Assembly: GCF_013394795.1 (NCBI RefSeq)
Contig: NZ_JABXYU010000001.1
Coordinates: 1,240,001 to 1,304,000 of the forward strand
Reading direction: 5' to 3'
Origin: Leptotrichia sp. oral taxon 223
GTDB lineage: Bacteria > Fusobacteriota > Fusobacteriia > Fusobacteriales > Leptotrichiaceae
Length of the DNA: 64,000 bases
Positions 1 through 64,000 of the stretch are shown here, in pieces. The notes below the pieces were generated by a model, which had not been told where the DNA came from, ran no database searches, and saw nothing but the letters and a program-made list of their open reading frames with translations. Numbering within the stretch: position 1 is the first letter of the stretch; the number at the start of each line of letters is the position of its first letter. A program made the translations under genes and the position numbers.

Positions 1-174
1 ATCCCTCTTGTTTCCAGCGTAATAGAATTTTTTGGGAAAATAACCTTTGTAATTTTTATCGTGCCAAAATTGGGTTATTTTGGTGTGATGATTTGTGAGC
101 CACTGATTTGGATTGTGATGACGGGGCAATTGGGAATTGCGTTTTATGGGAATGGGTATGTGAGGGAGAAATAA
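1..174 (+). CDS. C-terminal end of a MATE-family multidrug efflux transporter (partial)
   Basis: The window opens inside an open frame that ends at the TAA at 172-174. The 57 visible residues are hydrophobic with the pattern of the last transmembrane helices of a MATE (NorM/DinF-like) cation-coupled efflux pump, including a PKLGYFGVMICEP stretch typical of the loop and helix before the C-terminus. Substrate cannot be judged from this fragment. The 5' part lies outside the window. Confidence 0.6.
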   Translation: MPLVSSVIEFFGKITFVIFIVPKLGYFGVMICEPLIWIVMTGQLGIAFYGNGYVREK

Positions 175-246
175 GAGTATTAATAATAGACAGGCTTAAA
201 AAATAATTGTATAATTAATAAAAAATAGTTTCAGAAAGGAATATTT

Positions 247-2115
247 ATGGCATTTACAACGGAAAATAGAAAAATACGAGATATATTTCAGAGAGCTTCA
301 ATTTATGAAGTTCCAAGATATCAAAGAGATTACGTTTGGAAAGAGATAAATTGGAAAGAGTTATGGATTGATTTACAATTTACTCTTAAACAAAATAATA
401 AAGAAATACCTTGGTCTCATTTTTTAGGAACGATAGTGTTAAATCAGAGATTAAATAAGACAAAGGGCATAGATATTTATGAAATAATTGATGGTCAACA
501 AAGAATGATGACAGTTTATTTATTATTAATTGTTTTATACAAAAATTTCAATAAATTGGGTACAGAAAGTTCTAAAAAAAGAGGTACATATATTTATGAT
601 ACTTTCATAACCTCTTTAAATATGGAATCAGAAAGAGAATTGGTTATTAGTAATGATTTATATGATAATGAAATTAAATTAGCGATAGATTCAGCATCAA
701 GAATTACAACAATTAGTAAAGATAATAAGTTATATAAATTATATAGTTATTTTGATAACTTATTAAAAAATAAAAATTTTGATTATTTAGATAAATTTTT
801 AGATAAATTATTATCTGTCAATATTGTTGAAATCATTTCAGGAGAAGATGAGGAAATATATAATATTTTTGAAGTGTTAAATGCAAGAGGACAAAAATTA
901 AAACAAATTGAATTACTTAAAAATCATATAATGAAGTATGTTCAACCTAGAGAACGTGAATTTATTGACAATGCGAAAAGCAAATGGAGAATCATTCAAG
1001 AAAATATTAATCATTTGAATGATCCTGATGCTCTAATACAACATTTTACTAAATGTTATATAGAAAAAGATGCAGAAAATCAAAATTCAATTTACAGACT
1101 GATAAAAGAAGAAATTAAAATAGAAGATTTAAGTAATTTTCTAAATGAATTAGAATTTTTTTCTAAAATATATAAAGAAATATCACAAAGAGATAATAAC
1201 GATAGTGTGATAAGATACTTTAATATAAAAAGAAACCAACAAATAAGATCATTATTATGTGCAATTTATGGATTATATAATAAAAATATTATAGACGAAC
1301 AAGTAAAAAATCAATCTTTACTTCAAATAAGAAATTTTTTCTTTATATTTAATACAACACAACAAACTAGTAACAAAACTGATAAGTTAATAAGTACAAT
1401 ATCTTATAAAGTTTATAATTGTGAAACACAGAATGAATTTAAAATACTTTTTACTGATTTTATGAATACCTTATATCAATATATTGAAAATAAAGATTAT
1501 AAATTATTTTTTGAAACTAATCAGTCTTTTAAATACTCTAATAAAGATAAAAATTTAAAAAGAAATTCAAGATTGGTTAAATATGTACTAGAATTGATTT
1601 ATTCATACACTCAAAATGATACTTCTATAATATCAAATGAAGTAACATTGGAGCATTTGAAAAGTGATGACGGAACGTTAGAAAATTCTTCAATATGGAA
1701 TATTACTTTAACAAATGAAGAAATTAATTCTAATATACTTAAAAACAAGCCTATTTTAGAAAAAATTGAAATATTAAAAGATAAATCATCAATAAAAGAA
1801 AATCAAAATTTATCCAAATATATTGATAACGATGAATTTAATATTATTAAAAGAAAAAATGAATTAATAAATACTATTTTTGAAAATGTATTTAAATTTG
1901 ACAAATCAATTTTTCATTTAACAAAAGAAGACATTGAAAGATACAAATATTTTGAAAATATTTTTATAGAAAATGATGAAAAAGAATTATTAAAATTGCT
2001 AAAAGAAGAAGGTAAAAATTTTGAAGTTGTGTTGTCTAAAAACCCAAAATATAATGAGTTAAATAATAAATTTAAAAATTTGGATAATATAAAATTTAAT
2101 GATGAACTTATATAA
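247..2115 (+). CDS. DUF262/DUF1524 (GmrSD-like) protein, probable nuclease-type defence factor
   Basis: Predicted 622-residue protein. The N-terminus carries the DUF262 (ParB/Srx-fold NTPase) signature: YQRDYVW at about residues 25-31 and DGQQR at 82-86. Towards the C-terminus a LEHLKSD segment (about residue 467) followed by a WNITLTNEE...NK stretch resembles the degenerate HNH motif of DUF1524. The same pairing occurs in GmrSD type IV restriction enzymes, which cut modified phage DNA, and in related BREX/Ssp-associated proteins. The usual EHI-x-P spacing is not perfect, so the nuclease may be divergent. Codon use is even more A/T-, Asn- and Lys-rich than its neighbours, fitting lateral acquisition. 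The start has AGAAAGGA upstream. It is followed by a broken gene, not a partner. Confidence 0.7.
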   Translation: MAFTTENRKIRDIFQRASIYEVPRYQRDYVWKEINWKELWIDLQFTLKQNNKEIPWSHFLGTIVLNQRLNKTKGIDIYEIIDGQQRMMTVYLLLIVLYKNFNKLGTESSKKRGTYIYDTFITSLNMESERELVISNDLYDNEIKLAIDSASRITTISKDNKLYKLYSYFDNLLKNKNFDYLDKFLDKLLSVNIVEIISGEDEEIYNIFEVLNARGQKLKQIELLKNHIMKYVQPREREFIDNAKSKWRIIQENINHLNDPDALIQHFTKCYIEKDAENQNSIYRLIKEEIKIEDLSNFLNELEFFSKIYKEISQRDNNDSVIRYFNIKRNQQIRSLLCAIYGLYNKNIIDEQVKNQSLLQIRNFFFIFNTTQQTSNKTDKLISTISYKVYNCETQNEFKILFTDFMNTLYQYIENKDYKLFFETNQSFKYSNKDKNLKRNSRLVKYVLELIYSYTQNDTSIISNEVTLEHLKSDDGTLENSSIWNITLTNEEINSNILKNKPILEKIEILKDKSSIKENQNLSKYIDNDEFNIIKRKNELINTIFENVFKFDKSIFHLTKEDIERYKYFENIFIENDEKELLKLLKEEGKNFEVVLSKNPKYNELNNKFKNLDNIKFNDELI

Positions 2116-2118
2116 TTC

Positions 2119-2271
2119 TAATTAGAAAAACTTTTGGATATAAAAGAAAGTCGTGCTAGAGATTTGTTAAGATATTTGGTGAAAAATAATATGTTACAAA
2201 AAATAGGAGTAACTAGAAATATCAGATATATAAAAACCGTCGGAAAAAAATTAAGCAACGAAAATCACTAA
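2119..2271 (+). pseudogene. winged-helix C-terminal remnant
   Basis: A continuous frame without a start codon reads LEKLLDIKESRARDLLRYL and continues to a TAA at 2269-2271. The pattern, helix-turn-helix followed by a basic wing, is that of the C-terminal winged helix found in Fic-type or AlbA_2/RecG-like ATP-binding proteins. No upstream part is present: the frame begins just after the preceding gene. I read it as the leftover 3' end of a deleted gene. Confidence 0.4.
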
Positions 2272-2286
2272 GAAATCGTTGCTTAA
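2251..2286. terminator. bidirectional intrinsic terminator between convergent genes
   Basis: TTAAGCAACGA pairs perfectly with TCGTTGCTTAA around a 14-base loop. It lies between the plus-strand defence gene/remnant and the minus-strand exported protein and has A/T runs on both sides, so it can serve both directions. Confidence 0.6.
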
Positions 2287-2319
2287 AAATTATTAATTAT
2301 CTTTTGTATTTGTGATAAT

Positions 2320-2733
2320 TTAATTTATTATAAGACTGCAAAGTTTTTTGTTATCTGAAATACGATATAAATCCATTTTAGGTCTATTTTTTTTATCAAA
2401 CGAATAAGATAATTTGTAATTTGAAAAAACTTGTGTTTTGTCACTCAAGTTTGTAAAATAGATAGAATTTTCATTTTCTTTTACTTCGTAATCTAATTGT
2501 GAAAGTTCAAGCGAAACTTTTCCTGTTTTTAGTGCTGCACGATTATCCAATATGCTAACTGAAATAGACGGCTTGCCATTTTCATTCAAGAATTTTATAT
2601 AAGTAAGTCCCTTAAAAGTTCTGTCAACAGAATAAGGGCATCTCCAAACTTCAGAAGATATTTGGTCGATATTAGTGTCAGAAAAACTTAAACTGCAAAT
2701 TAACAAAGAAAATAAAAATATAATTTTTTTCAT
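2320..2733 (-). CDS. small exported protein of unknown function
   Basis: Predicted 137 residues. The first ~18 residues (two Lys, a Phe/Leu/Ile core, then SLSFSD) form a clear Sec signal peptide, so the mature ~118-residue protein is periplasmic. The mature part is beta-rich by composition, with two Cys residues (about 32 and 132) that could form a disulfide. The start is supported by GGGAGTG upstream. I do not recognise the family. It is a single gene with its own short upstream region. Confidence 0.6.
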   Translation of the reverse strand: MKKIIFLFSLLICSLSFSDTNIDQISSEVWRCPYSVDRTFKGLTYIKFLNENGKPSISVSILDNRAALKTGKVSLELSQLDYEVKENENSIYFTNLSDKTQVFSNYKLSYSFDKKNRPKMDLYRISDNKKLCSLIIN

Positions 2734-2808
2734 AAAATCACTCCCAAATAATAATTTTTTTATATTTTATAATATTTTTTTAGGAAAATCAATAATAAAA
2801 ACTAATAT

Positions 2809-3588
2809 TTAAAATTTTACATTATTTTTAGAACTAAATGCATTTTGAAAAAATCCATCGGATAAGTTAAATTCGAAAGTTTCACGGCTGATGTAACCGA
2901 CAGTTTTGTCGCTTTCGTAAAGTTGAATGAGAAAATTTGCCATTTCTTCGGATGTATGATAGTTTGGATAAGATTTATCATAATCAAAATTAGTTTTACC
3001 AGTTGCGATATTTCCAAAGTTAGTTTTGGTTGCGGCGGGTGCTAGGACTTTTGCTTTTAATTGTGTGTTGTTTTGCTTTAATTCTAGTGCGAGTCCTTCT
3101 GTGAAGGCGTTTACGTAAAATTTTGTGGCACAGTAGATAATTGCGTTTGGAACGATTGTGTAGCCTCCTGCTGAGGAGATATTGATTAATTGAGAGCCTT
3201 TTTCGTTGTGGTAATCTTGGACGTATAAAGAAGATAGCAAAGTTAATGCCTCTACATTAAGATGAAGCATATCTGAAATTTTGTTTAAGGGTTGCTCTTT
3301 TACATCGCCATACATTCCAAAACCTGCATTGTTTATTAAAGTTTCAATATGATAGTTGTTTAATTTTGAATATAGTTCAGGAATTTTATAGACATCTGTT
3401 AAGTCAAAATCTATTACAAGAATGTCCAAATTAGGATTTTTCTTTAAAATTTCGCTTTTTAAGTCTTCTAGTAAATTCTTTCTTCGTGCAATCAGAATAA
3501 GATTTTTATTTCTTTCTGCAAATTTTAGAGCCACAGCCTTTCCTATTCCCGAACTTGCTCCTGTTATAACAGTATATTTGGTTTTCAT
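2809..3588 (-). CDS. short-chain dehydrogenase/reductase (SDR), classical type
   Basis: The 259-residue product has the classical SDR signature: a TGASSGIG NAD(P)-binding glycine motif near the N-terminus, NNAG at about residue 85, a Ser in NISSAGG, and the catalytic YCATK (Tyr-x3-Lys). Members reduce or oxidise small carbonyl/alcohol substrates in the cytoplasm. The substrate cannot be told. I chose the ATG at 3586-3588, preceded by GGAGG at eight bases, over an upstream in-frame ATG that lies inside the ribosome site. Confidence 0.85.
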   Translation of the reverse strand: MKTKYTVITGASSGIGKAVALKFAERNKNLILIARRKNLLEDLKSEILKKNPNLDILVIDFDLTDVYKIPELYSKLNNYHIETLINNAGFGMYGDVKEQPLNKISDMLHLNVEALTLLSSLYVQDYHNEKGSQLINISSAGGYTIVPNAIIYCATKFYVNAFTEGLALELKQNNTQLKAKVLAPAATKTNFGNIATGKTNFDYDKSYPNYHTSEEMANFLIQLYESDKTVGYISRETFEFNLSDGFFQNAFSSKNNVKF

Positions 3589-3674
3589 AGTTATTACCTC
3601 CATAAATTTGATAAATAAAGGATAACAGTTAGAGTATAGTATAAGTCAAGAGTTTTTTGAAAAATTTTCCCAAA

Positions 3675-4232
3675 TTAAAGTTTTTTAATAATTTTTGCAG
3701 GTGTCCCAGCTACAATCACATTATCAGGCACATTTTTTGTAACAGTTGAATTTGCTGCAACGACTGAATTTTCTCCAATAGTTACTCCCGCTAAAACTGT
3801 AGATCCAGCTCCAATCCAAGCATTTTTCTTTATAATAATTTCTCCAGTCGTAAGTCCTCTTCTTTTGCTTGGTTCTAAAATATGATTTACAGTGAGCAGT
3901 GAAACTTTAGGTCCAATAAGCACATCATCTTCAATTGTAATTCCTCCTAAATCAACAAATATTGCTTCTTTATTCACAAAAATATTTTTTCCAAAAGAAA
4001 TATGTTTTCCAAAGTCAGTTTGAAATGGTAAAGAAACTGTAACAGATTTATTAATTGATTTACCAGTTATTTTTTCAAGATACTCTAATTTTTCTTCATT
4101 TGTTTTATATCCATTATTCATTTCAGCAATCAATTTTTCATTTTCCCCTTTGGCGATATGAATTTCTTTAAAAAGTTCATCATCTTTCAAAATTTCATTT
4201 ACTTTTTTAATTTTTTCTAATAAAGTTTCCAT
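3675..4232 (-). CDS. sugar O-acetyltransferase (LacA/Maa/NodL family, left-handed beta-helix)
   Basis: The 185-residue protein has an N-terminal helical cap and a C-terminal run of hexapeptide repeats (IGAGSTVLAGVTIGENSVVAA type) ending in VAGTPAKIIKKL, the hallmark of the maltose/galactoside O-acetyltransferases. These are trimeric cytoplasmic enzymes that move acetyl from acetyl-CoA to a sugar hydroxyl. The His of TVNHILEP is the expected catalytic base. The ATG at 4230-4232 has GGAGG at the right distance; the longer frame would need a TTG overlapping that site. Divergent from the LysR gene and probably controlled by it. Confidence 0.85.
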   Translation of the reverse strand: METLLEKIKKVNEILKDDELFKEIHIAKGENEKLIAEMNNGYKTNEEKLEYLEKITGKSINKSVTVSLPFQTDFGKHISFGKNIFVNKEAIFVDLGGITIEDDVLIGPKVSLLTVNHILEPSKRRGLTTGEIIIKKNAWIGAGSTVLAGVTIGENSVVAANSTVTKNVPDNVIVAGTPAKIIKKL

Positions 4233-4315
4233 TTTTTCCTCCAAAATTTTTTCTTTAAGTTGTTTTTATCTTACATATTTAGTATAATATAAAACAATAA
4301 AAATATCTAATACTT

Positions 4316-4347
4316 ATAACTAATATTCATCTATTAGTTTTAGTTAT
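4316..4347. promoter_or_regulatory. probable LysR operator in the divergent promoter
   Basis: ATAACTAATA, six bases, then TATTAGTTTTAGTTAT form an imperfect inverted repeat between the divergent acetyltransferase and LysR genes. LysR regulators usually bind such T-N11-A dyads next to their own gene. A related palindrome occurs at 5247-5272. Confidence 0.45.
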
Positions 4348-4365
4348 AGTAAAAAAGGAGAAAAA

Positions 4366-5244
4366 ATGGAATTAAGAGCTTTAAAATATTTTTTAGTTGT
4401 GGCAACAGAAAGAAATATTTCTAATGCGGCTAAAATTCTTTATGTTTCACAGCCAGCACTTTCAAAACAATTAAAAAATTTGGAAGAAGAGTTGGGTGTT
4501 ATTCTTTTTAAAAGAGGGAATCGGAATATTACTTTAACAGAAGATGGTGTTTATTTTTTAACAAAAGCAAAAGAAATTTTAGCATTAGTTGATACGGCAG
4601 TTGCCAACTTGACACAAGAAGATATTGTTGGAGGAGAGATAAATATTGGTGCAGGAGAAAGTGCTCAAATGGGACATATTTTTAAGATTATTAATGATAT
4701 GATGATTGATTATCCAAATATAAAAACAAATGTTACTAGTGGAAATGCAGACGAAATGCTTTTAAAACTGGATAATGGAACTTTAGATTTTGCAATTACA
4801 TTTGGGTTTGTGGATAAAAGTAAATATGAGCATTTGAGTTTGCCCTGGTGTGATAAATGGGGATTGCTTGTGAGAAAGGATAATTTTCTTGCAAAAAAAG
4901 ACTATATTTTGTCCAAAGATTTAGAAAACATTCCTTTAATTATTTCAAAACAAACAAATGTGGATAATTTTTTAGCTGGCTGGATAGGAAAAAGTATAGA
5001 AAATTTTAATGTTGTAGGTACTTTTAACTTACTTTATAATGCATCATTAATGGCAAAGCAAAATATTGGAAGCGTTCTATGCTTTGATGGAATAATAAAT
5101 ACGAGTGAAAGCAATTTGAAATTTATTCCATTAAAACCAGAGCTTGAAACAGAAATGAGTATTATTTGGAAAAAGAATCAAACTTTATCAAATATTGCGA
5201 AAAAATTTTTAGAAAATTTAAAAAATTCTATCTCACAAGTATAA
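4366..5244 (+). CDS. LysR-family transcriptional regulator
   Basis: The 292-residue protein begins with the LysR winged helix (residues 1-60: ELRALKYFLVVA...NAAKILYVSQPALSKQLKNLEEELG) followed by a periplasmic-binding-protein-like co-inducer domain (about 90-290). Such proteins act as tetramers at their own divergent promoter and nearby genes. Here the divergent neighbour is an acetyltransferase and the downstream gene an alpha/beta hydrolase; both have ATAACT/AGTTAT dyads upstream. The inducer is unknown. A good ribosome site (AAGGAG) precedes the ATG. Confidence 0.9.
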   Translation: MELRALKYFLVVATERNISNAAKILYVSQPALSKQLKNLEEELGVILFKRGNRNITLTEDGVYFLTKAKEILALVDTAVANLTQEDIVGGEINIGAGESAQMGHIFKIINDMMIDYPNIKTNVTSGNADEMLLKLDNGTLDFAITFGFVDKSKYEHLSLPWCDKWGLLVRKDNFLAKKDYILSKDLENIPLIISKQTNVDNFLAGWIGKSIENFNVVGTFNLLYNASLMAKQNIGSVLCFDGIINTSESNLKFIPLKPELETEMSIIWKKNQTLSNIAKKFLENLKNSISQV

Positions 5245-5246
5245 TT

Positions 5247-5272
5247 ATAAGTTATAATAGAATATAACTTAT
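5247..5272. promoter_or_regulatory. perfect 10-bp palindrome upstream of the hydrolase promoter
   Basis: ATAAGTTATA, six bases, TATAACTTAT. It sits directly after the LysR stop codon and just upstream of a promoter-like pair (TTGTAA at 5279-5284, 17 bases, TATAAT at 5302-5307). It shares the ATAACT/AGTTAT half-site with the dyad at 4316-4347 and is a likely second LysR site. Confidence 0.45.
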
Positions 5273-5359
5273 ATATATTTGTAATAATTTAAAAATTGAT
5301 GTATAATTCATTTATGAAAACGAGATAAGAAAACAAAAAATAAATTAAAGAAAAGGAAT

Positions 5360-6454
5360 GTGATAAAAATATTGAAAAAAAGATTATTAGTAGGAGCAAT
5401 ATTAGGAATGATGACTATAGGAGGAAATATTATGGCAATACCAGCAATTAAGCAAGTGAAAGATTCGAGTATAAAATTAGAACAAAAATGGGATAAAGTT
5501 TTCCCTGAAAGCAATAAAGTTGAGCATACAAAAGTTATGTTTAAAAATCGTTATGGAATAACTCTGGTTGGGGATTTGTATGTTCCAAAAAATATTGGAA
5601 ATCAAAAACTATCCGCAATAGCAATTTCAGGTCCATTTGGAGCAGTTAAAGAGCAATCATCAGGACTATATGCTCAGACATTGGCAGAAAGAGGATTTGT
5701 AACATTAGCGTTTGATGGTTCATATACAGGAGAAAGTGGAGGACAGCCAAGAAATGTTCCATCACCTGAAATTAATACAGAAGATTTTAGTGCGGCAGTT
5801 GATTTCTTAGGAACACAATCATTTATTGATAGAGATAAAATCGGAATTTTAGGAATTTGCGGTTGGGGAGGATTTGCTTTAAATGCAGGAATTTCAGATA
5901 CTCGTATAAAAGCAGTAGCAACTTCAACAATGTACGATATGACAAGAGTTTCTGCAAAAGGTTACAACGATTCGGTTGATGCAGAAGGAAGATATAATTT
6001 GAAAAAACAATTGAACGAAGCTAGATGGAAAGCAGTTGAAGATGGCTATGCTGATTTATTACCGGCAAATAATCTGAGAAAAGAACAAATTACAAAAGAT
6101 ACACCAAAATTTGTTGCAGAATACTCTGATTTCTATACAACAAAAAGAGGATATCATCCTCGTGCAGTAAATTCTAACCCAAATGGTTCTTGGACTACAA
6201 CTGGAATGTTACCATTAATTAATATGCCTATATTAGAATATGCTTCTGAAATGAGAACACCAACTTTAATAGTTGCTGGTGAAAATGCACATTCAAGATA
6301 TTTCTCAGAAGATGCCTATAAAGCATTGGGAAATAAAAATAAGGAATTATACATTGTAAAAGGTGCAGTGCATACAGATTTATATGATGGTGGAAAAAAT
6401 CATGTAATTCCATTTGATAAATTTGAAAGTTTCTTTAAAGCGAATTTAAAATAA
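5360..6454 (+). CDS. exported alpha/beta hydrolase (dienelactone-hydrolase-like)
   Basis: The ~364-residue product has an N-terminal hydrophobic segment (LLVGAILGMMTIGGNIMA) that should act as a signal peptide. It is followed by an alpha/beta hydrolase domain with a GICGWGG nucleophile elbow (Cys in place of Ser, as in dienelactone hydrolases), a likely acid residue near the C-terminal third and a His in GAVHTDLYDG. Related proteins sit beside LysR regulators and act on esters or lactones of unknown identity. The start is uncertain: GTG at 5360 has its ribosome site very close, and TTG at 5372 has it rather far. Confidence 0.75.
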   Translation: MIKILKKRLLVGAILGMMTIGGNIMAIPAIKQVKDSSIKLEQKWDKVFPESNKVEHTKVMFKNRYGITLVGDLYVPKNIGNQKLSAIAISGPFGAVKEQSSGLYAQTLAERGFVTLAFDGSYTGESGGQPRNVPSPEINTEDFSAAVDFLGTQSFIDRDKIGILGICGWGGFALNAGISDTRIKAVATSTMYDMTRVSAKGYNDSVDAEGRYNLKKQLNEARWKAVEDGYADLLPANNLRKEQITKDTPKFVAEYSDFYTTKRGYHPRAVNSNPNGSWTTTGMLPLINMPILEYASEMRTPTLIVAGENAHSRYFSEDAYKALGNKNKELYIVKGAVHTDLYDGGKNHVIPFDKFESFFKANLK

Positions 6455-6467
6455 TTTTACAATTTCA

Positions 6468-6503
6468 GGCTACTGCTCAAACTTTGTGGTAGCCTTTTAT
6501 TTT
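6468..6503 (+). terminator. intrinsic terminator after the hydrolase gene
   Basis: GGCTAC and GTAGCC pair around a 15-base loop, followed by TTTTATTTTT. Confidence 0.7.
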
Positions 6504-6520
6504 TAAGCGATGGAGGGAAT

Positions 6521-6946
6521 ATGAAAAAATTTATACTAATAGTAATTGCATTTATTTTATTATTTGCTAATCAAATTTTTGGAAAAGGAGAAAATAATAT
6601 GAAAATAAAGATAAATGGGTATATATTGGCAGTTGAACTAGCTGAAAATTCGACAACTGATGAATTGAAAAAAAGATTATCTAAAGGCTCGATAACTTTA
6701 AATATGAAAGATTATGGAAATATGGAAAAAGTCGGCGATTTTGAAAAACCGCTCCCAACTAACAATAAGCAAATGTCTACCGATGCAGGAGATATAACTT
6801 TGTATCAAGGAAAATCTTTAGCAATTTATTATGATAAAAATAGCTGGAGTTTAACAAAAATTGGGAAAATAAAAAATGTCAGTAAAGATGAACTGAAAAA
6901 AATACTTGGAAATGGAAATGTAAAAGCAGAATTTTATTTGGATTAA
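6521..6946 (+). CDS. exported cyclophilin-like-fold protein
   Basis: The 141-residue protein has a signal peptide (KKFILIVIAFILLFANQIFG), then a ~115-residue domain with the pattern of the bacterial cyclophilin-like family: KIKINGY start, ENSTTDELKKRLSKG, a short hydrophobic/Asp strand, GDITLYQGKSLAIYYDKNSWSLTKIGKI. Members have the cyclophilin barrel but no demonstrated isomerase role; function unknown. A second in-frame Met after the signal would give a cytoplasmic form. GGAGGG supports the first start. It has its own terminator. Confidence 0.65.
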   Translation: MKKFILIVIAFILLFANQIFGKGENNMKIKINGYILAVELAENSTTDELKKRLSKGSITLNMKDYGNMEKVGDFEKPLPTNNKQMSTDAGDITLYQGKSLAIYYDKNSWSLTKIGKIKNVSKDELKKILGNGNVKAEFYLD

Positions 6947-6963
6947 TAAAATCATAAAAAATT

Positions 6964-6997
6964 GAAGTTATCACGAGAAAGGTAACTTCTTTTTTGT
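6964..6997 (+). terminator. intrinsic terminator
   Basis: GAAGTTATC and GGTAACTTC form a nine-base-pair stem (one G-T pair) followed by six T residues. Confidence 0.7.
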
Positions 6998-7068
6998 ATC
7001 ATTGTTCTTTTATTTTTTTTGTTGTATAATAGTTTTATAAATTGTTTTTGAAAGAGGAAGTAAAAATA

Positions 7069-7434
7069 ATGCAAATAAAGGAATTTTCAGAAAAAACAGG
7101 TTTAACTCCATACACAATAAGATTTTATGAAAAAAAGGAGCTGTTTCGTGTAAAAAGAGACGAAAAGAATAGAAGAATATACGATGAAACCGATATTGAA
7201 TGGATAAAAATGTTAAAAAGATTAAAAGATATGGGAATGAAATTGAGTGAAATTAAGAAATATTCAGATTTACGGTATGAGGGGAACGAAACGATAAAAG
7301 AAAGAATGGAAATTTTGACAAACCATAAAAAATATGTAAACATAGAAATTGAAAAGTGGCAAAAATATTTACAAAATCTTGACGATAAACTTGAAATTTA
7401 TGAGAATTATTTAAAAAGTATTTCTGAAAAATAA
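7069..7434 (+). CDS. MerR-family transcriptional regulator
   Basis: The 121-residue protein starts with the MerR winged helix (IKEFSEKTGLTPYTIRFYEKKELF, then RIYDETDIEWIKMLKRLKDMGMKLSEIKKY) and ends in a coiled-coil dimerisation helix (about residues 75-115). It lacks the C-terminal Cys cluster of metal sensors, so it may respond to organic ligands or stress. The ATG at 7069 has GAGGAAG upstream; a longer frame would need TTG. A likely promoter (TTGTTC ... TATAAT near 7025) precedes it. Its target may be the two membrane-protein genes that follow. Confidence 0.85.
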   Translation: MQIKEFSEKTGLTPYTIRFYEKKELFRVKRDEKNRRIYDETDIEWIKMLKRLKDMGMKLSEIKKYSDLRYEGNETIKERMEILTNHKKYVNIEIEKWQKYLQNLDDKLEIYENYLKSISEK

Positions 7435-7469
7435 AAGGGTTATAAATATATAGAAATTTAGGAGTAAAT

Positions 7470-8198
7470 ATGCTTACAAATACAAATATAACTTGGGGAT
7501 TTGCCTTGTTATCACCTTTTATAATTCCAGTATTAATTTTATTAACTGTTTGGTTTTTTGTTTCAAAACGAAAGTTTAATTTTCTTATCGCATTTACAAT
7601 TTTATCATTATTATTTGTTAGGTATCTTCGTTTTCCTTATGACACAGTTAATCGTAACAGCGAACTTGAAATATCAAAAAATTTTTTGATAAAGAGAGCT
7701 TTAAGCTCGGATTCGGAACATGAAGTTTATAAACTTGTAGATAAGACAAAACCTGAGGATTTAATCTTGTATTTAGATGGATTATCTAAAATTAATAATA
7801 ATTGGATTGGCTATATTGAGGAAACAGATTCTTATGAAGGAAAATACGGTATCAAACCAGAAACATATTTTTTAATTAATAGTAATAATGTTGAGTATAA
7901 CTTAGATGAGAAAACTTTAGAAAAACGATTAAATCTAAAAGAAATAAAATTACAGGATGCAGAGCACTTTGTTGATAAATTTGGAAGTAAAAAAGAAATT
8001 ATGTATCAATATCAATTAGATAAAACAGGAGATTTAGATGAAAATATTTCTTTAAATTCAGAATTAAGCAAGAAATTGGAAACAAAGTATAAAAAAGACA
8101 GAGCATTCTATTTGATGTTTTGGAGTGTAATGTTGCTTATAGAAATTATTTATCTGTTTATAAAAAATAGAAAAATTACAAAAAGTAATAAAGATTAG
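7470..8198 (+). CDS. membrane protein of unknown function
   Basis: The 242-residue protein has two transmembrane segments near the N-terminus (about residues 10-30 and 36-53), a hydrophilic ~150-residue middle region rich in Lys/Glu, and a final transmembrane helix (about 212-230) with a basic tail. No family recognised. It lies 35 bases after the MerR gene and 14 bases before another membrane protein, so the three are probably co-transcribed. Confidence 0.55.
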   Translation: MLTNTNITWGFALLSPFIIPVLILLTVWFFVSKRKFNFLIAFTILSLLFVRYLRFPYDTVNRNSELEISKNFLIKRALSSDSEHEVYKLVDKTKPEDLILYLDGLSKINNNWIGYIEETDSYEGKYGIKPETYFLINSNNVEYNLDEKTLEKRLNLKEIKLQDAEHFVDKFGSKKEIMYQYQLDKTGDLDENISLNSELSKKLETKYKKDRAFYLMFWSVMLLIEIIYLFIKNRKITKSNKD

Positions 8199-8212
8199 AA
8201 GGAGGAAAAAGG

Positions 8213-8725
8213 ATGGAAAAAAATGAAAATAAATTTACATTAAAACCAAAAGACTTTTTAGTATTGATTTTATTTACAATAATCTATTTGTTCTTTCAGA
8301 AAACAATATATCCAGCATTGGCATTTTTGTTTTGGTTAATTTTTACAATGCGGATAGAAGAAATAATTTTTAATGCTTTAGAATTTTTAAATCTTTCAAA
8401 AGGAACCATAAGTATTATTGATATTGTGATTACGGGAATTGCTTTGCTAACAGTGCTTATGTTTGTATTTTACTTGGGATATTTATGCAGTAAATTTTTG
8501 AAAAAAATTAATAAAACTTTGTTAGGTAGTGTAATGATAGCGATTTTAATCTATTTTTTGTATAAAGTTTTCACAGAAACAGATGAAAATACAACAATGT
8601 TTTCACCATCAGCACGGGAAATACATATTTTCTGTACAGCATCACATATTTTTTATACAATTGGAGTATTTTATAGCGACAAAGTTAAGAAAATATTAGA
8701 TAAAATAAAATTCAAAAGAAAATAA
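8213..8725 (+). CDS. small polytopic membrane protein of unknown function
   Basis: The 170-residue protein has about four predicted membrane helices (around residues 15-45, 65-90, 100-117 and 140-155) and a Lys-rich C-terminus. GGAGG precedes the start. It probably works with the preceding membrane protein. I do not recognise the family. Confidence 0.55.
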   Translation: MEKNENKFTLKPKDFLVLILFTIIYLFFQKTIYPALAFLFWLIFTMRIEEIIFNALEFLNLSKGTISIIDIVITGIALLTVLMFVFYLGYLCSKFLKKINKTLLGSVMIAILIYFLYKVFTETDENTTMFSPSAREIHIFCTASHIFYTIGVFYSDKVKKILDKIKFKRK

Positions 8726-8744
8726 ATTTTTTTCCAAATCCAAT

Positions 8745-8773
8745 TTGCTTATGGCATTTTTATCTGTTATACT
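8745..8773 (+). promoter_or_regulatory. sigma70-type promoter of cbiP
   Basis: TTGCTT, 17 bases, TATACT, about 55 bases upstream of the cbiP start. Confidence 0.5.
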
Positions 8774-8829
8774 TATTTTAATGGGAATAAATAAATTTTT
8801 TAGATAAATTTAAAATAGGAGCAAAATTT

Positions 8830-10335
8830 ATGGAAAGAAAACACAAAAATATAATGTTGCTGGGGACAGGTTCTAATGTGGGAAAAAGCATAATCAATGC
8901 AGGGTTTTGCAGAATATTTTATCAAGACGGGTATAGTGTGGTGCCGTTCAAGTCACAGAATATGGCTTTAAATTCGTTTATTACGAAGGATGGAAAAGAG
9001 ATGGGGAGAGCTCAGGTGGTGCAGGCTGAAGCGGCTAATATCGAGCCTCAGGCATTTATGAATCCGATATTATTAAAGCCTACAACAGACAGAAAATCAC
9101 AGGTTATTGTGAATGGAAAAGTTTACAAAAATATGGATGCTAGAGAATATTTTGCCTATAAGCATAATTTAAAAAAGGATATAATGGCGGCGTACAATCA
9201 CATAAGGGATAACTTTGATATTTGCGTGCTGGAAGGGGCAGGAAGCCCTGCGGAAATTAATTTGAAGGAAGACGATATTGTAAATACAGGAATGGCGGAA
9301 ATGGCTGATTCGCCTGTTATTTTAGTTGCTGATATTGACAGAGGCGGTGTTTTTGCGGCAATTTATGGGACAATTATGCTTCTTGAGGAAAGTGAGAGAA
9401 AACGTATAAAAGGTGTAATTATAAATAAATTTAGAGGAGATAAGAGCCTTTTGACTCCTGGAATTGAGATGATTGAAGAGTTGACAAATGTAACTGTTCT
9501 GGGAGTAGTGCCGTTTGTGCGACTAGGAATCGAGGAGGAAGACAGTCTGGGAATTGACAAGTATAATGTGAAAAAAGAAGGGAAAATTCGGATTTCGGTT
9601 ATTAAACTAAAACATATATCGAATTTTACAGATATTGACCCACTTAGCCATTATAACGATGTTTCCTTGAAATATGTTACAAAAAGCTCTGAACTTGGAG
9701 ATGAGGACATTATTATTATTCCTGGCTCTAAAAATACTGTGGAAGACATGAAGGACTTGATTGATAAAAATATAAGCAGGGAAATTATAAGGCTTGCAAA
9801 AAGAGGAACGATAGTATTTGGAATTTGTGGCGGTTTTCAAATAATGGGACAAAAAATAATGGATCCTCAAAATATTGAATCTAATCTAAAAGAAATTTCA
9901 GGCTTAGATTTACTAGACATAGAAACAGTTATGGAAACAGCAAAAACAACAACACAGTATGAAAATAAAATAAAAAATGCAGATGGGATACTCGCTGGAA
10001 TGGAAGGCATTGAAATAAAAGGCTATGAAATACATCAAGGCTACAGTTATCCTGTAAATGAGGAAAAAACTGAGATAAAATGTATCTTTGACGATGAAAA
10101 GCTAAAAGGTGCTGTAAAAGGAAATGTTGTCGGAACCTATATTCACGGAATATTTGACAATTCTGAATTTACAAATCATTTTCTGAACAAAGTAAGAAAA
10201 CTTAAAGGACTAGACAAAGTCGATGAAGATTTTAGTTTCAAAGAATATAAAAACAGGGAATACGATAAATTAGCACAAATTTTGAGAGAAAATGTCGATA
10301 TTGATAAGGTTTATGAAATAATGGGGATGGAATAA
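8830..10335 (+). CDS. cbiP: cobyric acid synthase (adenosylcobyrinate a,c-diamide amidotransferase)
   Basis: CbiP/CobQ amidates four peripheral carboxylates of adenosylcobyrinic acid a,c-diamide using glutamine and ATP, a late step of corrin-ring synthesis. The 501-residue length is normal. The N-terminal synthetase domain (1-~230) has the P-loop-like LGTGSNVGKS and the family motif PFKSQNMALNS...GRAQ. The C-terminal class I glutaminase domain (about 250-500) has the nucleophile Cys in FGICGGFQIMG and the catalytic His in YIHGIFDN. It stands 0.9 kb upstream of a CobD-type decarboxylase and near hem/cob genes, so an anaerobic B12 pathway is expected. Confidence 0.93.
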   Translation: MERKHKNIMLLGTGSNVGKSIINAGFCRIFYQDGYSVVPFKSQNMALNSFITKDGKEMGRAQVVQAEAANIEPQAFMNPILLKPTTDRKSQVIVNGKVYKNMDAREYFAYKHNLKKDIMAAYNHIRDNFDICVLEGAGSPAEINLKEDDIVNTGMAEMADSPVILVADIDRGGVFAAIYGTIMLLEESERKRIKGVIINKFRGDKSLLTPGIEMIEELTNVTVLGVVPFVRLGIEEEDSLGIDKYNVKKEGKIRISVIKLKHISNFTDIDPLSHYNDVSLKYVTKSSELGDEDIIIIPGSKNTVEDMKDLIDKNISREIIRLAKRGTIVFGICGGFQIMGQKIMDPQNIESNLKEISGLDLLDIETVMETAKTTTQYENKIKNADGILAGMEGIEIKGYEIHQGYSYPVNEEKTEIKCIFDDEKLKGAVKGNVVGTYIHGIFDNSEFTNHFLNKVRKLKGLDKVDEDFSFKEYKNREYDKLAQILRENVDIDKVYEIMGME

Positions 10336-10503
10336 ATTGACATTTGTAATAAAAATTTAGATTGCCCATGTGCTTTATCTCTGGATATGGTGACAAATGA
10401 AATCAGAAAATATATAATTAAAAATTTTCAAAAATGTTTTGCTGAAATTAAAGACATCGAAATAAAAAAACTATATAATTAATTTTTAGGAGATTTAGAA
10501 AAA

Positions 10504-11157
10504 ATGCAGAGTGAATATGATAAAAATGATGATGAATTAGTAGAAAGATATAAAAACGAAAATTTAGAAATTTATAATTATAAAGGAATAACATTAGGGG
10601 ATAGCATAGAAAAAATTTATCCTCTTATGAAAATTTATCATACAGAGTATCGTAAAAATGACAGAAGAGAAAGATATAACTTAATAATGGAAATAGAAAA
10701 TTCATATATTCACATAGACATATATTCAAGAAAAGTAGTGGAGATAGAAATCTATGATGAAAATTATTTATTAGGCGAATTTAAAGTTGGAAGTGAGATG
10801 ACAACTGAATTATGTGAAAAATACGATCTTTTAGATGTAGATGATGTAGATACAGGGGAAATATATTATTATCCTGAAAAAGGGTTTATGCACGCAGAAT
10901 TTTGTGTAAACCCTGAAGATGTTATATCAAAAATAAATAAAATAACTTTTTCCATATATGTAGAAACTCCTTCAGAAAATAATGTTAAAGATACTTTAAA
11001 AGCCAAAAAAATAGAAGATATTTACCATTCATTATATAATTTTGGAGAAATAGAAATAGATATTAAAAATAAAGAAATTATTGGAAGATTAGAAGAAAAT
11101 ATATTTACATTTGATTTATTGAACGGTAATTTAAAAAATATTGAAATTAAAAAATAA
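10504..11157 (+). CDS. acidic protein of unknown function
   Basis: The 217-residue protein has no signal peptide or membrane segment and is rich in Glu, Asp, Tyr and Ile. It has a KGITLGDSIEKIYPLM start of domain followed by alternating strands. AGGAG precedes the ATG. It lies between two cobalamin genes but is far more AT-rich than they are and shows no link to corrin synthesis. No family recognised. Confidence 0.5.
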   Translation: MQSEYDKNDDELVERYKNENLEIYNYKGITLGDSIEKIYPLMKIYHTEYRKNDRRERYNLIMEIENSYIHIDIYSRKVVEIEIYDENYLLGEFKVGSEMTTELCEKYDLLDVDDVDTGEIYYYPEKGFMHAEFCVNPEDVISKINKITFSIYVETPSENNVKDTLKAKKIEDIYHSLYNFGEIEIDIKNKEIIGRLEENIFTFDLLNGNLKNIEIKK

Positions 11158-11251
11158 GAGATTGAAATAAAAATGAATTTGATTTTAAAGAAAATTTAGA
11201 CAAAACAGTTAATATATTTTATCAGTATAAGTTTTGTACAAGGAGAGGAAA

Positions 11252-12358
11252 ATGGATTTTCATGGTGGTAATATTTATAAAATATTCAGGGAAAAAAATA
11301 TAACAGAAATACTAGATTACAGCTCAAATATAAATCCTTACGGAGTGCCTGAGAGCCTAAAGCAGAAGATTACGGAAAATATTGGGATTCTTGAGAGATA
11401 TCCTGACCCTGATTATGTGGAATTACGTGAAAAATTGGCTCAACTGAATAAAGTTGAACTGGAAAATATTGTGCTGGGAAATGGTGCAACAGAAGCTATA
11501 TTTTTGTTCATAAAAGTGATAAAGCCCGAAAAAGTATTGATTGTGTCGCCTACTTTTGGGGAATATGAAAGGGCAGTAAGAGCGTGTAAAAATTCTGAAA
11601 GTCAAAAAATTGAAATTAAATATTTTGAATTAGAAGAAAAAGACGAGTTTAGACTTAATATTGGGAAATTAAAAAAGGAACTTGAGAAAAAATACGATTT
11701 GGTAATAATTTGCAATCCGAATAATCCGACTGGAAAATTTTTGAAAATGGCTGAAACAGAGGAAATTTTGAAAGAATGCAATAGATATGATACAAAGTTG
11801 TTTATTGATGAGGCATTTATCGAATTTTTAAAGGATGGACTAAAGGAAAGCATTGTAAATAGTGGGGAAAATAAGAAAAATTTGTTTGTAACTCGTGCAT
11901 TTACAAAATTTTTTGCTATTCCAGGATTACGATTGGGATATGGAATTTATTTTGACAAAAGTTTAGAAAAGAAAATTGCTGAAAAAAAAGAGCCGTGGAG
12001 CGTGAACAATATCGCTGAAATGGCTGGAATAACGGTGCTTGATGATACAGAATACATAGAAAAGACATTAAACTGGATAACAGAAGAAAAAAAATACATG
12101 TATGAAAGACTGAATGAAATTTCAGGAATAAAGCCTTATGAGAGTGAAGTAAACTTTATTTGCGTAAAAATAAAAGATGAGCTGATTTCTAAAGGACTGA
12201 ATGTGAAAAAATTACGGGAAAAAATGATGGAAGAAGGAATTTTGATAAGGGATGCATCCAATTTTAAATTTTTGGATGAAAGATTTTTTAGGCTGGCAAT
12301 TAAGGATAGAAAGAGTAATGATAGGGTTGTTAGCGCTTTGAAAGAAATTTTAGAATAA
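11252..12358 (+). CDS. cobD: CobD/CobC-type PLP enzyme: threonine-phosphate decarboxylase or histidinol-phosphate aminotransferase-like
   Basis: Fold-type I PLP protein of 368 residues. It begins with the HGGNIYKI and YSSNINPYGVP signatures of the CobD/CobC subgroup. The PLP-binding motifs are CNPNNPTGK (about 155), the Asp of FIDEAFIEF and the Schiff-base Lys in TRAFTKFFAIPGLRLGY. CobD makes (R)-1-amino-2-propanol phosphate for the nucleotide loop of B12, consistent with cbiP upstream; a HisC-like role is the main alternative. The ATG at 11252 has AGGAGAGG upstream; the frame could extend to a TTG at 11234 that lacks a site. Confidence 0.8.
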   Translation: MDFHGGNIYKIFREKNITEILDYSSNINPYGVPESLKQKITENIGILERYPDPDYVELREKLAQLNKVELENIVLGNGATEAIFLFIKVIKPEKVLIVSPTFGEYERAVRACKNSESQKIEIKYFELEEKDEFRLNIGKLKKELEKKYDLVIICNPNNPTGKFLKMAETEEILKECNRYDTKLFIDEAFIEFLKDGLKESIVNSGENKKNLFVTRAFTKFFAIPGLRLGYGIYFDKSLEKKIAEKKEPWSVNNIAEMAGITVLDDTEYIEKTLNWITEEKKYMYERLNEISGIKPYESEVNFICVKIKDELISKGLNVKKLREKMMEEGILIRDASNFKFLDERFFRLAIKDRKSNDRVVSALKEILE

Positions 12359-12509
12359 AAAATTTGAACTTATCAGATTTGACAACAATTCATATATGAG
12401 AAATTCTGGAAACGAGGAAGAATTTGGTATTGAAAGTTATAATTGGTAGAATTATGTTTATTAGTATTTTAAATGGGGATTCTTATGATTTATAAGATAT
12501 TCCCTATTA

Positions 12510-12624
12510 TTTTATAGTAAAATTGCTTTAAAACTAAACTCAAAAGTTATGACTATTTTACTCAAACCCTAAATTTATATAATTTTTAGTAGTTTAATTT
12601 TAAATAGGTTTGAATATATTTTGT
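12510..12624 (+). repeat. palindromic dispersed repeat P, copy 1
   Basis: Begins TTATAGTAAAATTGCTTTAA and ends ...TTTTAAATAGGTTTGAATAT. The two ends are partly complementary and the middle carries the shared GTTATGACTATTTTACTC block. Lies in the 519-base gap between cobD and hemA. The rest of that gap holds a promoter-like TTGACA-17-TAGAAT (about 12673-12701) and a short decayed frame at 12375-12450. Confidence 0.6.
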
Positions 12625-12672
12625 TATAAATTTACGATTAGAATGTTTGAGTATCTTATTATTAAATTGAAT

Positions 12673-12701
12673 TGACAAAAAATGGAAAAATTAATAGAAT
12701 A
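12673..12701 (+). promoter_or_regulatory. likely promoter of the hemA-hemC-cobA/hemD operon
   Basis: TTGACA, a 17-base spacer, then TAGAAT, about 175 bases upstream of hemA. The long leader between them has no obvious terminator. Confidence 0.4.
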
Positions 12702-12877
12702 TAGATAATCGTCTGTAAGGAGAAAGAGTAAAAATAAAAAAATCAAAATACTAAAATTTATGCATCATTTCATATAATAAATTAAATTTAGTAATATTCA
12801 TTTTGGAGATAGAAATTAAGAAAAATTATTTTAAAAAATTACAAAATTATATAAAATAAAAATTGGAGAGAAAAAAA

Positions 12878-13918
12878 ATGAAGGAAAATTTAGTAAAGAA
12901 TTTTTATATTCTAAGTTTTAGTTATAAAAATTTGAGTTTGGAAGAAAGGGAAAAGTTTGTAAAAGAGGGGTATAGACATGTTTTGAGGGAGTATTTGGAA
13001 AAAAGGATTATAAAGGGGTATGTGGCTGTTGAAACTTGCCTTAGGATAGAGCTTTATTTGGATGTTAGCAAGGAATTTGAAATTGAGAGGTTAAAGAGGG
13101 ATTTTAGGATTGAGAAGATGAAGGACTATAATGGGGCTGAAGCTGTGCATTATTTATTGCGGGTGATTTGTGGGCTGGATTCGATAATAAAGGGAGAAGA
13201 TCAGATTCTTGTACAGCTTAAAAAGGCATATTTTGATGCTCTTGACAAAAATATTACATCTTCTTTTTTGAATATAATGTTTAATCAGGCGATAGAAACT
13301 GGGAAAAGATTTAGGGCGGAAAGTAAAATAAATGAAAAAAATATTTCACTTGATTCGATAGCTGTAAAATTTATAAGAACAAAATTTGAGAGCCTTGAAA
13401 ATAAAAAAATATTTGTAATTGGAGTGGGAGATTTGAGCCAGTCAATTCTTGCACTTTTTCACAAAATGAACAATTGCCATTTGACAATGACAAATAGAAG
13501 TTTACGACGATCAATTGAATTGCAGAAAGTGTATCCAGACGTTCAGACAGCAGAATTTAACGAGAAATATAATGTTATAAAAAATATGGATATTGTAATA
13601 AGTGCCACTTCTGCACCACATTTGATTCTTGAAACAGCGAAAATTCAAAATATTCTGAATGATGGAAAAAAACGGTTTTTCCTTGATTTAGCAGTTCCGA
13701 GAGATATTGAGGCAAGTATAGGGGAGTTTGAAAATACTTCACTTTATCATTTGGAGGATATTTGGGATGAATATAATAAAAATGTGGAAAAACGGGATGA
13801 AATTGTAGAAAAATATTCTTACATTATTGAGGAGCAGTTAAAAAAAATAGCGGAAAAACTTGAAAAAAGAAAAAAATATACAAATCAGAAAAATATTGAG
13901 TTAGGTGAAAATGAATGA
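12878..13918 (+). CDS. hemA: glutamyl-tRNA reductase
   Basis: HemA reduces glutamyl-tRNA(Glu) to glutamate-1-semialdehyde, the first committed step of C5 tetrapyrrole synthesis. The 346-residue protein is short but complete. It has an N-terminal catalytic domain with the nucleophile Cys in VETCLRIELY (family STCNRTE), the GLDSIIKGEDQILVQLKKAY motif, and a Rossmann NADPH domain (FVIGVGDLSQ). The C-terminal helical dimerisation region is shortened. The ATG at 12878 has GGAGAG upstream. Its stop overlaps the hemC start by four bases (ATGA), so translation is coupled. Confidence 0.92.
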   Translation: MKENLVKNFYILSFSYKNLSLEEREKFVKEGYRHVLREYLEKRIIKGYVAVETCLRIELYLDVSKEFEIERLKRDFRIEKMKDYNGAEAVHYLLRVICGLDSIIKGEDQILVQLKKAYFDALDKNITSSFLNIMFNQAIETGKRFRAESKINEKNISLDSIAVKFIRTKFESLENKKIFVIGVGDLSQSILALFHKMNNCHLTMTNRSLRRSIELQKVYPDVQTAEFNEKYNVIKNMDIVISATSAPHLILETAKIQNILNDGKKRFFLDLAVPRDIEASIGEFENTSLYHLEDIWDEYNKNVEKRDEIVEKYSYIIEEQLKKIAEKLEKRKKYTNQKNIELGENE

Positions 13919-14883
13919 AATCAAATAAAATAATTATTGGAACAAGAGGAAGCATTTTGGCACTTGCACAAGCGGAAAAAGTGAAGAAAATGCTTATTAA
14001 AAAATATGACGAATTAAGAGAAAATGAGAATTTTTGCGAAATTGAAGGATTTGAGAAAAAAAATCCACTGGAAATAGAACTGAAAGTTATAGTTACAAAG
14101 GGAGATAAGGATTTAAGGGACTTTACAAAAATAAAAGGAACTACGCAAAAGGACTTGTTTGTGAAGGAAATTGAAAAGGAAATGCTGGAAAATAAAATAG
14201 ATTTGGCGGTGCATTCGTTAAAGGATATGCCACAAAACACTCCAGAAGGGCTTTTGAATGCGTGTTTTCCAATGAGGGAAGACAACCGTGATGTGCTTGT
14301 TTCAAAAAATGGAAAGAAATTAAAAGAACTTGATAAAAATTCTGTAATTGGGACAGGGAGCATAAGACGGGAAAAGGAGCTTCTAAATTTGCGAAATGAT
14401 GTAAAGATAAAAGCAATTCGAGGTAATATTCACACAAGGCTGAAAAAACTTGATGATGAGGAATATGATGCAATTGTGCTGGCTGCGGCTGGATTAAAAA
14501 GAGTTGGGCTGGAAAACAGAATTACTGAATATTTTGATACAGATTCATTTATGCCAGCACCAGGACAAGGGATTTTGTGTATCCAATGCAGGGAAAATGA
14601 TAATAAAATACGACATCTTCTGAAAATTATAAATGATGATGAAGTTACAATAATGTGTAAAGCTGAAAGAGAATTTTCAAAAATTTTTGATGGAGGTTGC
14701 CATACTCCGATAGGCTGTTCATCAATTATTGAGGGAAATATATTGAAATTAAAGGGAATGTTTAATGATAACGGAATCAGAATATTTAAAGAAGTTGAAG
14801 GAAATAGGGAAAATCCAAAGGAAATTGCACAAAAATTGGCTGAAGAAATAAAAAAAGAGGAGATGAAAAATGAGAAAAGGTAA
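13915..14883 (+). CDS. hemC: hydroxymethylbilane synthase (porphobilinogen deaminase)
   Basis: HemC joins four porphobilinogens into hydroxymethylbilane using a covalently bound dipyrromethane cofactor. The 322-residue product has IIGTRGSILALAQAE at the N-terminus, the VHSLKDMP loop (catalytic Asp region), GTGSIRR, and the cofactor Cys in DGGCHTPIGC. Overlaps hemA by four bases and the downstream fusion gene by 14, a tightly coupled operon. The AT-rich, Lys-rich insertion after residue 30 is common in fusobacterial-type homologues. Confidence 0.95.
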   Translation: MKSNKIIIGTRGSILALAQAEKVKKMLIKKYDELRENENFCEIEGFEKKNPLEIELKVIVTKGDKDLRDFTKIKGTTQKDLFVKEIEKEMLENKIDLAVHSLKDMPQNTPEGLLNACFPMREDNRDVLVSKNGKKLKELDKNSVIGTGSIRREKELLNLRNDVKIKAIRGNIHTRLKKLDDEEYDAIVLAAAGLKRVGLENRITEYFDTDSFMPAPGQGILCIQCRENDNKIRHLLKIINDDEVTIMCKAEREFSKIFDGGCHTPIGCSSIIEGNILKLKGMFNDNGIRIFKEVEGNRENPKEIAQKLAEEIKKEEMKNEKR

Positions 14884-16360
14884 AGTTTATATCGCAGGAG
14901 CAGGCTGTGGAGACGAGGGACTTATAACTTTAAAATTGAAAAACGTGATAGAAAAAGCGGACTGCATTGTTTACGACAGGCTTGTAAATGAAAATATCTT
15001 ACAGTATGCAAAGTCTAATGTAGAAATGATTTATATGGGGAAAGAAAACACTGCTGGAGGAAAATTGCAGGCAGAGATAAATAAAAAATTAGTGGAAAAA
15101 AGTAAAGAAGGACTTGCGGTTCTAAGACTAAAAGGAGGAGATCCTTTTGTATTTGGACGAGGAGGAGAGGAAATAGAGGCTTTAGTTGCTGAAAATATAG
15201 ATTTTGAGGTAATTCCAGGGATAACTTCTTCAATTGCTGTGCCAGCTTATGCTGGAATTCCTGTTACTCACAGAGGAATCAACACTTCTTTTCATGTGTT
15301 TACTGGACATACCCAATTTAATGGAATAGAACTTGATTTTCCAGTTATTGCAAAATTGGAAGGAACTTTGGTCTTTTTAATGGGATTAAGCAATCTTGAA
15401 AAAATAGCAGAAAACTTGATAAATAACGGAAAAAATCCGAAAATACCTGTCGCAATAATAAAAGATGGAACAACAACAAGACAGAAAACTTACACAGGAA
15501 CATTGGAAACAATAGTAAATATAGTAAAAGAACATAATGTAAAATCGCCTGCCATTATTTTAATTGGAGAAGTAGTGAATTTACGGGAAAAAATGAAATG
15601 GTTTGAGAATAAGCCGTTATTTGGGAAAAATATTCTTATTACAAGAAATAGGGAAAAACAAGGAAATATATCAAATAAAATAAATGAGCTTGGCGGACAG
15701 GCTTTGAGCCTTCCATTTATTAATATAGAATATGTCGATTTTGAAATGCCTGATTTGAAGGAATATGGCACCCTTCTATTTAACAGTGTAAATTCTGTTA
15801 TTGGATTTATGAAAAAAGTAAAAGATATTCGTGCTTTGGGAAATGTTAAAATAGGTGTAGTGGGAGAAAAAACTGCCAAAGAAATTGAAAAATACAAAAT
15901 AATTCCAGATTTTTATCCAAAAGAATACACGGTAGAAAGACTGGCTAGCGAAAGTGTGAATTTTACTAAGGAAGGAGAAAAAATACTGTTTATAGTATCT
16001 GACATTTCTCCAGTAAATGAAAAAAAATATTCAGAGTTATACAATCGAAATTATGAAAAACTTGTAGTGTATAAAACTCAGAAAGTTGAAGTGGAAAAGG
16101 AAAAAGCTGAAAAATACGTAAAAGAAAGTGACATTTTAATGTTTTTAAGTTCATCAACCTTTAAAGCCTTTGCTGACAGCATAAACTTGAGTGAAAATGA
16201 GGAAATAAAAGAAATTCTGAAAAATAAAATTATAGCTTCAATTGGCCCTGTCACTACGAGAACTATTGAAAAATATGGATTGAAAGTAGAGATAGAACCA
16301 AAGAATTATACTGAGGAAGGATTATTTGATGAAATTTTAAAACAGACAGCAAGAGGATAA
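14870..16360 (+). CDS. bifunctional uroporphyrinogen-III C-methyltransferase / uroporphyrinogen-III synthase
   Basis: A 496-residue fusion. Residues 1-~240 form an SAM-dependent SUMT (CobA/CysG-C type) with GAGCGDEGLITLKL, VYDRLV, the LRLKGGDPFVFGRGGEE motif and PGITSSIAVPAYAGIPVTHR; it makes precorrin-2. Residues ~250-496 form a HemD-type synthase that closes and inverts ring D. The fusion channels hydroxymethylbilane towards corrin rather than haem, in keeping with B12 as the end product here. Internal GAGGAG before the ATG, inside hemC. Confidence 0.93.
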   Translation: MRKGKVYIAGAGCGDEGLITLKLKNVIEKADCIVYDRLVNENILQYAKSNVEMIYMGKENTAGGKLQAEINKKLVEKSKEGLAVLRLKGGDPFVFGRGGEEIEALVAENIDFEVIPGITSSIAVPAYAGIPVTHRGINTSFHVFTGHTQFNGIELDFPVIAKLEGTLVFLMGLSNLEKIAENLINNGKNPKIPVAIIKDGTTTRQKTYTGTLETIVNIVKEHNVKSPAIILIGEVVNLREKMKWFENKPLFGKNILITRNREKQGNISNKINELGGQALSLPFINIEYVDFEMPDLKEYGTLLFNSVNSVIGFMKKVKDIRALGNVKIGVVGEKTAKEIEKYKIIPDFYPKEYTVERLASESVNFTKEGEKILFIVSDISPVNEKKYSELYNRNYEKLVVYKTQKVEVEKEKAEKYVKESDILMFLSSSTFKAFADSINLSENEEIKEILKNKIIASIGPVTTRTIEKYGLKVEIEPKNYTEEGLFDEILKQTARG

Positions 16361-16425
16361 GGAACACCTTTTTATACTAGACAAAAGAAATATAAAGATG
16401 AAGTTTATCAGACAATGAAAGAGGT

Positions 16426-16600
16426 GTGAAATGTTATAAGTCTCCTATTGGAAATGTCTATTGTAAGGATAAGTACGAAAATTGAGTTCATTAATTGTAA
16501 ATTTAGTGAAATAGATTACTGTGTCTGGAAGTGGAATTTTTGGAATTCTGCTTCTTTTTTGAAAAAATTGAGAAACATTAAAATCTATTGTATTTTTTTT
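16426..16600 (+). pseudogene. possible remnant of a methylated-DNA cysteine methyltransferase gene
   Basis: A GTG/frame at 16426 reads KCYKSPIGNVYCKDKYEN and then stops at 16483; the SPIGNVY pattern resembles the N-terminus of Ogt-type O6-alkylguanine methyltransferases. A continuation in another frame (INCKFSEIDYCVWKWNF) could be the next part after a frameshift, but the catalytic PCHR region is absent. Low confidence. Confidence 0.25.
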
Positions 16601-16610
16601 AAAAGTAAAT

Positions 16611-16645
16611 AATAAAACCCACTGGCTAGCAGATAAACCAGTGGG
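16611..16645 (-). terminator. terminator of the small hydrophobic-peptide transcript
   Basis: CCCACTGG and CCAGTGGG form an eight-base-pair GC-rich stem around 12 bases. On the minus strand it is followed by TTTTATT. It lies about 35 bases after the stop codon of the 23-residue frame. Confidence 0.7.
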
Positions 16646-16677
16646 CATAAGGTAGAAAGGAGATTATCAAGTGCCGA

Positions 16678-16749
16678 CTATCCTTGACGGCTAAAAATCA
16701 AAAATAGAACGATTATAACCAGCAAAATAGCCCAGTCTTGATTAATCAT
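16678..16749 (-). CDS. 23-residue hydrophobic peptide, candidate type I toxin
   Basis: An ATG with a near-consensus ribosome site (GGAGGTGG, four to six bases upstream) opens a 23-codon frame. It starts MINQDWAILL, continues with an uninterrupted Val/Ile/Leu/Phe membrane helix and ends in a polar, positively charged FSRQG tail. This is the architecture of Ibs-, Fst- or TisB-like membrane toxins. I recognise no specific family. The transcript has its own promoter (16812-16841) and terminator, and a leader that can fold over the start region. A small RNA gene just upstream contains an 11-base match to the leader. Toxicity is inference. Confidence 0.6.
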   Translation of the reverse strand: MINQDWAILLVIIVLFLIFSRQG

Positions 16750-16811
16750 CGTTACCACCTCCAATCACGAGGATTTATCAATCAAGGTTGCGAATCTTGA
16801 TTAACTTTAAA

Positions 16812-16841
16812 AGTATATCACAAAAAAAAAGTTCTAGTCAA
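16812..16841 (-). promoter_or_regulatory. promoter of the small hydrophobic-peptide gene
   Basis: Reading the minus strand: TTGACT (16841-16836), 18 bases, TATACT (16817-16812). The -35 box is embedded in the terminator stem of the upstream small RNA. Predicted transcript start near 16805, giving a leader of about 55 bases. Confidence 0.6.
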
Positions 16842-16899
16842 TAAAGATTAGAACTTTCTTCTCGCATTTTTTAAAAACCTCGTGATTGTTTTTTATATA
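16822..16899 (-). ncRNA. ~75-nt small RNA, candidate antitoxin of the hydrophobic peptide
   Basis: A minus-strand promoter (TTGAAT at 16933-16928, 17 bases, extended TGC-TATAAT at 16910-16905) should start an RNA near 16899. The RNA ends at a clear intrinsic terminator: AGTTCTA/TAGAACT hairpin at 16855-16830 followed by a run of T. It contains CAATCACGAGG (16888-16878), perfectly complementary to CCTCGTGATTG in the peptide mRNA leader (16772-16762), where it ends next to the GGAGG ribosome site. No open frame of note. The tandem sRNA-toxin arrangement recalls IstR/TisB and Zor/Orz. Confidence 0.5.
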
Positions 16900-16904
16900 A
16901 AATT

Positions 16905-16933
16905 ATTATAGCATTTTTTTCAATTTTATTCAA
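16905..16933 (-). promoter_or_regulatory. strong promoter of the candidate antitoxin RNA
   Basis: TTGAAT, 17 bases, TATAAT with an extended -10 (TGC before it), on the minus strand. Closer to consensus than the toxin promoter, as expected if the RNA is in excess. Confidence 0.6.
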
Positions 16934-17047
16934 TACCTATTTTCATTTTGGAAAATTTAAACTTTTTAATATATTTAAAGTGTGATATAATAAAAACATA
17001 AATTTTATAGTATAAAATATAGAAAAGTGAAGCAAACAGGAGGAAAA

Positions 17048-18067
17048 ATGTTAGACAAATTGGCACACTTGAAAGAAGAAGTGTTAGCAAAACTTAAAGA
17101 GGTGGAAAATCTTGAGGAGCTGAATGACCTAAGAGTTAAGATATTGGGGAAAAAAGGGGAATTTACAGCTATTATGAAGGGAATGGCTGATATTGCGGCT
17201 GAAAAGAGGGCTGAATTTGGGAAAGTTACGAATGAAATAAAAAATGTACTGCAAAATAGATTTGATGAAGTAAATACTGACTTGAAGGAAATTGCAAAAC
17301 AACAAAGACTGAAAAATGAAACTATAGACGTGACTTTGCCAGGGAGAAAGGCTAACGTGGGTTCGCTTCATCCGCTTACAAAGACAGTTATGGAAATAAA
17401 GGACATCGTTTCTACAATGGGATTTGACATTGTGGATGGACCAGAAGTGGAATATGTTAAATACAATTTTGACGCATTAAACATTCCAAAAACACATCCT
17501 TCACGTGAAATTTCAGATACATTTTACATCGAAGAAGAAAACGTTGTATTAAGAACACAGACTTCTGGTATGCAAATTAGATATATGGAAGACAGAAAAC
17601 CTCCATTTAGAATGATTTCGATTGGGAAAGTTTACCGTCCAGACTACGATGTGTCACATACGCCAATGTTCCATCAGATGGAGGGGCTTATGGTTGGAGA
17701 AGATGTTTCTTTTGCTAATTTTAAGGCGATTTTGGAAAATATTGTAAAAAAAATATTTGGGGAAGACAGAAAAGTAAGATTCCGTCCGCACTTTTTCCCA
17801 TTTACAGAACCATCAGCTGAAATGGACGTAGAATGTGGAGTTTGTAAAGGAGAAGGATGCAGAGTTTGTAAAGGGACTGGATGGCTTGAAATTTTAGGAA
17901 GCGGAATGGTAAATCCGAAAGTACTGGAAGGTGTTGGAATTGATCCGAAAAAATATCAAGGTTTTGCATTCGGACTAGGGCTTGAAAGAATTACAATGCT
18001 TAAATACGGAATTGATGATTTGAGAGCGTTTTTTGAAAATGATGAGAGATTTTTGAATCAATTTTAG
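17048..18067 (+). CDS. pheS: phenylalanine-tRNA ligase alpha subunit
   Basis: PheS holds the class II catalytic core of the alpha2-beta2 enzyme that charges tRNA(Phe). The 339-residue protein has an N-terminal coiled coil for tRNA binding (1-~85), motif 2 with RTQTSGMQIR...RMISIGKVYRPDYD, and FRPHFFPFTEPSAEMDVE. A Cys-rich GVCKGEGCRVCKGTGW insertion follows, and motif 3 is GFAFGLGLERITMLKYG. The ATG at 17048 has AGGAGG upstream. Unusually, pheT does not follow directly: two small genes and a 0.5-kb repeat separate them. Confidence 0.96.
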   Translation: MLDKLAHLKEEVLAKLKEVENLEELNDLRVKILGKKGEFTAIMKGMADIAAEKRAEFGKVTNEIKNVLQNRFDEVNTDLKEIAKQQRLKNETIDVTLPGRKANVGSLHPLTKTVMEIKDIVSTMGFDIVDGPEVEYVKYNFDALNIPKTHPSREISDTFYIEEENVVLRTQTSGMQIRYMEDRKPPFRMISIGKVYRPDYDVSHTPMFHQMEGLMVGEDVSFANFKAILENIVKKIFGEDRKVRFRPHFFPFTEPSAEMDVECGVCKGEGCRVCKGTGWLEILGSGMVNPKVLEGVGIDPKKYQGFAFGLGLERITMLKYGIDDLRAFFENDERFLNQF

Positions 18068-18097
18068 GATCTAATTAGTGTAATTCAGGAGAAAAAT

Positions 18098-18580
18098 ATG
18101 AAAATACGCAGATTTGAAGAAAAAGACGCTAAAAAAGTATCTGAATTGATTATTGATACACTGCGGAAAACAAATATAAAAGATTATTCTGCTGATTCAA
18201 TAGAAAATTATGTAAATAATTTCCAGCCTGAAAATATTCTTAAAAGAGCCTCGTGGACACATTTTTACGTTGTCGAAGAAAAGAGCAATATTATTGGATG
18301 TGGAGCAATTGCACCATATTGGGATAAAATTGATGAAAGTTCTTTATTTACTATTTTTATCTCGGCTGAATATCAGGGAAAGGGAATAGGACGAAAAATT
18401 ATTGAAACATTGGAAAAAGATGAATATTTTTTAAGAGCCAAAAGAATCGAGGTACCTGCATCCATTACAGCTGTCCCGTTTTATAAGAAAATGGGATATA
18501 GCTACAAAAATGGAGTAAACAAAGCAGATGATGAAGGAATTGTAAGAATGGAAAAATTTAGAAAAGATAAAGTGAGATAA
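18098..18580 (+). CDS. GNAT-family N-acetyltransferase
   Basis: The 160-residue protein has the GNAT fold: IRRFEEKDAKKVSELI at the start, a beta4 strand before the acetyl-CoA pyrophosphate loop QGKGIGRKII (about residue 95), and the C-terminal VPFYKKMGYSY motif. Substrate unknown. AGGAG precedes the ATG. It lies 31 bases after pheS and is probably read with it. Confidence 0.85.
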   Translation: MKIRRFEEKDAKKVSELIIDTLRKTNIKDYSADSIENYVNNFQPENILKRASWTHFYVVEEKSNIIGCGAIAPYWDKIDESSLFTIFISAEYQGKGIGRKIIETLEKDEYFLRAKRIEVPASITAVPFYKKMGYSYKNGVNKADDEGIVRMEKFRKDKVR

Positions 18581-18589
18581 TTTTTGAAA

Positions 18590-19432
18590 ATGAAAGAAAA
18601 AATATTAGGAAAAACAGTTGGAAAAGCTGGAATTTCACAAGTTCTAATTATAAAAACTACATTTATTATGGCAATTTGTATTATTTTGGGATTTTTCCTT
18701 ATAATTTCGTCACTTGTGAACTGGGGAAAAAGTTATTTTGAGTTTTTATTCTGGATTGGAATATTCATTATATCACTTGCACCAATTCAGTTTTTATGGC
18801 TAAAAATGGAAGAAAATTCAGTTGGAAAATATATTTTTTATGAAAATGGCTTTGAAGATGTCTTGAAAAAGAAAAAAATATTTTTTAAAGATGTAAAAAA
18901 TTATTTTTACTTGAATTTGAAAAATGGTTCTGATGATGTTGAATTTATCGTTATTGAAATAGAAAATCAAGAAAAATTAGAAAAAATTACAATAAATTTA
19001 AAATTAAACAAATTGGCTTCAAAATTATTTGTAAAAAATTATGTTGAATTTGTTTTGAAAAATGAATTTGATAAAAAAGTTAATAATCAAGATGATTTTG
19101 AATTTAAGTTTGGAATTATTGAAGAAATTGATTCTGCGAAAGATAAGATTTTTAGCTTGAATATGGATAAAAATTTGGAAAAAGTCAAAATTTCTGAATA
19201 TATTTTTTTAGATAAAAATGGAATTAGAGTGGAAAATCAAAAAGGCAAGATTTTGGAAAATTATTTTTGGAAAGAGATTGTAAAAATTTCGGTTTTAGAA
19301 AAAGAGAAAAATGAAGATATACAAATTGAAAGTGAAAATGGAGAAGTAATTTTTTCAAAAAATATGAAGTATATAGAAAAACCTGAATTATTTATAAAAA
19401 TAACAAAAAATATTTTTAAATTTTATAAATAA
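18590..19432 (+). CDS. membrane-anchored protein of unknown function
   Basis: About 280 residues. Two adjacent transmembrane helices lie near the N-terminus (roughly residues 20-45 and 50-72), followed by a ~200-residue hydrophilic Lys/Glu/Asn-rich domain with repeated FxDVKNYFYL-type strands that may be PH-like; no family recognised with certainty. The ATG at 18590 is chosen over a TTG at 18584; neither has a strong ribosome site. It ends where repeat element H begins. Confidence 0.5.
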   Translation: MKEKILGKTVGKAGISQVLIIKTTFIMAICIILGFFLIISSLVNWGKSYFEFLFWIGIFIISLAPIQFLWLKMEENSVGKYIFYENGFEDVLKKKKIFFKDVKNYFYLNLKNGSDDVEFIVIEIENQEKLEKITINLKLNKLASKLFVKNYVEFVLKNEFDKKVNNQDDFEFKFGIIEEIDSAKDKIFSLNMDKNLEKVKISEYIFLDKNGIRVENQKGKILENYFWKEIVKISVLEKEKNEDIQIESENGEVIFSKNMKYIEKPELFIKITKNIFKFYK

Positions 19433-19950
19433 ATAACTATTAATAAATATTTTTTCTATAATTTATATGTTTTTCTTTTTTATAAAGCAAAGGGGAACAG
19501 TCGCTATCCCCTTTTATTTCGCAATATTAGTTATTTCAATTTCTTCAAATTATAACATCTGAAGATTTTGGCGAAAGTGCTACGCACTAATCCCAGCTTG
19601 TCTAAGCATTTTTTGGAAATAAAATTGAAACTCGCTTTTTAATAAAAGTTATTATAAACTCTCTAAATTTTAGCAATTTAAAAATCTTGAAAAAGCTCAG
19701 ACAATCAATTTTATTCCAAAAAAATCACGACATTTTAATTCAATTACAATGATTGTTTGATTAAAACAAAAATCAAGCAAAATTTCGTTAAAAGAAAAAG
19801 AACTGTTTGAGATTTTTGAGTGTAATTTAAATTGTAATTACTTAAAGAAATGAAATAATCTTTATTAAAAATCGAGTTTTCTTTTTCTTTTATAAGAAAG
19901 TTTTGCGTAAAGCGTGGGTGCAGGGAGATGGCGTTTGATCTCCCTGCTTA
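19433..19950 (+). repeat. structured 0.5-kb repeat H, copy A
   Basis: Non-coding element filling most of the 646-base gap before pheT. The left end has an AT-rich block then a hairpin (GCAAAGGGGA ... TCCCCTTT, 19487-19514). The right end has a perfect ten-base-pair hairpin (19920-19947) with loop GGCGTTTG. The interior has blocks shared with copy B, such as AGCAAAATTTCGTTAAA, GCTTGTCTAAGCATTTTTTG and AAAATCACGACATTTT. Copy B lies in inverted orientation at 53896-54410. The last ~130 bases before pheT have only a plain AT-rich leader. Confidence 0.85.
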
Positions 19951-20078
19951 GAAAAACTTATGATAAATAAAAAAAAGAAAAAATAATTACTAATCAAAAA
20001 ACTTGGATTACCATTTATTAATAAGATAGATTGTATAATATATTTGAAATAAAAAAAGAAAAATAAGGAGAAAAAAGA

Positions 20079-22475
20079 ATGCTGATTTCGTTGAACTGGT
20101 TAAAGCAGTATATAGATTTAGATGGAATAGAAATAAATGAAATGGAGAATGCCCTTACTATGATTGGGCAGGAAGTGGAAAAAATCGAGGTGCTGGGGGA
20201 AAACTTGGAAAATGTTGTAACGGCACATATTGTTGAAAAGGAGATGCATCCTGATTCGGATCATTTGACGATTTGTAAAGTGGATAATGGGAAGGAAATT
20301 TTGCAGGTTGTATGTGGTGCATCTAATCATAAGGCTGGGGATAAGGTTGTTTTAGCACAGGTTGGAGCAAAACTGGCTGAAGACTTTGTTATTAAAAAAG
20401 GGAAGATAAGAGGTGTGGAATCAAATGGAATGATTTGTTCAGAAGAAGAACTGAATATTGGCAAGGATTCTGATGGGATTATGATTTTACCTCAAGATAC
20501 ACCTGCCGGAATACCAATGAAGGAATATTTGGGAATTAATGATACTGTGTTCGAACTGGAAATTACGCCAAATCGTCCTGATTGTCTGTCGCATATTGGA
20601 ATTGCAAGAGAACTGGGGGCTTATTACGGGAAGGAAGTTAAATATCCTAATTTTGTGATAAATACTGAAAGTAGCGAAAAAACAGCTGACAATATTTCAG
20701 TTGAAATTGCAGACAGCAATTTGGCAAAAAGATATGTGGCTAGAATTATTAAAAATGTAACGGTTAAGGAAAGTCCAAAATGGCTTAAGGAAAGAGTGGA
20801 ATCTATCGGAATCAGAAGTATTAACAATATTGTAGATGCTTCAAATTTTGTTATGATGGAACTTAATCAGCCTAATCACGCTTTTGATCTGGATAAAATT
20901 GAAGGTGGAAAGATTGTTGTGAGAGCGGGGCTTGAAAATGAAAAACTGGTTACGCTTGATGAACAGGAAAGAGAGTTAAATAGTGATGATATTGTAATTT
21001 CGGATGGAGTAAAAGCTGTGGCACTTGGTGGTGTAATGGGCGGAGAAAATTCACAAATTACTGAAAATACAAAAAATATCCTTCTGGAAGTGGCAAACTT
21101 TAACTCGCAAAATGTGAGAAAAACTTCAAGAAGATTGACTTTATCAAGTGATTCTTCATACAGATTTGAAAGAAGAGTGGATGAGGAAAATGCGGTTAAT
21201 GTGATAAATAGACTTGCAAATTTGATTCAGGAAGTAGCAGGTGGAGAAATATTGGCTGGAGCTGTTGACAATTATCCTGTCCCTTATGAGAAAAAATCTG
21301 CTGAACTTAATTTTGAAAGACTGAACCGTTTTGTTGGGAAAGTAATTCCTCGTGAAACTGTTATTGGAATTTTGACTAGACTTGAAATCGAAGTTGTAGA
21401 TAATGGAGAAACTTTGACATTGACTGCACCAAGTTACCGAGATGATTTGGAAAATGAGCAGGATTACTTTGAAGAAATTATCAGAATGTATGGTTTTGAC
21501 AACATCGAAAACATTTTACCAAAACTGGATATTAGTGAACAGCCAGTTATTGACACAACAAAACTTTCTACGCAGGTAAAACTTATTGCAGCAAATGCAG
21601 GACTTAAGGAAGTTATCAACTACAGCTTTGTTCCAAAAGATGCGATGGAAAAAATAAAATATACAGTTGTACAAGAAAAATTGATTGACGTGCTAAAACC
21701 AATTACAGAGGATTTTGTAACATTGCGTCCGACATTGCTTTACAGCCTTATCAAAAATGCAAAGGACAATATCAATAGAAATGTTTCAAATATCAGATTC
21801 TTTGAAGTGAGCAGAACTTTTGAAAAAGCCGAAGAATTGGCAAAAGAAGAAGTGAAATTGGGAATAATTCTGGCTGGAGAAAACGACAAGACATTGTGGA
21901 ATCCAAAACCTGTTCCTTACGATTTTTACGATTTGAAAGGAATTGTAGAAGAAATCTTTACACAGCTTAAATTCAATAACTATATGATAAAACGTTCTGA
22001 ACAAAGCCAGTTCCACCCTGGACGTTCAGTTGATGTGTTTGTGGGACGTGAATTAATTGGAAGCTTTGGAGAAATTCATCCAGATGTGTTGGAAAACTTT
22101 GACTTAGGGAAAACATCTGTTCTAGTTGGAGAATTTAACATTGACTTGCTTCAGAAATATATTGGTAAAAAGGTAAATTATCAAGGAATTGTAAAATATC
22201 CGGCAGTGCCAAGAGATTTTGCATTCGTTATGAAGGAAGAAATCCTAGTTGGAGATGTATTAAAAACAATTCAGAAAATTGACAAGAAAATTGAAAAAGT
22301 GGAACTGTTTGACATTTATCAAGGTGCAGGAGTGGTTCCAGGAATGAAGAGTGTGGCAATCAGCGTGGTGTTAAGAGATAAGAATAAAACGCTGGAAGAA
22401 AAGGAAATTATTGATATTTCCAATAAAATTGTGGCTAAGGTTGAGAAGGACTATGGTGCAGTTTTAAGACAATAA
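20079..22475 (+). CDS. pheT: phenylalanine-tRNA ligase beta subunit
   Basis: The 798-residue length is typical. Domains in order: an N-terminal tRNA-binding OB fold (about 40-150, with HPDSDHLTICKVD), B3/B4 editing domain (about 205-400; ARVIKN-type start, NNIVDASNF, LNQPNHAFDLDK), B5 (about 405-475), the catalytic-like core, and a C-terminal ferredoxin-fold anticodon-binding domain (KYPAVPRDFAFV to the end). It completes the enzyme with PheS 2 kb upstream. AAGGAG precedes the ATG. Confidence 0.96.
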   Translation: MLISLNWLKQYIDLDGIEINEMENALTMIGQEVEKIEVLGENLENVVTAHIVEKEMHPDSDHLTICKVDNGKEILQVVCGASNHKAGDKVVLAQVGAKLAEDFVIKKGKIRGVESNGMICSEEELNIGKDSDGIMILPQDTPAGIPMKEYLGINDTVFELEITPNRPDCLSHIGIARELGAYYGKEVKYPNFVINTESSEKTADNISVEIADSNLAKRYVARIIKNVTVKESPKWLKERVESIGIRSINNIVDASNFVMMELNQPNHAFDLDKIEGGKIVVRAGLENEKLVTLDEQERELNSDDIVISDGVKAVALGGVMGGENSQITENTKNILLEVANFNSQNVRKTSRRLTLSSDSSYRFERRVDEENAVNVINRLANLIQEVAGGEILAGAVDNYPVPYEKKSAELNFERLNRFVGKVIPRETVIGILTRLEIEVVDNGETLTLTAPSYRDDLENEQDYFEEIIRMYGFDNIENILPKLDISEQPVIDTTKLSTQVKLIAANAGLKEVINYSFVPKDAMEKIKYTVVQEKLIDVLKPITEDFVTLRPTLLYSLIKNAKDNINRNVSNIRFFEVSRTFEKAEELAKEEVKLGIILAGENDKTLWNPKPVPYDFYDLKGIVEEIFTQLKFNNYMIKRSEQSQFHPGRSVDVFVGRELIGSFGEIHPDVLENFDLGKTSVLVGEFNIDLLQKYIGKKVNYQGIVKYPAVPRDFAFVMKEEILVGDVLKTIQKIDKKIEKVELFDIYQGAGVVPGMKSVAISVVLRDKNKTLEEKEIIDISNKIVAKVEKDYGAVLRQ

Positions 22476-22505
22476 AAATTATTATGAATTTATGAGGTGA
22501 TTGCT

Positions 22506-22973
22506 ATGAAAAACAAAAAATTAAAAATAATAATTTCATTAATTGTCTGTGTTATTTTTACAGCATGTGGTAAATCACAAAATTCTAATAAAAATATTTA
22601 TGAATACAAAACAAAATATGTAGGCGACAATTCTAAAGTAATAAATATTTTATCAAATTTAAAATATCCCAAGGAAACAAGCTATAATTCTGTACAAATT
22701 TTGTCGGAAAAGGAGCCTTATGGAATACTTGTGAAATTAAATATAAATTCTAGAAAAATTCCTGAAAAAAATGAGTTTCTTAAAAATTCAGCTGTGCTAT
22801 TTGCTTTAATTGAAAATTTATCATTTGTGAAATATGAAGATGTTTCAAATAATAAAATTATAGCCGAATTTACGAGAGATGAAATTGATAATTACTTGAA
22901 GGCTGAAGTGAATAAAAATACTAAAGAAATTGGGATGAATAAAAAGGAATTTGTAAAATATTTGAATGAATAA
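22506..22973 (+). CDS. lipoprotein of unknown function
   Basis: About 155 residues. The signal peptide ends in a lipobox, IFTAC, so Cys about 23 is probably lipidated and the protein membrane-attached. The mature part is a small mixed alpha/beta domain with a GILVKLNI strand; no family recognised, though it resembles DUF4825-type domains in spacing. The ATG at 22506 has GAGGTGA upstream. Near pheT and the HRDC gene, probably in one transcript. Confidence 0.6.
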   Translation: MKNKKLKIIISLIVCVIFTACGKSQNSNKNIYEYKTKYVGDNSKVINILSNLKYPKETSYNSVQILSEKEPYGILVKLNINSRKIPEKNEFLKNSAVLFALIENLSFVKYEDVSNNKIIAEFTRDEIDNYLKAEVNKNTKEIGMNKKEFVKYLNE

Positions 22974-23008
22974 AAGTTACAAATTTTAAAAAAGAGGGGG
23001 AAATTGAG

Positions 23009-23503
23009 GTGTTAAAAATAGTAACATTGCCATTTGATGAGAAAATGGAGGAATTTGAGCAGGAAAAACTGGAAAGGGTGCTGAGGGATGTTCAAATTGT
23101 GAAGTATCAGGCTGAACTGGTAAAAATTGAGGGGAAATATTACTGGACGGTTTTTGTTGAGTGTGAAAAAATTGAGAAGGTTAATAAAAATTCTGGAAAA
23201 GATAATTTTACACAAGATGTGAAAGAATTTAAAGAGGCTAATAAAAATTACATAGAATATTTGACGGAAGATGAAATGGAGCTGTATAAGATATTAAAGG
23301 AATGGCGGGCAGGAGAAGCACAGCTTTTGGGCTATCCACCATATATCATTGCTTCAAATCAGCTTTTGGCGAATATTGCAAAAACTAATCCTAAAAACAT
23401 TGAAGAACTTTCCCAGTTAAAGGGAATGGGAAAACGGAAAGTTAGGGATTATGGGGAAGAAATTTTACTGATTCTGGAAAATTTTTATGATATGAAATTT
23501 TGA
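23009..23503 (+). CDS. stand-alone HRDC-domain protein
   Basis: The 164-residue protein starts with GTG preceded by a G-rich ribosome site. The N-terminal ~75 residues form a strand-rich region of unknown type. The C-terminal ~75 (LYKILKEWRAGEAQLLGYPPYIIASNQLL...LSQLKGMGKRKVRDYGEEIL) is a clear HRDC domain, the nucleic-acid-binding module of RecQ and RNase D. No helicase or nuclease domain is fused to it. A role in DNA or RNA binding is inferred. It is closed by an intrinsic terminator. Confidence 0.8.
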   Translation: MLKIVTLPFDEKMEEFEQEKLERVLRDVQIVKYQAELVKIEGKYYWTVFVECEKIEKVNKNSGKDNFTQDVKEFKEANKNYIEYLTEDEMELYKILKEWRAGEAQLLGYPPYIIASNQLLANIAKTNPKNIEELSQLKGMGKRKVRDYGEEILLILENFYDMKF

Positions 23504-23518
23504 ATTATGGAGTATTAT

Positions 23519-23540
23519 AAGGGGGGATTTTTCCCCCTTT
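23519..23540. terminator. intrinsic terminator between convergent genes
   Basis: A run of AAGGGGGG pairs with CCCCCTTT around a short AT loop, followed by T. It separates the HRDC gene from the convergent pncB. Confidence 0.75.
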
Positions 23541-23580
23541 GTCATTAAAAATACCTTTCTATAATTTTTAATTAATTTTT

Positions 23581-24966
23581 TTATGCATCTTTCTCTACTT
23601 TCAAAAGCTCATTTTTTAAATTTTCCAATTTTTCTGACAATTTCACTCTCTCCACTTTTAACTTCTCACCATATACTTTTTTCACAAAGGACAAATTACT
23701 GTCATAATACTCCTTTGCCTTTTTCAAGTCCAGCAATTCATAATTTTCTACAATTTTTTTACCCTCTGAAATATAATCTATTGTTAATTTTTTAACATTT
23801 CCTGTATCTTCCAGCTTTTCGTCTTCTAGTGCTATAATATCGTAAAAATCATTATTTTCGTAAACTCTATATAAATCCTTATTTCCCGGTAATGATGTTT
23901 TCCCGCTTTCATCGGAAATTTTCATTACGTTATTTTCATTGATTTTAGCCATTTTGTAAACTGTGCTTATTGCTCTTTCAGGTAATGCTATGGCATCTCC
24001 CACTCCAAATATATCTACTTTTGCATTATTTTTTATCAATGTTCTTATTTTTTTTTCATCAAGTCCACTCGTTAATACAATCTTTGCTTTGTAAAGCCCA
24101 TTTTTATCAAGGATTCTTCTACATTCCTTCGACAGTTTCTCCAAATTCCCTGAATCTATCCTTATCCCATACATTCCTTCATATTCATCATTTATGCCAT
24201 TGTCCTTAAATGCCCTCACAGCACTGATTATTCCGCTCTCAAGGGTGTTATAAGTGTCAATTAGCATTATAAGTGCCTGATTTTTGTTTCTGTACATCTT
24301 TATAAAAGCATCAAAGGCCTTATATTCAGCATTTTCTCCCATTCCAAAAGTCTGGATAAAGCCATGCGTCATCGTTCCTGTGCTTTTCAAATCATAAAAA
24401 TATTCTGCCGCAAGATTTGAGTGGGATATACAGCCTGCCACATAGCTGACCTTTGTCATTGTCATCGCCGCTTCAAATCCTGCCGTCCTTCTTGTCCCAA
24501 ACGAAAGCACTCCCCTACCCTCAGCCGCCAGCACAATTTTGGAAGTGACTGTTGCCGCAAGCGTCTGATAATGAAGAATATTCAAAATAGGAGTTTCAAG
24601 AATTTTACCTTGTATAAGCGGAGCAGTAACTGTTAATATCGGCTCATTTGAAAATACAATCTCTCCATCTCTTACGCCTTTTATTGTACCTGTAAACTTC
24701 ATATTGGCAATATATTCGATAAAATCAGCATTATCAAATATTTTTGACAAATATTTCTTCTTATTTTCATAAGAAGTTTCATTAAGTATCTCGATAAGTT
24801 CAAGGACATCTGATATTCCATACACCACAGCATAGTCATTTTCCTTTTTTGTACGCAAAAATATGTCAAAAGCTGCAATTTCATTTTGCATATTATTTTT
24901 TAGATAAATCTCACTTTCTGTATATTGATACCTGTCTGAATTTAAAAATTTAAAAAATTTCTCCAT
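23581..24966 (-). CDS. pncB: nicotinate phosphoribosyltransferase
   Basis: The enzyme joins nicotinate to PRPP to give nicotinate mononucleotide for NAD salvage. The 461-residue protein has the family's N-terminal domain (KFLNSDRYQYTESEIYLKN) and the FSNEPILTVTAPLIQGKILETPILN region. It also has the SFGTRRTAGFEAAM motif with the His of GCISHSNLAAEY, and the barrel motif YGIRIDSGNLEKLS. The C-terminal ~60 residues are a charged helix. GAGG lies 5' of the ATG. It is a single gene, divergent from the cobalamin riboswitch operon. Confidence 0.9.
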   Translation of the reverse strand: MEKFFKFLNSDRYQYTESEIYLKNNMQNEIAAFDIFLRTKKENDYAVVYGISDVLELIEILNETSYENKKKYLSKIFDNADFIEYIANMKFTGTIKGVRDGEIVFSNEPILTVTAPLIQGKILETPILNILHYQTLAATVTSKIVLAAEGRGVLSFGTRRTAGFEAAMTMTKVSYVAGCISHSNLAAEYFYDLKSTGTMTHGFIQTFGMGENAEYKAFDAFIKMYRNKNQALIMLIDTYNTLESGIISAVRAFKDNGINDEYEGMYGIRIDSGNLEKLSKECRRILDKNGLYKAKIVLTSGLDEKKIRTLIKNNAKVDIFGVGDAIALPERAISTVYKMAKINENNVMKISDESGKTSLPGNKDLYRVYENNDFYDIIALEDEKLEDTGNVKKLTIDYISEGKKIVENYELLDLKKAKEYYDSNLSFVKKVYGEKLKVERVKLSEKLENLKNELLKVEKDA

Positions 24967-25114
24967 AAAATAACCTCATTTTATATTTTTCTATATTATC
25001 TCATATTTTAGCTTTATTTAAAAGCAAATAATTTTTACTCTATTTTTTCAGAATAAATGTGTTGAAAAAATACATATAATGTGTTAAAATTTGTATAAAT
25101 TACAAGATTATTGT

Positions 25115-25222
25115 TTTTATAGTAAAACCACTTTAAAACCGAACTTCAAAATTATAACTATTTTATACAAATTTTAAATTTTTTTTTTATAGTTGGATAT
25201 TAAAAAGTTTGAAAACACATTG
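25115..25222 (+). repeat. palindromic dispersed repeat P, copy 2
   Basis: TTATAGTAAAACCACTTTAA at the left, the shared ATTATAACTATTTTATAC block in the middle, and ATTAAAAAGTTTGAA at the right. It lies directly upstream of the cobalamin riboswitch. Confidence 0.6.
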
Positions 25223-25261
25223 AACATAAACTTAAATATTATTATGAATGATTTGAAAAAA

Positions 25262-25405
25262 TCGAAAGATAGGGAAGTAAGTGCGATTCTTACACTGTCC
25301 CGCAACCGTGAAAAAACTGTATTTTACAGTTTTCAAGTCGGATAACTATCCATAATAATTATTCATTAATTGACTACGGCAGATGGTTAGATGAAATTTA
25401 AATTC
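25262..25405 (+). promoter_or_regulatory. cobalamin (B12) riboswitch
   Basis: The conserved core is plain: GGGAAGTAAGTG...CTTACACTGTCCCGCAACCGTGA (25272-25311), a variable stem (ACTGTATTTTACAGT), then AAGTCGGATAACTATCC (25335-25351). The canonical element has ACTGTCCCGCAACGGTGA and AGTC-GATACCTGCC, so this is a somewhat divergent member. The B12-box kissing loop would be in the region up to 25405. It is followed by an intrinsic terminator, so high adenosylcobalamin should stop transcription of the transporter operon. Confidence 0.88.
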
Positions 25406-25442
25406 CTGAAATTATTTTATTTTTTAATATATCAGTATTTTT

Positions 25443-25476
25443 TAACCGTTTGTCTCAAAAAACGGTTTTTTTATTT
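25443..25476 (+). terminator. riboswitch expression-platform terminator
   Basis: AACCGTTT and AAACGGTT pair around a short loop, followed by TTTTTATTTTTT, about 50 bases before the first transporter gene. Fits a transcription-attenuation riboswitch. Confidence 0.75.
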
Positions 25477-25527
25477 TTTGGATGTAATATAAAAATAATA
25501 AAAATATAAAATAGAAGGAGAGAAAAG

Positions 25528-27150
25528 ATGAAAAATTCATTCAAAACGATTATCATTATGTTGATAATGGGAATTATTTTTGCTTGCCAGCCAAAACAGA
25601 AAGATGCAGCAAAAGGAAAAACGGAAAAATCCGGAAAAATTACATTGGCATTTAATCAGGATCCTGTTGGAAATTTAAATCCGCACGAATACTTGCCAAG
25701 CCAGTTTATCACACAGGATATGGTTTACGATGGTCTTGTATATTATGGAGAAAACGGGGAAATTAAACCGATGCTGGCAGAATCTTGGAATATTTCCAAA
25801 GATGGTAAAACTTATACTTTCAAATTAAGAAAAAATGTAAAATTTTCAGACGGTTCAGATTTTAATGCAAAAAATGTTGTAAAAAACTTTGACACTGTCT
25901 TTTCTAAGCAAAACAAGTCAAATCACTCATGGTTTGCATTTACCAACCACTTAAAATCATATAGGGCAATTGATGACTACACATTTGAAATAGTTCTAGA
26001 CACACCTTACACTGCAACGCTGTATGACTTGGCAATGATACGTCCTATACGTTTTCTGGGAGATGCTGGATTTCCTGAAAACGGAGATACTTCCAAAGGG
26101 ATTAAAAAACCTATAGGAACAGGTGCCTGGGTATTAAAAGAACATAAAAACAATGAATATGCAGTTTTTGTAAGAAATGAATATTACTGGGGAGAAAAAC
26201 CTGCCGCCTCAGAAGTTGTAATAAAAGCTATTCCTGACAGTGAAACACTTGCACTTCAATTTGAATCAGGTGATATTGATCTAATTTATGGGAACGGATT
26301 AATCAGCCTAGATAGATTTGAAGCATACAGACAAGATAAGAAATACACTACAGCCACTTCTGAACCAATGTCTACAAGAATGATACTTTTAAATACTACA
26401 AGCCCTATTTTAAAAGATCTTAAGGTAAGACAGGCATTAAGTCACGCCGTAGATAAGCAAAGCATAGCAAAAAATATATTTGGCGGTATTGAAAAGCCTG
26501 CTGATACGATTTTTGCACCAAATGTGCCTCACACAAATATAGAGCTTACAAAATATAATTTTGACTTGGCAAAAGCGCAGGCATTGCTTGATGAAGCAGG
26601 ATGGAAAAAAGGTGCTGACGGTATGAGAGAAAAAGATGGTAAAAAAATGATTTTATCTTTCCCTTACATCAGTTCTAAAGTTACAGATAAAAACGTAGGA
26701 GAATACATTCAAGGAGAATGGAAAAAAATTGGTATCCAAGTTGACTTAAAGGCAATGGAAGAAAAAGCATACTGGGAAAATGCAACTGCAAAAAATTATG
26801 ACTTAATGTCTGACTATTCATGGGGTGCTCCTTGGGATCCGCACGCTTACCTGGCTGCAATGGCTGATGATTCAGTTAATGGAACAAATCCAGCTTATGC
26901 CGCACAGCTAGGCTTACCTATGAAAGCTGAACTGGACAAAACGATTAAAGCACTGCTAGTTGAACCTGATGAAAATAAATTAAATGAAATGTATAAATAC
27001 GTATTAACTACTTTACAAGAGCAGGCCGTATATATTCCAATCAGTTATCAGGCTTTACTAAGCGTTTACAGAACAGGAGAACTGGAAGGCGTGAAATTTA
27101 TGCCTGAAGAAAACAGGCTCCCTGTATGGACAACAGTAAAAGTAAAATAA
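25528..27150 (+). CDS. Nik/Dpp-type ABC transporter, substrate-binding lipoprotein
   Basis: The 540-residue SBP_bac_5 family protein captures ligand outside the membrane for the permeases encoded downstream. The lipobox IFACQ gives a lipidated Cys at about 20. Family motifs: LNPHEYLPSQFITQDMVYDGLVYY near the N-terminus, LAESWNISKDGKTYTFKLRKNVKFSDG, and ALSHAVDKQSIAKNIFGG. NikA-like nickel, dipeptide and other ligands share this fold. The B12 riboswitch upstream suggests cobalt, a cobalt chelate or a corrinoid. The sequence alone cannot decide. Confidence 0.88.
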   Translation: MKNSFKTIIIMLIMGIIFACQPKQKDAAKGKTEKSGKITLAFNQDPVGNLNPHEYLPSQFITQDMVYDGLVYYGENGEIKPMLAESWNISKDGKTYTFKLRKNVKFSDGSDFNAKNVVKNFDTVFSKQNKSNHSWFAFTNHLKSYRAIDDYTFEIVLDTPYTATLYDLAMIRPIRFLGDAGFPENGDTSKGIKKPIGTGAWVLKEHKNNEYAVFVRNEYYWGEKPAASEVVIKAIPDSETLALQFESGDIDLIYGNGLISLDRFEAYRQDKKYTTATSEPMSTRMILLNTTSPILKDLKVRQALSHAVDKQSIAKNIFGGIEKPADTIFAPNVPHTNIELTKYNFDLAKAQALLDEAGWKKGADGMREKDGKKMILSFPYISSKVTDKNVGEYIQGEWKKIGIQVDLKAMEEKAYWENATAKNYDLMSDYSWGAPWDPHAYLAAMADDSVNGTNPAYAAQLGLPMKAELDKTIKALLVEPDENKLNEMYKYVLTTLQEQAVYIPISYQALLSVYRTGELEGVKFMPEENRLPVWTTVKVK

Positions 27151-27160
27151 ATTACAAATA

Positions 27161-27260
27161 TTGACACAGTAAGACCTCTTTAAAACTGAATTTAGAAATT
27201 GTAACTGCTTTACTTGAATAATTTTTAGGCGGCGATTTTAAAGAGGTTGAATATATATTC
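27161..27260 (+). repeat. palindromic dispersed repeat P, copy 3
   Basis: ACCTCTTTAAAA (27174-27185) and TTTTAAAGAGGT (27236-27247) form a perfect 12-base inverted repeat, the cleanest example of the family. It sits between the binding-protein gene and the first permease gene and overlaps the region just before the permease ribosome site, so it could modulate the ratio of the two products. Confidence 0.7.
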
Positions 27261-27279
27261 AATTTTAAGGGATGATTTT

Positions 27280-28224
27280 GTGATAAAAAAATTAATATCA
27301 TTATTTTCAATCTTTCTGGCAATATCAATTATTACATTTTTTCTTGTAAAACTGTCGCCAGGAGATCCTGCCCAAAATTATTTAAGGGCATCACATGTAA
27401 GCATAACCACAGAAACATTAACAGCAGCCAGAAAAAATCTGGGACTGGACAAACCTTTGCACATTCAGTATTTTAACTGGCTTGCAAACATATTAAAAGG
27501 TGATTTTGGAACATCATATACAAAAAAAGCCCCTGTTACAGAACTTGTAACCGAAGCTATTGTTCCAACTTTTCAGCTTGGGACTTTCTCATTTATAATT
27601 TTGATTATATTATCCCCTTTATTGGGAGTCCTAAGTGCAATTAAAAAAAATACAGCTTTTGACTACATAATTCAAGTTTTATCCTACACAGGAGTATCTC
27701 TTCCTACTTTCTGGCTAGGCTATATACTGATTATCTGCTTTTCAGTTTCACTAAAAATCCTGCCTGTTTCAGGAAGAGGCGATTGGAAAAATTTTATACT
27801 GCCCTGCATAACGCTTGTACTGCCTTTAATTGCACAGACAACTTTTTTTATAAGAAAAAATATACTTGAAGAAATGGAAAAAGCTCACGTTGAGAATGCG
27901 ATTATTCGAGGTGTTTCCAAAAAAAGAATAATTCTCAACCACTTACTAAGAAATACATCTATTCCAATTATTACAGTTCTAAGTTCAAATATTATGTATT
28001 TACTGACAGGAAGTGTGTTAATTGAAGAAATTTTTGCTTGGCCAGGTATCGGAAAGTTGTTCACAACGGCTGTAAAAACTGGAGATTTTCCACTAATTCA
28101 GATACTGCTTTTATTTTTTGGAGTAATGTCTATTATTGTAAATGAATTTACTCAAACACTTGTAAAATATATGGATCCAAGATTAAGAATAAAAGAAAAA
28201 TCCAAAGCTGGAGGTGTATTGTAA
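27280..28224 (+). CDS. Nik/Dpp-type ABC transporter permease 1
   Basis: About 314 residues with six membrane helices. The N-terminus has the DppB/NikB pattern VKLSPGDPAQNYL, then LGLDKPLHIQYFNWL, a large loop and the EAA motif (HVENAIIRGVSKKRIILNHLLRN) that docks on the ATPase. The GTG at 27280 follows AAGGGATG and is preferred to a TTG at 27247 without a site. It pairs with the next permease to form the pore. Confidence 0.88.
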   Translation: MIKKLISLFSIFLAISIITFFLVKLSPGDPAQNYLRASHVSITTETLTAARKNLGLDKPLHIQYFNWLANILKGDFGTSYTKKAPVTELVTEAIVPTFQLGTFSFIILIILSPLLGVLSAIKKNTAFDYIIQVLSYTGVSLPTFWLGYILIICFSVSLKILPVSGRGDWKNFILPCITLVLPLIAQTTFFIRKNILEEMEKAHVENAIIRGVSKKRIILNHLLRNTSIPIITVLSSNIMYLLTGSVLIEEIFAWPGIGKLFTTAVKTGDFPLIQILLLFFGVMSIIVNEFTQTLVKYMDPRLRIKEKSKAGGVL

Positions 28225-28226
28225 TT

Positions 28227-29039
28227 ATGAAAAAAAGAAAATTATTTTATTTTTCACTATCATTACTTACTGTATTGATTTTCATTGCTATTTTTGCACC
28301 TTTACTTGCTCCTTATGATCCACAGTTTACTGATATTTCACAAAAACTTCAGCTTCCAAGCAAAATTCATAAGCTGGGAACAGATCATATGGGAAGGGAT
28401 GTTCTTTCAAGACTAATCTATGGAACAAGACTGTCACTTATGATTTCAGCCCTAATTACAGGTGTTACATTATGCATAAGCTTTCCTGTGGGAATTTTGG
28501 CAGGTTGGTTTGGAGGGAAGCTGGATAAAATATTTTTATGGATTGTAAATGTCTTCATGGCTTTCCCGAGTTTTCTTTTGTCAATGGCATTTGTCGGCAT
28601 TTTAGGACAAGGAATAGGAAATATTATAATTGCTGTAAGCGCTGTTGAATGGATTTACTATGCAAGAATTTTAAGAAATACAGTTTCTAGCGTCAAACAG
28701 CAGGAGTATGTTCAGGCAGCACAGGCAATCGGGGCTTCACCCTTTTTCATAATAAGAAAACATATTCTTCCTTTTGTTTTTAAGCCTGTCTTAATTGCAG
28801 CCCTAATGAATATTGGAAATATAATTTTAATGATTTCAGGATTTTCCTTTTTAGGAATAGGAGTACAGCCAAACATATCCGAATGGGGAATGATGCTAAA
28901 TGACGCAAAACCTTACTTCAGACGAATTCCAGGCCTGGTGCTGTATCCAGGACTTGCTATCTTCATAACAGTTTTAACATTTAACCTGTTAGGTGAAACT
29001 TTTGATAATAAAGGAATTAAAAAATTATGGAAAAATTAG
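28227..29039 (+). CDS. Nik/Dpp-type ABC transporter permease 2
   Basis: The 270-residue DppC/NikC-family permease has an N-terminal helix, the LAPYDPQFTDI and LGTDHMGRDVLSRLIYGTRLS signatures, and the EAA loop YVQAAQAIGASPFFIIRKHILP. Starts two bases after the preceding stop with GGAGGTG upstream. Its 3' end overlaps the first ATPase gene by 13 bases. Confidence 0.9.
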   Translation: MKKRKLFYFSLSLLTVLIFIAIFAPLLAPYDPQFTDISQKLQLPSKIHKLGTDHMGRDVLSRLIYGTRLSLMISALITGVTLCISFPVGILAGWFGGKLDKIFLWIVNVFMAFPSFLLSMAFVGILGQGIGNIIIAVSAVEWIYYARILRNTVSSVKQQEYVQAAQAIGASPFFIIRKHILPFVFKPVLIAALMNIGNIILMISGFSFLGIGVQPNISEWGMMLNDAKPYFRRIPGLVLYPGLAIFITVLTFNLLGETFDNKGIKKLWKN

Positions 29040-29812
29040 ATATAAATGCACTAAAAGTCAGTATTGATAACAAAACGATACTAAATGACATTTCATTTAC
29101 ATTACCAAAAGGAGAAACTCTCATTATCATTGGTGAAAGCGGTTCAGGAAAAACAATGCTTTCCAGATTATTAATAGGAATAAAACCTGATAATGCCAGT
29201 ATAAACGGGAATATATTTTTTGATGGAAAAGATTTATTAAAAATATCAGAAAAAGAATGGAATGAATACAGAGGTAAAAAAATTTCATATATTTCCCAAA
29301 ATCCTATGGCTGTGTTTAATCCTTTTCAGAATGTGGAATCTCACGCTGTGGAGCTGTTTCAAAGCAGGCTTGGCTTGTCAAGAAAAGAATGTATAGACAA
29401 AATGATTGAGGAAATGAAAAAATTAAATCTTCCAAATCCAGAAGCATTAATGAAAAAATATCCATTCCAGTTAAGTGGCGGAATGTTACAAAGAATAATG
29501 TTTTCCATGATGATTCAGCTGGAGCCTGAACTGCTGATAGCCGATGAGCCTACTTCTGCCCTTGATTACTATAATACCGAAAAAGTTACTGAATTACTAA
29601 AAAATCTGCAATCCCAAAATACTTCACTTATAGTAATTACTCACGATTACAATCTCGCAAAAGAACTTGACGGAAAAATAATTATTATGAAAAATGGAAA
29701 TTTGATTGAAAAAGGTAATACTTCTGATATGTTAAAAAATCCTCAAAGTGACTACGGAAAATCATTAATATTGAGAAAACGCTACACAAGATACAAAAAA
29801 GAAGGAATTTGA
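29027..29812 (+). CDS. Nik/Dpp-type ABC transporter ATPase 1
   Basis: The 261-residue ATPase has Walker A GESGSGKT, a Q-loop in SYISQNPM, the signature QLSGGMLQR, Walker B LLIADEPTSALD and switch His in ITHDYN. It is NikD/DppD-like but lacks the long C-terminal oligopeptide-binding [4Fe-4S] tail seen in some Dpp ATPases. It is translationally coupled to its neighbours and forms a heterodimer with the next protein. Confidence 0.9.
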   Translation: MEKLDINALKVSIDNKTILNDISFTLPKGETLIIIGESGSGKTMLSRLLIGIKPDNASINGNIFFDGKDLLKISEKEWNEYRGKKISYISQNPMAVFNPFQNVESHAVELFQSRLGLSRKECIDKMIEEMKKLNLPNPEALMKKYPFQLSGGMLQRIMFSMMIQLEPELLIADEPTSALDYYNTEKVTELLKNLQSQNTSLIVITHDYNLAKELDGKIIIMKNGNLIEKGNTSDMLKNPQSDYGKSLILRKRYTRYKKEGI

Positions 29813-29813
29813 T

Positions 29814-30584
29814 ATGAAAAAATTAGTAATTGAAAATGTAAGCAAATACTATGATAAGAAAGCCATTTTGTCCAAAATAAATTTATCTGTTTCACAAAAT
29901 GAATGTCTTGGTATTATGGGGGAAAGCGGTTCGGGAAAAAGTACACTAGCAAAATTGATTGTAGGACTGGAACCCTTTGATGAAGGAAATATCATATTTA
30001 ACAAAATATCATACAAAAATATCAATAAAAATCAATTATCCTTAATTCATCGTAAAATTCAGCTAGTTTTTCAAAATGCTTTTGGTGCAGTAAATCCAAA
30101 ATATACAGTAGAGGAAGTTTTGACTGAACCTCTAAAAATACACTATAAAAAAGAAATTTCATACGAGGAAATGAAAAAATGTGCAGAAAATTTTTTAGAA
30201 AAAGTAGGACTTGATTCTGAATTTATGTCACAAAAAGCCATTCAACTAAGTGGAGGACAACTACAAAGAGTATGTATTGCAAGAGCCTTGATACTGGAAC
30301 CTGAAATAATCATATTTGATGAATCTGTCAGCGGGCTTGATCCTGTCATTCAGGAACAAATACTTGAACTGCTCGGGTCACTAAAAGAAACTATGAATTT
30401 AACATACATTTTTATTTCTCATGATTTTGAAGCTTGCTATTACCTATGCGACAAAATAGCTATAATAGAAAATGGAGAAATAGCTGATACTATTGAAAAT
30501 CTTGATTCTCCAATCATAGTAAAAAATGAACGGATAAAACGTATTTTGGGAAAAGCTGTAAATTTTATTGAAACTGTTCAATAA
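29814..30584 (+). CDS. Nik/Dpp-type ABC transporter ATPase 2
   Basis: The 256-residue ATPase has Walker A GESGSGKST, QLSGGQLQR, Walker B IIIFDESVSGLD (Ser replaces the common Pro after DE) and switch His in FISHDFE. NikE/DppF-like. Last gene of the riboswitch-controlled operon, starting one base after the preceding stop and followed by an intrinsic terminator. Confidence 0.9.
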   Translation: MKKLVIENVSKYYDKKAILSKINLSVSQNECLGIMGESGSGKSTLAKLIVGLEPFDEGNIIFNKISYKNINKNQLSLIHRKIQLVFQNAFGAVNPKYTVEEVLTEPLKIHYKKEISYEEMKKCAENFLEKVGLDSEFMSQKAIQLSGGQLQRVCIARALILEPEIIIFDESVSGLDPVIQEQILELLGSLKETMNLTYIFISHDFEACYYLCDKIAIIENGEIADTIENLDSPIIVKNERIKRILGKAVNFIETVQ

Positions 30585-30628
30585 ACTTATCTTTTTACTA
30601 TTTCCCGTTTAAATAAATAATAATACAA

Positions 30629-30670
30629 AGGCTGTTGCCACTTTTTGACTAACAGCCTCTATTTTTATTT
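30629..30670 (+). terminator. terminator of the transporter operon, possibly bidirectional
   Basis: AGGCTGTT and AACAGCCT pair around a 14-base loop, followed on the plus strand by CTATTTTTATTT. The hairpin also lies at the end of the eut operon reading leftwards, with a weaker T run. Confidence 0.7.
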
Positions 30671-30681
30671 ATTGTTTAATT

Positions 30682-31146
30682 CTATCTTTTTATAGTTTCT
30701 TCCCAGTTTGCAGGATAAATCACATATAAAAATCTCGCAAAGTTAGGAGCGCTAAATTTGATTTTTGAACCTTTAGGAATTAAAATGGCATCTCCCCTGT
30801 TTCCTGTAACTTTATTTCCGTCAACTATAATTTCCAGCGTTCCATCTATTACATAGTCTATTTCATCATAATTCAGTTCCCAGTCAAATGCAGATTCTTC
30901 CATTTCCATAACTCCGCAGCTTAATCTTCCGCTTTCCTCTATTGTAAACACATCCGTCAAAAATACCTTATCATTCGGCTTTCCTGTATCAAATCTTTCA
31001 GGTTTTACAGTAGGAATTTTCACAACCCCGACTCCACTTTTATCAATATGCTTTTCAAATCCGCCGACTTTTCTGTTTAACTCTTCTTGTACTACTTTTC
31101 TAAGTATTTTTTCCAATGTTTCTCTGTCTAAATTTTTTAAATCCAT
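30682..31146 (-). CDS. eutQ: ethanolamine utilisation protein EutQ
   Basis: The 154-residue protein has an N-terminal amphipathic helix (LDRETLEKILRKVVQEEL, residues 5-22) resembling a microcompartment-targeting peptide, then a cupin domain (about 45-150) with DEIDYVIDGTLEI and GDAILIPKGSKIKF. EutQ homologues are shell-associated and have been reported to have acetate-kinase-like activity and to aid shell assembly. It is the last gene of the eut cluster. Confidence 0.93.
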   Translation of the reverse strand: MDLKNLDRETLEKILRKVVQEELNRKVGGFEKHIDKSGVGVVKIPTVKPERFDTGKPNDKVFLTDVFTIEESGRLSCGVMEMEESAFDWELNYDEIDYVIDGTLEIIVDGNKVTGNRGDAILIPKGSKIKFSAPNFARFLYVIYPANWEETIKR

Positions 31147-31169
31147 TGTTCTTCCTCCAAATTATTATA

Positions 31170-32315
31170 TTAATTTTCAGGAACGAATAATCCTGTTTGT
31201 TCGCTTCTTATTTGAATTAATGCTCTTGGATCTTTTGCTAAGTCGTCAAGTTTTCCTTTTCTTTTCATAAGAAGTAAAATTTTTGTACCTTTATATTCAG
31301 AAAGCATATTAGCATCTCCTATACTGTCACCTGCAACTAAAATAGGATCTTTTCCACCATGTTTTGATTTTATGTATTTATTTATTACTTCAACTTTTCC
31401 TTTAGTTTGTGTTTGTGGATAACCATGTTTGTACTCAGCTCTATATTTATTTCCATTCATCTCAAGACGCATTCCGTAAACACTGTCAGCACTCAAATTA
31501 TACCCATAAGATTTATCATTTGCGAAAACTTTTACTATATCTTCAAGAGACGCTGAAACTATATACACTTTTATACCATTTTTCTCAAATTCATGAAATA
31601 AATTAGCTGTTTCAGGCTGAGTTCTTAATCCACTCTTATATTCATATCTAACTTTTCCAGCTTCACCTGTCAGCTTATCACTTGATTCAAGAACATATTT
31701 TCCAAGTTTATTTCCTATTCCAAAATCATTAGCTTCTTTTGCCAATTTTTGCACTTCTTCTACAGTCATATTGTCAAACAGGTAAAGAACCCATGGATAA
31801 GCAATATCATGAGAAAAACTTCCACCTATTGCTTCATAAAGAAATGCCAATTTCCCTCTAAAGTCTTTAAATTCTTCTGTAGCTTTTATTTTTTCCAAAG
31901 ACATTTTTTTATCTTTTATATAATTATTATAAAGGAAAGTATATCTTTTATCTAAATCATTTGCTATTTTTGTAATATTAATAGCTTGCCCCTTCACATT
32001 TGAATATTCCTTGTCAAAATTATCTAATGGAATATCTTTTCTAATTGCCTTTGAGAAGGCAGCAGGCGTCATTTTAAATCTTAAATTATCTATCTGGTAT
32101 CTAAACAGATTTTCTTGAGTATCTTGATAAATTGATGTATAATCCCAGTCAAAAACAACATAGTTTCCTTTATTCTTATTTTCATCTATAAGTTTTGACA
32201 AGGCTGCCCTATTTTTGGGAACCCACCTTAATTCATCTAAATTAGCAGCCGATAAAACAGATGCCATAACTAAAAATACCAATAATCCAATCAATTTTTT
32301 CACATTAAGTTTCAT
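31170..32315 (-). CDS. exported HAD-superfamily phosphatase (phosphorylcholine-phosphatase-like)
   Basis: The 381-residue protein has a Sec signal peptide (MKLNVKKLIGLLVFLVMASVLSAA). Its HAD motif I is FDWDYTS (catalytic Asp pair D-W-D), motif II a Ser in YIVSASLED, and motif IV AGDSIGDANML. The large helical cap after motif I resembles PchP-type phosphorylcholine phosphatases. Being secreted and inside the eut cluster, a reasonable role is to dephosphorylate phosphoethanolamine or phosphocholine and supply ethanolamine to EutH. This substrate is inference. GAGGAG precedes the ATG; it lies 35 bases after eutH. Confidence 0.75.
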   Translation of the reverse strand: MKLNVKKLIGLLVFLVMASVLSAANLDELRWVPKNRAALSKLIDENKNKGNYVVFDWDYTSIYQDTQENLFRYQIDNLRFKMTPAAFSKAIRKDIPLDNFDKEYSNVKGQAINITKIANDLDKRYTFLYNNYIKDKKMSLEKIKATEEFKDFRGKLAFLYEAIGGSFSHDIAYPWVLYLFDNMTVEEVQKLAKEANDFGIGNKLGKYVLESSDKLTGEAGKVRYEYKSGLRTQPETANLFHEFEKNGIKVYIVSASLEDIVKVFANDKSYGYNLSADSVYGMRLEMNGNKYRAEYKHGYPQTQTKGKVEVINKYIKSKHGGKDPILVAGDSIGDANMLSEYKGTKILLLMKRKGKLDDLAKDPRALIQIRSEQTGLFVPEN

Positions 32316-32350
32316 ATTTCATCTCCTCAGATAATCATTTTTTCACATTT

Positions 32351-33448
32351 TTATTTTGCAGTCTCTTTTTTGCAGAATAATATTTTTGCTACAACTATCG
32401 CTGTTACTCCTGCCACTAATTTTCCAACTATCATTGGGAAAATCATTTGAGTATACTTTCCACCTTCAAATCCAGCTGTAAATCCTAAATGGTCTCCAAA
32501 GACGAATGCCGCACTTACTGCAAAAGCAATATTCATAACTTTTCCATTCGCATCCATATCTTTTAAAATTCCAAACATTGGAATATTATTAGCCAAAGTT
32601 GCAACTAATCCAGCCGCACCAACTTCATTCATTCCAAGTCCTTTTCCTAATACTTCAAGTGGTTTTCCAAATACTTTTGTAATAAAATGTACCAATGGAT
32701 ATGCTCCAGCTAAAACTATTGCAATTCCTCCAACTGTTTCCAATCCTACATCAATTGATTTCATCCCTGGAATTACAACAAAACCTGTTAATTTTTGAAT
32801 AATTGCAGCCACTAACCCTATTGTAATTATAATTACCACAGCTTGACCAAAAACTTCAAATCCTTTTGTCATTTTTTCAGGCATAAAAATTAAACCTAAA
32901 ATAATTAATGCAGCAACAATTATTATTGGTATCAAATTCACTAAAATTAATCCTATTGGGTATCCAGCCACTAATCCACCTGCAAGTACTCCTAACGGTA
33001 TTGTAGTAATTCCAGCTAAAATTCCTTTTGCCAAAAATGGCTTGTCATCTTTTTCAATAATTCCTAATGCTACTGGTATTGTAAACACGATAGTTGGTCC
33101 CATCATCGAACCTAATATAAATGCCGCTAATCTTCCAGCTTCTGGATTTTTAGCCATTTCTAATGCAAGTGGAGCTCCTCCCATATCATTTGCAAGAAGT
33201 GTTGTTGCAAACATAGCCGGATCTGCTCCTAATGCTGAATAAATTGGTCCTACTATTGGCGTTAAAAGATTTTTTAAAACTGGTGCTAAAGAAATAATCC
33301 CAACCATAGCAACCGCAAGTGAACCCATAGCCATTATTCCTTCTTCAAATTTTTCACCATATCCCAGTTTATTTCCAAATATTTTATCTATTCCACCTAT
33401 TGCCATAAAGATAGTCATAATAATAATTATTATTTTATCTATTCCCAT
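32351..33448 (-). CDS. eutH: ethanolamine permease EutH
   Basis: The 365-residue polytopic inner-membrane protein (about ten helices) matches EutH: GIDKIIIIIMTIFMAIGGIDKI at the N-terminus, PALVGPI-like helices, NDMGGAPLA and AAGLVATLANNIPMF. EutH assists uptake of ethanolamine when it is scarce or protonated. The ATG at 33446-33448 follows GGGAGG; an upstream in-frame ATG lies before that site. It sits after a 350-base gap holding a hairpin and a repeat. Confidence 0.93.
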   Translation of the reverse strand: MGIDKIIIIIMTIFMAIGGIDKIFGNKLGYGEKFEEGIMAMGSLAVAMVGIISLAPVLKNLLTPIVGPIYSALGADPAMFATTLLANDMGGAPLALEMAKNPEAGRLAAFILGSMMGPTIVFTIPVALGIIEKDDKPFLAKGILAGITTIPLGVLAGGLVAGYPIGLILVNLIPIIIVAALIILGLIFMPEKMTKGFEVFGQAVVIIITIGLVAAIIQKLTGFVVIPGMKSIDVGLETVGGIAIVLAGAYPLVHFITKVFGKPLEVLGKGLGMNEVGAAGLVATLANNIPMFGILKDMDANGKVMNIAFAVSAAFVFGDHLGFTAGFEGGKYTQMIFPMIVGKLVAGVTAIVVAKILFCKKETAK

Positions 33449-33637
33449 TTTATATTCCTCCCAAATTTTCATTTAATTATTTTGTTTTAAATGAAAATAC
33501 TCAAAATTATGTTTATACAAGATTACTTCACATAAAATATCTTTTAGTTGCATTATCTCCCAATTATGCAGAAGTTCTAATAATAAAAATACAAGTAAAG
33601 TTATATTTATAGGAGCCTTTTCCCAAATATTTTAGAA

Positions 33638-33715
33638 AAATATAGAATTGCCTAACCAAAATAATTTTTTACCTAATGAAAATAGTATTATAAATTTACA
33701 AGGCAATTCTATTTA
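33638..33715 (-). terminator. long-stem hairpin between eutL and eutH
   Basis: ATAGAATTGCCT and AGGCAATTCTAT form a perfect 12-base inverted repeat with a 50-base loop. On the minus strand the second arm is followed by ATTTTTCT. It may partly terminate the upstream eut genes or stabilise the transcript end before eutH. The rest of the 350-base gap has repeat P copy 4 and AT-rich sequence. Confidence 0.5.
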
Positions 33716-33786
33716 TTGCTCAATCCTTTTCAAAATCAAACAGTCATAACTTTTTCAAGCCTGGTTTTAAAGTGATTTTACCATAA
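33716..33786 (-). repeat. palindromic dispersed repeat P, copy 4 (short)
   Basis: On the minus strand: TTATGGTAAAATCACTTTAA, AGTTATGACTGTTTGATTTT and the closing TTTGAAAAGGATTGAG. Lies right after the eutL stop codon. Confidence 0.6.
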
Positions 33787-33801
33787 TTAATGATTTGTTC
33801 A

Positions 33802-34455
33802 TTAATAAGTCAATGGATTGTCTGCCACAGATTTTACAGCTTCTGCAAACGCATCACACGCAGCCTTGCATGCAGATTGACTTCCTGTCAAAAGCCCTCC
33901 ACCAAAGTTTGTTTCTGAAGGCGGTCCATAAAATGCAACCAATCTCACATCGGCAGCTTTTAATGCAACATCCAGAGCATACATTGCTTCCAGCGGCGGC
34001 GCTATTAAGTAAGCCAGCGATTCACCTTCTTGGATTCCTGCTGTTTTTGATAAATAAGTTCCTGTTCTTGATATGCAATGTGCATAATATGCAATGCTGT
34101 CATCATCATTTGCGCTTATAAATGCCCCTTCATTTTCAATAAAGTCAACTGCAGCGGCAAGTCCGCTTTTTACTTCCGCAGGAGTAGGTCCCGACAAGAT
34201 TCCTATTACTTCTCCAGCCAGTTTTGTATTTGCATTTGCAGCCCCACCATAGAATGATTTTCCATAAGCCACGTCAACAACGGCTTTTTTCGTAGCTTCG
34301 TCCAGCGCTGTGTAAGTAACGTCATCGCAGTCTGCAGTTATAATACCTATACTTCTATGCTCATCAGGTAATTCCAGCTCTTTAGCCATATCTCTGTCCA
34401 CATTCGGAATTAATCTCACAGCTAATACATTAGCCTTTAGTCTATCGCCTTTCAT
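33802..34455 (-). CDS. eutL: microcompartment shell protein EutL (tandem BMC, trimer)
   Basis: The 217-residue protein begins KGDRLKANVLAVRLIPNVD and carries two BMC domains fused (about 10-105 and 115-215). EutL trimers form gated pores in the ethanolamine microcompartment facet. The ATG at 34453-34455 has AGGAGG upstream, so the longer frame with 13 extra residues is unlikely. Lies 62 bases after eutC. Confidence 0.95.
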   Translation of the reverse strand: MKGDRLKANVLAVRLIPNVDRDMAKELELPDEHRSIGIITADCDDVTYTALDEATKKAVVDVAYGKSFYGGAANANTKLAGEVIGILSGPTPAEVKSGLAAAVDFIENEGAFISANDDDSIAYYAHCISRTGTYLSKTAGIQEGESLAYLIAPPLEAMYALDVALKAADVRLVAFYGPPSETNFGGGLLTGSQSACKAACDAFAEAVKSVADNPLTY

Positions 34456-34517
34456 TGTTCCTCCTAAAAATGTTAATTTTATTTTTATTCTCAAAGTTCG
34501 GTTTATTTAAGTTATTT

Positions 34518-35459
34518 TTACAATTTCAAGTCCTGTCCACTTGCTTTTGCGTCAATTATTTTCTTAATCAATGTTGCAACGTGCGCCCCCGCTTCTGATG
34601 ATGGAGTTCCGTCCTTGTGAATATTTGACACAACTGTTCTTTTTGCTTCAGAAATTCCTGGACGAGCCTTGTAAGTAATGTAGGCGCTCATACTTTCCGC
34701 AGTTGTAAGTCCTGGACGCTCTCCAATTAATATGCACACAACATCAGCGTTCAGGATTTCTCCGACGTGATCTCCCGCTCCAACTCTTCCATATTTGATA
34801 AAGAATGGCGTACCAGTATCAATTCCATATCCTTTAAGCCCATTTAACATTGCAGGTATTATATTTTTAGCATTCGCTTCAATCGCAGTTGAACTTAGCC
34901 CGTCTGACACTACTATTTGCACTGTTGGATTTTTTTTACATTTTTCTTCTATGATTTTTATTCCTTCTTGTGAAATTTTTCTTCCCAAGTCAGGACGAGT
35001 TATATACTGATCTCTGCTTTCACACTCAGTAGTAACTTCAAATAATCCAAGTTCATCGAGAAATTCTGTAGGAACGTCATTAAATACGGCATCTTGCGCA
35101 GCGGCATGATCCGCTCTTAATCTTAACAGAACTTCCGTTTTCATTCTTGTTCCAGCTCTTCCGATTCCCAGCCTTGCAGATGTTTTCTGTTTTAATTTCA
35201 TATATTCTTCCCTGTCTTCAGGATTATCCACAAGCATCTGCTCTTTTATATTTATTTTTCCAATATCTCTTACTTCTCCATTTACAATGTGTGGATTTTC
35301 ACGTGGATTTTCATCTTGGTCATAAGTGGAACTTGTGCTGACAACTGGCGCTTTTTCTTCCATAACTGTGACAGATGTTTCTTTTGCTGGCGTTTCCTCT
35401 GTTTTTATTTCATTTATTATTTTTTCAATTACGTCTTTTAGTTCTCTTTCTGATAACAT
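34518..35459 (-). CDS. eutC: ethanolamine ammonia-lyase small subunit
   Basis: EutC with EutB splits ethanolamine into acetaldehyde and ammonia using adenosylcobalamin. The 313-residue protein has an N-terminal amphipathic helix ([16 protein letters not shown]) that should target the enzyme into the shell, an Ala/Pro/Thr/Val linker, and a catalytic B12-binding part ([51 protein letters not shown]). GGGAGG precedes the ATG. It lies 13 bases after eutB. Confidence 0.96.
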
Positions 35460-35472
35460 TGATTTTTCCTCC

Positions 35473-36837
35473 CTATTTTAAGAAAATTGAAGCATCTCCG
35501 GCTCTATCTGTAAGTTTTCCATCTTTCATTATTCCCATTTTTTCTAGCCATTTTTCAAAAGGTTTTATAGGTCTTCTGTTACATATGTCTCTTAATGTAG
35601 CATCATCGTGATAAGAAGATGTTTGATAGTTAAGCATGATGTCGTCTCCCGCAGGAATAGCCATAAAATAGTTACATCCTGCAACTGTCAATAATATTTT
35701 CAAATTTTCAATATCATTTTGATCTGCTTTCATATGGTTAGTATAGCAAGCGTCAACTCCCATTGAAATTCCTGTAAGTTTACCCATGAAATGATCTTCA
35801 AGTCCAGCCCTTATTACCTGTTTGCTGTTATAAAGATATTCCGGTCCGATAAATCCAACAACTGTATTTACGATAAACGGATCAAATTTTTTAGCAAATC
35901 CGTAACATCTTGCTTCCATTGTAACCTGATCGCATCCGTGGTGCGCATCCGACGACAGTTCTGAACCTTGTCCTGTTTCAAAGTACATTACGTTAGGCCC
36001 TGTCGCTGTTCCATGCTTTAATGCCAGTTCCCTTGCTTCCTGAAGCATATCTCCAGTTATACCAAATGCTTCATTTCCTTTTTCAGATCCTGCAATACTT
36101 TGGAAAATCAAGTCTGTAGGTGCTCCTCTTCTAACTGCTTCCATTTGTGTAGTTACGTGAGCCAATACGCAGATTTGTGTAGGAATTTGCCATTTAGTCT
36201 TGATTTCGTGGAATCTGTGCAACACTCTCATAACACTGTCAACACTATCATCAACTGGGTTTAATCCTAGTAATGCATCTCCTTGTCCAAAACTAAGCCC
36301 TTCATAAGTAGAAAGCATAATTCCATCTGGATCATCAGTAGTGTGGTTAGGTTGCAATCTTGTTGCAAGTATTCCTTCTCCACCTATTTCAGTATTACAG
36401 AATTTTTTAATTCTTATTTTGCTTGCTCCTTGAATAAGATCCATATTGCTCATAAGCTTGGCAACCGCCGCCACCATTTCACTTGTAAGCCCTTTGCTGA
36501 TTCTCTTTATATCGGCTCCTGTTGTATGCGAGTCCAAAATCCATTCCCTTAATTCACTTACAGTCCAGTTCTTTATTTCTCCATAAATTTTTTCATTTAC
36601 AGCGTCCTGTATAATTCTTGTAACTTCGTCTTCCTCATAAGGCACTGCAGGATTATTTCTCAAATCTCTCAATGTTAATTCAGCCAGTACAGCTTTTGCA
36701 GCAACTCTTTCTTCCGCTGTGCTTGCACTTACTCCCGCAAGTTCATCTCCTGATCTAAATTCACTTGCCTTATTCTGTACATCTTTTACAGATTTAAATT
36801 CATACGTATGTCCGAATAATTTAGTTTTTAATACCAT
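35473..36837 (-). CDS. eutB: ethanolamine ammonia-lyase large subunit
   Basis: The 454-residue TIM-barrel subunit binds ethanolamine and the adenosyl group. Diagnostic segments: [77 protein letters not shown], and [22 protein letters not shown] near the active site. The length matches the family exactly. Starts with GAGGTGG about nine bases upstream; eutA ends 31 bases before it. Confidence 0.97.
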
Positions 36838-36868
36838 TGTTACATGCCACCTCTCTAAATTTTTTTAT

Positions 36869-38299
36869 TTAATAACTGAATACCAATGTTTTTATTACAA
36901 CAGGTAAAACATTTCCATTTCCCAGTGGCGCTCCTATGTCAATATAATCTCCATCCCTCACTTTTACACTATCTATGCAGATTATATCATAGCCATCAAG
37001 CGCAAGTTTCATACATTGTCCCAATACTTTTGCCATATCGTTTTCAACTATGACGATTACAGGATGAGTTTTGTCATGTTTTCTTTTTATAACGTCTGAA
37101 ATTACCGAAGAGAGCTCCATTATGTCAGTATATGCCATATTATGCTTACCTTTAAAGGCAAGCGCCACATTTTCAATTTCATTTTCAGAGTTAAACCAGT
37201 TCAGCTTATCTTCAATAACCTTTCCTAATTGGCTATACGGCAAACTCTCATCCGATTCTGACAGTTTCAACACAGGAATATTTTTTACCGGGAAAATTCC
37301 TTCAGTATAAGTTATTGTGCTGCCGCTTATTTCTGTAGTATGGCTTCCTGCCCCAACCACTGTCGCTCCAATTGTTTCGCTTAATTTCAGGGGCTCTATA
37401 TTTAACTCTTTCAGGACTTTTACCATTTCCTCTCCAAAAATTACTCCTACATCGTTATACTTGTACAAGTCCTTTTCAGTTCTTCCATAAACAAAATCCG
37501 CAATTCCTCCAGTAAACGAATAATGCTCGATGTTGCCGTTATGTTTTCTAAAATCCTTATAAGTTACTATTTTACGATATAAATCAGTCTTTGGCAAAAG
37601 TTCAACGCTTTCAAAAATAAGCTGCGCCATTCTTCTCGTTATTTTTCTCAAGTCCTGCTCGCTTACTTTTCTGCCTAACTCCAGTTTTACATTCACATCA
37701 TCGGCAATATCGTACATTTTTTTGAAAATATAACGTGTGTTCCCGTTTTCATCAAATTTTATGAGCCGTCCTCCGATGTCAAGACAGGTAGTGTCTTCCA
37801 CTTCCCCTCTGTTGAAAACTGCAATGTTTGTAGTTCCTCCTCCAATGTCAAAGTTTACGATGCTCGTATTTTTCTGCTCAGAATATCCATAAGCTCCTGA
37901 ACCTTTTCCGGCGATAATACTTTCCAGATCGGGCCCTGCTGTCGCAACAACGAAATCTCCTGCCATTCCGCTAAGAATTTGCAGCACTTCCTTCGCATTT
38001 TCCTTTCTTGCCGTATCTCCTGTTATTATTACAGCCCCCGTTGAAACATCCTTGTATTGTATATTGGCTTTTCTGTATTCAGATTCTATTATTTCCTTAA
38101 CTTTTTTTGCATCTATTTTTGTTTCAGTTTCCAGTGGAGTAATATAAATGTCACTTCTATATATAACTTCTTTTCCTATTATTTTAAGCTGAGGCGCTGT
38201 AAATGCAGTCCCTCTGTTTTCAATGTAAATTTTTGAAAAAATAAGCTGTGTCGTAGAAGTCCCAATATCTATTCCCACACTTAATATTTCTTCTATCAT
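36869..38299 (-). CDS. eutA: ethanolamine ammonia-lyase reactivase EutA
   Basis: EutA is an ATP-dependent chaperone that removes inactivated cobalamin from EutBC. The 476-residue protein has the ASKHA-type phosphate loop at the start ([16 protein letters not shown]), a second nucleotide-binding segment [15 protein letters not shown], and a [10 protein letters not shown] motif. Lies between eutW and eutB as in Enterococcus and Clostridium eut clusters. Confidence 0.95.
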
Positions 38300-38346
38300 T
38301 GCATAAGACTCCTTTGTCTTTATTAATATTTACCTTACAAGATAAA

Positions 38347-39750
38347 TCAATTTTCAAAACCAAAGCTGATTTCTGTTCCTTTCTCTCCAGTCTTTATATC
38401 CAGATTCCCATAAAGTTTTTCCTTCACAAGGCTTTTAACTATCCTTAGCCCAATGCTTCCCTTTTCAAAATCCTTTTCATCCATTCCAATTCCATCATCG
38501 CTTATAGAAACATAAGATTTCATCTCTCCTCTTTTCACTTTAATTATTATATGTCCTCTGCTCCGTTCCTTAAAAGCGTGCTTTATACAATTTTCCACAA
38601 GTTCATTCACTATAAGGGCAATGGTTGTAGCCTTATCTGAATTAATTTCAAAGTTATCTCCAATTACATCTATTTTTAGTTTTAAGTGTCCCTCCAGATT
38701 TTCTCTCACCGAATTTTTCAGAATTTTATTTATGACTTCCTTGATTTTAAGCTCATCAAGTCCATTCTGAGCAAGCAGCTCGTGAGTTACCGAAATACTC
38801 AAAATCCTGTTTATGCTATCGCTGAATGCAGCCTTTACAGCCTTATCATCTGTTTTTCTTGCCTGTATCCTAAGCAAGCTTGCTATTGTCTGCAAATTAT
38901 TTTTCACTCTATGATGTATTTCCTTGATTACAACTGATTTTAAGACAAGCTCTTTTTCCTTGATTTTAATTTCAGTAATGTCCTTGATAAACAGAACTAC
39001 ATTTTTGACATTTTTTGTTTCCCTTATTAAAATGTATTCCAGGCTCAAAACCATATTTGATATGTTTACATCGGACTTTTCTTTTACTTTTCCGCTTAGC
39101 ACATCCTCAAATTCAACATCATCAATTACAATATTGTCAAACTTTTCTCCAAGGAAAAAATCCTTATAGCCTATCTTCCTGTACACATATTTTGCTCTGG
39201 AATTGGCATATATGCACACTCCTTCTTCATTAAAAATTATAATTCCATCATTAATATAGTCAATTATTTTTCTCTCCCGCAGCATTCCAACGGAACTCAT
39301 AAGAATTTCATCAGTAGCATTGTTTAAAAAACTTAGCTCCTTATTGATGCTTTCCTCATTCACGCCTTCCTCGACTATAAGAACGGCTATCACTGCACCA
39401 TCTGTTTTATCGCTTCTTATAGGCACCACATTTTGCGTAACACTTTTATTTTCCTGCGTCAATGCCTTGTAGTCTCGTGATGGATGTCCAGTTTCCAGCG
39501 TTCTTAATACCGCCGGCTCATTTTTTCTATAGGCAAATTTTCCTACAACGCTTTGAGTGTAACTTGAGCCTCTTCTTGGATTTGCCTCAGCAACCACAAT
39601 CGCCGTATCTCTGTGTTCTGTTGAACAGTCGATAAATACATCCGCTTTTAGCAGCTTGCTCATAACAGGCAGCCCCTCACATATTTTTTCCAGCTTTTCA
39701 ATATCCTTATTTGAAAGCTTCGTATATTGTTTACATATTGTTCTAAGCAT
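38347..39750 (-). CDS. eutW: ethanolamine-sensing histidine kinase EutW
   Basis: About 467 residues. The N-terminal H_kinase_N sensor domain (1-~150) is cytoplasmic with no membrane helices. A PAS-like region follows (about 170-265), then the phosphoacceptor His in KEIHHRVKNNLQTIASLLRIQAR (HisKA_2 type) and an HATPase domain with NELVENCIKHAF and DDGIGMD. EutW autophosphorylates on ethanolamine and passes phosphate to EutV. Overlaps eutV slightly. The second Met (39750) has GGAG at the better distance. Confidence 0.93.
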   Translation of the reverse strand: MLRTICKQYTKLSNKDIEKLEKICEGLPVMSKLLKADVFIDCSTEHRDTAIVVAEANPRRGSSYTQSVVGKFAYRKNEPAVLRTLETGHPSRDYKALTQENKSVTQNVVPIRSDKTDGAVIAVLIVEEGVNEESINKELSFLNNATDEILMSSVGMLRERKIIDYINDGIIIFNEEGVCIYANSRAKYVYRKIGYKDFFLGEKFDNIVIDDVEFEDVLSGKVKEKSDVNISNMVLSLEYILIRETKNVKNVVLFIKDITEIKIKEKELVLKSVVIKEIHHRVKNNLQTIASLLRIQARKTDDKAVKAAFSDSINRILSISVTHELLAQNGLDELKIKEVINKILKNSVRENLEGHLKLKIDVIGDNFEINSDKATTIALIVNELVENCIKHAFKERSRGHIIIKVKRGEMKSYVSISDDGIGMDEKDFEKGSIGLRIVKSLVKEKLYGNLDIKTGEKGTEISFGFEN

Positions 39751-40321
39751 TTTCATCTCCAGATAAAATTATAATATCGGCTATTTTTCCCATATCGCAC
39801 CTTTTGTTCATGCTAAGTGTCCTTATGTACTCATATGCTTCATTTTCAGTAAAATTCCTTGTTTTCATCAGAATGCTTTTAGCAATGTCAATTTTTTTCC
39901 TGTCCTCCAGCTTCTGACTTGTTTTTAAATACTTCTTTTCCAGTTCTTCAAACTCTTCCTGCTTGTTAAATATGATTTCCAAATTAGGAATAAAGGACTT
40001 TTCGTCGATGGGCTTCACTATATATCCTATTATTCCTATATTTTTTGCTTCTTCTATAAATTCCTTGTTGGAATAGGCCGTAAGTAAAACAACACCTCTA
40101 GACAATTTCTCCTTCGTTATTACTTTCGCCGCTTTCAGTCCATCCAGTATAGGCATTTTAATATCCATTATTACAAAATCCGGCTTATATTTTCTGCTTT
40201 GCTCTATTGCATCAAATCCATCTCCCGCCTCAGCAACTACATCGTAATTCGCTTCCTTAAGTATCTCGCATATGTCCATTCTCGTTATCGGTTCATCGTC
40301 TACAACTATTATTTTTCTCAT
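39743..40321 (-). CDS. eutV: ANTAR-type response regulator EutV
   Basis: The 192-residue protein has a receiver domain (1-~120) with acidic DDEP, phosphoacceptor Asp in FVIMDIKMP and Lys in VKPID. A coiled-coil linker leads to an ANTAR RNA-binding domain (about 140-185; RKKIDIAKSILMKTRNFTENEAYEYIRTLSM). Phosphorylated EutV binds paired hairpins with A1/G4 hexaloops and prevents terminator formation; such a site is seen at 48412-48543. Confidence 0.95.
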   Translation of the reverse strand: MRKIIVVDDEPITRMDICEILKEANYDVVAEAGDGFDAIEQSRKYKPDFVIMDIKMPILDGLKAAKVITKEKLSRGVVLLTAYSNKEFIEEAKNIGIIGYIVKPIDEKSFIPNLEIIFNKQEEFEELEKKYLKTSQKLEDRKKIDIAKSILMKTRNFTENEAYEYIRTLSMNKRCDMGKIADIIILSGDENA

Positions 40322-40343
40322 CTTTTCCCCTTTTCCTCCAAAT

Positions 40344-41462
40344 TTAATACAAATCTGCCAATAATTGTTTCATTTCAATTCTGCTAAATCTTCTTGGATT
40401 TTCTCCTGTACACATATCGTTTTCTATCTGATCAATCACACTTTCCATTTCAGAAAAATACTGATCTTCAGAAATTCCAAGTTCCCTCAGGCTGTTTGGT
40501 ATTCCCATTTTAACCGCTCTCATTTTAATAGCCTTTGCCAGAATTTCCACGCCTTGTGCATCTTCCTTAGGGTCAAATCCCAACGCTTCAGCAATTTCAC
40601 GGTAATATCTTGCCGCATCCTTATTTTGTGCGTTAAACTGTATAACTTTTGGCATTATTATTGCATTAAGCCTTCCATGTGGCTTGTGAAATCTTGCTCC
40701 CAGCGAATGTGCTATGCTGTGGTTTATTCCCAGTCCCGCATTGCTAAAAGCCACCCCTGCCATGCAAGACGCAATCTGCAAGTCAATTCTTTCCCTTTCC
40801 AGTTGCGGATTTTCAAAATTGCTTACCAAATCAGCAAATACTGTCTTTATCGCCCCTATCGCAAGCGTATTTGTAAACAGGTTTCTTGATTTTGAAACAT
40901 ATGCCTCTATAGCGTGTGTCAGCACATCCATTCCTGTGTCTGCAATTATTGATGGCGGAAGAGTTTTTATAAATTCTGGATTTAAGATTGCTATGTCAGG
41001 CAGCATTTCGCTGTCGCTTAAAGGTATTTTTTTACCTTGAGTAGTAACAACTGCATAAGATGTTACTTCTGAGCCAGTTCCGCTTGTTGTCGGTACTGCA
41101 ATGAATTTAGGCTTTCTATGTTCACCCATTGCCCTTTTTATCTGATTTGTAAAGTAAATCATTGATTTGCAGGCGTCTATCGGTGAACCTCCTCCCAGCG
41201 CTATTATGCAGTCAGGATCAAATGCACTAAGTTCAAGCATTCCTTTTATAATTTCTTCATCTGTAGGATCCGGCTTAACATCCGAATATATTTTGGCATC
41301 TATTCCTCTTGATTTTAAGATATTTGTTATTCTGTTTACAACTTTCAGCTTTACCATATTCCCATCTGTAACTAAAAATACTTTCTCCATTTCCAATGTT
41401 CTTAATATATCCAAAGAATTAGCGCCATAATGAATATCCGGTTTTATCTGAAATAAACCCAT
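40344..41462 (-). CDS. eutG: iron-dependent alcohol dehydrogenase EutG
   Basis: EutG reduces acetaldehyde to ethanol and recycles NADH inside the microcompartment. The 372-residue protein has the Fe-ADH signatures: VTDGNMVK, IALGGGSPIDACKSM (NAD-binding), TSGTGSEVTSYAVVT, DVLTHAIEAYVS and GINHSIAHSLGARFHKPHG with metal-binding His residues. The ATG at 41462 has AGGAAG at better distance than a GTG three codons upstream. Follows a 120-base gap containing repeat P copy 5. Confidence 0.93.
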   Translation of the reverse strand: MGLFQIKPDIHYGANSLDILRTLEMEKVFLVTDGNMVKLKVVNRITNILKSRGIDAKIYSDVKPDPTDEEIIKGMLELSAFDPDCIIALGGGSPIDACKSMIYFTNQIKRAMGEHRKPKFIAVPTTSGTGSEVTSYAVVTTQGKKIPLSDSEMLPDIAILNPEFIKTLPPSIIADTGMDVLTHAIEAYVSKSRNLFTNTLAIGAIKTVFADLVSNFENPQLERERIDLQIASCMAGVAFSNAGLGINHSIAHSLGARFHKPHGRLNAIIMPKVIQFNAQNKDAARYYREIAEALGFDPKEDAQGVEILAKAIKMRAVKMGIPNSLRELGISEDQYFSEMESVIDQIENDMCTGENPRRFSRIEMKQLLADLY

Positions 41463-41499
41463 CAAATCCACTTCCTTTCTATTGCATGCTCAAGCCCCT

Positions 41500-41590
41500 T
41501 TAATGTCCAGCTTAAAAGTAAATAATTCCAGGGATGAGCAAAATAGTCATAACTTTTAAATTTAGTTCTAAAGCAGTTCTACTGTAGTTC
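41500..41590 (-). repeat. palindromic dispersed repeat P, copy 5
   Basis: On the minus strand: CTACAGTAGAACTGCTTTAG and AGTTATGACTATTTTGCTC, closing with TTTACTTTTAAGCTGG. It begins over the last bases of the upstream 102-residue frame and fills most of the leader of eutG. Confidence 0.55.
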
Positions 41591-41887
41591 CTTTAATTTG
41601 GATAATATTTTCCGGACTGTTTCAGGATCTGTTATTTTGTAATCTTTTACGAGTATTTCAATCGCTTTCTTTTCCAAATCCTCACAATCCTTTCTCACAT
41701 CTTTTCTGATGTTATTTCCCGATTCACAGTTTGATTTGCAGCAAGATTTTTCATATCTTACTTCAACTCCCTGTTCCCTAATCATGTCCTTTGCCCCGGG
41801 AGTAATAATCATATCAGCCTGAACCACCAGTTCCTTATCTTGAACATATTCAAAAAGATTTTTTACCGTTATCAATCTTTTTCTCAT
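41579..41887 (-). CDS. small Cys-rich eut-cluster protein of unknown function
   Basis: The 102-residue protein has an N-terminal module KRLITVKNLFEYVQDKELVV then DMIITPGAKDMIREQGVEVRY, which resembles the first ~50 residues of the cluster's EutT (HITEKDILTPSAREFLNVKKIDFRI). This is followed by a Cys cluster (SCCKSNCES) and a charged C-terminal helix (about 65-102). It lies five bases after eutN. The helix and Cys cluster suggest a shell-associated or metal-binding accessory role, but that is inference. Confidence 0.6.
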   Translation of the reverse strand: MRKRLITVKNLFEYVQDKELVVQADMIITPGAKDMIREQGVEVRYEKSCCKSNCESGNNIRKDVRKDCEDLEKKAIEILVKDYKITDPETVRKILSKLKELQ

Positions 41888-41892
41888 TTTTT

Positions 41893-42162
41893 TTACTCCT
41901 TTTCTGATTCCAAACTGTCTATTATTCCTACAATAGTTGCGTCCACTGGAGTTTCAGCATCAAATATATGTCTTGCAGAGCTTCCTGTAACAATTATCAC
42001 TTTGTCACCTTGTCCAGCGCCAATGTAGTCAGCCGCCACCATTTTTCTGCTCCCACGTCCTTCATCTGTCCCTTCCACTTCAACTACCATAAGTTTCAGC
42101 CCTTTCAGTTTTTCATCTTTCCTTGTTGCCCAGACATTATCTACAACTTTTCCAATTAACAT
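41893..42162 (-). CDS. eutN: microcompartment vertex protein EutN (pentamer, EutN/CcmL)
   Basis: The 89-residue protein matches EutN/CcmL/CsoS4: LIGKVVDNVWATRKDEKLKGLKLMVV at the start and ADYIGAGQGDKVIIVTGSSAR in the middle. Pentamers cap the shell vertices. The ATG at 42160-42162 follows GAGGAAAATG; the longer frame would overlap the upstream gene. Only one vertex protein is encoded. Confidence 0.94.
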   Translation of the reverse strand: MLIGKVVDNVWATRKDEKLKGLKLMVVEVEGTDEGRGSRKMVAADYIGAGQGDKVIIVTGSSARHIFDAETPVDATIVGIIDSLESEKE

Positions 42163-42163
42163 A

Positions 42164-42808
42164 TCATTTTCCTCTTTCATAGCATAATTCAATGCTATTT
42201 TCTTTTATATAATCCATCGCAAGGGAAGTTATTTTACCTTTGCCATCAACTACAATCATCTGATTTCGAAGCCCTGAATCTCTAAGCCTTCTTTCTGTTA
42301 TCAGGCCTTTCAAATATACTTTTTCCTTGGCATTAAAAATATTTTTAACTTCCGTTCTTTTTACAACCTTTATTCCAAATTCCTGAACTTTTTTAACATA
42401 TTCATCATAAAGATTTATTAATGCGGCAGGCTTAGTATATTTTTTATATTCCAGCCCTTCTTCCACGATCACGATTTTGCCATCGTTAAAAAGAAATTCT
42501 GTTATAATGCTTTTTCTCCCTTGTGAAAGTTCAATCAGTTCATTTATTCCAAGTGTTGATACGACAAGTATTTTTTTATTTTCACATTGTCCAATGGCTT
42601 CCCATGTGCTGTCTAACTTTACATTTTCTACGAATGATGTTTCTTTTTTTAATTCGTCCTTTAAAATTTCATCATTTCCCAAAAAAGCCACTATTATTGA
42701 TTTTTTAGAAATAATCTCATTATTTTCAGACAAATTTTCATTTTCCCTTTTGGCAATTTCCTTTAACACTTCCCTTGCAAGCACTTCTATTAATTTCTGA
42801 GTATCCAT
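42164..42808 (-). CDS. conserved eut-cluster protein of unknown function
   Basis: The 214-residue protein occupies the slot between pduL and eutN that in Clostridium and Enterococcus clusters is held by a conserved hypothetical ethanolamine protein. The N-terminus TQKLIEVLAREVLKEIAKR is an amphipathic helix of the encapsulation-peptide type. The rest is an alpha/beta domain with alternating strands (IIVAFLGND, KILVVSTLGINEL, KIVIVEEGLEYKKY). No catalytic motif recognised. Probably a lumen protein. Confidence 0.65.
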   Translation of the reverse strand: MDTQKLIEVLAREVLKEIAKRENENLSENNEIISKKSIIVAFLGNDEILKDELKKETSFVENVKLDSTWEAIGQCENKKILVVSTLGINELIELSQGRKSIITEFLFNDGKIVIVEEGLEYKKYTKPAALINLYDEYVKKVQEFGIKVVKRTEVKNIFNAKEKVYLKGLITERRLRDSGLRNQMIVVDGKGKITSLAMDYIKENSIELCYERGK

Positions 42809-42835
42809 TTTATCTCCTCACAATGCTTTTTACAT

Positions 42836-43471
42836 CTATTTTTCAATACTTCCGACCACTCCTGAAGTATACCCGCAGGAATTGGCTTCATCAAAGTCAA
42901 TGTGCATGCTCAGTCTGAAATTATCCTTTACTCTTATTAAGACATCATCAAATATTAACGGCCTGTCGCTATGAATTTTTACTTTTACAGCTTCACCGTC
43001 CTTTACAGAAAATCTTTTTGCATCTTCACTTGTCATATGAATATGTCTTTTGGCAACGATGACGCCTTTATCCAGCTGCACGTACTTATCGCCTACACCT
43101 AGCAGTATTCCAGGCGTCCCTTCGATTTTTCCGCTTTCCCTTATCACTCCTTTGACTCCTATTTCACGGCAGTCGGTAAGCGATAATTCCACTTGTGAAA
43201 AATTTCTGCACGGCCCCAATATTGCAACGTTTGAAAACTCTCCTTTCGGCCCGATTACTCTGACTCTTTCCTTTGCCGCAAACTGTCCCGGCTGTGACAA
43301 TTCCTTTACAGGCGTCAGCTCGTAACCTTTCCCAAAAAGCGCTTCCACATGTTCTTTTGTAAGATGTACATGCCGTCCCGAAGCCTCAACCATAAAGGTG
43401 TCGTCCTTTTCTGCACCTAGGATTTCCTGTAATTTTTCTCTTATTATTCTCTCCAATTCATTTCTGTCCAT
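42836..43471 (-). CDS. pduL: phosphate acyltransferase PduL (EutD-equivalent)
   Basis: PduL converts acetyl-CoA to acetyl phosphate and frees CoA inside the shell, taking the place of EutD. The 211-residue protein has an N-terminal targeting helix (RNELERIIREKLQEILG). The two PF06130 repeats bring zinc-binding motifs ASGRHVHL (about 30) and VAKRHIHM (about 140), plus LTPVKELSQPGQFAAKERV and GPCR. Lies between eutT and the conserved hypothetical gene. Confidence 0.94.
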   Translation of the reverse strand: MDRNELERIIREKLQEILGAEKDDTFMVEASGRHVHLTKEHVEALFGKGYELTPVKELSQPGQFAAKERVRVIGPKGEFSNVAILGPCRNFSQVELSLTDCREIGVKGVIRESGKIEGTPGILLGVGDKYVQLDKGVIVAKRHIHMTSEDAKRFSVKDGEAVKVKIHSDRPLIFDDVLIRVKDNFRLSMHIDFDEANSCGYTSGVVGSIEK

Positions 43472-43492
43472 AGCATCTCCCGAAATTTGAGA

Positions 43493-44275
43493 TTATTTAT
43501 AATCTCCGTTATTTGCCTTTAGCATCATTAAGTACAATATACTGCTCAGACGGTTCAATGCCTTTAGCATATCCACCCTTTCCACTTTTCCTTCCTTGTA
43601 AAAAGCGTCAACTGCGGCAACTTCACATTCCCTCGACAAAGCTCTCAAATAATTTATATCAATAACTGATTCATCAAAATCTATGTTTATTTCAAACAGA
43701 TGCCCTGTTTTAAAATATTTTACCGTATTATGAGTTATGTCCTTTAATGTGTCAATATCGTATCCCAGCACATCCCTTTCCTGAAATTCCATATCAGTCA
43801 TTTCGCTTATAAACAGATCCCTCACGAATCTATATGTCTGTGCAAAGTCGCTTTCCAGCTTTTTATTTTTCTCATATTTTTTCCAATATTTTATTATTTC
43901 AGCCTGCAAAATATCAAATTTTCCTCTTAAAACGATTCTTTTATGATTTTTCACGACTAAATTATCTCCAAACAGCTGAGTCATAAATTCAGGCTTCTTA
44001 TCGTAAACCGCTCCTGTTATATAATCCCTGTACTGCCGTTTTTTAATAACTTTTTCTTCGGAAGCATTAGCCGGAGAATCTTTAACTTTGTTTTCAGCAG
44101 TCTTCTCATTATTGACAAATTTTTCCTGTGACTTCTTTATCCTGAAATCAATTTTTTTTACATTTAAAAATTCTCTTGCTGACGGTGTAAGGATGTCCTT
44201 TTCAGTTATATGTATTTTTTCAAGCTGCCCTTCCTTATCTAATTTTCTAAGCATTCCTTCTGTTATAACAGGCAT
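43493..44275 (-). CDS. eutT: EutT-type corrinoid adenosyltransferase
   Basis: EutT makes adenosylcobalamin from cob(II)alamin and ATP for EutBC. The 260-residue protein has the EutT N-terminal module (ITEGMLRKLD...ITEKDILTPSAREFL), a Lys-rich linker, and a C-terminal Cob_adeno_trans-like helical domain (about 125-255; GKFDILQAEIIKYWKK, RDLFISEMTDMEF, LRALSRECEVAAVDAFY, LNRLSSILYLMMLKAN). The HxxxC-like Cys/His metal motif of Salmonella EutT is not evident. Confidence 0.85.
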   Translation of the reverse strand: MPVITEGMLRKLDKEGQLEKIHITEKDILTPSAREFLNVKKIDFRIKKSQEKFVNNEKTAENKVKDSPANASEEKVIKKRQYRDYITGAVYDKKPEFMTQLFGDNLVVKNHKRIVLRGKFDILQAEIIKYWKKYEKNKKLESDFAQTYRFVRDLFISEMTDMEFQERDVLGYDIDTLKDITHNTVKYFKTGHLFEINIDFDESVIDINYLRALSRECEVAAVDAFYKEGKVERVDMLKALNRLSSILYLMMLKANNGDYK

Positions 44276-44292
44276 TTTTTATCACACCCTAT

Positions 44293-45768
44293 CTATTTTT
44301 TATAAATTCCGTCCAATACTTTTCTTATGATACTTTCTATATCACTCTCACTAATTTGTGAACTGCTTCCAGTATTCAGTCCACACTTGTCTGTACAGTT
44401 GCCTTCATTTTTCAATGCTTCCAGTTCCTTTGTCCCGTAAGCCACCCTTCTAATATTTATAAGATTTAAAGGCCCTATATTGTCAGAAGTTGCACTTCCT
44501 CCAACTGTTCCGCATCCTAATGTGAATGCAGGTATAAGGTTAGTTGTAGCTCCAACTCCTCCAAGTGCCGCAGGTGTGTTTACAAGCAGTCTTGAAACCG
44601 GTTTTTTCAAAGAAAATTCCCTTATGATATTTTCGTTGTTTGTGTGCATTGACATTGTATGTCCGATTCCTTCATTTTGGAGGATTTCTATGCATTTTTC
44701 ACACGCTTTTTCCCAAGTTTCCTCTATGAAAAATCCCAATACTGGACATAATTTTTCCCTTGAATAAGGATTTAAGTGTGAAACTTCCGTTTCTTCTGAA
44801 ATTAGAACTTTTGTAGTTACAGGAACTGTTATTCCCGCCATTGCAGCTATATACAAAGCTGTTTTTCCTACTATTTTCGGATTCATTGTATTGTTGGCCC
44901 TCATAAGGATTTTTCCAACTTTTTCCCTTTCGTCCTTGTTCAAGAAATATGCACCTTGCCGCTTCAATTCGTCCACAACCTGATGTTTTATTACTTCTTC
45001 CGTAACAATTGACTGCTCTGATGCGCAAATTACTCCGTTGTCGAAAGTTTTACTGTCTATTATTCTCTTAACCGCCTTTCTGATGTCTGCGCTTCTTTCA
45101 ATGAATGAAGGCCCGTTTCCCGGTCCTACTCCTATCGCAGGTGTTCCAGAGCTGTAAGCGGCTCTTACCATCGCTTCCCCGCCTGTCGCAAGAATCAATG
45201 AAGTTTTCTTGTGCTTCATAAGTTCCTGCGTTGCTTGCAATGTAGGCGTCTTTATAACTCCGATTAATCCTTTTGGAGCCCCTTTTCTTTCAGCAGCTCT
45301 TATTAGGTATTCAGCAGTTTTTATTATGCAGTTCTTCGCATTCGGGTGAGGACTTACGATTACCGCATTTCCTGCCTTTAATGAAATCATTATTTTGTAT
45401 ATTGTTGTGGAAGTAGGGTTTGTTGAAGGGATTAACGCTGCGATTATTCCCATTGGAACCCCTATTTCTGTTATTCCCTTTTCCTTATCTTCACAAATTA
45501 TCCCTTTTGTTTTCAAATCCTTTATAGTTTCATACACGCCAGCTGAAGCCAGTCTATTTTTCAAAACTTTGTCTTCCCAGCGTCCAAACCCTGTTTCTTC
45601 ATTGGCCAGTTTTGCCAGTTCCACTTCATGTTTTTGGGCTTCTTCACATATTTCCCTTACTATTTCATCAATTTGAGCTTGCGAGAACTGACTGTATTCT
45701 TCAAATGCCCTGCTTGCATCATTTAATAAATCCCTTACTTCCTGTATTGATTGCAAATCTTTATCCAT
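44293..45768 (-). CDS. eutE: CoA-acylating acetaldehyde dehydrogenase EutE
   Basis: EutE oxidises acetaldehyde to acetyl-CoA with NAD. The 491-residue aldehyde-dehydrogenase-fold protein has the catalytic Cys in FDNGVICASEQSIV (about 260), the NAD loop PSTNPTSTTIYK and GVGPGNGPSFIE. The N-terminal helix (LQSIQEVRDLLNDASRAFEEY) is the usual shell-targeting signal. The C-terminus adds a second amphipathic helix (SDIESIIRKVLDGI) after a Cys-containing linker, which is unusual. The ATG at 45768 has AAAGGA six bases upstream. Confidence 0.95.
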   Translation of the reverse strand: MDKDLQSIQEVRDLLNDASRAFEEYSQFSQAQIDEIVREICEEAQKHEVELAKLANEETGFGRWEDKVLKNRLASAGVYETIKDLKTKGIICEDKEKGITEIGVPMGIIAALIPSTNPTSTTIYKIMISLKAGNAVIVSPHPNAKNCIIKTAEYLIRAAERKGAPKGLIGVIKTPTLQATQELMKHKKTSLILATGGEAMVRAAYSSGTPAIGVGPGNGPSFIERSADIRKAVKRIIDSKTFDNGVICASEQSIVTEEVIKHQVVDELKRQGAYFLNKDEREKVGKILMRANNTMNPKIVGKTALYIAAMAGITVPVTTKVLISEETEVSHLNPYSREKLCPVLGFFIEETWEKACEKCIEILQNEGIGHTMSMHTNNENIIREFSLKKPVSRLLVNTPAALGGVGATTNLIPAFTLGCGTVGGSATSDNIGPLNLINIRRVAYGTKELEALKNEGNCTDKCGLNTGSSSQISESDIESIIRKVLDGIYKK

Positions 45769-45819
45769 AGTCTGTCCTTTCTGCAAATAACCGCTGTTTA
45801 CTGGTTATTTTTAGTTCTC

Positions 45820-46116
45820 TTATTCAGCCTCAGCTATTCTTGGCTTAGGCAGTATGCCTTCAATTTCATTATGAGGACGTGGTATTACATGAATTGAAAT
45901 TAATTCTCCAACTCTTTCAGCAGCCGCAGCCCCTGCATCTGTCGCAGCCTTTACAGCCCCGACATCTCCTCTTACTAGCACTGTTACCAGTCCTCCACCA
46001 ACGTGTTCCTTTCCAATCAAAGTTACATTGGCAGCTTTCACCATCGCATCTGCAGCTTCTATTGCAGCTACAAGCCCTTTAGTTTCAATCATTCCTAACG
46101 CATTTAATGTTGCCAT
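45820..46116 (-). CDS. eutM: microcompartment hexamer shell protein EutM, copy 1
   Basis: The 98-residue BMC-H protein starts [20 protein letters not shown] and has the pore region KEHVGGG. Nearly identical over the first ~85 residues to the copies at 47708 and 48009, differing at the C-terminus ([17 protein letters not shown]). Major facet protein of the ethanolamine compartment. Located between eutE and the EutK-like gene, so it may be expressed separately from the two leading copies. Confidence 0.95.
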
Positions 46117-46118
46117 CG

Positions 46119-46877
46119 TTATTCCTCCTTATTATTTCTTACTAAAATTTCTATCAATTTTTTCTTAGGCATCGTCTTTATTTGATTCCATGTGTAGCCA
46201 ATTTTAAGGTTGTTGACCTTTGTCTTTAAATCCACTACTTTCATGTCCTGATACTGTTTTTTTACCTTTTTTGTTTCCTCATCTTTTTTTTTTAAAGTTT
46301 CTGTTATTGAAACTTCTTCATTTTCCTGAATAATATTATTTTGGTTCCCTGTTTCTGCATTTTCCGTTATTTCCTGAACTGATTCTTCTATTATTCCTTC
46401 TGTTTCCGTTTCTGCAATATCTTCAGGCTGCTCTTTGATAAATTGGTTTTCATTTTCATTTTCAATATCTGCATTTTCATTTACTGCCTGCTCAATCACT
46501 TCTTCTGTCATTATTTGCACTTCAGTTTTTTCATTATCATTGTCCGATTTTTCAATAATGTCTTCATCGTTTTGCACATCGGCAGTTTTTTCATCAGATT
46601 TTTTTCCAATGTCACTTATCAGAATTTTCTTTGTTTCAGAAGCCACTCTTGCAATAACGTTACTGCTCAGGAAATTTCCAAGCCTTCTGGCACTTTCACT
46701 TGCGGCATCCACAGCGGCATTTACAGCAGCCACATCTCCCGCTACTTCAATGGTCACAATTCCACCTTTTACATAGTAGCAGTTTGTAAGTGTTACATCA
46801 GCTGCCTTCAAGGCAGCATCTGCAGCTTCTATTGCAGTCACAAGCCCCCGTGTTTCCACATATCCGTACGAATCCAT
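46119..46877 (-). CDS. eutK: EutK-like BMC protein with long acidic linker and C-terminal binding domain
   Basis: The 252-residue protein has an N-terminal BMC-H domain (1-~90; [23 protein letters not shown]). A ~115-residue linker follows that is extremely rich in Glu, Asn and Thr, then a basic C-terminal domain (about 205-252; [35 protein letters not shown]). E. coli EutK has a BMC plus a short nucleic-acid-binding C-terminal domain; here the linker is far longer and disordered. Two bases after eutM1. Shell minor component, function of the tail inferred. Confidence 0.75.
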
Positions 46878-46884
46878 CTATCTA

Positions 46885-47328
46885 TCACCTTCTAATCTGC
46901 TCGGAATCATCTTCCAAATATTTCACAAGTTCCTCAATCCCTTCATTCTCATAGGAACTTACAGCAAAAACTCGCTCAGCTCCTGCATTTTCCAATATTT
47001 CACGAGCCCTTTTCACATCTTTACCCAAATCAGTCTTAGTTACAATTCCGATTACAGGCTTTGTAAAAGCTGTTGAAAACCCTGGCGGAAACACATTATG
47101 CTCCTCGTCACACGCCTGCACCATCCCAATAACATCACAGTCATACGAGCTTACAATCAGCGCCTTGTAAAGCATCCTGTTTTCCATGTATTCGCCTGGA
47201 GTGTCAAGTATGTCATTGGAATATGTCAGCATCTGCGTTTTTTCATATTTTATGTCAAGTCCATGTATTCTCTGGGTTAATGTTGTTTTACCGCACATGG
47301 ATTTTCCTATCAAAAGTATCTTTTTCAA
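46885..47328 (-). CDS. eutP: EutP/PduV-family small GTPase-like protein
   Basis: The 147-residue protein has a P-loop (LIGKSMCGKTT) and G3/G4-type motifs (ILDTPGEY, VTKTDL). EutP homologues bind nucleotide, and in Salmonella EutP is reported to have acetate kinase activity; PduV is a shell-associated GTPase. The start is a TTG with GAGG upstream, almost overlapping eutS (two bases). No other start fits. Confidence 0.88.
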   Translation of the reverse strand: MKKILLIGKSMCGKTTLTQRIHGLDIKYEKTQMLTYSNDILDTPGEYMENRMLYKALIVSSYDCDVIGMVQACDEEHNVFPPGFSTAFTKPVIGIVTKTDLGKDVKRAREILENAGAERVFAVSSYENEGIEELVKYLEDDSEQIRR

Positions 47329-47330
47329 TT

Positions 47331-47681
47331 TTATGACCTCGTTATCTGAGTTATGCTAAATCTCAGGACATTTTCAAAATATGAAACCACCTCATTTACA
47401 GCGGCTTCTATACTTCCCACATCTCCGCTTATTACAACCGATCCTGTAAACCTGTCTACAAATCCTATTTCCACTTCGGCACTTTTCGTAGCCAGATCCG
47501 CCGCAATGATTGCTGCTTCTCCTGGAGTTATTGTGAGTATTCCTATTGCATTTGTCTTATTTTCAGAAAGTCCTATTTTTTTTGATAAATCTCTTTGCGG
47601 ATTTGCAATTATATGAGCCAGAGTCAACTGTCTGCCAGGTACGTATTCCTGAATCATTCTCTGTTTTTTTTCTTCTTCCAT
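47331..47681 (-). CDS. eutS: microcompartment shell protein EutS
   Basis: The 116-residue circularly permuted BMC protein has [25 protein letters not shown] near the N-terminus and [35 protein letters not shown]. EutS hexamers are bent by ~40 degrees and can seed shell edges. Third gene of the operon. Confidence 0.95.
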
Positions 47682-47707
47682 TTGACAAATCCTTTCTAAA
47701 ATTTATT

Positions 47708-47983
47708 TTATCTAGGCAAAATAGTTTCTACTTCCGCATGTGGACGTGGAATTACGTGAACTGAAATCAGTTCCCCAACTCTTTCAGCAGCCGCAGCTCC
47801 CGCATCTGTCGCAGCCTTTACAGCCCCAACATCTCCTCTTACAAGAACTGTTACAAGTCCTCCTCCTACATGCTCTTTCCCAATTAATGTCACATTTGCG
47901 GCTTTAACCATCGCATCTGCAGCTTCTATCGCAGCCACCAGCCCTTTTGTTTCTATCATTCCTAACGCATTTAATGTTGCCAT
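47708..47983 (-). CDS. eutM: microcompartment hexamer shell protein EutM, copy 2
   Basis: The 91-residue BMC-H protein, nearly identical to copies 1 and 3 and ending [10 protein letters not shown]. The ATG at 47983 has GGAGG at the right distance; a second ATG two codons upstream is too close to it. Near-identical at DNA level to copy 3 only 25 bases away, so a recent tandem duplication. Confidence 0.93.
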
Positions 47984-48008
47984 AGCCATTACCTCCTAAA
48001 ATTATTTA

Positions 48009-48293
48009 CTATTCTCTTCCTTTTGGCAAAATAGTTTCTACTTCCGCATGCGGACGTGGAATTACATGAATTGAAATCAGTTCCCCAACTCTTTCAGCAG
48101 CCGCAGCTCCCGCATCTGTCGCAGCCTTTACAGCCCCAACATCTCCTCTTACAAGAACTGTTACAAGTCCTCCTCCTACATGCTCTTTCCCAATTAATGT
48201 CACATTTGCAGCTTTAACCATTGCATCTGCAGCTTCTATCGCAGCCACTAGCCCTTTTGTTTCTATCATTCCTAATGCATTTAATGTTGCCAT
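48009..48293 (-). CDS. eutM: microcompartment hexamer shell protein EutM, copy 3
   Basis: The 94-residue BMC-H protein ends [11 protein letters not shown]. First gene of the operon, after the antiterminator leader. The ATG at 48293 has AGGAGG upstream; the longer frame into the leader is not supported. Confidence 0.93.
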
Positions 48294-48411
48294 GTCTTTC
48301 CTCCTGAAATTATTTTTTTTATTCAATAAATAATTTAATCCCAAATTCACCTCCTCGCTTTATTAATTAATAAATTTATATATACAAATTATTAATCATT
48401 GAAAAATAAAA

Positions 48412-48450
48412 AAGGAACTAAAAAATTTAAATAATTTCTCAAGCTCCTTT
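48412..48450 (-). terminator. intrinsic terminator in the eut leader (ANTAR-controlled)
   Basis: On the minus strand AAGGAGCT pairs with AGTTCCTT (eight pairs, one wobble) and is followed by TTTTTTATTTTT. Its first arm is part of hairpin P2, so the two are mutually exclusive. Confidence 0.7.
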
Positions 48451-48543
48451 GCTCCAAAATATTATTGTTCTTTATATTTTTATTTTTATTTGTAATTTTA
48501 TACCGTTATTTCATAAATTCACATTACTCCGTTGTAATATGTG
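48442..48543 (-). promoter_or_regulatory. ANTAR (EutV) antiterminator: hairpins P1 and P2
   Basis: P1 (48543-48520 on the minus strand) is an ATTAC/GTAAT stem extended by CAC/GTG with hexaloop AACGGA. P2 (48455-48442) is AGC/GCT with hexaloop AAAGGA. Both loops have A at position 1 and G at position 4, the published EutV recognition rule. P2 shares bases with the terminator at 48412-48450. The linker of ~64 bases is longer than usual. Confidence 0.7.
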
Positions 48544-48584
48544 TGCAAACCTCTTATTATTGAACTAATGAATCAAATAATACT

Positions 48585-48650
48585 GAGGTTTAAGTAAAAT
48601 AATTATAGTTTTTAAATTCAATTTCAAAATGAAATTATTATAACTTCTAT
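48585..48650 (-). repeat. palindromic dispersed repeat P, diverged copy 8
   Basis: On the minus strand TTTTGAAATTGAATTTAAAA and ACTATAATTATTTTACTTAAA match the central part of the family. It lies in the leader between the eut promoter and P1. Confidence 0.4.
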
Positions 48651-48654
48651 TTTG

Positions 48655-48682
48655 AGTATACTATGATTTTTCATTTTGTCAA
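48655..48682 (-). promoter_or_regulatory. promoter of the eut operon
   Basis: On the minus strand TTGACA (48682-48677), 16 bases, TATACT (48660-48655). Predicted transcript start about 48648, giving a leader of ~355 bases that holds P1, P2 and the terminator. Confidence 0.6.
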
Positions 48683-48740
48683 TAGTTTTAAAAAAAAAAT
48701 TTAAAATTATATTTAAGTTTATATAATTTTAAAAAAAATT

Positions 48741-48830
48741 GAATGCGAAATAAAGGAAAATAACGATTGATTTCTCTTGCTTATATAAAAAGAAAAAACA
48801 TGAATTATAAAAAATATTTATTAACAATGA
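48741..48830. repeat. structured repeat H, fragment (end hairpin only)
   Basis: AAAGGAAAAT, loop AACGATTG, ATTTCTCTT, followed by AAGAAAAAACATGAATTATA and AATATTTATTAA. These match the end of copy B in order and orientation. The rest of the element is absent. Between here and 48999 I see only AT-rich sequence without a gene. Confidence 0.55.
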
Positions 48831-48993
48831 GCAGTTTTTCAAAATTTAAGTAAAAATCCCTTATATGGATACTTAAAAATTAGGTTTGATTTTTTTCATC
48901 AAGGCTGTCAAATTAATTATTATAGAATTTTATTTCTATTTTTTAAATGGAGTCTAGCCTAGGTGCAAGATTTGTGACAATGAGAATCCTGCG

Positions 48994-49040
48994 AAAAAAA
49001 AGACATAATCCTGATTTCACTCAGTAATTATGTCTTTTCT
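48994..49040 (-). terminator. intrinsic terminator of the yfcE-type gene
   Basis: AAAGACATAAT and ATTATGTCTTT pair over 11 bases and the minus strand continues with TTTTTTTT. Confidence 0.8.
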
Positions 49041-49072
49041 CTATTCCAAACTAAAGCCAGTAACGGTTCAAA

Positions 49073-49525
49073 TTATTTCAATGTTTTTTGTTCAAATTTT
49101 TTACCACCATAGTAAATTATGTATTTCTTATCTTGTAATGCCCCCGGATTTACAAATATTACTCCATTTTTTTCTGCCATAAATTCCTTATGTGTATGCC
49201 CAAAAACACAAATTTCAGCCTTTTCTAAATGCGCTTTTTTTTCTAATTCTTCAAGTGTAGTTTTTACGCTGTATAGATGCCCGTGTGTCAATAGTACCTT
49301 TTTTCCCATCAAATCAAATATTTTAGTTTCTCTAGACTCATAATCATCTATATCAGTATTTCCCTTTACAATAGCAAAAAGTACATCTCTGTAGACTAAC
49401 GACATATCAATTGCATCTGTGCTGTGATCTCCTGCAAAAATTACAATTTCTGGCTGCTCCAGATCCATTACTTGCTGAAAATAATCAAGCCTTCCGTGAC
49501 TATCGGAACAAATCAATACCTTCAT
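49073..49525 (-). CDS. YfcE/MJ0936-family metallophosphoesterase
   Basis: The 150-residue calcineurin-like phosphodiesterase has all metal-binding motifs in order: CSDSHGRLD, FAGDHSTD, VKGNTDID, LTHGHLYS and FGHTHKEF. Family members split phosphodiesters such as bis-p-nitrophenyl phosphate; natural substrate unknown. The ATG at 49525 has AGGAGA upstream, and the longer frame starts before it. Confidence 0.88.
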   Translation of the reverse strand: MKVLICSDSHGRLDYFQQVMDLEQPEIVIFAGDHSTDAIDMSLVYRDVLFAIVKGNTDIDDYESRETKIFDLMGKKVLLTHGHLYSVKTTLEELEKKAHLEKAEICVFGHTHKEFMAEKNGVIFVNPGALQDKKYIIYYGGKKFEQKTLK

Positions 49526-50402
49526 TAAATCTCCTCTCTCCATATTCCTTTTTGTTTATTTCTCCATTGAAAAAAACTTTTTACATACTTAAAATCAAAA
49601 TCAATCTTCAATAAATTTATTTTAAAATTAAAATTTAAATACATTAAATTCAGTCTTCAAAACTTATTTATTTTCAGTTCAATTTGAAAGAGTTTTTGGT
49701 ATATATTATCTTTTTAACAAAATATCTTAAACTCCAAATACACTTTAGTAAGTAATTTTATTTATCATTATAGCACACTTTTTAATTTATTCCTAATTTT
49801 CTATATTATATATAAGAAACAACATTTACGTTAATGCCAAATCTATTATAATCCAAAAAATTTTATAAAGTATATTATTTTTATTATAATTTTCTTTATT
49901 TTTAAGAATTTCTAAAAAGTCAAAATTACAATTACTGCAAAAAAATACTACTTTACGGTTATTTATGGGTATTTTGCTTGTGAAATATAGCATAATTATT
50001 CATATTAATTTTATAACTATTTTAAATTACGAATTATTTTGTTCTAAAAATGAAATTATTATAAGAAAATTTTTACCTAAAAAAAATTAATATTTTAAAA
50101 TATGTTTTTTTATTTTTTTCAAAACCCTTTTAAATAATTATTATTAAAAAAATAATTTTTGTTTAAAAATCAGATTTACCCAAACAGAAATTATATTTTT
50201 TATAAAAACTGTTTGAGCAAAATCTATTAAAATCAATTTATGACAGATAATTTAGAATCCAGTTTTAGCTTAAAATTTCTTAATTATAGCCGATTCCTTG
50301 AAAACTGGAGCAAAAATATGTAAAAAGCGATGGGATTGGCTATAGATAATCCTAACTTTCTGCTCTCGTTTTAAACTGGAACTGCTATAGTAAGGATTTA
50401 AA
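49526..50402. other. 877-bp AT-rich intergenic region
   Basis: No coding frame with support. The part up to 50230 is low-complexity A/T. A hairpin with a 12-base-pair arm (ATAGCCGATTCC ... GGGATTGGCTAT, 50287-50346, two G-T pairs) and a partial repeat P end (TTTTAAACTGGAACTGCTATAG, near 50373) lie in the last 150 bases, just downstream of the minus-strand stress-protein gene. Confidence 0.5.
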
Positions 50403-51164
50403 TTATACGATAAATATTGGCTTTTGAAGATTTTCCAATATTCTGACTCCTAGTTTGCCGGTAATTCTTTCCACCATTACTGTGTATCTCAAATCTCCCA
50501 TTAGAACCAGATCATAATTTTGGGCTTCATTCATAATTGTCTTGAATGTATCCCCCTTTTTATGAATAAGGTTGTAATTATCTCCAAATCTTTCAGCCAA
50601 GCTGTTTTCATCCTCTTCTTCAACATTTACACGCAATACGTCAACTTTTTGCTCACCAAATATATGGAAGAAAGTAAATAATGTTTTATTTGCATTGTAA
50701 GCGCCATCATCAAGCAGCATCAAATTATCTAACTTGAAATTTTCTGCATTTGGCAATATAATTAACGGTTTAAAGATACTTCTTAATATTTCCTTTAGTA
50801 CGGGAGTTACTTTGTCATTTTTCACAAGTACAAGCAAATCATATTTTTTTAGCTCTTCCAGTACAATTTCAGATGTTTCTCCGTCTTTTGTATAAAAGTT
50901 TGCAATATCAGAAGTCATTTTTTCCTTTAGTTTTTTTACAGTTTTTTCCTCCAGTTCCCTGTATTCCTTAAAGGCATAGTTTGCTCCGATATTTAGTCCC
51001 ATTCCTTCTATGCTTACAGGGAATACCTCATATTTCAGGACATCCTTGATGTAAATAACGTCAATATCAGCGTTATATTTTTGCTTAAAAATTTTCGCAA
51101 AATTAACCAATGGCTGGGCTTCATTTTCTGCCGTAACTAAAAATAATGCTTTTTTTTGTAACAT
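50403..51164 (-). CDS. universal-stress-protein-like tandem-domain protein
   Basis: About 253 residues. It starts LQKKALFLVTAENEAQPLVNFAKIFKQKYNADIDVIYIKDV and has a second similar half (LDNLMLLDDGAYNANKTLFTFFHIFGEQKVDVLRV...YDLVLMGDLR) with strand-helix order of the UspA fold. The ATP-binding G-2x-G-9x-G motif is not obvious. A role in stress response is inferred from fold only. It ends the gyrA-side cluster. Confidence 0.5.
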   Translation of the reverse strand: MLQKKALFLVTAENEAQPLVNFAKIFKQKYNADIDVIYIKDVLKYEVFPVSIEGMGLNIGANYAFKEYRELEEKTVKKLKEKMTSDIANFYTKDGETSEIVLEELKKYDLLVLVKNDKVTPVLKEILRSIFKPLIILPNAENFKLDNLMLLDDGAYNANKTLFTFFHIFGEQKVDVLRVNVEEEDENSLAERFGDNYNLIHKKGDTFKTIMNEAQNYDLVLMGDLRYTVMVERITGKLGVRILENLQKPIFIV

Positions 51165-51205
51165 TTTAACCACTTCCTTCTATATGATAGTTTTGTTATC
51201 TTAAT

Positions 51206-53770
51206 TTATTGTTTATCTTCGTCCAATCCAGGCTCTTCCGTAATTTTTACCACCGAAGCAATTTTTTCATTATTTCTGACTTTCATTATTCGCACACCAT
51301 ATGCCGAACGCCCTATTACTGATACGTTATTGACGCTCGTTCTGATTAATGTACCTTCTGATGTAATAAGCATAATTTCATCATTTTCCTTGACAATTTT
51401 TACATCCACGATTTTTCCAGTTTTATCATTAAGTTTTGCATTGATAATTCCCTTTCCGCCTCGAGATGTCAGTCTGTATTCTAATAACTTAGTACGTTTT
51501 CCATATCCTTCCTCAGTAATTGTAAGGATTCTTACTTCGGCGTCATCCATTTCTGAATTAATGATTGCCGCACCTACAATTCTGTCCTTATCCCGAAGAG
51601 TTATTCCTCTCACTCCAGCAGCTCCAGTTCCCATGCTTCTTACGTCTTTTTCAGAAAATCTAATGGCAATGCCGTTTCTTGTAGCCGCAAAAATCTCATC
51701 TTCCCCACTTCCGCTTGTAAGCCCGATAAACATCACTTCATCATCTTCATTCAGCCTTATAGCTCTTTTTCCAGCTTTTTTGATATTGTCAAACAATGTC
51801 AGCTCAGATTTTTTCACAACTCCATTCCGTGTGACAAAGAATAGATTTTTATTTTTTTCAAATTCACGGACTTTTATTATTGTGCTAACTTTTTCATCAT
51901 CATCTAGATTTATGATATTTCCTATCAGTTTTCCACGTGCCTGTTTTCCAGTTTCAGGGATTTCGTACACTTTTATGCTGAATACTTTTCCTTTCGTTGT
52001 GAAAATAAGCAATGTGTCAAGAGTCTTTGCTATATACATGTCTTTTACGACATCGTCTTCTATTGTATTTGTAGCGTTTACTCCGATTCCTCCACGTTTT
52101 TGAGAACGGTAAGTATCAATTGCCATACGTTTTACATAACCCTTTTCTGTAAGTGTTACAACAACTTCCTCATCCTTAATCAAGTCTTCTATGCTGATTT
52201 CGGCTCTTGCATTTCTGATTTCAGTTCTACGTTCATCTCCAAAATCTTCTTTTAATTTAAGCGCTTCTTCTTTAATTATACCATATATTTTTGAATCATC
52301 GGACAAAATTCCAGTTAATTCTTCAATTAATAGCATAAGTTCATTATATTCCTGATTAATCTTATCTCTTTCAAGTCCAGTAAGCCTCTGCAATCTCATA
52401 TCCAGAATAGCTTTCGCCTGAATTTCCGAAAATCCAAATTTTGCAATTAATTCAACCCGTGCAACATTTACATCCTTTGAAGCACGTATAATTCTAATTA
52501 CTTCCTCAATGTTATCAAGTGCAATTTTGAATCCTTCCAAAATATGAGCTCTATTTTTAGCCTTTTTCAGCTCAAATTCAGTTCTTCTTGTAATTACTTC
52601 AAACCTATGTTCCAGATATTTCTGAAGAACCTGCTTTAAATTTAATACTCTCGGTGCATTATCCACAAGTGCAAGCATAATTACACCAAATGTATTTTGC
52701 AAATCGGTAAACTTGTAAAGACTGTTCAGAATTAATTCACTTTCTTCACCTTTTTTCAATTCAATTACAATTCTGATACCGTCCCTATCAGTTTCATCCC
52801 GCAAGTCTGATATTCCAGTAATTTTCTTCTGTCTTACTAAATCAGCAATTTTTTCAATAAGTCTGGCTTTATTTACCTGATACGGCAATTCTGTAACAAT
52901 AATCGACTCTTTTCCAGTTTTAGAAGCTTCAACTTCCACACGTCCTGCAACCCGCAGTTTTCCGCGTCCAGTCCTGTACGCATCATAAATTCCCTGTTTC
53001 CCATTAATTATACCGCCAGTTGGAAAATCCGGCCCTTTTACATAAGTAATCAGTTCATCAATCGAAATTTCAGGATTATCAATCAATGCAATAATTCCAT
53101 CAACTACTTCTCCTAAATTATGCGGCGGAATATTTGTAGCCATTCCGACTGCAATCCCATTTGCCCCATTTAGTAGCAAATTAGGCAGTTTTGCAGGCAA
53201 CACAACTGGCTCATCCAGACTTTCATCAAAGTTCTTTCTGTAGTCAATCGTATCTTTTCCAATATCTGCAAGCAGCTCCTCAGTAATTTTAGCCATTCTA
53301 GCTTCCGTATACCGCATTGCCGCCGCTTCATCCCCGTCAATCGAACCAAAGTTTCCATGTCCGTCAACAAGTTCATATCTCATATTAAAGTCCTGCGCCA
53401 TTCTAACCATTGCGCCATAAACTGAAGAATCCCCGTGTGGATGGTATTTCCCCAGTACATCCCCGACAATTCTTGCCGATTTCTTAAATGGAGTCTTATG
53501 GCTCATACCCATTTCACTCATGGAAAACAGAATTCTTCTATGCACGGGCTTTAATCCGTCACGCACATCAGGCAGCGCACGGCTCACAATTACACTCATC
53601 GAATAATCCAGATAAGCCGCCTTTATCTCATCCTCGATATAAACATTAGATTCATTCGACAAATCTGTAGCCTTAGGCAGCCCTTCTACAACTATCTCCC
53701 TATCATCATTCTCATCCATTTCCGTTATCTCTTCTTCTCTTTTATCGTCATCTCTGATATCGTCTGACAT
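51206..53770 (-). CDS. gyrA: DNA gyrase subunit A
   Basis: The 854-residue protein has a breakage-reunion domain with catalytic Tyr in [10 protein letters not shown] and the quinolone region [20 protein letters not shown]. The C-terminal beta-pinwheel carries the GyrA box QKRGGIG. The N-terminal ~35 residues are an acidic extension (Asp/Glu-rich) before the usual start. The residue matching E. coli Asp87 is Gly, which I believe is normal in fusobacteria. Together with GyrB it introduces negative supercoils. Confidence 0.97.
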
Positions 53771-53895
53771 CCTGCACCTCTTTTCTTCTCTTTCTTTACA
53801 ACAAGTGAACTATTAATTAAGCTATTTCCTAAATTTTTATTACAAGTTATCTTAATTAGTAATTGTTTTTCCTTTTTTATATTAACTCTTTTAAC

Positions 53896-54410
53896 GCAGA
53901 GGTATCAGACGCCATACCTCTGCACTCCCGCTTACGCAAAACTTTCTTAATAAAGAAAAAATAAAACTCGATTTTGAATCAAGATTATTTTAACATAATT
54001 AACTAAATATAATTTAAAATTTGTTTCAAAATCTCAAACAGTTATTTTTTCTTTAACGAAATTTTGCTTATTTTCTATTAACATATCTATTTATAATTAA
54101 ACTAAAAATGTCGTGATTTTTTTGGAATGAAATTGACTGTTTGAGCTTTTTCATTTTCTTTAAATCGTGATTAATTTATAGAGTTGATAATAACTTTTGT
54201 TAAAAGCGAGTTTCAATTTCGTAGTAATCCAGGTTTATCCAAATAATAAATGTTTAGACTACTTTCCCAAATAAAATTTGGGAATATTTCAAAAAATGCT
54301 TAGACAAGCCGGGATTGCAAAGGGGATGGCGATTGTTCCCCTTTGCTTTTAAAAAAAGAAAAAACATAAATATTATAGAAAAATATCTATTAATAAAAAT
54401 AACTTTTCTC
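53896..54410 (-). repeat. structured 0.5-kb repeat H, copy B
   Basis: Inverted relative to copy A. It fills the gyrB-gyrA gap (655 bases). Its right-type hairpin (53896-53923) is a perfect ten-base-pair stem with loop GGCGTCTG on the minus strand. Its left-type hairpin (54317-54346) is a perfect ten-base-pair stem GCAAAGGGGA/TCCCCTTTGC. The interior carries the same conserved blocks plus a ~70-base insertion absent from copy A (54235-54300). No coding frame. Confidence 0.85.
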
Positions 54411-54425
54411 AATTTTAATCAAAAA

Positions 54426-56408
54426 TTATATATCTAAGTTCCTTACATAATTCGCATTATCTTCAATAAACTTCCTTCTCGGCTCAACTTTATCCCCCAT
54501 TAGAATATTAAACATTTTATCCGCATATGAAGCGTCTTCCATTGATACTTTTAACAATGTTCTCACTTCCGGATCAAGGGTTGTTTCCCAAAGTTGTTCT
54601 GGATTCATTTCTCCCAGCCCTTTGTAACGCTGGATTGTGTATTTTCTTCCGTCATTTTCCAAGACTTTTGTCACTTGTTTTAGCTGATCGTCTGAATAGG
54701 CGTATCTGATTGCTTTTCCAGCCTGAATTTTGTATAAAGGCGGCTGCGCTATGTAAATATACCCTTCGTTTATCAATTCTCTTAAATGTCTGTAAAAGAA
54801 TGTCAGCATCAATGTTCTTATGTGAGCCCCATCGACATCGGCATCCGTCATTATTACGATTTTGTGGTATCTCAATTTTTCAAGGTTCATATCATCGCCA
54901 AATCCAGCTCCAAATGCAGTTATCATATCACGTATTTCAGCATTTTCAAGCGTACGGTGAACACTTGCCTTTTCCACATTCAATATTTTTCCACGAAGCG
55001 GCAGGATTGCCTGAAATCTTCTATCTCTTCCCTGTTTTGCAGAACCTCCCGCTGAGTTTCCTTCGACTATGAATATTTCTGATTCAGCAGGATCTTTTGA
55101 AGAGCAGTCAGCTAGTTTTCCAGGAAGCGATCCCACTTCCAGATTACTTTTTCTTAGCACAAGTTCCCTTGCCTTTTTAGCCGCTTCTCTTGCCTTTTTC
55201 GACATTGTCATCTTTTCTATTATTTTTTCAGCCGCTTTCGGATGATCTTCCAAATAAAATTTTAAATTGCTTCCGACAATATTTGAAACAATTCCTGTAA
55301 CTTCACTGTTTCCAAGCTTAGTTTTTGTTTGTCCTTCAAATTGCGGTTCGGGAATTTTTACGCTTATTATGCAGACAAGCCCTTCTCTCACATCTGTTCC
55401 TTGAAATGTGCCACTTTTTTCCTTTATCAAATTCATCTGTTTTGCTATGTCGTTAATTGTTCTAGTAAGCGCTGTCCTAAATCCACTGACATGAGTCCCA
55501 CCTTCGTGAGTATTTATATTATTTACAAATGAATAGACAATTTCTCTTTGAGCGGTTGTGTAATTCATCGCAATTTCCACTTCGACTACTTTTGCTCCAA
55601 CTTTTTTTAAATAAACGTTTCCATTTTCATCCACAGCTTCCACTTCTTTGGCAGGCTGAGTTTCAAACGAATCCGCCATATAAATGACGTCATTTACAAT
55701 TTTTTCATCATCCGTTATTTCATTCAGAAAATCTTTTATTCCGCCCTCAAAATGAAATTCCTCCTCTTTTATTTCATCTTTTTTTCTTTCGTCAATCAAT
55801 TTTATTTTAAGCCCTTTATTTAAGTATGACAGCTCTTTTAATCTCGACTCCAAAACAGAATAGTCATAAACTGTTGTCTCAAAGATTTCATCGTCCGCTT
55901 TAAATCTAATGACCGTTCCATGCGCATCAAGCGGTGCATCTCCAATTTTTTCAGGAGATGAAATCGGCACTCCTCTCTCAAATGTTTGTCTTACTATCTG
56001 TCCATCTCTTGTAACAGTTGCTTCCACCCATTCAGATAGAGCATTGACAACCGAAATTCCTACCCCGTGTAGTCCTCCCGATACTTTGTAGTTGTCGTTA
56101 TCAAATTTTCCTCCAGCGTGAAGCACAGTCATAACCACTTCTAATGTAGATTTTCCTGTCTTATGCATTGCAACGGGGATTCCACGTCCATTATCCGTTA
56201 CTTCAATAATATTCCCCTCAAGTATTCTCACAGTAATTTTATCACAAACTCCTGCAAGCGCCTCATCCACGCTGTTATCCACAATTTCCCACACCAGATG
56301 GTGAAGTCCACGTGAGGAAGTTGATCCGATATACATCCCTGGACGCTTTCTAACCGCTTCCAGCCCCTCCAGAACCGTAATCGAGTCTGCTCCATAATTG
56401 TTAGCCAT
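54426..56408 (-). CDS. gyrB: DNA gyrase subunit B
   Basis: The 660-residue protein is of the short type without the proteobacterial insertion. The GHKL ATPase domain has [18 protein letters not shown] and [14 protein letters not shown]; the Toprim domain has [33 protein letters not shown] and [14 protein letters not shown]. The C-terminal [18 protein letters not shown] is typical. The gap to gyrA, usually a few bases, is here 655 bases and filled by repeat H. Confidence 0.97.
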
Positions 56409-56474
56409 TATTTATTTCCTCCATTTTTTTCAAAACTTTTCCATATATTTTACACAAAATATAAAATTCTATAT

Positions 56475-57842
56475 CTATTTCCCAACACAAAAATTCCCAA
56501 ACACATGATCCAAAATATCCTCAGATGAAATTTCTCCTGTAATTTCCGAAAGCGAATCAAGCGCTTCCTTCAAATCCACAGAAATTAAGTCCATAGGAAG
56601 TCCCATGTCTATTGTTTCAAAAATATTTCTTATTGCGTCTTTTGTTTTTTCAAGTGCAGTTTTATGCCGAATATTTGTAATTATTAGTTTTTCTGACGAG
56701 TTTTCCACATCTTCTTCCACAATGTATGAATAGATTTTTTCCTGCATGTCTTCAATTCCAATATTGTCCTTTGCAGAAATTTCAACAATATTTTCCAAGC
56801 TGTACCCTTCAAGATTAATTTTTTTATTTAAATCAATCTTATTTAATAATACTATAACTTTCTTGTTATTTTCTTTAATTTTAGTTATAACTTCCATGTC
56901 TTCGGCTTCCAGCTCCTTTGAAGCATCCAGTACAAGCAGCACCAGATCAGCCTTCTCGATAAACTGCTTTGACTTTTCTACACCGATATTTTCCACAATG
57001 TCGTCAGTCCGTCTAATTCCCGCCGTATCCACCAGAACCAATGGAATCCCTTTTATATTGATTATTTCCTCAATAATGTCTCTTGTGGTTCCTGCAATGT
57101 GCGTTACAATCGCACGTTCCTCATGAAGCAGGGCATTTAGCAATGTAGATTTCCCAACATTTGGTTTTCCCACAATAACCGTCTTTATTCCCTCTTTAAT
57201 TTTTTTCCCTGTATCATACGAGTCAATTAGACGGTTTGCCTCCTCATAGACTTTTTCCAGATTATTCCGAAGCTCTGCTGGCAATGGATCGTCAATTCCT
57301 TCTTCAGGATAATCCAGCACCACATTTACATGTGCCGCAATATCAAGCAGCGCCTTCTTAAATTCGTTTACTTTGTCACGCAGATCCCCTCTTAACTGAT
57401 CCAGCGACAACGACACGCTCTTTTCCGTTTTCCCCTGAATAATGTCCATAACCGCCTCAGCCTGCGACAAGTCTATACGTCCATTCATGAACGCTCTTTT
57501 TGTAAATTCGCCGCTTTCAGCATGTCTTGCCCCATTTCTTAGCACAAGTTCAAGCACTTTTTCTGAAACAAGCGTACCGCCGTGACAGTTTATTTCCACA
57601 ATGTCTTCACAAGTATAGCTTTTAGGGGCTTTTAGTCTTACAGCCATTACTTCATCTACTGTTTTTTCCCCATCCTTGATAAATCCGTAATTTAATTTAT
57701 AAAAACCCAAATCAGCATTTGGGTTCTTTTTAATAAATATTTTGTCCAGTATTTCAAATGATTTATCGCCGGATATTCTTATTATGGCAATTCCACCTTC
57801 CCCTTTTGGAGTGGAAATAGCCGCAATTGTATCAAACAACAT
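56475..57842 (-). CDS. mnmE: tRNA uridine-5-carboxymethylaminomethyl modification GTPase
   Basis: MnmE with MnmG modifies U34 of several tRNAs. The 455-residue protein has the N-terminal folate-binding domain ([23 protein letters not shown]), a helical domain, a G domain with [20 protein letters not shown] and NKID, and the C-terminal FGNFCVGK with the conserved Cys. The ATG at 57842 with GAGGG upstream is chosen over an earlier in-frame ATG 16 codons back, which lacks a site. Confidence 0.95.
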
Positions 57843-57935
57843 CTTATTTATCCCTCTATTTTCTAAAATCATTTTTAATTCATGTTGCACTAAACTGTTT
57901 AAAAAAACTTTATTTAAACAATCCAGTTCAATTTT

Positions 57936-58748
57936 TTAAAATTTTTCATCTAACTTTTTAATAACTAGATATCTTTTTGGCTCTTCCCCCATGCTTTCAG
58001 TTTTTAGCCCTCTCATGAAGGAAACTTCCTCGTGAATGATTTTACGCTCACGTGCCGACATCGGGTTTAATTTTATGGCATTTCCTGTTGCAAGGACCGC
58101 CTTGCCTTTTTTTCTTGCTAAATCCCTTAATGATCTTTCGCGTTTTTCCTTATAATTGTTAGAATCTACAGATATTTTCAAATGTTTAAACTGCTTTGTA
58201 GTGCTGAGCAAGTATTCAAAGCTGTTTAGTGTATTCCCCTTTTCTCCGATTAAAAATCTCATGTCTTTTCCATCAAGAATAACTAAATATTTGTTATTGT
58301 TTTCTTTTTTTATGCTGACAATCCGCACATCCAATTTTACACTTACAATAAATTCCTTAAAAAATGCCCTGATTTTATCTATATTTAAATCAGGCTGATT
58401 AGCTGCAGATTTTTCTTCATTTTCATTTCTGTAATTTTTCTTGCCGTTATCCTTTTGAAAATTATTTCTATTTTCCCCTCTTGCTTCCCTTTTATCTTTT
58501 TTGGCATTTCTGTATTCATTTTGCGCTTTCGGTTTTTCGCCTTCTGCTTTAATTTCATCAGTTTTTAGTTCTGATTTTTTAATAATTTCGATTTCATATT
58601 CACCTTTTATGCTGATGAACAATATCTTCTTAGGATATTTCAAAACTTTTACTCGGTAAGTTTCATCTTCCTTCAGCGTCAATGAACGGCTTACCATATT
58701 TTTTAGCTCTTCCTCATTTTGCGCCTTTAATACTATCTTTTCCATCAT
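57936..58748 (-). CDS. khpB: KhpB/Jag RNA-binding protein (Jag-N, KH, R3H)
   Basis: About 270 residues in three parts: an N-terminal Jag-N domain (1-~50), a Lys/Asn/Glu-rich disordered linker (about 55-120), and a KH domain (125-205; FLIGEKGNTLNSFEYLL) followed by R3H (205-270; LNPMSARERKIIHEEVSF). The family acts with KhpA as a broad RNA chaperone affecting cell division. Its start lies inside the last 35 bases of yidC, so the two are coupled. Confidence 0.9.
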   Translation of the reverse strand: MMEKIVLKAQNEEELKNMVSRSLTLKEDETYRVKVLKYPKKILFISIKGEYEIEIIKKSELKTDEIKAEGEKPKAQNEYRNAKKDKREARGENRNNFQKDNGKKNYRNENEEKSAANQPDLNIDKIRAFFKEFIVSVKLDVRIVSIKKENNNKYLVILDGKDMRFLIGEKGNTLNSFEYLLSTTKQFKHLKISVDSNNYKEKRERSLRDLARKKGKAVLATGNAIKLNPMSARERKIIHEEVSFMRGLKTESMGEEPKRYLVIKKLDEKF

Positions 58749-59400
58749 CACTTCTTCCTTTCAAAATGAAATACTGCTGAACCAATGACAAAGCCCCTGA
58801 AACTAGATAATACAACGTTACCCCTGATGGCATGTTGTAAAATATGAACAGCATCATAAGAGGCAGCATGTACATCATTGTCTGCATCTGCTGAGCATTT
58901 TCCTGTCCACCAGTTGCACTCGTCATTATTTTTTGCTGGATATATGTCACACCTACATTTAAAATTGGCAATAAATTAAATGCAAATTTTCCCATCATAA
59001 ACAGTCTGTCTGGCTGTTTTAGTGTAAACCACAAAAATTTGGCGTCTGCTGGAATTGCGTTCCCGCTGAAAGCCCAGTATAATGCCACAAATATTGGCAT
59101 TTGGATTAGTATCGGCAGGCATCCTCCTAGTGGGTTTACTCCGCTTTCTCTATAAAGTTCTGCTGTTTTTCGTTGATATTCTTGTGGATCATCCTTGTAT
59201 TTTTCTTTTATTTTTTCAAGTTCAGGCTGTAATTCCCTCATTTTTTTCATTGACTTTTCCTGTTTTAATGTCAATGGAAATACAATTATTCTCATTAAAA
59301 TTGTAACAATTATTATTGCTATACCATAATTTCCTACAACACTATATATCGCATTTAAAACATGTACGACAAAATCGACAAGTGCCTGTATTTTAAACAT
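58714..59400 (-). CDS. yidC: membrane protein insertase YidC (short, Oxa1-like)
   Basis: The 228-residue protein has five predicted membrane helices without the large periplasmic domain of Gram-negative YidC. Conserved segments: YGIAIIIVTILMRIIVFPLTLKQEKSMKKM with the hydrophilic-groove Arg, and GVNPLGGCLPILIQMPIFVALYWAF. It inserts small membrane proteins. Unusually for a diderm, the P1 domain is missing and no lipobox is seen. Confidence 0.93.
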   Translation of the reverse strand: MFKIQALVDFVVHVLNAIYSVVGNYGIAIIIVTILMRIIVFPLTLKQEKSMKKMRELQPELEKIKEKYKDDPQEYQRKTAELYRESGVNPLGGCLPILIQMPIFVALYWAFSGNAIPADAKFLWFTLKQPDRLFMMGKFAFNLLPILNVGVTYIQQKIMTSATGGQENAQQMQTMMYMLPLMMLFIFYNMPSGVTLYYLVSGALSLVQQYFILKGRSDDGKDSIKGAK

Positions 59401-59420
59401 ATATTATTTCCTCCACTTTT

Positions 59421-59633
59421 TTATTTTAACGGATCATATCCGCCCTTATGAAAAGGATGGCATTTTAATATTCTTTTTACTGCCAGATAACTTCCTTTTA
59501 TTGCTCCATACTTTGTAATTGCCTGCCTTGAATATTCCGAACAAGTCGGATAAAATCTGCATCTTCTGCCAAAATATGGTGAAATGCCCTTCTGGTAAAT
59601 TTTTATTAAAAATAGTAATATTTTCTTCATCAT
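59421..59633 (-). CDS. yidD: membrane protein insertion efficiency factor YidD
   Basis: The 70-residue protein matches Yid[43 protein letters not shown] then [12 protein letters not shown]. It overlaps the rnpA stop by four bases (ATGA) as in most bacteria and assists YidC. Confidence 0.95.
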
Positions 59634-59956
59634 TTTATTACCTTACTTATATCTTTTTCAATATCCTTGTATTTCAAAGTTTTTATATTCTCTTTTAAAA
59701 TAGATTTGCCGACAAATATATAATCAGTATTTTTTTTAAATTTTTCCTTATGCGCTTTTACAAATTCCTTAAAAATTCTTTTTATTCTGTTTCGCTGAAC
59801 TGCATTTCCAGTTTTTTTGCTTGCCACAAAGCCAAACCGCTGTTCGTTATTTATATTTTCCTTTATAAAAATAATAGCATACTTTGTATGCATCTTTTTT
59901 GATTTGTTATATATTAATGAAAAATCCTTTGTTTTTTTTATCTTGTTAATAGACAT
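59630..59956 (-). CDS. rnpA: ribonuclease P protein component
   Basis: The 108-residue basic protein helps the RNase P RNA mature tRNA 5' ends. It has [15 protein letters not shown], the conserved [24 protein letters not shown] box and a C-terminal DYIFVGK...L strand. Located between yidD and rpmH as usual, but separated from rpmH by a terminator and a repeat. Confidence 0.94.
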
Positions 59957-59984
59957 CTTTCTCTTCTTTTATTTAAAATGAGCG

Positions 59985-60095
59985 AGAGCTTAATATATTG
60001 AACTTTTTTGAAATTAGACAGAAAAATTAAAAAAACACGGATTTGGTGTAAGATTTTTGTGTCCAGTTTTAAAGAGGTTCCGTTATAAGAAAGCT
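59985..60095 (-). repeat. palindromic dispersed repeat P, copy 6
   Basis: On the plus strand TTGAACTTTTTTGAAATT at the left and CCAGTTTTAAAGAGGTTCCG at the right are mutually related ends of the palindrome. It lies between rpmH and rnpA. Confidence 0.5.
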
Positions 60096-60120
60096 CCCTT
60101 TTAATTTAGGTTAATGCTTT

Positions 60121-60152
60121 TAAAAACCCAGTGCTGAATTTAACACCGGGTT
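60121..60152 (-). terminator. intrinsic terminator after rpmH
   Basis: AACCCAGTG and CACCGGGTT pair (one mismatch) and the minus strand continues with TTTTTAAAA. It touches the rpmH stop codon. Confidence 0.6.
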
Positions 60153-60287
60153 ATGCTGATAGTTTAGCTCTTCCTTTAGCTCTTCTTCTTTTCAAAACAT
60201 TTCTTCCGCTTTTATTTTGCATTCTCTTTCTAAATCCATGATCTTTTTTCTTTTTCTTTTATTTGGTTGATATGTTCTTTTAGTCAT
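60151..60287 (-). CDS. rpmH: 50S ribosomal protein L34, with apparent one-base frameshift
   Basis: The frame opens [15 protein letters not shown] and, after a one-base shift, continues [17 protein letters not shown] then [13 protein letters not shown] and the TAA at 60151-60153. The total of 137 bases is one short of the 138 needed for the normal 45-residue L34. The missing A is in the run of six at 60243-60248 (as T on the plus strand) that should have seven. Because rpmH is normally required, a sequencing or assembly error in the homopolymer is most likely. The start has AAAGGAAAAAAG upstream. Confidence 0.85.
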
Positions 60288-60289
60288 CT

Positions 60290-60930
60290 TTTTTCCTTTC
60301 TGTTTTATTTTAAAAAAATTTCTTCGTCTTTTATCAACATTATATACAATATTCAAAAAAAAGTCAAGTTTAATGCTCTATTCAAAAGCAAATTTTATTT
60401 AATTTTTTCATGGGTAAATTTTATACAGTATATTTTATCCACAGCTCTATAATATTTAATAGTATATATAATTAAATATATTATTATTATGCACTGTGGA
60501 AATGTGGGAACATTGATAAATAAAAGGATTGTCAGAGAAAAGGCTGTGGAAAACTTTTGGCGGATTTGTGGAAAAATATTATCAACAAAATTGTAAACAT
60601 AATTACCAACATGCTTTGTGGAAAAGTGGAAAGCGTGTGGATAATGTGTGTAAAGACTCTAAAATTGGACATATGCAATTTTTGTGGATAAAAATTTGAA
60701 AAGTGGAAATACCTTGACAGACAGCAGAAAAAAATAAAATTTTTTATGTGGAAAAGGCTGTGGAAAACTTTTACTTAAAATCTTGATTATTTATTTTATT
60801 TATGTTATAGTAAAATCAAATAAGAGTACAAATTAAGGGGAAAATCACTAAATAAATTTGCCAGGCAAGATGTGAAAAAATATAAAATTTTTATTTATAA
60901 GAAAAATTGACGAAAAAGGAGAGAAAAATA
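60290..60930. other. oriC, part upstream of dnaA
   Basis: No gene. Contains DnaA-box matches (TTATCCACA near 60437; TGTGGATAA near 60637 and 60683; TTATCAACA near 60591) and many TGTGGAAA variants. A 19-base direct repeat, AAGGCTGTGGAAAACTTTT, occurs near 60541 and 60754. The AT-rich stretches 60291-60480 and 60720-60800 are candidate unwinding regions. A promoter-like TATAGT near 60805 may drive dnaA. Confidence 0.75.
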
Positions 60931-60931
60931 A

Positions 60932-62287
60932 ATGGATGTTGCGAAATTGTGGGAAAAAATAAAGAAAATAATGAAAAAAAGAGTAAACGAAGCAGAATTT
61001 GAGGCATTTTTTAGCAATGTGGAAGCAACGAAGCTGGAAGGTGGAAAACTTACACTTGTATGCAATTCAAAATTAATACGGCAGAACATGGAAAAGCATA
61101 GGAGCCAGATGGAAGACATTGTGGAAATCGTAACAGACGAGGAAGTTACAATAAACTTTGAAGTAAAGCAGCAGGATGTAATGGCATACAAGCCTGAAAC
61201 GCACAGGTTTTCAAAAGACACGAAGGAAAAGGCTCAAGTTTTCCACACAGGCTTAAACCCCAAGCATAGGCTGGACAACTTTGTTGTAGGAGAAAACAGC
61301 AAACTTGCATACAACGCCTGCCTTGCAGTTGTCAACAATCCAACACCCGTTTATAACCCGCTTTTCATTTACGGAAGTTCAGGGCTCGGAAAAACCCATT
61401 TGATGCAGGCTGTGGGAAACGCAATTGTGGAAAATAATCCGAGCAAGCGTGTCTATTATTCCACTTCAGAGGAATTTGCAAATGAATTTTTTAAAGTTCT
61501 GAACAGTGGGCGGATCCAGCATTTCCGTGATACTTTCCGTGCTTTGGACGTGCTTCTTCTGGATGATATACAGTTTTTTGAAAAAGTATTTGGACGTGGG
61601 GAAGGAACTGTGGAGGAGGAGTTTTTTCACACATTCAACAAATTGCAGGAGCTTGGCAAGCAGATAATAATGATAAGCGACAAGTCGCCAAAGGAAATAA
61701 AGAATCTGTCAAAACGTCTGGAATCAAGATTTTTGTCAGGCTTGACGGTGGAAATTCAAAGCCCGGGCTACGAAACCCGTATGATGATTCTGAAAAATAT
61801 GGCAAAGGCGCAAGGAATTGAGATAGATGACAGCATTCTTGAATACATTTCAGACTCTCTGGACACCAATGTAAGGGAACTGGAGGGGACGCTCACAAAC
61901 TTAAATGCACGTGCAAAGCTGCTAAATGAACAGATAACATTGGAACTGGTTCAGGAAATGCTTATGCACAACGTAAAACGGGAAAAATCCAAGGTAACAG
62001 CAAAAAAAGTAATAGAAATGATTTCCACACAGTACGGCGTCAGCGTAACTGACATGAAGTCCAAAAAGCGCCAGAAAAAAATAGTGGAAACAAGACAGAT
62101 CGCTATGTATTTGTTAAAGAACAACGATGAGCTGGATCTAAGCCTAACAGCAATAGGAGGGCTTTTTGGAGGAAAAGATCACAGCACGGTTATAAGCAGC
62201 ATCAGAAAAATTGATAAGAAAACAAAGGAAGATGTTGCATTCAAAAAAGAAATTGAGGCTTTGAACAAGAAAATTTTTAGAGCTTAG
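60932..62287 (+). CDS. dnaA: chromosomal replication initiator protein DnaA
   Basis: The 451-residue protein has domain I (1-~85), a short domain II, the AAA+ domain (about 105-320) with NPLFIYGSSGLGKTHLMQA (Walker A) and VLLLDDIQFF (Walker B), and domain IV with the DnaA signature GGKDHSTVISSIRKI (about 410-425). GGAGAG precedes the ATG. It marks the replication origin; DnaA-box-like motifs lie on both sides of the gene. Confidence 0.98.
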   Translation: MDVAKLWEKIKKIMKKRVNEAEFEAFFSNVEATKLEGGKLTLVCNSKLIRQNMEKHRSQMEDIVEIVTDEEVTINFEVKQQDVMAYKPETHRFSKDTKEKAQVFHTGLNPKHRLDNFVVGENSKLAYNACLAVVNNPTPVYNPLFIYGSSGLGKTHLMQAVGNAIVENNPSKRVYYSTSEEFANEFFKVLNSGRIQHFRDTFRALDVLLLDDIQFFEKVFGRGEGTVEEEFFHTFNKLQELGKQIIMISDKSPKEIKNLSKRLESRFLSGLTVEIQSPGYETRMMILKNMAKAQGIEIDDSILEYISDSLDTNVRELEGTLTNLNARAKLLNEQITLELVQEMLMHNVKREKSKVTAKKVIEMISTQYGVSVTDMKSKKRQKKIVETRQIAMYLLKNNDELDLSLTAIGGLFGGKDHSTVISSIRKIDKKTKEDVAFKKEIEALNKKIFRA

Positions 62288-62944
62288 AAAATTGTGGAAA
62301 ATGTGGAAAGAATGTTGAAAATTTTGTGGAAAATAATAATAATATTTAAAAAATTATCCACAGTGGAAAAAGTTTTCTACATAAATAATTTCGATAAAAA
62401 AGTTTTAATAAAATAATTAAATTTCATTTAATAAAATAAATTAGAAAATATCGATGTGGGAAAATAAAAATTAATTTCCACTATATGTTGAAAATTTCTC
62501 CACAAAAATTGTGGAAAAAAATAAGTAAAAATATTATGTTAAAACAAAGTTTGTGGAAAAATAAAATTTTACTGTGTAAAACTAAAATCATAATATCCAT
62601 AAATATAAACAAAATTTTCCACATTTGTTGATAACTCAAAAATATTTAATTTTAAATTAAAGAATAACTGTGATAAAATAATAAAAATAAAAACATATAA
62701 ATTTTCTCCACATAAGTAAAAATTAACTCCACAATTTAATGTGGAAAAGAATTTACAAAAGAAATTACTAAAAATAAGAACATATTGTAATTGTGGAAAA
62801 GATGTGGAAATATTTGTGGGAAAAGTTTTCCACGGATAAATGGAATTTTCCACAGGGAAATTAATGATTAGTTTGGTTAATGATTGAGTGGAGTAACAGT
62901 GGGAATTTACAAAAAATATGAAAATAAATTATGGAGGGAGATTA
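62288..62944. other. oriC, part downstream of dnaA: dense TGTGGA array
   Basis: No coding frame. More than a dozen TGTGGAAA/TTTCCACA motifs in both orientations, plus TTATCCACA near 62354, TGTTGATAA near 62625 and CACGGATAA near 62832, embedded in very AT-rich DNA. It resembles the second half of a bipartite origin as in Bacillus and Helicobacter. Confidence 0.7.
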
Positions 62945-63181
62945 ATGAAAAATATAGATAATGAAATTGAAGAAGTTATGATAAATACAGAATTTATAAA
63001 ATTGGATCAGCTTTTGAAGTGGGCAAATTTTACAGGTTCTGGAGTGGAAGCGAAAATGTTTATTTTGAATGGAGAAGTGAAAGTGAATGATGCTGTGGAA
63101 ACTAGACGTGGGAAAAAAATTTATGATGGAGATGTTGTGGAGTTTGCTGGAGAAAAAGTTCTTGTAAGGGCAAAACATTAA
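62945..63181 (+). CDS. yaaA: S4-domain RNA-binding protein YaaA
   Basis: The 78-residue protein has an S4 domain (IKLDQLLKWANFTGSGVEAKMFILNGEVKVNDAVETRRGKKIYDGD) and belongs to the YaaA family found between dnaA and recF in many bacteria. It may be linked to 50S assembly. The ATG at 62945 has GGAGGGAG upstream; a longer frame adds nine unlikely residues. Confidence 0.9.
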   Translation: MKNIDNEIEEVMINTEFIKLDQLLKWANFTGSGVEAKMFILNGEVKVNDAVETRRGKKIYDGDVVEFAGEKVLVRAKH

Positions 63182-63253
63182 ATAGTTTGCTGATTTAATG
63201 AAAAGATAAATAATAGTGAAAGCAGGCTGTAGAGAATTTAAGGGGAGATTGTT

Positions 63254-63656
63254 ATGAAAAAAGGTATAGGAATTGGAATAGAAGATTTTAGTGAAGTAAT
63301 AAAAGAGAATTGTTACTACATTGACAAAACAAAATGGATAGTAGGACCTTTATCATGGATTAGTCTTAGGAATGGTGTTTTATCTGGATAATCATTATTA
63401 TGTAAAATCTAATGAAGAAAGTGGTCTTGGAAGGTATGATGTTGTAATTGAGCCAAAGAATAAGAACAATAGGGGGTTTATTCTGGAGTTTAAAGTTGTG
63501 AAAAATGAAGATGATTTGGAGAAAGTCTCGGAAGAGGCGATAGAGCAGATAATGGAGAAGAAGTATGATGTTGGGTTAAAAGATAGAGGTGTTAAGGATG
63601 TTACTTTTGTTGGGGTTGCTTTTTGTGGGAAAATAGTTAAAGTTACTTACAGATAA
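63254..63656 (+). pseudogene. decayed AAA-ATPase-like / PD-(D/E)XK nuclease gene
   Basis: The first 45 codons (63254-63391) read MKKGIGIGIEDFSEVIKENC YYIDKTKWI, the start of the AAA-ATPase_like family, and then end after unrelated residues. A second frame from 63372 carries the family's C-terminal nuclease domain (YYVKSNEESGLGRYDVVIEPK, GFILEFKVVKNED, with the conserved D and E-x-K). Some 400 central codons, including the P-loop, are gone and the halves are out of frame. Intact homologues are widespread in Fusobacteria and Bacteroidetes as multicopy elements. Confidence 0.8.
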
Positions 63657-63871
63657 TCAGTATAACTATATTTTATCAAATATTTCTTGTGGATTTATTA
63701 ATTAATATCTTTTCTATAAATTTTTATTACAATATAATCTATTAAAAAAATTTTTTAGCAAAATTTCGTTAAAAGGATATAAAATAAGAAAAAATTAAAA
63801 TATTTAAAAACATAGATAAATTTAAAATTGTAAAGAATTATTATAGAGATTAGAAAGGGAAAGAAATAGCG

Positions 63872-64000
63872 ATGTATTTGGATCAGATTAGTTTTAATAA
63901 CTTTCGGTGCCTTGTGGATGGGAAGTTGAAGTTTGATAGGTATTTTAATTTAATATACGGAAAGAATGGACAGGGGAAGACATCGCTTATTGAGGCTGTC
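63872..64000 (+). CDS. recF: DNA recombination/repair protein RecF (5' part)
   Basis: Only the first 43 codons lie in the window: MYLDQISFNNFRCLVDGKLKF-like start and Walker A YGKNGQGKTSLIEAV. RecF loads RecA at gaps in duplex DNA. The dnaA-yaaA-recF order is conserved. A weak site (AGGGAAAG) precedes the ATG. Confidence 0.93.
   Translation, partial: MYLDQISFNNFRCLVDGKLKFDRYFNLIYGKNGQGKTSLIEAV

What the first reader, a model, noticed from the sequence alone, without database searches (positions are those of the whole stretch)
48412..48543. EutV antiterminator site with A1/G4 hexaloops in the eut leader
P1 (loop AACGGA) and P2 (loop AAAGGA) both satisfy the A1/G4 rule of ANTAR targets. P2 shares its 3' half with an eight-base-pair terminator ending in a T run. 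EutV and EutW are encoded in the same cluster. This predicts ethanolamine-induced antitermination of the whole 48.3 to 41.6 kb segment. The ~64-base spacing between hairpins is longer than in the described examples.
Basis: partly seen in the sequence, partly recalled or inferred. Interest (0 to 1): 0.6.

Follow-up and report, generated by a model that had tools for sequence, protein, structure and literature searches.

The report
EutV leader with widely split hairpins
The RNA leader of a Leptotrichia ethanolamine-use operon carries the two-hairpin on-switch read by the regulator EutV, but with its halves 45 to 127 bases apart (loop to loop) in every related genome that keeps EutV, farther than published tests on another species say the switch can tolerate.

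Summary
The site is real. In the minus-strand leader of the eut operon, P1 CATATTAC[AACGGA]GTAATGTG (48541-48520) and P2 GAGC[AAAGGA]GCTT (48454-48441) both obey the A1/G4 rule, and P2 overlaps an intrinsic terminator. Corrections: the terminator is 9+8 bp, not 8; P2 can extend to 14 bp; no second terminator/ANTAR site exists at 41.5 kb, so the switch probably governs the whole 22-gene run (48.3 to 30.7 kb), eutVW included. The refutation test (loss of a hexaloop in relatives that keep the cluster) came out in favour: all 12 EutV-encoding Leptotrichiaceae genomes held (7 Leptotrichia, 4 Sebaldella-type, 1 other genus) keep both hexaloops; a relative without any ANTAR protein keeps only a decayed copy. 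The unusual point is spacing: 71-83 nt loop to loop in Leptotrichia, 45 in the other genus, 119-127 in Sebaldella, against 15-22 in Fusobacteriaceae eutA leaders. Published E. faecalis work reports that a 14-nt linker, or 20 added nt, breaks EutV antitermination. So this is a member of a known kind with a variant geometry: P1 as a (usually 5'-terminal) recruitment hairpin acting at a distance. Function is inferred, not shown.

The parts
48655..48682 (-). sigma-70-type promoter TTGACA-16-TATACT; transcript probably starts near 48648
   Evidence: Sequence; the block around it is nearly invariant in 7 Leptotrichia species. TSS position inferred.
48545..48645 (-). about 101-nt insertion found only in the window species, separating promoter and P1; carries a copy of an interspersed repeat and a hairpin AACCTC..GAGGTT (48590-48548)
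   Evidence: Absent in 6 other Leptotrichia, where the -10 box to P1 loop distance is 19-20 nt against 121 here; repeat copies elsewhere in own genome.
48520..48541 (-). P1 hairpin CATATTAC[AACGGA]GTAATGTG, A1/G4 hexaloop, AC/GU closing pairs
   Evidence: A1 and G4 invariant in 7/7 Leptotrichia while loop positions 3, 5, 6 vary; stem covariation.
48467..48519 (-). A-rich, unstructured linker (53 nt, 62% A)
   Evidence: 11 of 53 columns invariant against 10 of 13 in the top of P1 and 26 of 31 in P2; no folding beyond shuffles.
48430..48466 (-). P2 antiterminator hairpin; core GAGC[AAAGGA]GCTT at 48454-48441, outward extension to 14 bp
48402..48450 (-). intrinsic terminator (9 + 8 bp with one unpaired G) and T run; its 5' arm starts at P2 loop base A1, so it excludes P2
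   Evidence: 35 of 40 stem-loop columns invariant in 7 species.
48009..48293 (-). first gene of the operon, EutM-type shell protein (ATG at 48293)
   Evidence: NCBIfam EutM model 131.9 bits, just under its 133 cut-off.
39743..40321 (-). eutV, response regulator with ANTAR domain, the only ANTAR protein in the genome
   Evidence: Pfam Response_reg and ANTAR; one ANTAR match in the whole genome; E = 2.7e-56 to E. faecalis EutV 6wsh.
38347..39756 (-). eutW, sensor histidine kinase (GAF_PdtaS, HisKA_2, HATPase)
30682..48293 (-). putative single transcription unit, 22 eut/BMC genes from eutM to eutQ; only two internal gaps over 100 nt (41472-41578, 33473-33801), neither with a hexaloop/terminator site
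   Evidence: Co-transcription inferred.

Best explanation
This is a EutV-dependent transcription antitermination leader. Without ethanolamine, RNA polymerase that starts at 48.65 kb stops at the terminator about 240 nt later (about 140 nt in relatives without the insertion), leaving a basal trickle of eutVW. With ethanolamine, EutW phosphorylates EutV; the EutV dimer first binds the A1/G4 loop of P1 near the 5' end of the RNA, is carried on a 45-60-nt A-rich tether, and captures the P2 loop as it emerges. That locks the 5' arm of the terminator in P2 and lets polymerase read through the whole eut operon, including eutVW (positive feedback). Shown here: anatomy, mutual exclusion of P2 and terminator, conservation, covariation, co-occurrence with EutV, long spacing. 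Inferred: EutV binding, ethanolamine response, P1 acting on P2 at a distance.
For: Both hexaloops kept in 7/7 Leptotrichia with EutV; in P1 the loop changes only at positions 3, 5 and 6. P1 stems covary (0/500 shuffles reach the score, for 11 Leptotrichiaceae and for 22 fusobacterial sequences). P2 pairs covary. A covariance model of P2+terminator gives strong hits (60 bits or more) in 11 of 12 EutV-encoding Leptotrichiaceae; the twelfth (G014) has a weaker 30.9-bit hit that is a clear dual hexaloop+terminator ahead of its pdu-eut supercluster. Among 21 EutV-less genomes the only strong hit is a decayed relic in G021, which has no ANTAR protein. EutV keeps RNA-contact residues R142, K143, K149, E160, Y164, R168, M172, N173, R175 of 6wsh. 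Fusobacteriaceae carry canonical dual sites in the eutW-eutA gap, which fits the report that in F. nucleatum the genes from eutA onward are ethanolamine-induced in a EutV-dependent way while eutSPVW are not (PMC11796344).
Against: E. faecalis work: natural linkers 5-12 nt, a 14-nt linker drastically reduced induction (PMC3369931), and 20 added nt abolished antitermination in vitro (PMC8934654). Here the single-stranded linker is 47-59 nt in Leptotrichia. In L033, L034 and L036 the uninterrupted P1 stem is only 3 bp and needs a bulged T to continue. In L035 loop base A1 can pair with U6. No expression data exist for this organism.
Confidence: 0.78

Rival explanations
1. P2 alone is the working EutV site in this family. 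Its 14-bp extension lets one bound EutV dimer win against the terminator, and P1 is a separate EutV-binding or 5'-protective hairpin not needed for antitermination.
For: P2 extends to 14 bp here, unlike the 3-5 bp found in Fusobacteriaceae; P1 sits at a fixed 19-20 nt from the -10 box in six Leptotrichia but at any distance from P2; Sebaldella eutA leaders have P2+terminator with no nearby P1.
Against: P1 keeps exactly the EutV-recognised features (A1, G4, AC/GU closing pairs) in 12/12 genomes and stays intact in the window species although an insertion moved it 101 nt from the promoter; in E. faecalis P1 deletion ablated induction (PMC3369931).
Confidence: 0.3
2. The linker folds so that P1 and P2 are brought close, restoring canonical geometry.
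For: Sebaldella linkers of 107-115 nt contain stems (L050 z = -3.4; L052 z = -0.6).
Against: The seven Leptotrichia linkers are 48-68% A with predicted energies no better than shuffles (z -0.4 to +1.8).
Confidence: 0.12
3. P1 is a chance or promoter-related sequence and the leader is an ordinary attenuator not controlled by EutV.
For: P1 lies at a fixed distance from the promoter in relatives; A1/G4 hexaloops can be conserved for other reasons (the EutW G1 box SDNGVG encodes one).
Against: Stem covariation, retention after displacement by the insertion, and restriction of strong P2 hits to EutV-encoding genomes apart from one relic.
Confidence: 0.05

Closest known systems
Enterococcus faecalis eut leaders (eutP, eutG, eutS, eutA) bound by EutV (PMC3369931, PMC8934654)
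   Same: Two A1/G4 hexaloop hairpins, AC/GU closing pairs on P1, P2 overlapping the 5' arm of an intrinsic terminator, EutVW encoded in the cluster.
   Different: Linker 5-12 nt there against 53 nt (65 nt between core stems) here; four sites there against one here; P2 can be extended to 14 bp here; no B12-riboswitch sRNA seen in this cluster.
   Same: Same P2 core GC[AANGNN]GC and terminator; same AC..GU P1.
   Different: P1 is adjacent (15-22 nt loop to loop) and the site precedes eutA, so eutSPVW are outside its control.
ANTAR-target RNAs of actinobacteria (PMC8164766)
   Same: Dual stem-loops with A1/G4 hexaloops.
   Different: That survey accepted linkers of 2-25 nt only, so sites like this one would be left out.

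Membership tests
EutV/ANTAR dual-hexaloop antiterminator | Two hairpins of at least 3 bp, each with a six-base loop having A1 and G4 | tested here: met
   12/12 EutV-encoding Leptotrichiaceae.
EutV/ANTAR dual-hexaloop antiterminator | P2 overlaps and excludes an intrinsic terminator | tested here: met
EutV/ANTAR dual-hexaloop antiterminator | Closing pairs of P1 AC/GU as in Enterococcus, Listeria and Clostridium | tested here: met
   scan, which did not impose the closing pairs.
EutV/ANTAR dual-hexaloop antiterminator | Short linker between P1 and P2 (5-12 nt in E. faecalis; 2-25 nt in actinobacterial curation) | tested here: not met
   53 nt (65 nt between core stems) in the window; 45-127 nt loop to loop across the family. 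Treated as a geometry reported for one species and a curation limit, not as identity-defining; hence filed as a variant.
EutV/ANTAR dual-hexaloop antiterminator | Cognate ANTAR response regulator in the genome | tested here: met
   Single ANTAR protein, encoded in the operon.
EutV/ANTAR dual-hexaloop antiterminator | Phospho-EutV binds the RNA and suppresses termination | not testable with these tools
   Needs binding and transcription assays.
EutV/ANTAR dual-hexaloop antiterminator | RNA-contact residues of EutV conserved | tested here: met
   Nine contact residues kept; K147 is I and R177 is D in Leptotrichia (residues placed by motif because the position columns printed are offset by two).

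The most novel reading that the evidence does not exclude
In Leptotrichiaceae the ANTAR site is split into a promoter-proximal loading hairpin (P1) and a remote antitermination hairpin (P2) joined by a long tether whose length and sequence are free to vary. EutV would then work by sequential loading and hand-over rather than by bridging two adjacent hairpins, and the family's EutV has relaxed the spacing rule measured in E. faecalis.
Probability: 0.45. Interest if true: 0.62.

Novelty: new variant of a known kind. Interest (0 to 1): 0.5.

Why it matters
Whether EutV must touch both hairpins at close range, and why two hairpins are needed when the crystal structure says one dimer cannot hold both at once, is an open question in the ANTAR field (PMC8934654). 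A family in which the two hairpins sit 45-127 nt apart (loop to loop) in every EutV-encoding genome is a natural experiment that can decide between bridging and sequential hand-over. It also means that published searches with short-linker limits miss real ANTAR targets, and it supplies a testable mechanism for fusobacterial eut control, which the F. nucleatum study left open.

Tried and rejected
Rfam scans gave nothing at the site. A site upstream of eutG (41.47-41.58 kb): the gap is absent in three relatives and has no hexaloop/terminator, rejected. A site upstream of eutH (33.5-33.8 kb): a long-loop terminator-like hairpin TAGAATTGCCT..AGGCAATTCTA in five Leptotrichia (and in G014), a different one in two, no hexaloop, rejected as ANTAR. 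A P1-like hairpin 140-177 nt upstream of most eutA P2 sites proved to be the EutW G1-box codons (SDNGVG), rejected. K147I as the cause of relaxed spacing: all Leptotrichiaceae EutV have it, but so does L066, which has a canonical linker, so not claimed. In G014 no site lies directly before its first eut shell gene; it was found about 8 kb upstream, ahead of pdu genes. The P1 alignments A3 and A5 were gathered with a pattern that already requires A1/G4 and A[C/T]..GT, so only their outer stem pairs count as independent evidence.

Full report
Observation. Read on the minus strand, the leader ahead of the first eut gene (ATG at 48293) has a good sigma-70-type promoter (TTGACA-16-TATACT, 48682-48655), P1 CATATTAC[AACGGA]GTAATGTG (48541-48520), an A-rich stretch, P2 GAGC[AAAGGA]GCTT (48454-48441) and a terminator with a T run (48450-48402). 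Two details change. The terminator is 9+8 bp with one unpaired G, -13.4 kcal/mol. P2 can be extended to a 14-bp hairpin AATAAT[A]TTTT[G]GAGC/GCTT[G]AGAAATTATT, -8.9 kcal/mol in the nascent strand. P2 and terminator exclude each other because the terminator's 5' arm begins at loop base A1 of P2.

Chance. A scan for an A1/G4 hexaloop with a 4-bp stem overlapping a terminator finds one in the 64-kb window (both strands), this one. Thirty dinucleotide shuffles give 0.47 per window, and 0.07 with an upstream P1. That alone is modest; comparison is what makes it strong.

Comparison within the genus. Seven of 13 species genomes have EutV at over 90% identity. All seven keep the leader. In a global alignment the top of P1 (TTAC-loop-GTA) has 10 of 13 invariant columns, the linker 11 of 53, extended P2 26 of 31 and the terminator 35 of 40. 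In the P1 loop A1, A2 and G4 never change and positions 3, 5 and 6 do, the pattern expected for an ANTAR loop.

Comparison within the family. A covariance model of P2+terminator was run on 33 Leptotrichiaceae genomes. Strong hits (60 bits or more) fall in the seven EutV-encoding Leptotrichia (one each), in four Sebaldella-type genomes with EutV (two each: operon leader and eutA leader), and in G021. G021 has no ANTAR protein (the same search finds EutV in the window's genome); its leader is followed by a broken eutM start and its P2 stem has lost pairing beyond two G-C pairs, so it reads as a relic left after the operon was lost. The remaining EutV-encoding genome, G014, gave a weak hit (30.9 bits) that on reading is a clear site: P1 ATTTAC[AATGGG]GTAAGC and P2 GAGC[AAAGAG]GCTT with a terminator, placed ahead of pduB/pduCDE-type genes followed by the eut genes (pdu names from the encoded sequences, not scored against a library). 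The Sebaldella operon leaders have P1 TCTGAC[AATGGA]GTTAGA shortly after the promoter.

Spacing. Loop-to-loop distances are 71-83 nt in Leptotrichia, 45 in G014 and 119-127 in Sebaldella, against 15-22 nt at the eutW-eutA sites of Fusobacteriaceae. Leptotrichia linkers are 47-59 nt, A-rich and predicted unstructured (z -0.4 to +1.8); one Sebaldella linker is folded (z -3.4) and the other tested is not (z -0.6). Published E. faecalis work gives natural linkers of 5-12 nt, loss of induction at 3 or 14 nt (PMC3369931) and no antitermination in vitro with 20 nt added (PMC8934654). An actinobacterial survey accepted 2-25 nt (PMC8164766). The Leptotrichiaceae sites lie outside all of these.

Structure evidence. 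Stem pairs of P1 covary beyond every shuffle for the 11 distinct Leptotrichiaceae sequences and for all 22 fusobacterial sequences, and the slid structures score lower; P2 does the same. Caution: the P1 rows were gathered with a pattern requiring A1, G4 and most of the closing pairs, so only the outer pairs are independent evidence, and in L033, L034 and L036 the stem needs a bulged T beyond 3 bp (MFE folds).

Position of P1. In six Leptotrichia the P1 loop starts 19-20 nt after the -10 box, so P1 is the 5'-terminal hairpin. In the window species an insertion of about 101 nt, carrying a copy of an interspersed Leptotrichia repeat, moved P1 to 121 nt from the -10 box, yet P1 kept an 8-bp stem and both key loop bases. 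That argues against P1 being conserved only as promoter-proximal DNA.

Protein. The window EutV is the genome's only ANTAR protein and aligns end to end with E. faecalis EutV 6wsh. Placed by motif, R142, K143, K149, E160, Y164, R168, M172, N173 and R175 are kept; K147 is I and R177 is D in Leptotrichia.

What is controlled. From 48293 to 30682 there are 22 eut/BMC genes on one strand with only two gaps over 100 nt, neither with a hexaloop/terminator site. The own genome has a single model hit. The simplest reading is one switch for the whole operon including eutVW. In Fusobacteriaceae the site sits before eutA instead, which agrees with the F. nucleatum observation that genes from eutA onward respond to ethanolamine and EutV while eutSPVW do not (PMC11796344); that paper states that the antitermination mechanism remains to be examined.

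Mechanism and verdict. EutV antitermination of the operon: likely (0.78). How P1 works over the distance is open. A 5'-proximal recruitment hairpin delivering a EutV dimer to P2 fits the sequential model proposed from the RNA-bound EutV structure (PMC8934654) but conflicts with the spacing limits measured in E. faecalis; P2 acting alone, with its long extension, is the main rival. Filed as a new variant of a known kind, interest 0.5.

Noticed in passing
window 12543-12567 (+), 33742-33753 (-), 41545-41556 (-), 48588-48640 (-): An interspersed repeat of Leptotrichia (core near TTATGACTATTTTACTTAAAC, part of a 60-75-nt element): 24 matches with up to 3 mismatches in the genome against 7 for the reversed control; shorter matches to the core AAAGTTATGACT lie in the eutG and eutH gaps, and one copy sits inside the eut leader insertion.
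   Followed up: partly
window 33473-33801 (-): Gap before eutH holds a long-loop terminator-like hairpin TAGAATTGCCT..AGGCAATTCTA, kept in five Leptotrichia and in G014, replaced by a different hairpin in two; not an ANTAR site, possibly an attenuator or processing site.
   Followed up: partly
L097 2920-3100 and 3178-11155 (genome G014): In another Leptotrichiaceae genus the EutV-type leader stands ahead of a diol-dehydratase (pdu-type) cluster that runs into the eut operon, suggesting one EutV switch for both pathways.
   Followed up: partly
L051 7660-7770 and L052 13970-14090: Sebaldella eutA leaders have P2 and terminator but no nearby hexaloop P1; AAAACAC upstream of P2 can pair either with GTGTTTT further upstream or with GGTGTTTT in the terminator, a possible different switch.
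   Followed up: no
L053 9968-10516 and L054 9536-10084: Second EutV-like protein (46-48% identity) with its own EutW-like kinase in two Sebaldella genomes, outside any eut cluster.
   Followed up: no
eutW of Fusobacteriaceae loci, e.g. L058 about 170 nt upstream of its eutA P2: The histidine-kinase G1 box SDNGVG is encoded by TCTGACAATGGAGTTGGA, which forms a perfect A1/G4 hexaloop hairpin: a coding false positive for ANTAR-site scans.
   Followed up: yes
window 48009-48293, 47708-47989, 45820-46116 (-): Three nearly identical EutM-type shell genes in one operon, two of them in tandem.
   Followed up: no
window 25229-25367 (+): Cobalamin riboswitch ahead of an ABC peptide/metal-type transporter operon (25528-30584) that abuts the 3' end of the eut operon on the opposite strand.
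   Followed up: no

Follow-up and report, generated by a model that had tools for sequence, protein, structure and literature searches.

The gap between gyrB and gyrA in Leptotrichia sp. oral taxon 223 is largely filled by one copy of a repeat, repeat H, which very probably belongs to a genus-wide family of non-autonomous, MITE-like mobile elements whose conserved core is two structured hairpin modules set back to back, subject to the movement and exchange proposed below. In the window, meaning the whole 64,000-nucleotide stretch analysed here (contig NZ_JABXYU010000001.1, positions 1,240,001 to 1,304,000), the open reading frame (ORF) list places gyrA at 51206-53770 and gyrB at 54426-56408, both on the minus strand, and the intergenic region at 53771-54425 (655 nt). 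The original prediction that most of this gap is repeat H is confirmed, as copy B (53896-54410, plus strand), delimited by self-comparison, a genome DNA search and module profiles, covers 515 of the 655 nt. It was also correct in placing a second copy between pheS with its trailing genes and pheT: self-comparison and the DNA search locate copy A at 19438-19947 (minus strand), between the second ORF after pheS (18584-19432) and the start of pheT at 20079. The two copies are oppositely oriented and share 75% identity in an alignment of 500 bases (E 3e-79), and neither contains an ORF of at least 100 aa in the window ORF list.

Copy B is a module pair, L on the minus strand and R on the plus strand. 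Its L-type module (53895-54068, minus strand; profile and alignment) comprises a long stem, P1, and a hairpin, P2, and reads outward to gyrA, with P2 at 53897-53924 (minus strand) carrying the loop GGCGTCTG in the sequence. The R-type module (54109-54346, plus strand), located by profile and given the R-type structure from alignment, likewise has P1 and P2 (the latter at 54317-54346, plus strand, from the sequence) and reads outward to gyrB. The 3' arm of its P1 holds a block that copy A lacks; such a block had been foreseen as approximately 70 bases at 54235-54300 and does exist, but with other limits and size, namely 65 nt at 54220-54284 (plus strand), folding as two small hairpins. In copy A, profiles place the R-type module at 19488-19732 (minus strand) and the L-type module at 19776-19947 (plus strand). 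An extra hairpin of the CTTTCGC...GCGAAA type, absent by eye from copy B, lies between the linker and P2 of the copy A R module at approximately 19512-19588 (limits by eye). Elsewhere in the window, a third intergenic region contains a partial R2-type module (48949-48993, plus strand, 22 bits), and the direct repeat at 48764-48814 is also similar to copy B at its outer end. Separately, in a row of short ORFs at 45848-48293, a direct repeat of 269 nt occurs three times, the copies being 85-97% alike.

These two copies are real but are not a pair, as had been supposed, since they belong to a genome-wide family. A DNA query with copy B gave 96 matches in the window's own genome (G000, 2.58 Mb), hand-grouped into 40 loci, a number that shows the repeat not to be a product of chance. 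The same query matches all 13 genomes of the genus set (G000-G012), with 2 to 96 matches per genome. In gyrA, the closest named record is Leptotrichia sp. oral taxon 879 (98% over 200 residues), which places the genus as Leptotrichia. A covariance model, R1, matched 14 of 98 Fusobacteriota genomes; 13 are of this genus and the 14th has a single weak match, and the per-genome counts are lower bounds, scoring having taken at most 28 candidates per genome. The plasmid and phage collections gave no match to the element. No Rfam family matched it at gathering score in a search of the whole window, and a search of five element loci with E up to 1 gave one sub-threshold L20-leader match, away from the element. 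The window does contain a cobalamin riboswitch (RF00174, 42.6 bits) at 25229-25367 (plus strand), upstream of the ORF at 25528. Limited literature searches on intergenic and miniature inverted repeats in Leptotrichia, and on repeats in Fusobacterium, gave no published account of such a repeat. Repeat H thus belongs to a high-copy, genus-wide family, and the split of the gyrase genes is real but probably not special to gyrase.

The gyrB-gyrA junction is empty and short (38-69 nt) in five of the 13 genomes (G006, G008, G009, G011 and G012), and the corresponding spacer of a Leptotrichiaceae MAG is approximately 100 nt without the element. The other eight hold an element, the kinds being judged by eye: one common to G000 (655 nt) and G001 (592 nt), a deleted form in G007 (271 nt), a reversed element in G002, G003 and G004 (569-602 nt; in G003 also by profile), and a third kind in G005 (430 nt, with a run of N) and G010 (361 nt). 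Tolerance of insertion between subunit genes is borne out by this distribution, and the outcome envisaged as a refutation, the same gap lacking the element in every relative, is contradicted by the five short, empty junctions. If the long spacer were ancestral and had decayed in certain lineages, its presence in eight of 13 genomes would be accounted for; in its simple form this reading is refuted and retains almost no probability, given that three or more contents, different or reversed, are seen at the junction, that genomes at greater distance (70-73% identity at the gyrA start) have the short junction and that recent copies elsewhere have target duplications. At the pheT junction, the element and the extra ORF 18584-19432 occur together in eight genomes and neither occurs in five, with the element in opposite orientation, by eye, in G005 and G010. 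The second ORF between pheS and pheT (window region 18098-19432) is found only in the eight of 13 genomes that carry the element; in G009, G011 and G012 the pheS-pheT gap holds another ORF.

Modules were located and typed by profile searches. Each spans approximately 120-250 nt and is composed of a long imperfect P1, a linker with GGG and the hairpin P2. The tip of P1 carries the motif ACTGTYTGAGC...GCGAGTTT, the linker near the foot of P2 is GGG(A/T)T-like, and P2 is a stem of approximately 10-13 bp with the loop GGCGNNTG. At least four module types (R, L, L2 and R2, the last with the loop GGCAATGA) have distinct P1 sequences yet retain both the pairing and the unpaired motifs; by eye, the tip, linker and P2-loop motifs are common to types with differing stems. 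In adjacent pairs of profile matches above 25 bits, drawn from loci of G000, G003 and G008/G006/G011, the left-hand module lies on the minus strand and its right-hand partner on the plus strand in 51 of 51. The combinations are L/R (26), R/R2 (18), L/R2 (3), L2/R2 (2) and L2/R (2), and none of the 51 pairs joins two modules of one type, an absence that avoidance of perfect palindromes would explain.

Covariation was assessed in alignments of 24 R modules and 18 L modules (17 distinct), where standard pairs make up 99.7% (R) and 99.5% (L) of cells. Ten pairs in each alignment are changed on both sides, a figure reached by none of 500 shuffles and by no slid version; the number of further pair types in the R and L alignments shows no excess over shuffles. 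G.U cells number 121 against three A.C cells, and 17 pair columns against three (sign test p 0.003), although the rows behind these counts and the covariation are related and hence not independent events. The strand favoured by the G.U/A.C comparison reads outward in both inverted modules. Covarying stems, together with tolerance of G.U but not of A.C, make it probable that the modules are maintained as single-stranded structures with a fixed polarity, most likely RNA. Quasi-palindrome templated repair is able to mend both arms of a hairpin at once, and every full copy read contains near-palindromes; the hairpins might on these grounds matter only as double-stranded or cruciform DNA, with covariation arising from repair and not from selection. 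This is quite unlikely, as in both inverted modules the G.U/A.C asymmetry runs with the polarity of the module, and the motifs shared, by eye, among types with different stems also speak against it.

Evidence for mobility comes from related genomes, in which 15 loci were read for target duplications (12 in G008, two in G006 and one in G011). Both ends were recognised in 12 of these, three lacking a recognised end. The 12 two-ended copies, from G008 and G006, have exact 10-bp duplications in 10 cases, 9 bp in one and none in one, compared with a duplication of at least 8 bp in one of 132 mismatched-flank controls; they measure 432-477 bp, except for one copy with a damaged left end. It is these 10 exact duplications, together with the high-copy structured family, that argue for a MITE-like mobile element. 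The terminal inverted repeats of G008 are imperfect, sharing TAAAA...TTAGGGG with an alignment score that 18 of 1000 shuffles attained. End patterns number 62 left and 51 right in G008 and five and one in G006, with none in G009, G011 or G012; a genus-wide search at up to three mismatches gave 0-7 matches outside G008, near the reversed-pattern control in most genomes. No G008-type ends are recognisable in the gyr and phe copies of the window's own genome, and target duplications at its 40 loci show no excess over mismatched flanks, the copies being diverged and AT-rich. By extension from the sequences of these relatives, the own-genome copies would be mobile as well.

A transposase that duplicates 10 bp would have moved the elements in trans. 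Searches with the end patterns and of the IS256, PF01609 and Y1 families revealed no autonomous parent sharing the ends of the element; by eye the end patterns pair solely at MITE length, with no spacing that would fit a transposase gene. IS256 was rejected as the mover, since 11 of 14 copies show duplications of 8 bp and its ends are others; one of four comparisons of IS256 with element ends is clearly above chance (3 of 1000 shuffles, the remaining three being reached by 46, 171 and 412). G008 has 14 open IS256 copies and one with a stop, and in the remaining 12 genomes IS256 is either missing or disrupted. G008 has thus undergone both this recent IS256-family expansion (1364 bp, 8-bp duplications; L100, L104, L107, L109-L119) and the MITE expansion. 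PF01609 transposases, absent from G008, were likewise rejected, as were Y1 transposases, the two Y1_Tnp loci of the own genome not being bordered by modules in the stretches read. Those two genes, along with the inverted hairpin doublets, the mosaic build and the intergenic positions, would suit a REPIN/BIME-type origin, in which a REP-associated Y1 (HuH) transposase mobilises the element through its hairpins. Such an origin is nevertheless extremely improbable in view of the clean 10-bp target duplications and of the foot of P2, which has the GGG(A/T)T-like linker in place of a GTAG/GTGG tetranucleotide; moreover, both Y1 genes look, by eye, IS605/IS200-like, with unrelated ends.

A single vehicle does not explain all copies, because young-looking copies in G000 are bounded by another inverted repeat, ATACTAAACC...GTTTAGTAT, without a clear target-site duplication. 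This inverted repeat constitutes a second, very abundant MITE-like family, with 94 pattern matches in G000 (e.g. L012 3804-3920); it is approximately 115-145 bp when empty, lacks modules at some sites and encloses them at others. The mobile unit might instead be an RNA-functional module pair carried in at least two unrelated transposon shells, the 10-bp-duplicating ends of G008/G006 and the ATACTAAACC ends of G000/G003, and reshaped by swapping modules and plug-in hairpins. We regard this as rather unlikely; if true, the back-to-back order would give each read-through transcript one sense module, in either orientation.

Under the preferred reading of a MITE-like family, inserted copies would go on to swap pieces by homologous recombination, so that modules are exchanged and hairpins added or removed, and one site could come to hold different elements. 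The comparison of G000 with G003 covers 14 element sites that align on both flanks (leaving out the one-flank rows L134, L146, L147 and L159), the G003 set being a subset of its copies, 33 loci from DNA-query and R1 matches. Judged by hand on module type and strand, type or orientation differs at six: gyr, L132/L016, L135/L012, L136/L032, L152/L018 and L155/L022. Ectopic gene conversion is the simplest reading of this turnover, and repeated insertion at a hotspot may alternatively account for the six differing sites. The gyr spacers of G000 and G001 match at 588 positions, with five base differences and two single-base gaps, and the 65-nt insert is present in G000 only. The insert occurs at the same place in four other own-genome copies and three G003 copies (seven G000 matches were reduced to five, two being false by eye, L043 and the window minus strand). 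Four of the seven small differences between G000 and G001 fall within 42 alignable columns around the insert (p 0.0007), a region chosen after looking, and this post hoc choice weakens the cluster as evidence of exchange. The insert difference between such near-identical junctions suggests exchange between copies.

With regard to function, 27 of the 40 own-genome copies lie between co-directional genes, eight between convergent and five between divergent genes, the corresponding numbers for 200 other neighbouring ORF pairs from the same loci being 167, 12 and 21; because of this comparison (27/40 and 167/200), the copies are not enriched inside operons. They are intergenic, with seven of 40 overlapping small ORFs of doubtful status, and the gyrB-gyrA insertion would be one among many tolerated intergenic insertions. 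An intercistronic role had been raised on seeing both window copies between subunit genes, which are co-directional; the element would then be kept in operons to terminate, attenuate or process the transcript. Strong hairpins agree with such a role, as does the one terminator-like match per spacer, the outward P2 hairpin, where 0.1-0.2 are expected. The proposal is not supported overall and is very unlikely: in addition to the context counts, the gyrB-gyrA element is reversed in G002-G004, and among solo modules flanked by co-directional genes three are sense and nine antisense (n=12, p 0.15), by which a benefit of sense orientation for solo modules was rejected. Promoter-like sites in both spacers occur at shuffle level, and divergent promoters in the element centre were rejected on these scans and the 25-86 nt available there. 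An inserted element may affect the transcript in which it lies. That the structured core is itself active or selected as RNA is plausible, at somewhat below even confidence.

Several known systems resemble the element in part. Correia/NEMIS and ERIC are small, with inverted ends, many intergenic copies and transcripts that form long stem-loops; ERIC is co-transcribed with its neighbours in Yersinia, and Correia size variants differ by an internal block (PMC2229807). The Leptotrichia element is like them in being small and intergenic with inverted ends, the stem-loop transcripts being those reported for these systems, but it is approximately 430-740 bp as opposed to 100-200 bp, has two back-to-back covarying modules and differs in the 10-bp duplications of its recent copies and in its interchangeable hairpin blocks. 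CIR of Caulobacter/Brucella has two long inverted-repeat arms and a linker, with structure conserved between species (PMC2229807). Both features find a parallel here, whereas the Leptotrichia element has two hairpins per module and at least four module types. REPINs/BIMEs are inverted, mosaic and intergenic doublets of hairpin units (PMC6006769), all of which applies here, but with a unit of approximately 120-250 nt, no GTAG/GTGG foot and target duplications. The Chunjie MITE of Geobacter is reported inside an operon without disturbing it (as cited in PMC10969869), a likeness of operon position by description.

Together, these results give the odd gyrase gap an explanation in the element family. 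The two junctions offer a natural series, empty, filled, reversed and partly deleted, at two essential operons across 13 related genomes, and two near-identical sites differ by the gain or loss of a hairpin block. Structured transcripts have been described for other bacterial MITEs, among them NEMIS, ERIC and CIR (PMC2229807, PMC10969869). What the Leptotrichia family brings together is evidence of mobility with unusually strong covariation and strand polarity, which makes testable an old question, whether structured bacterial MITEs serve a function as RNA in their own right or are mere parasites.
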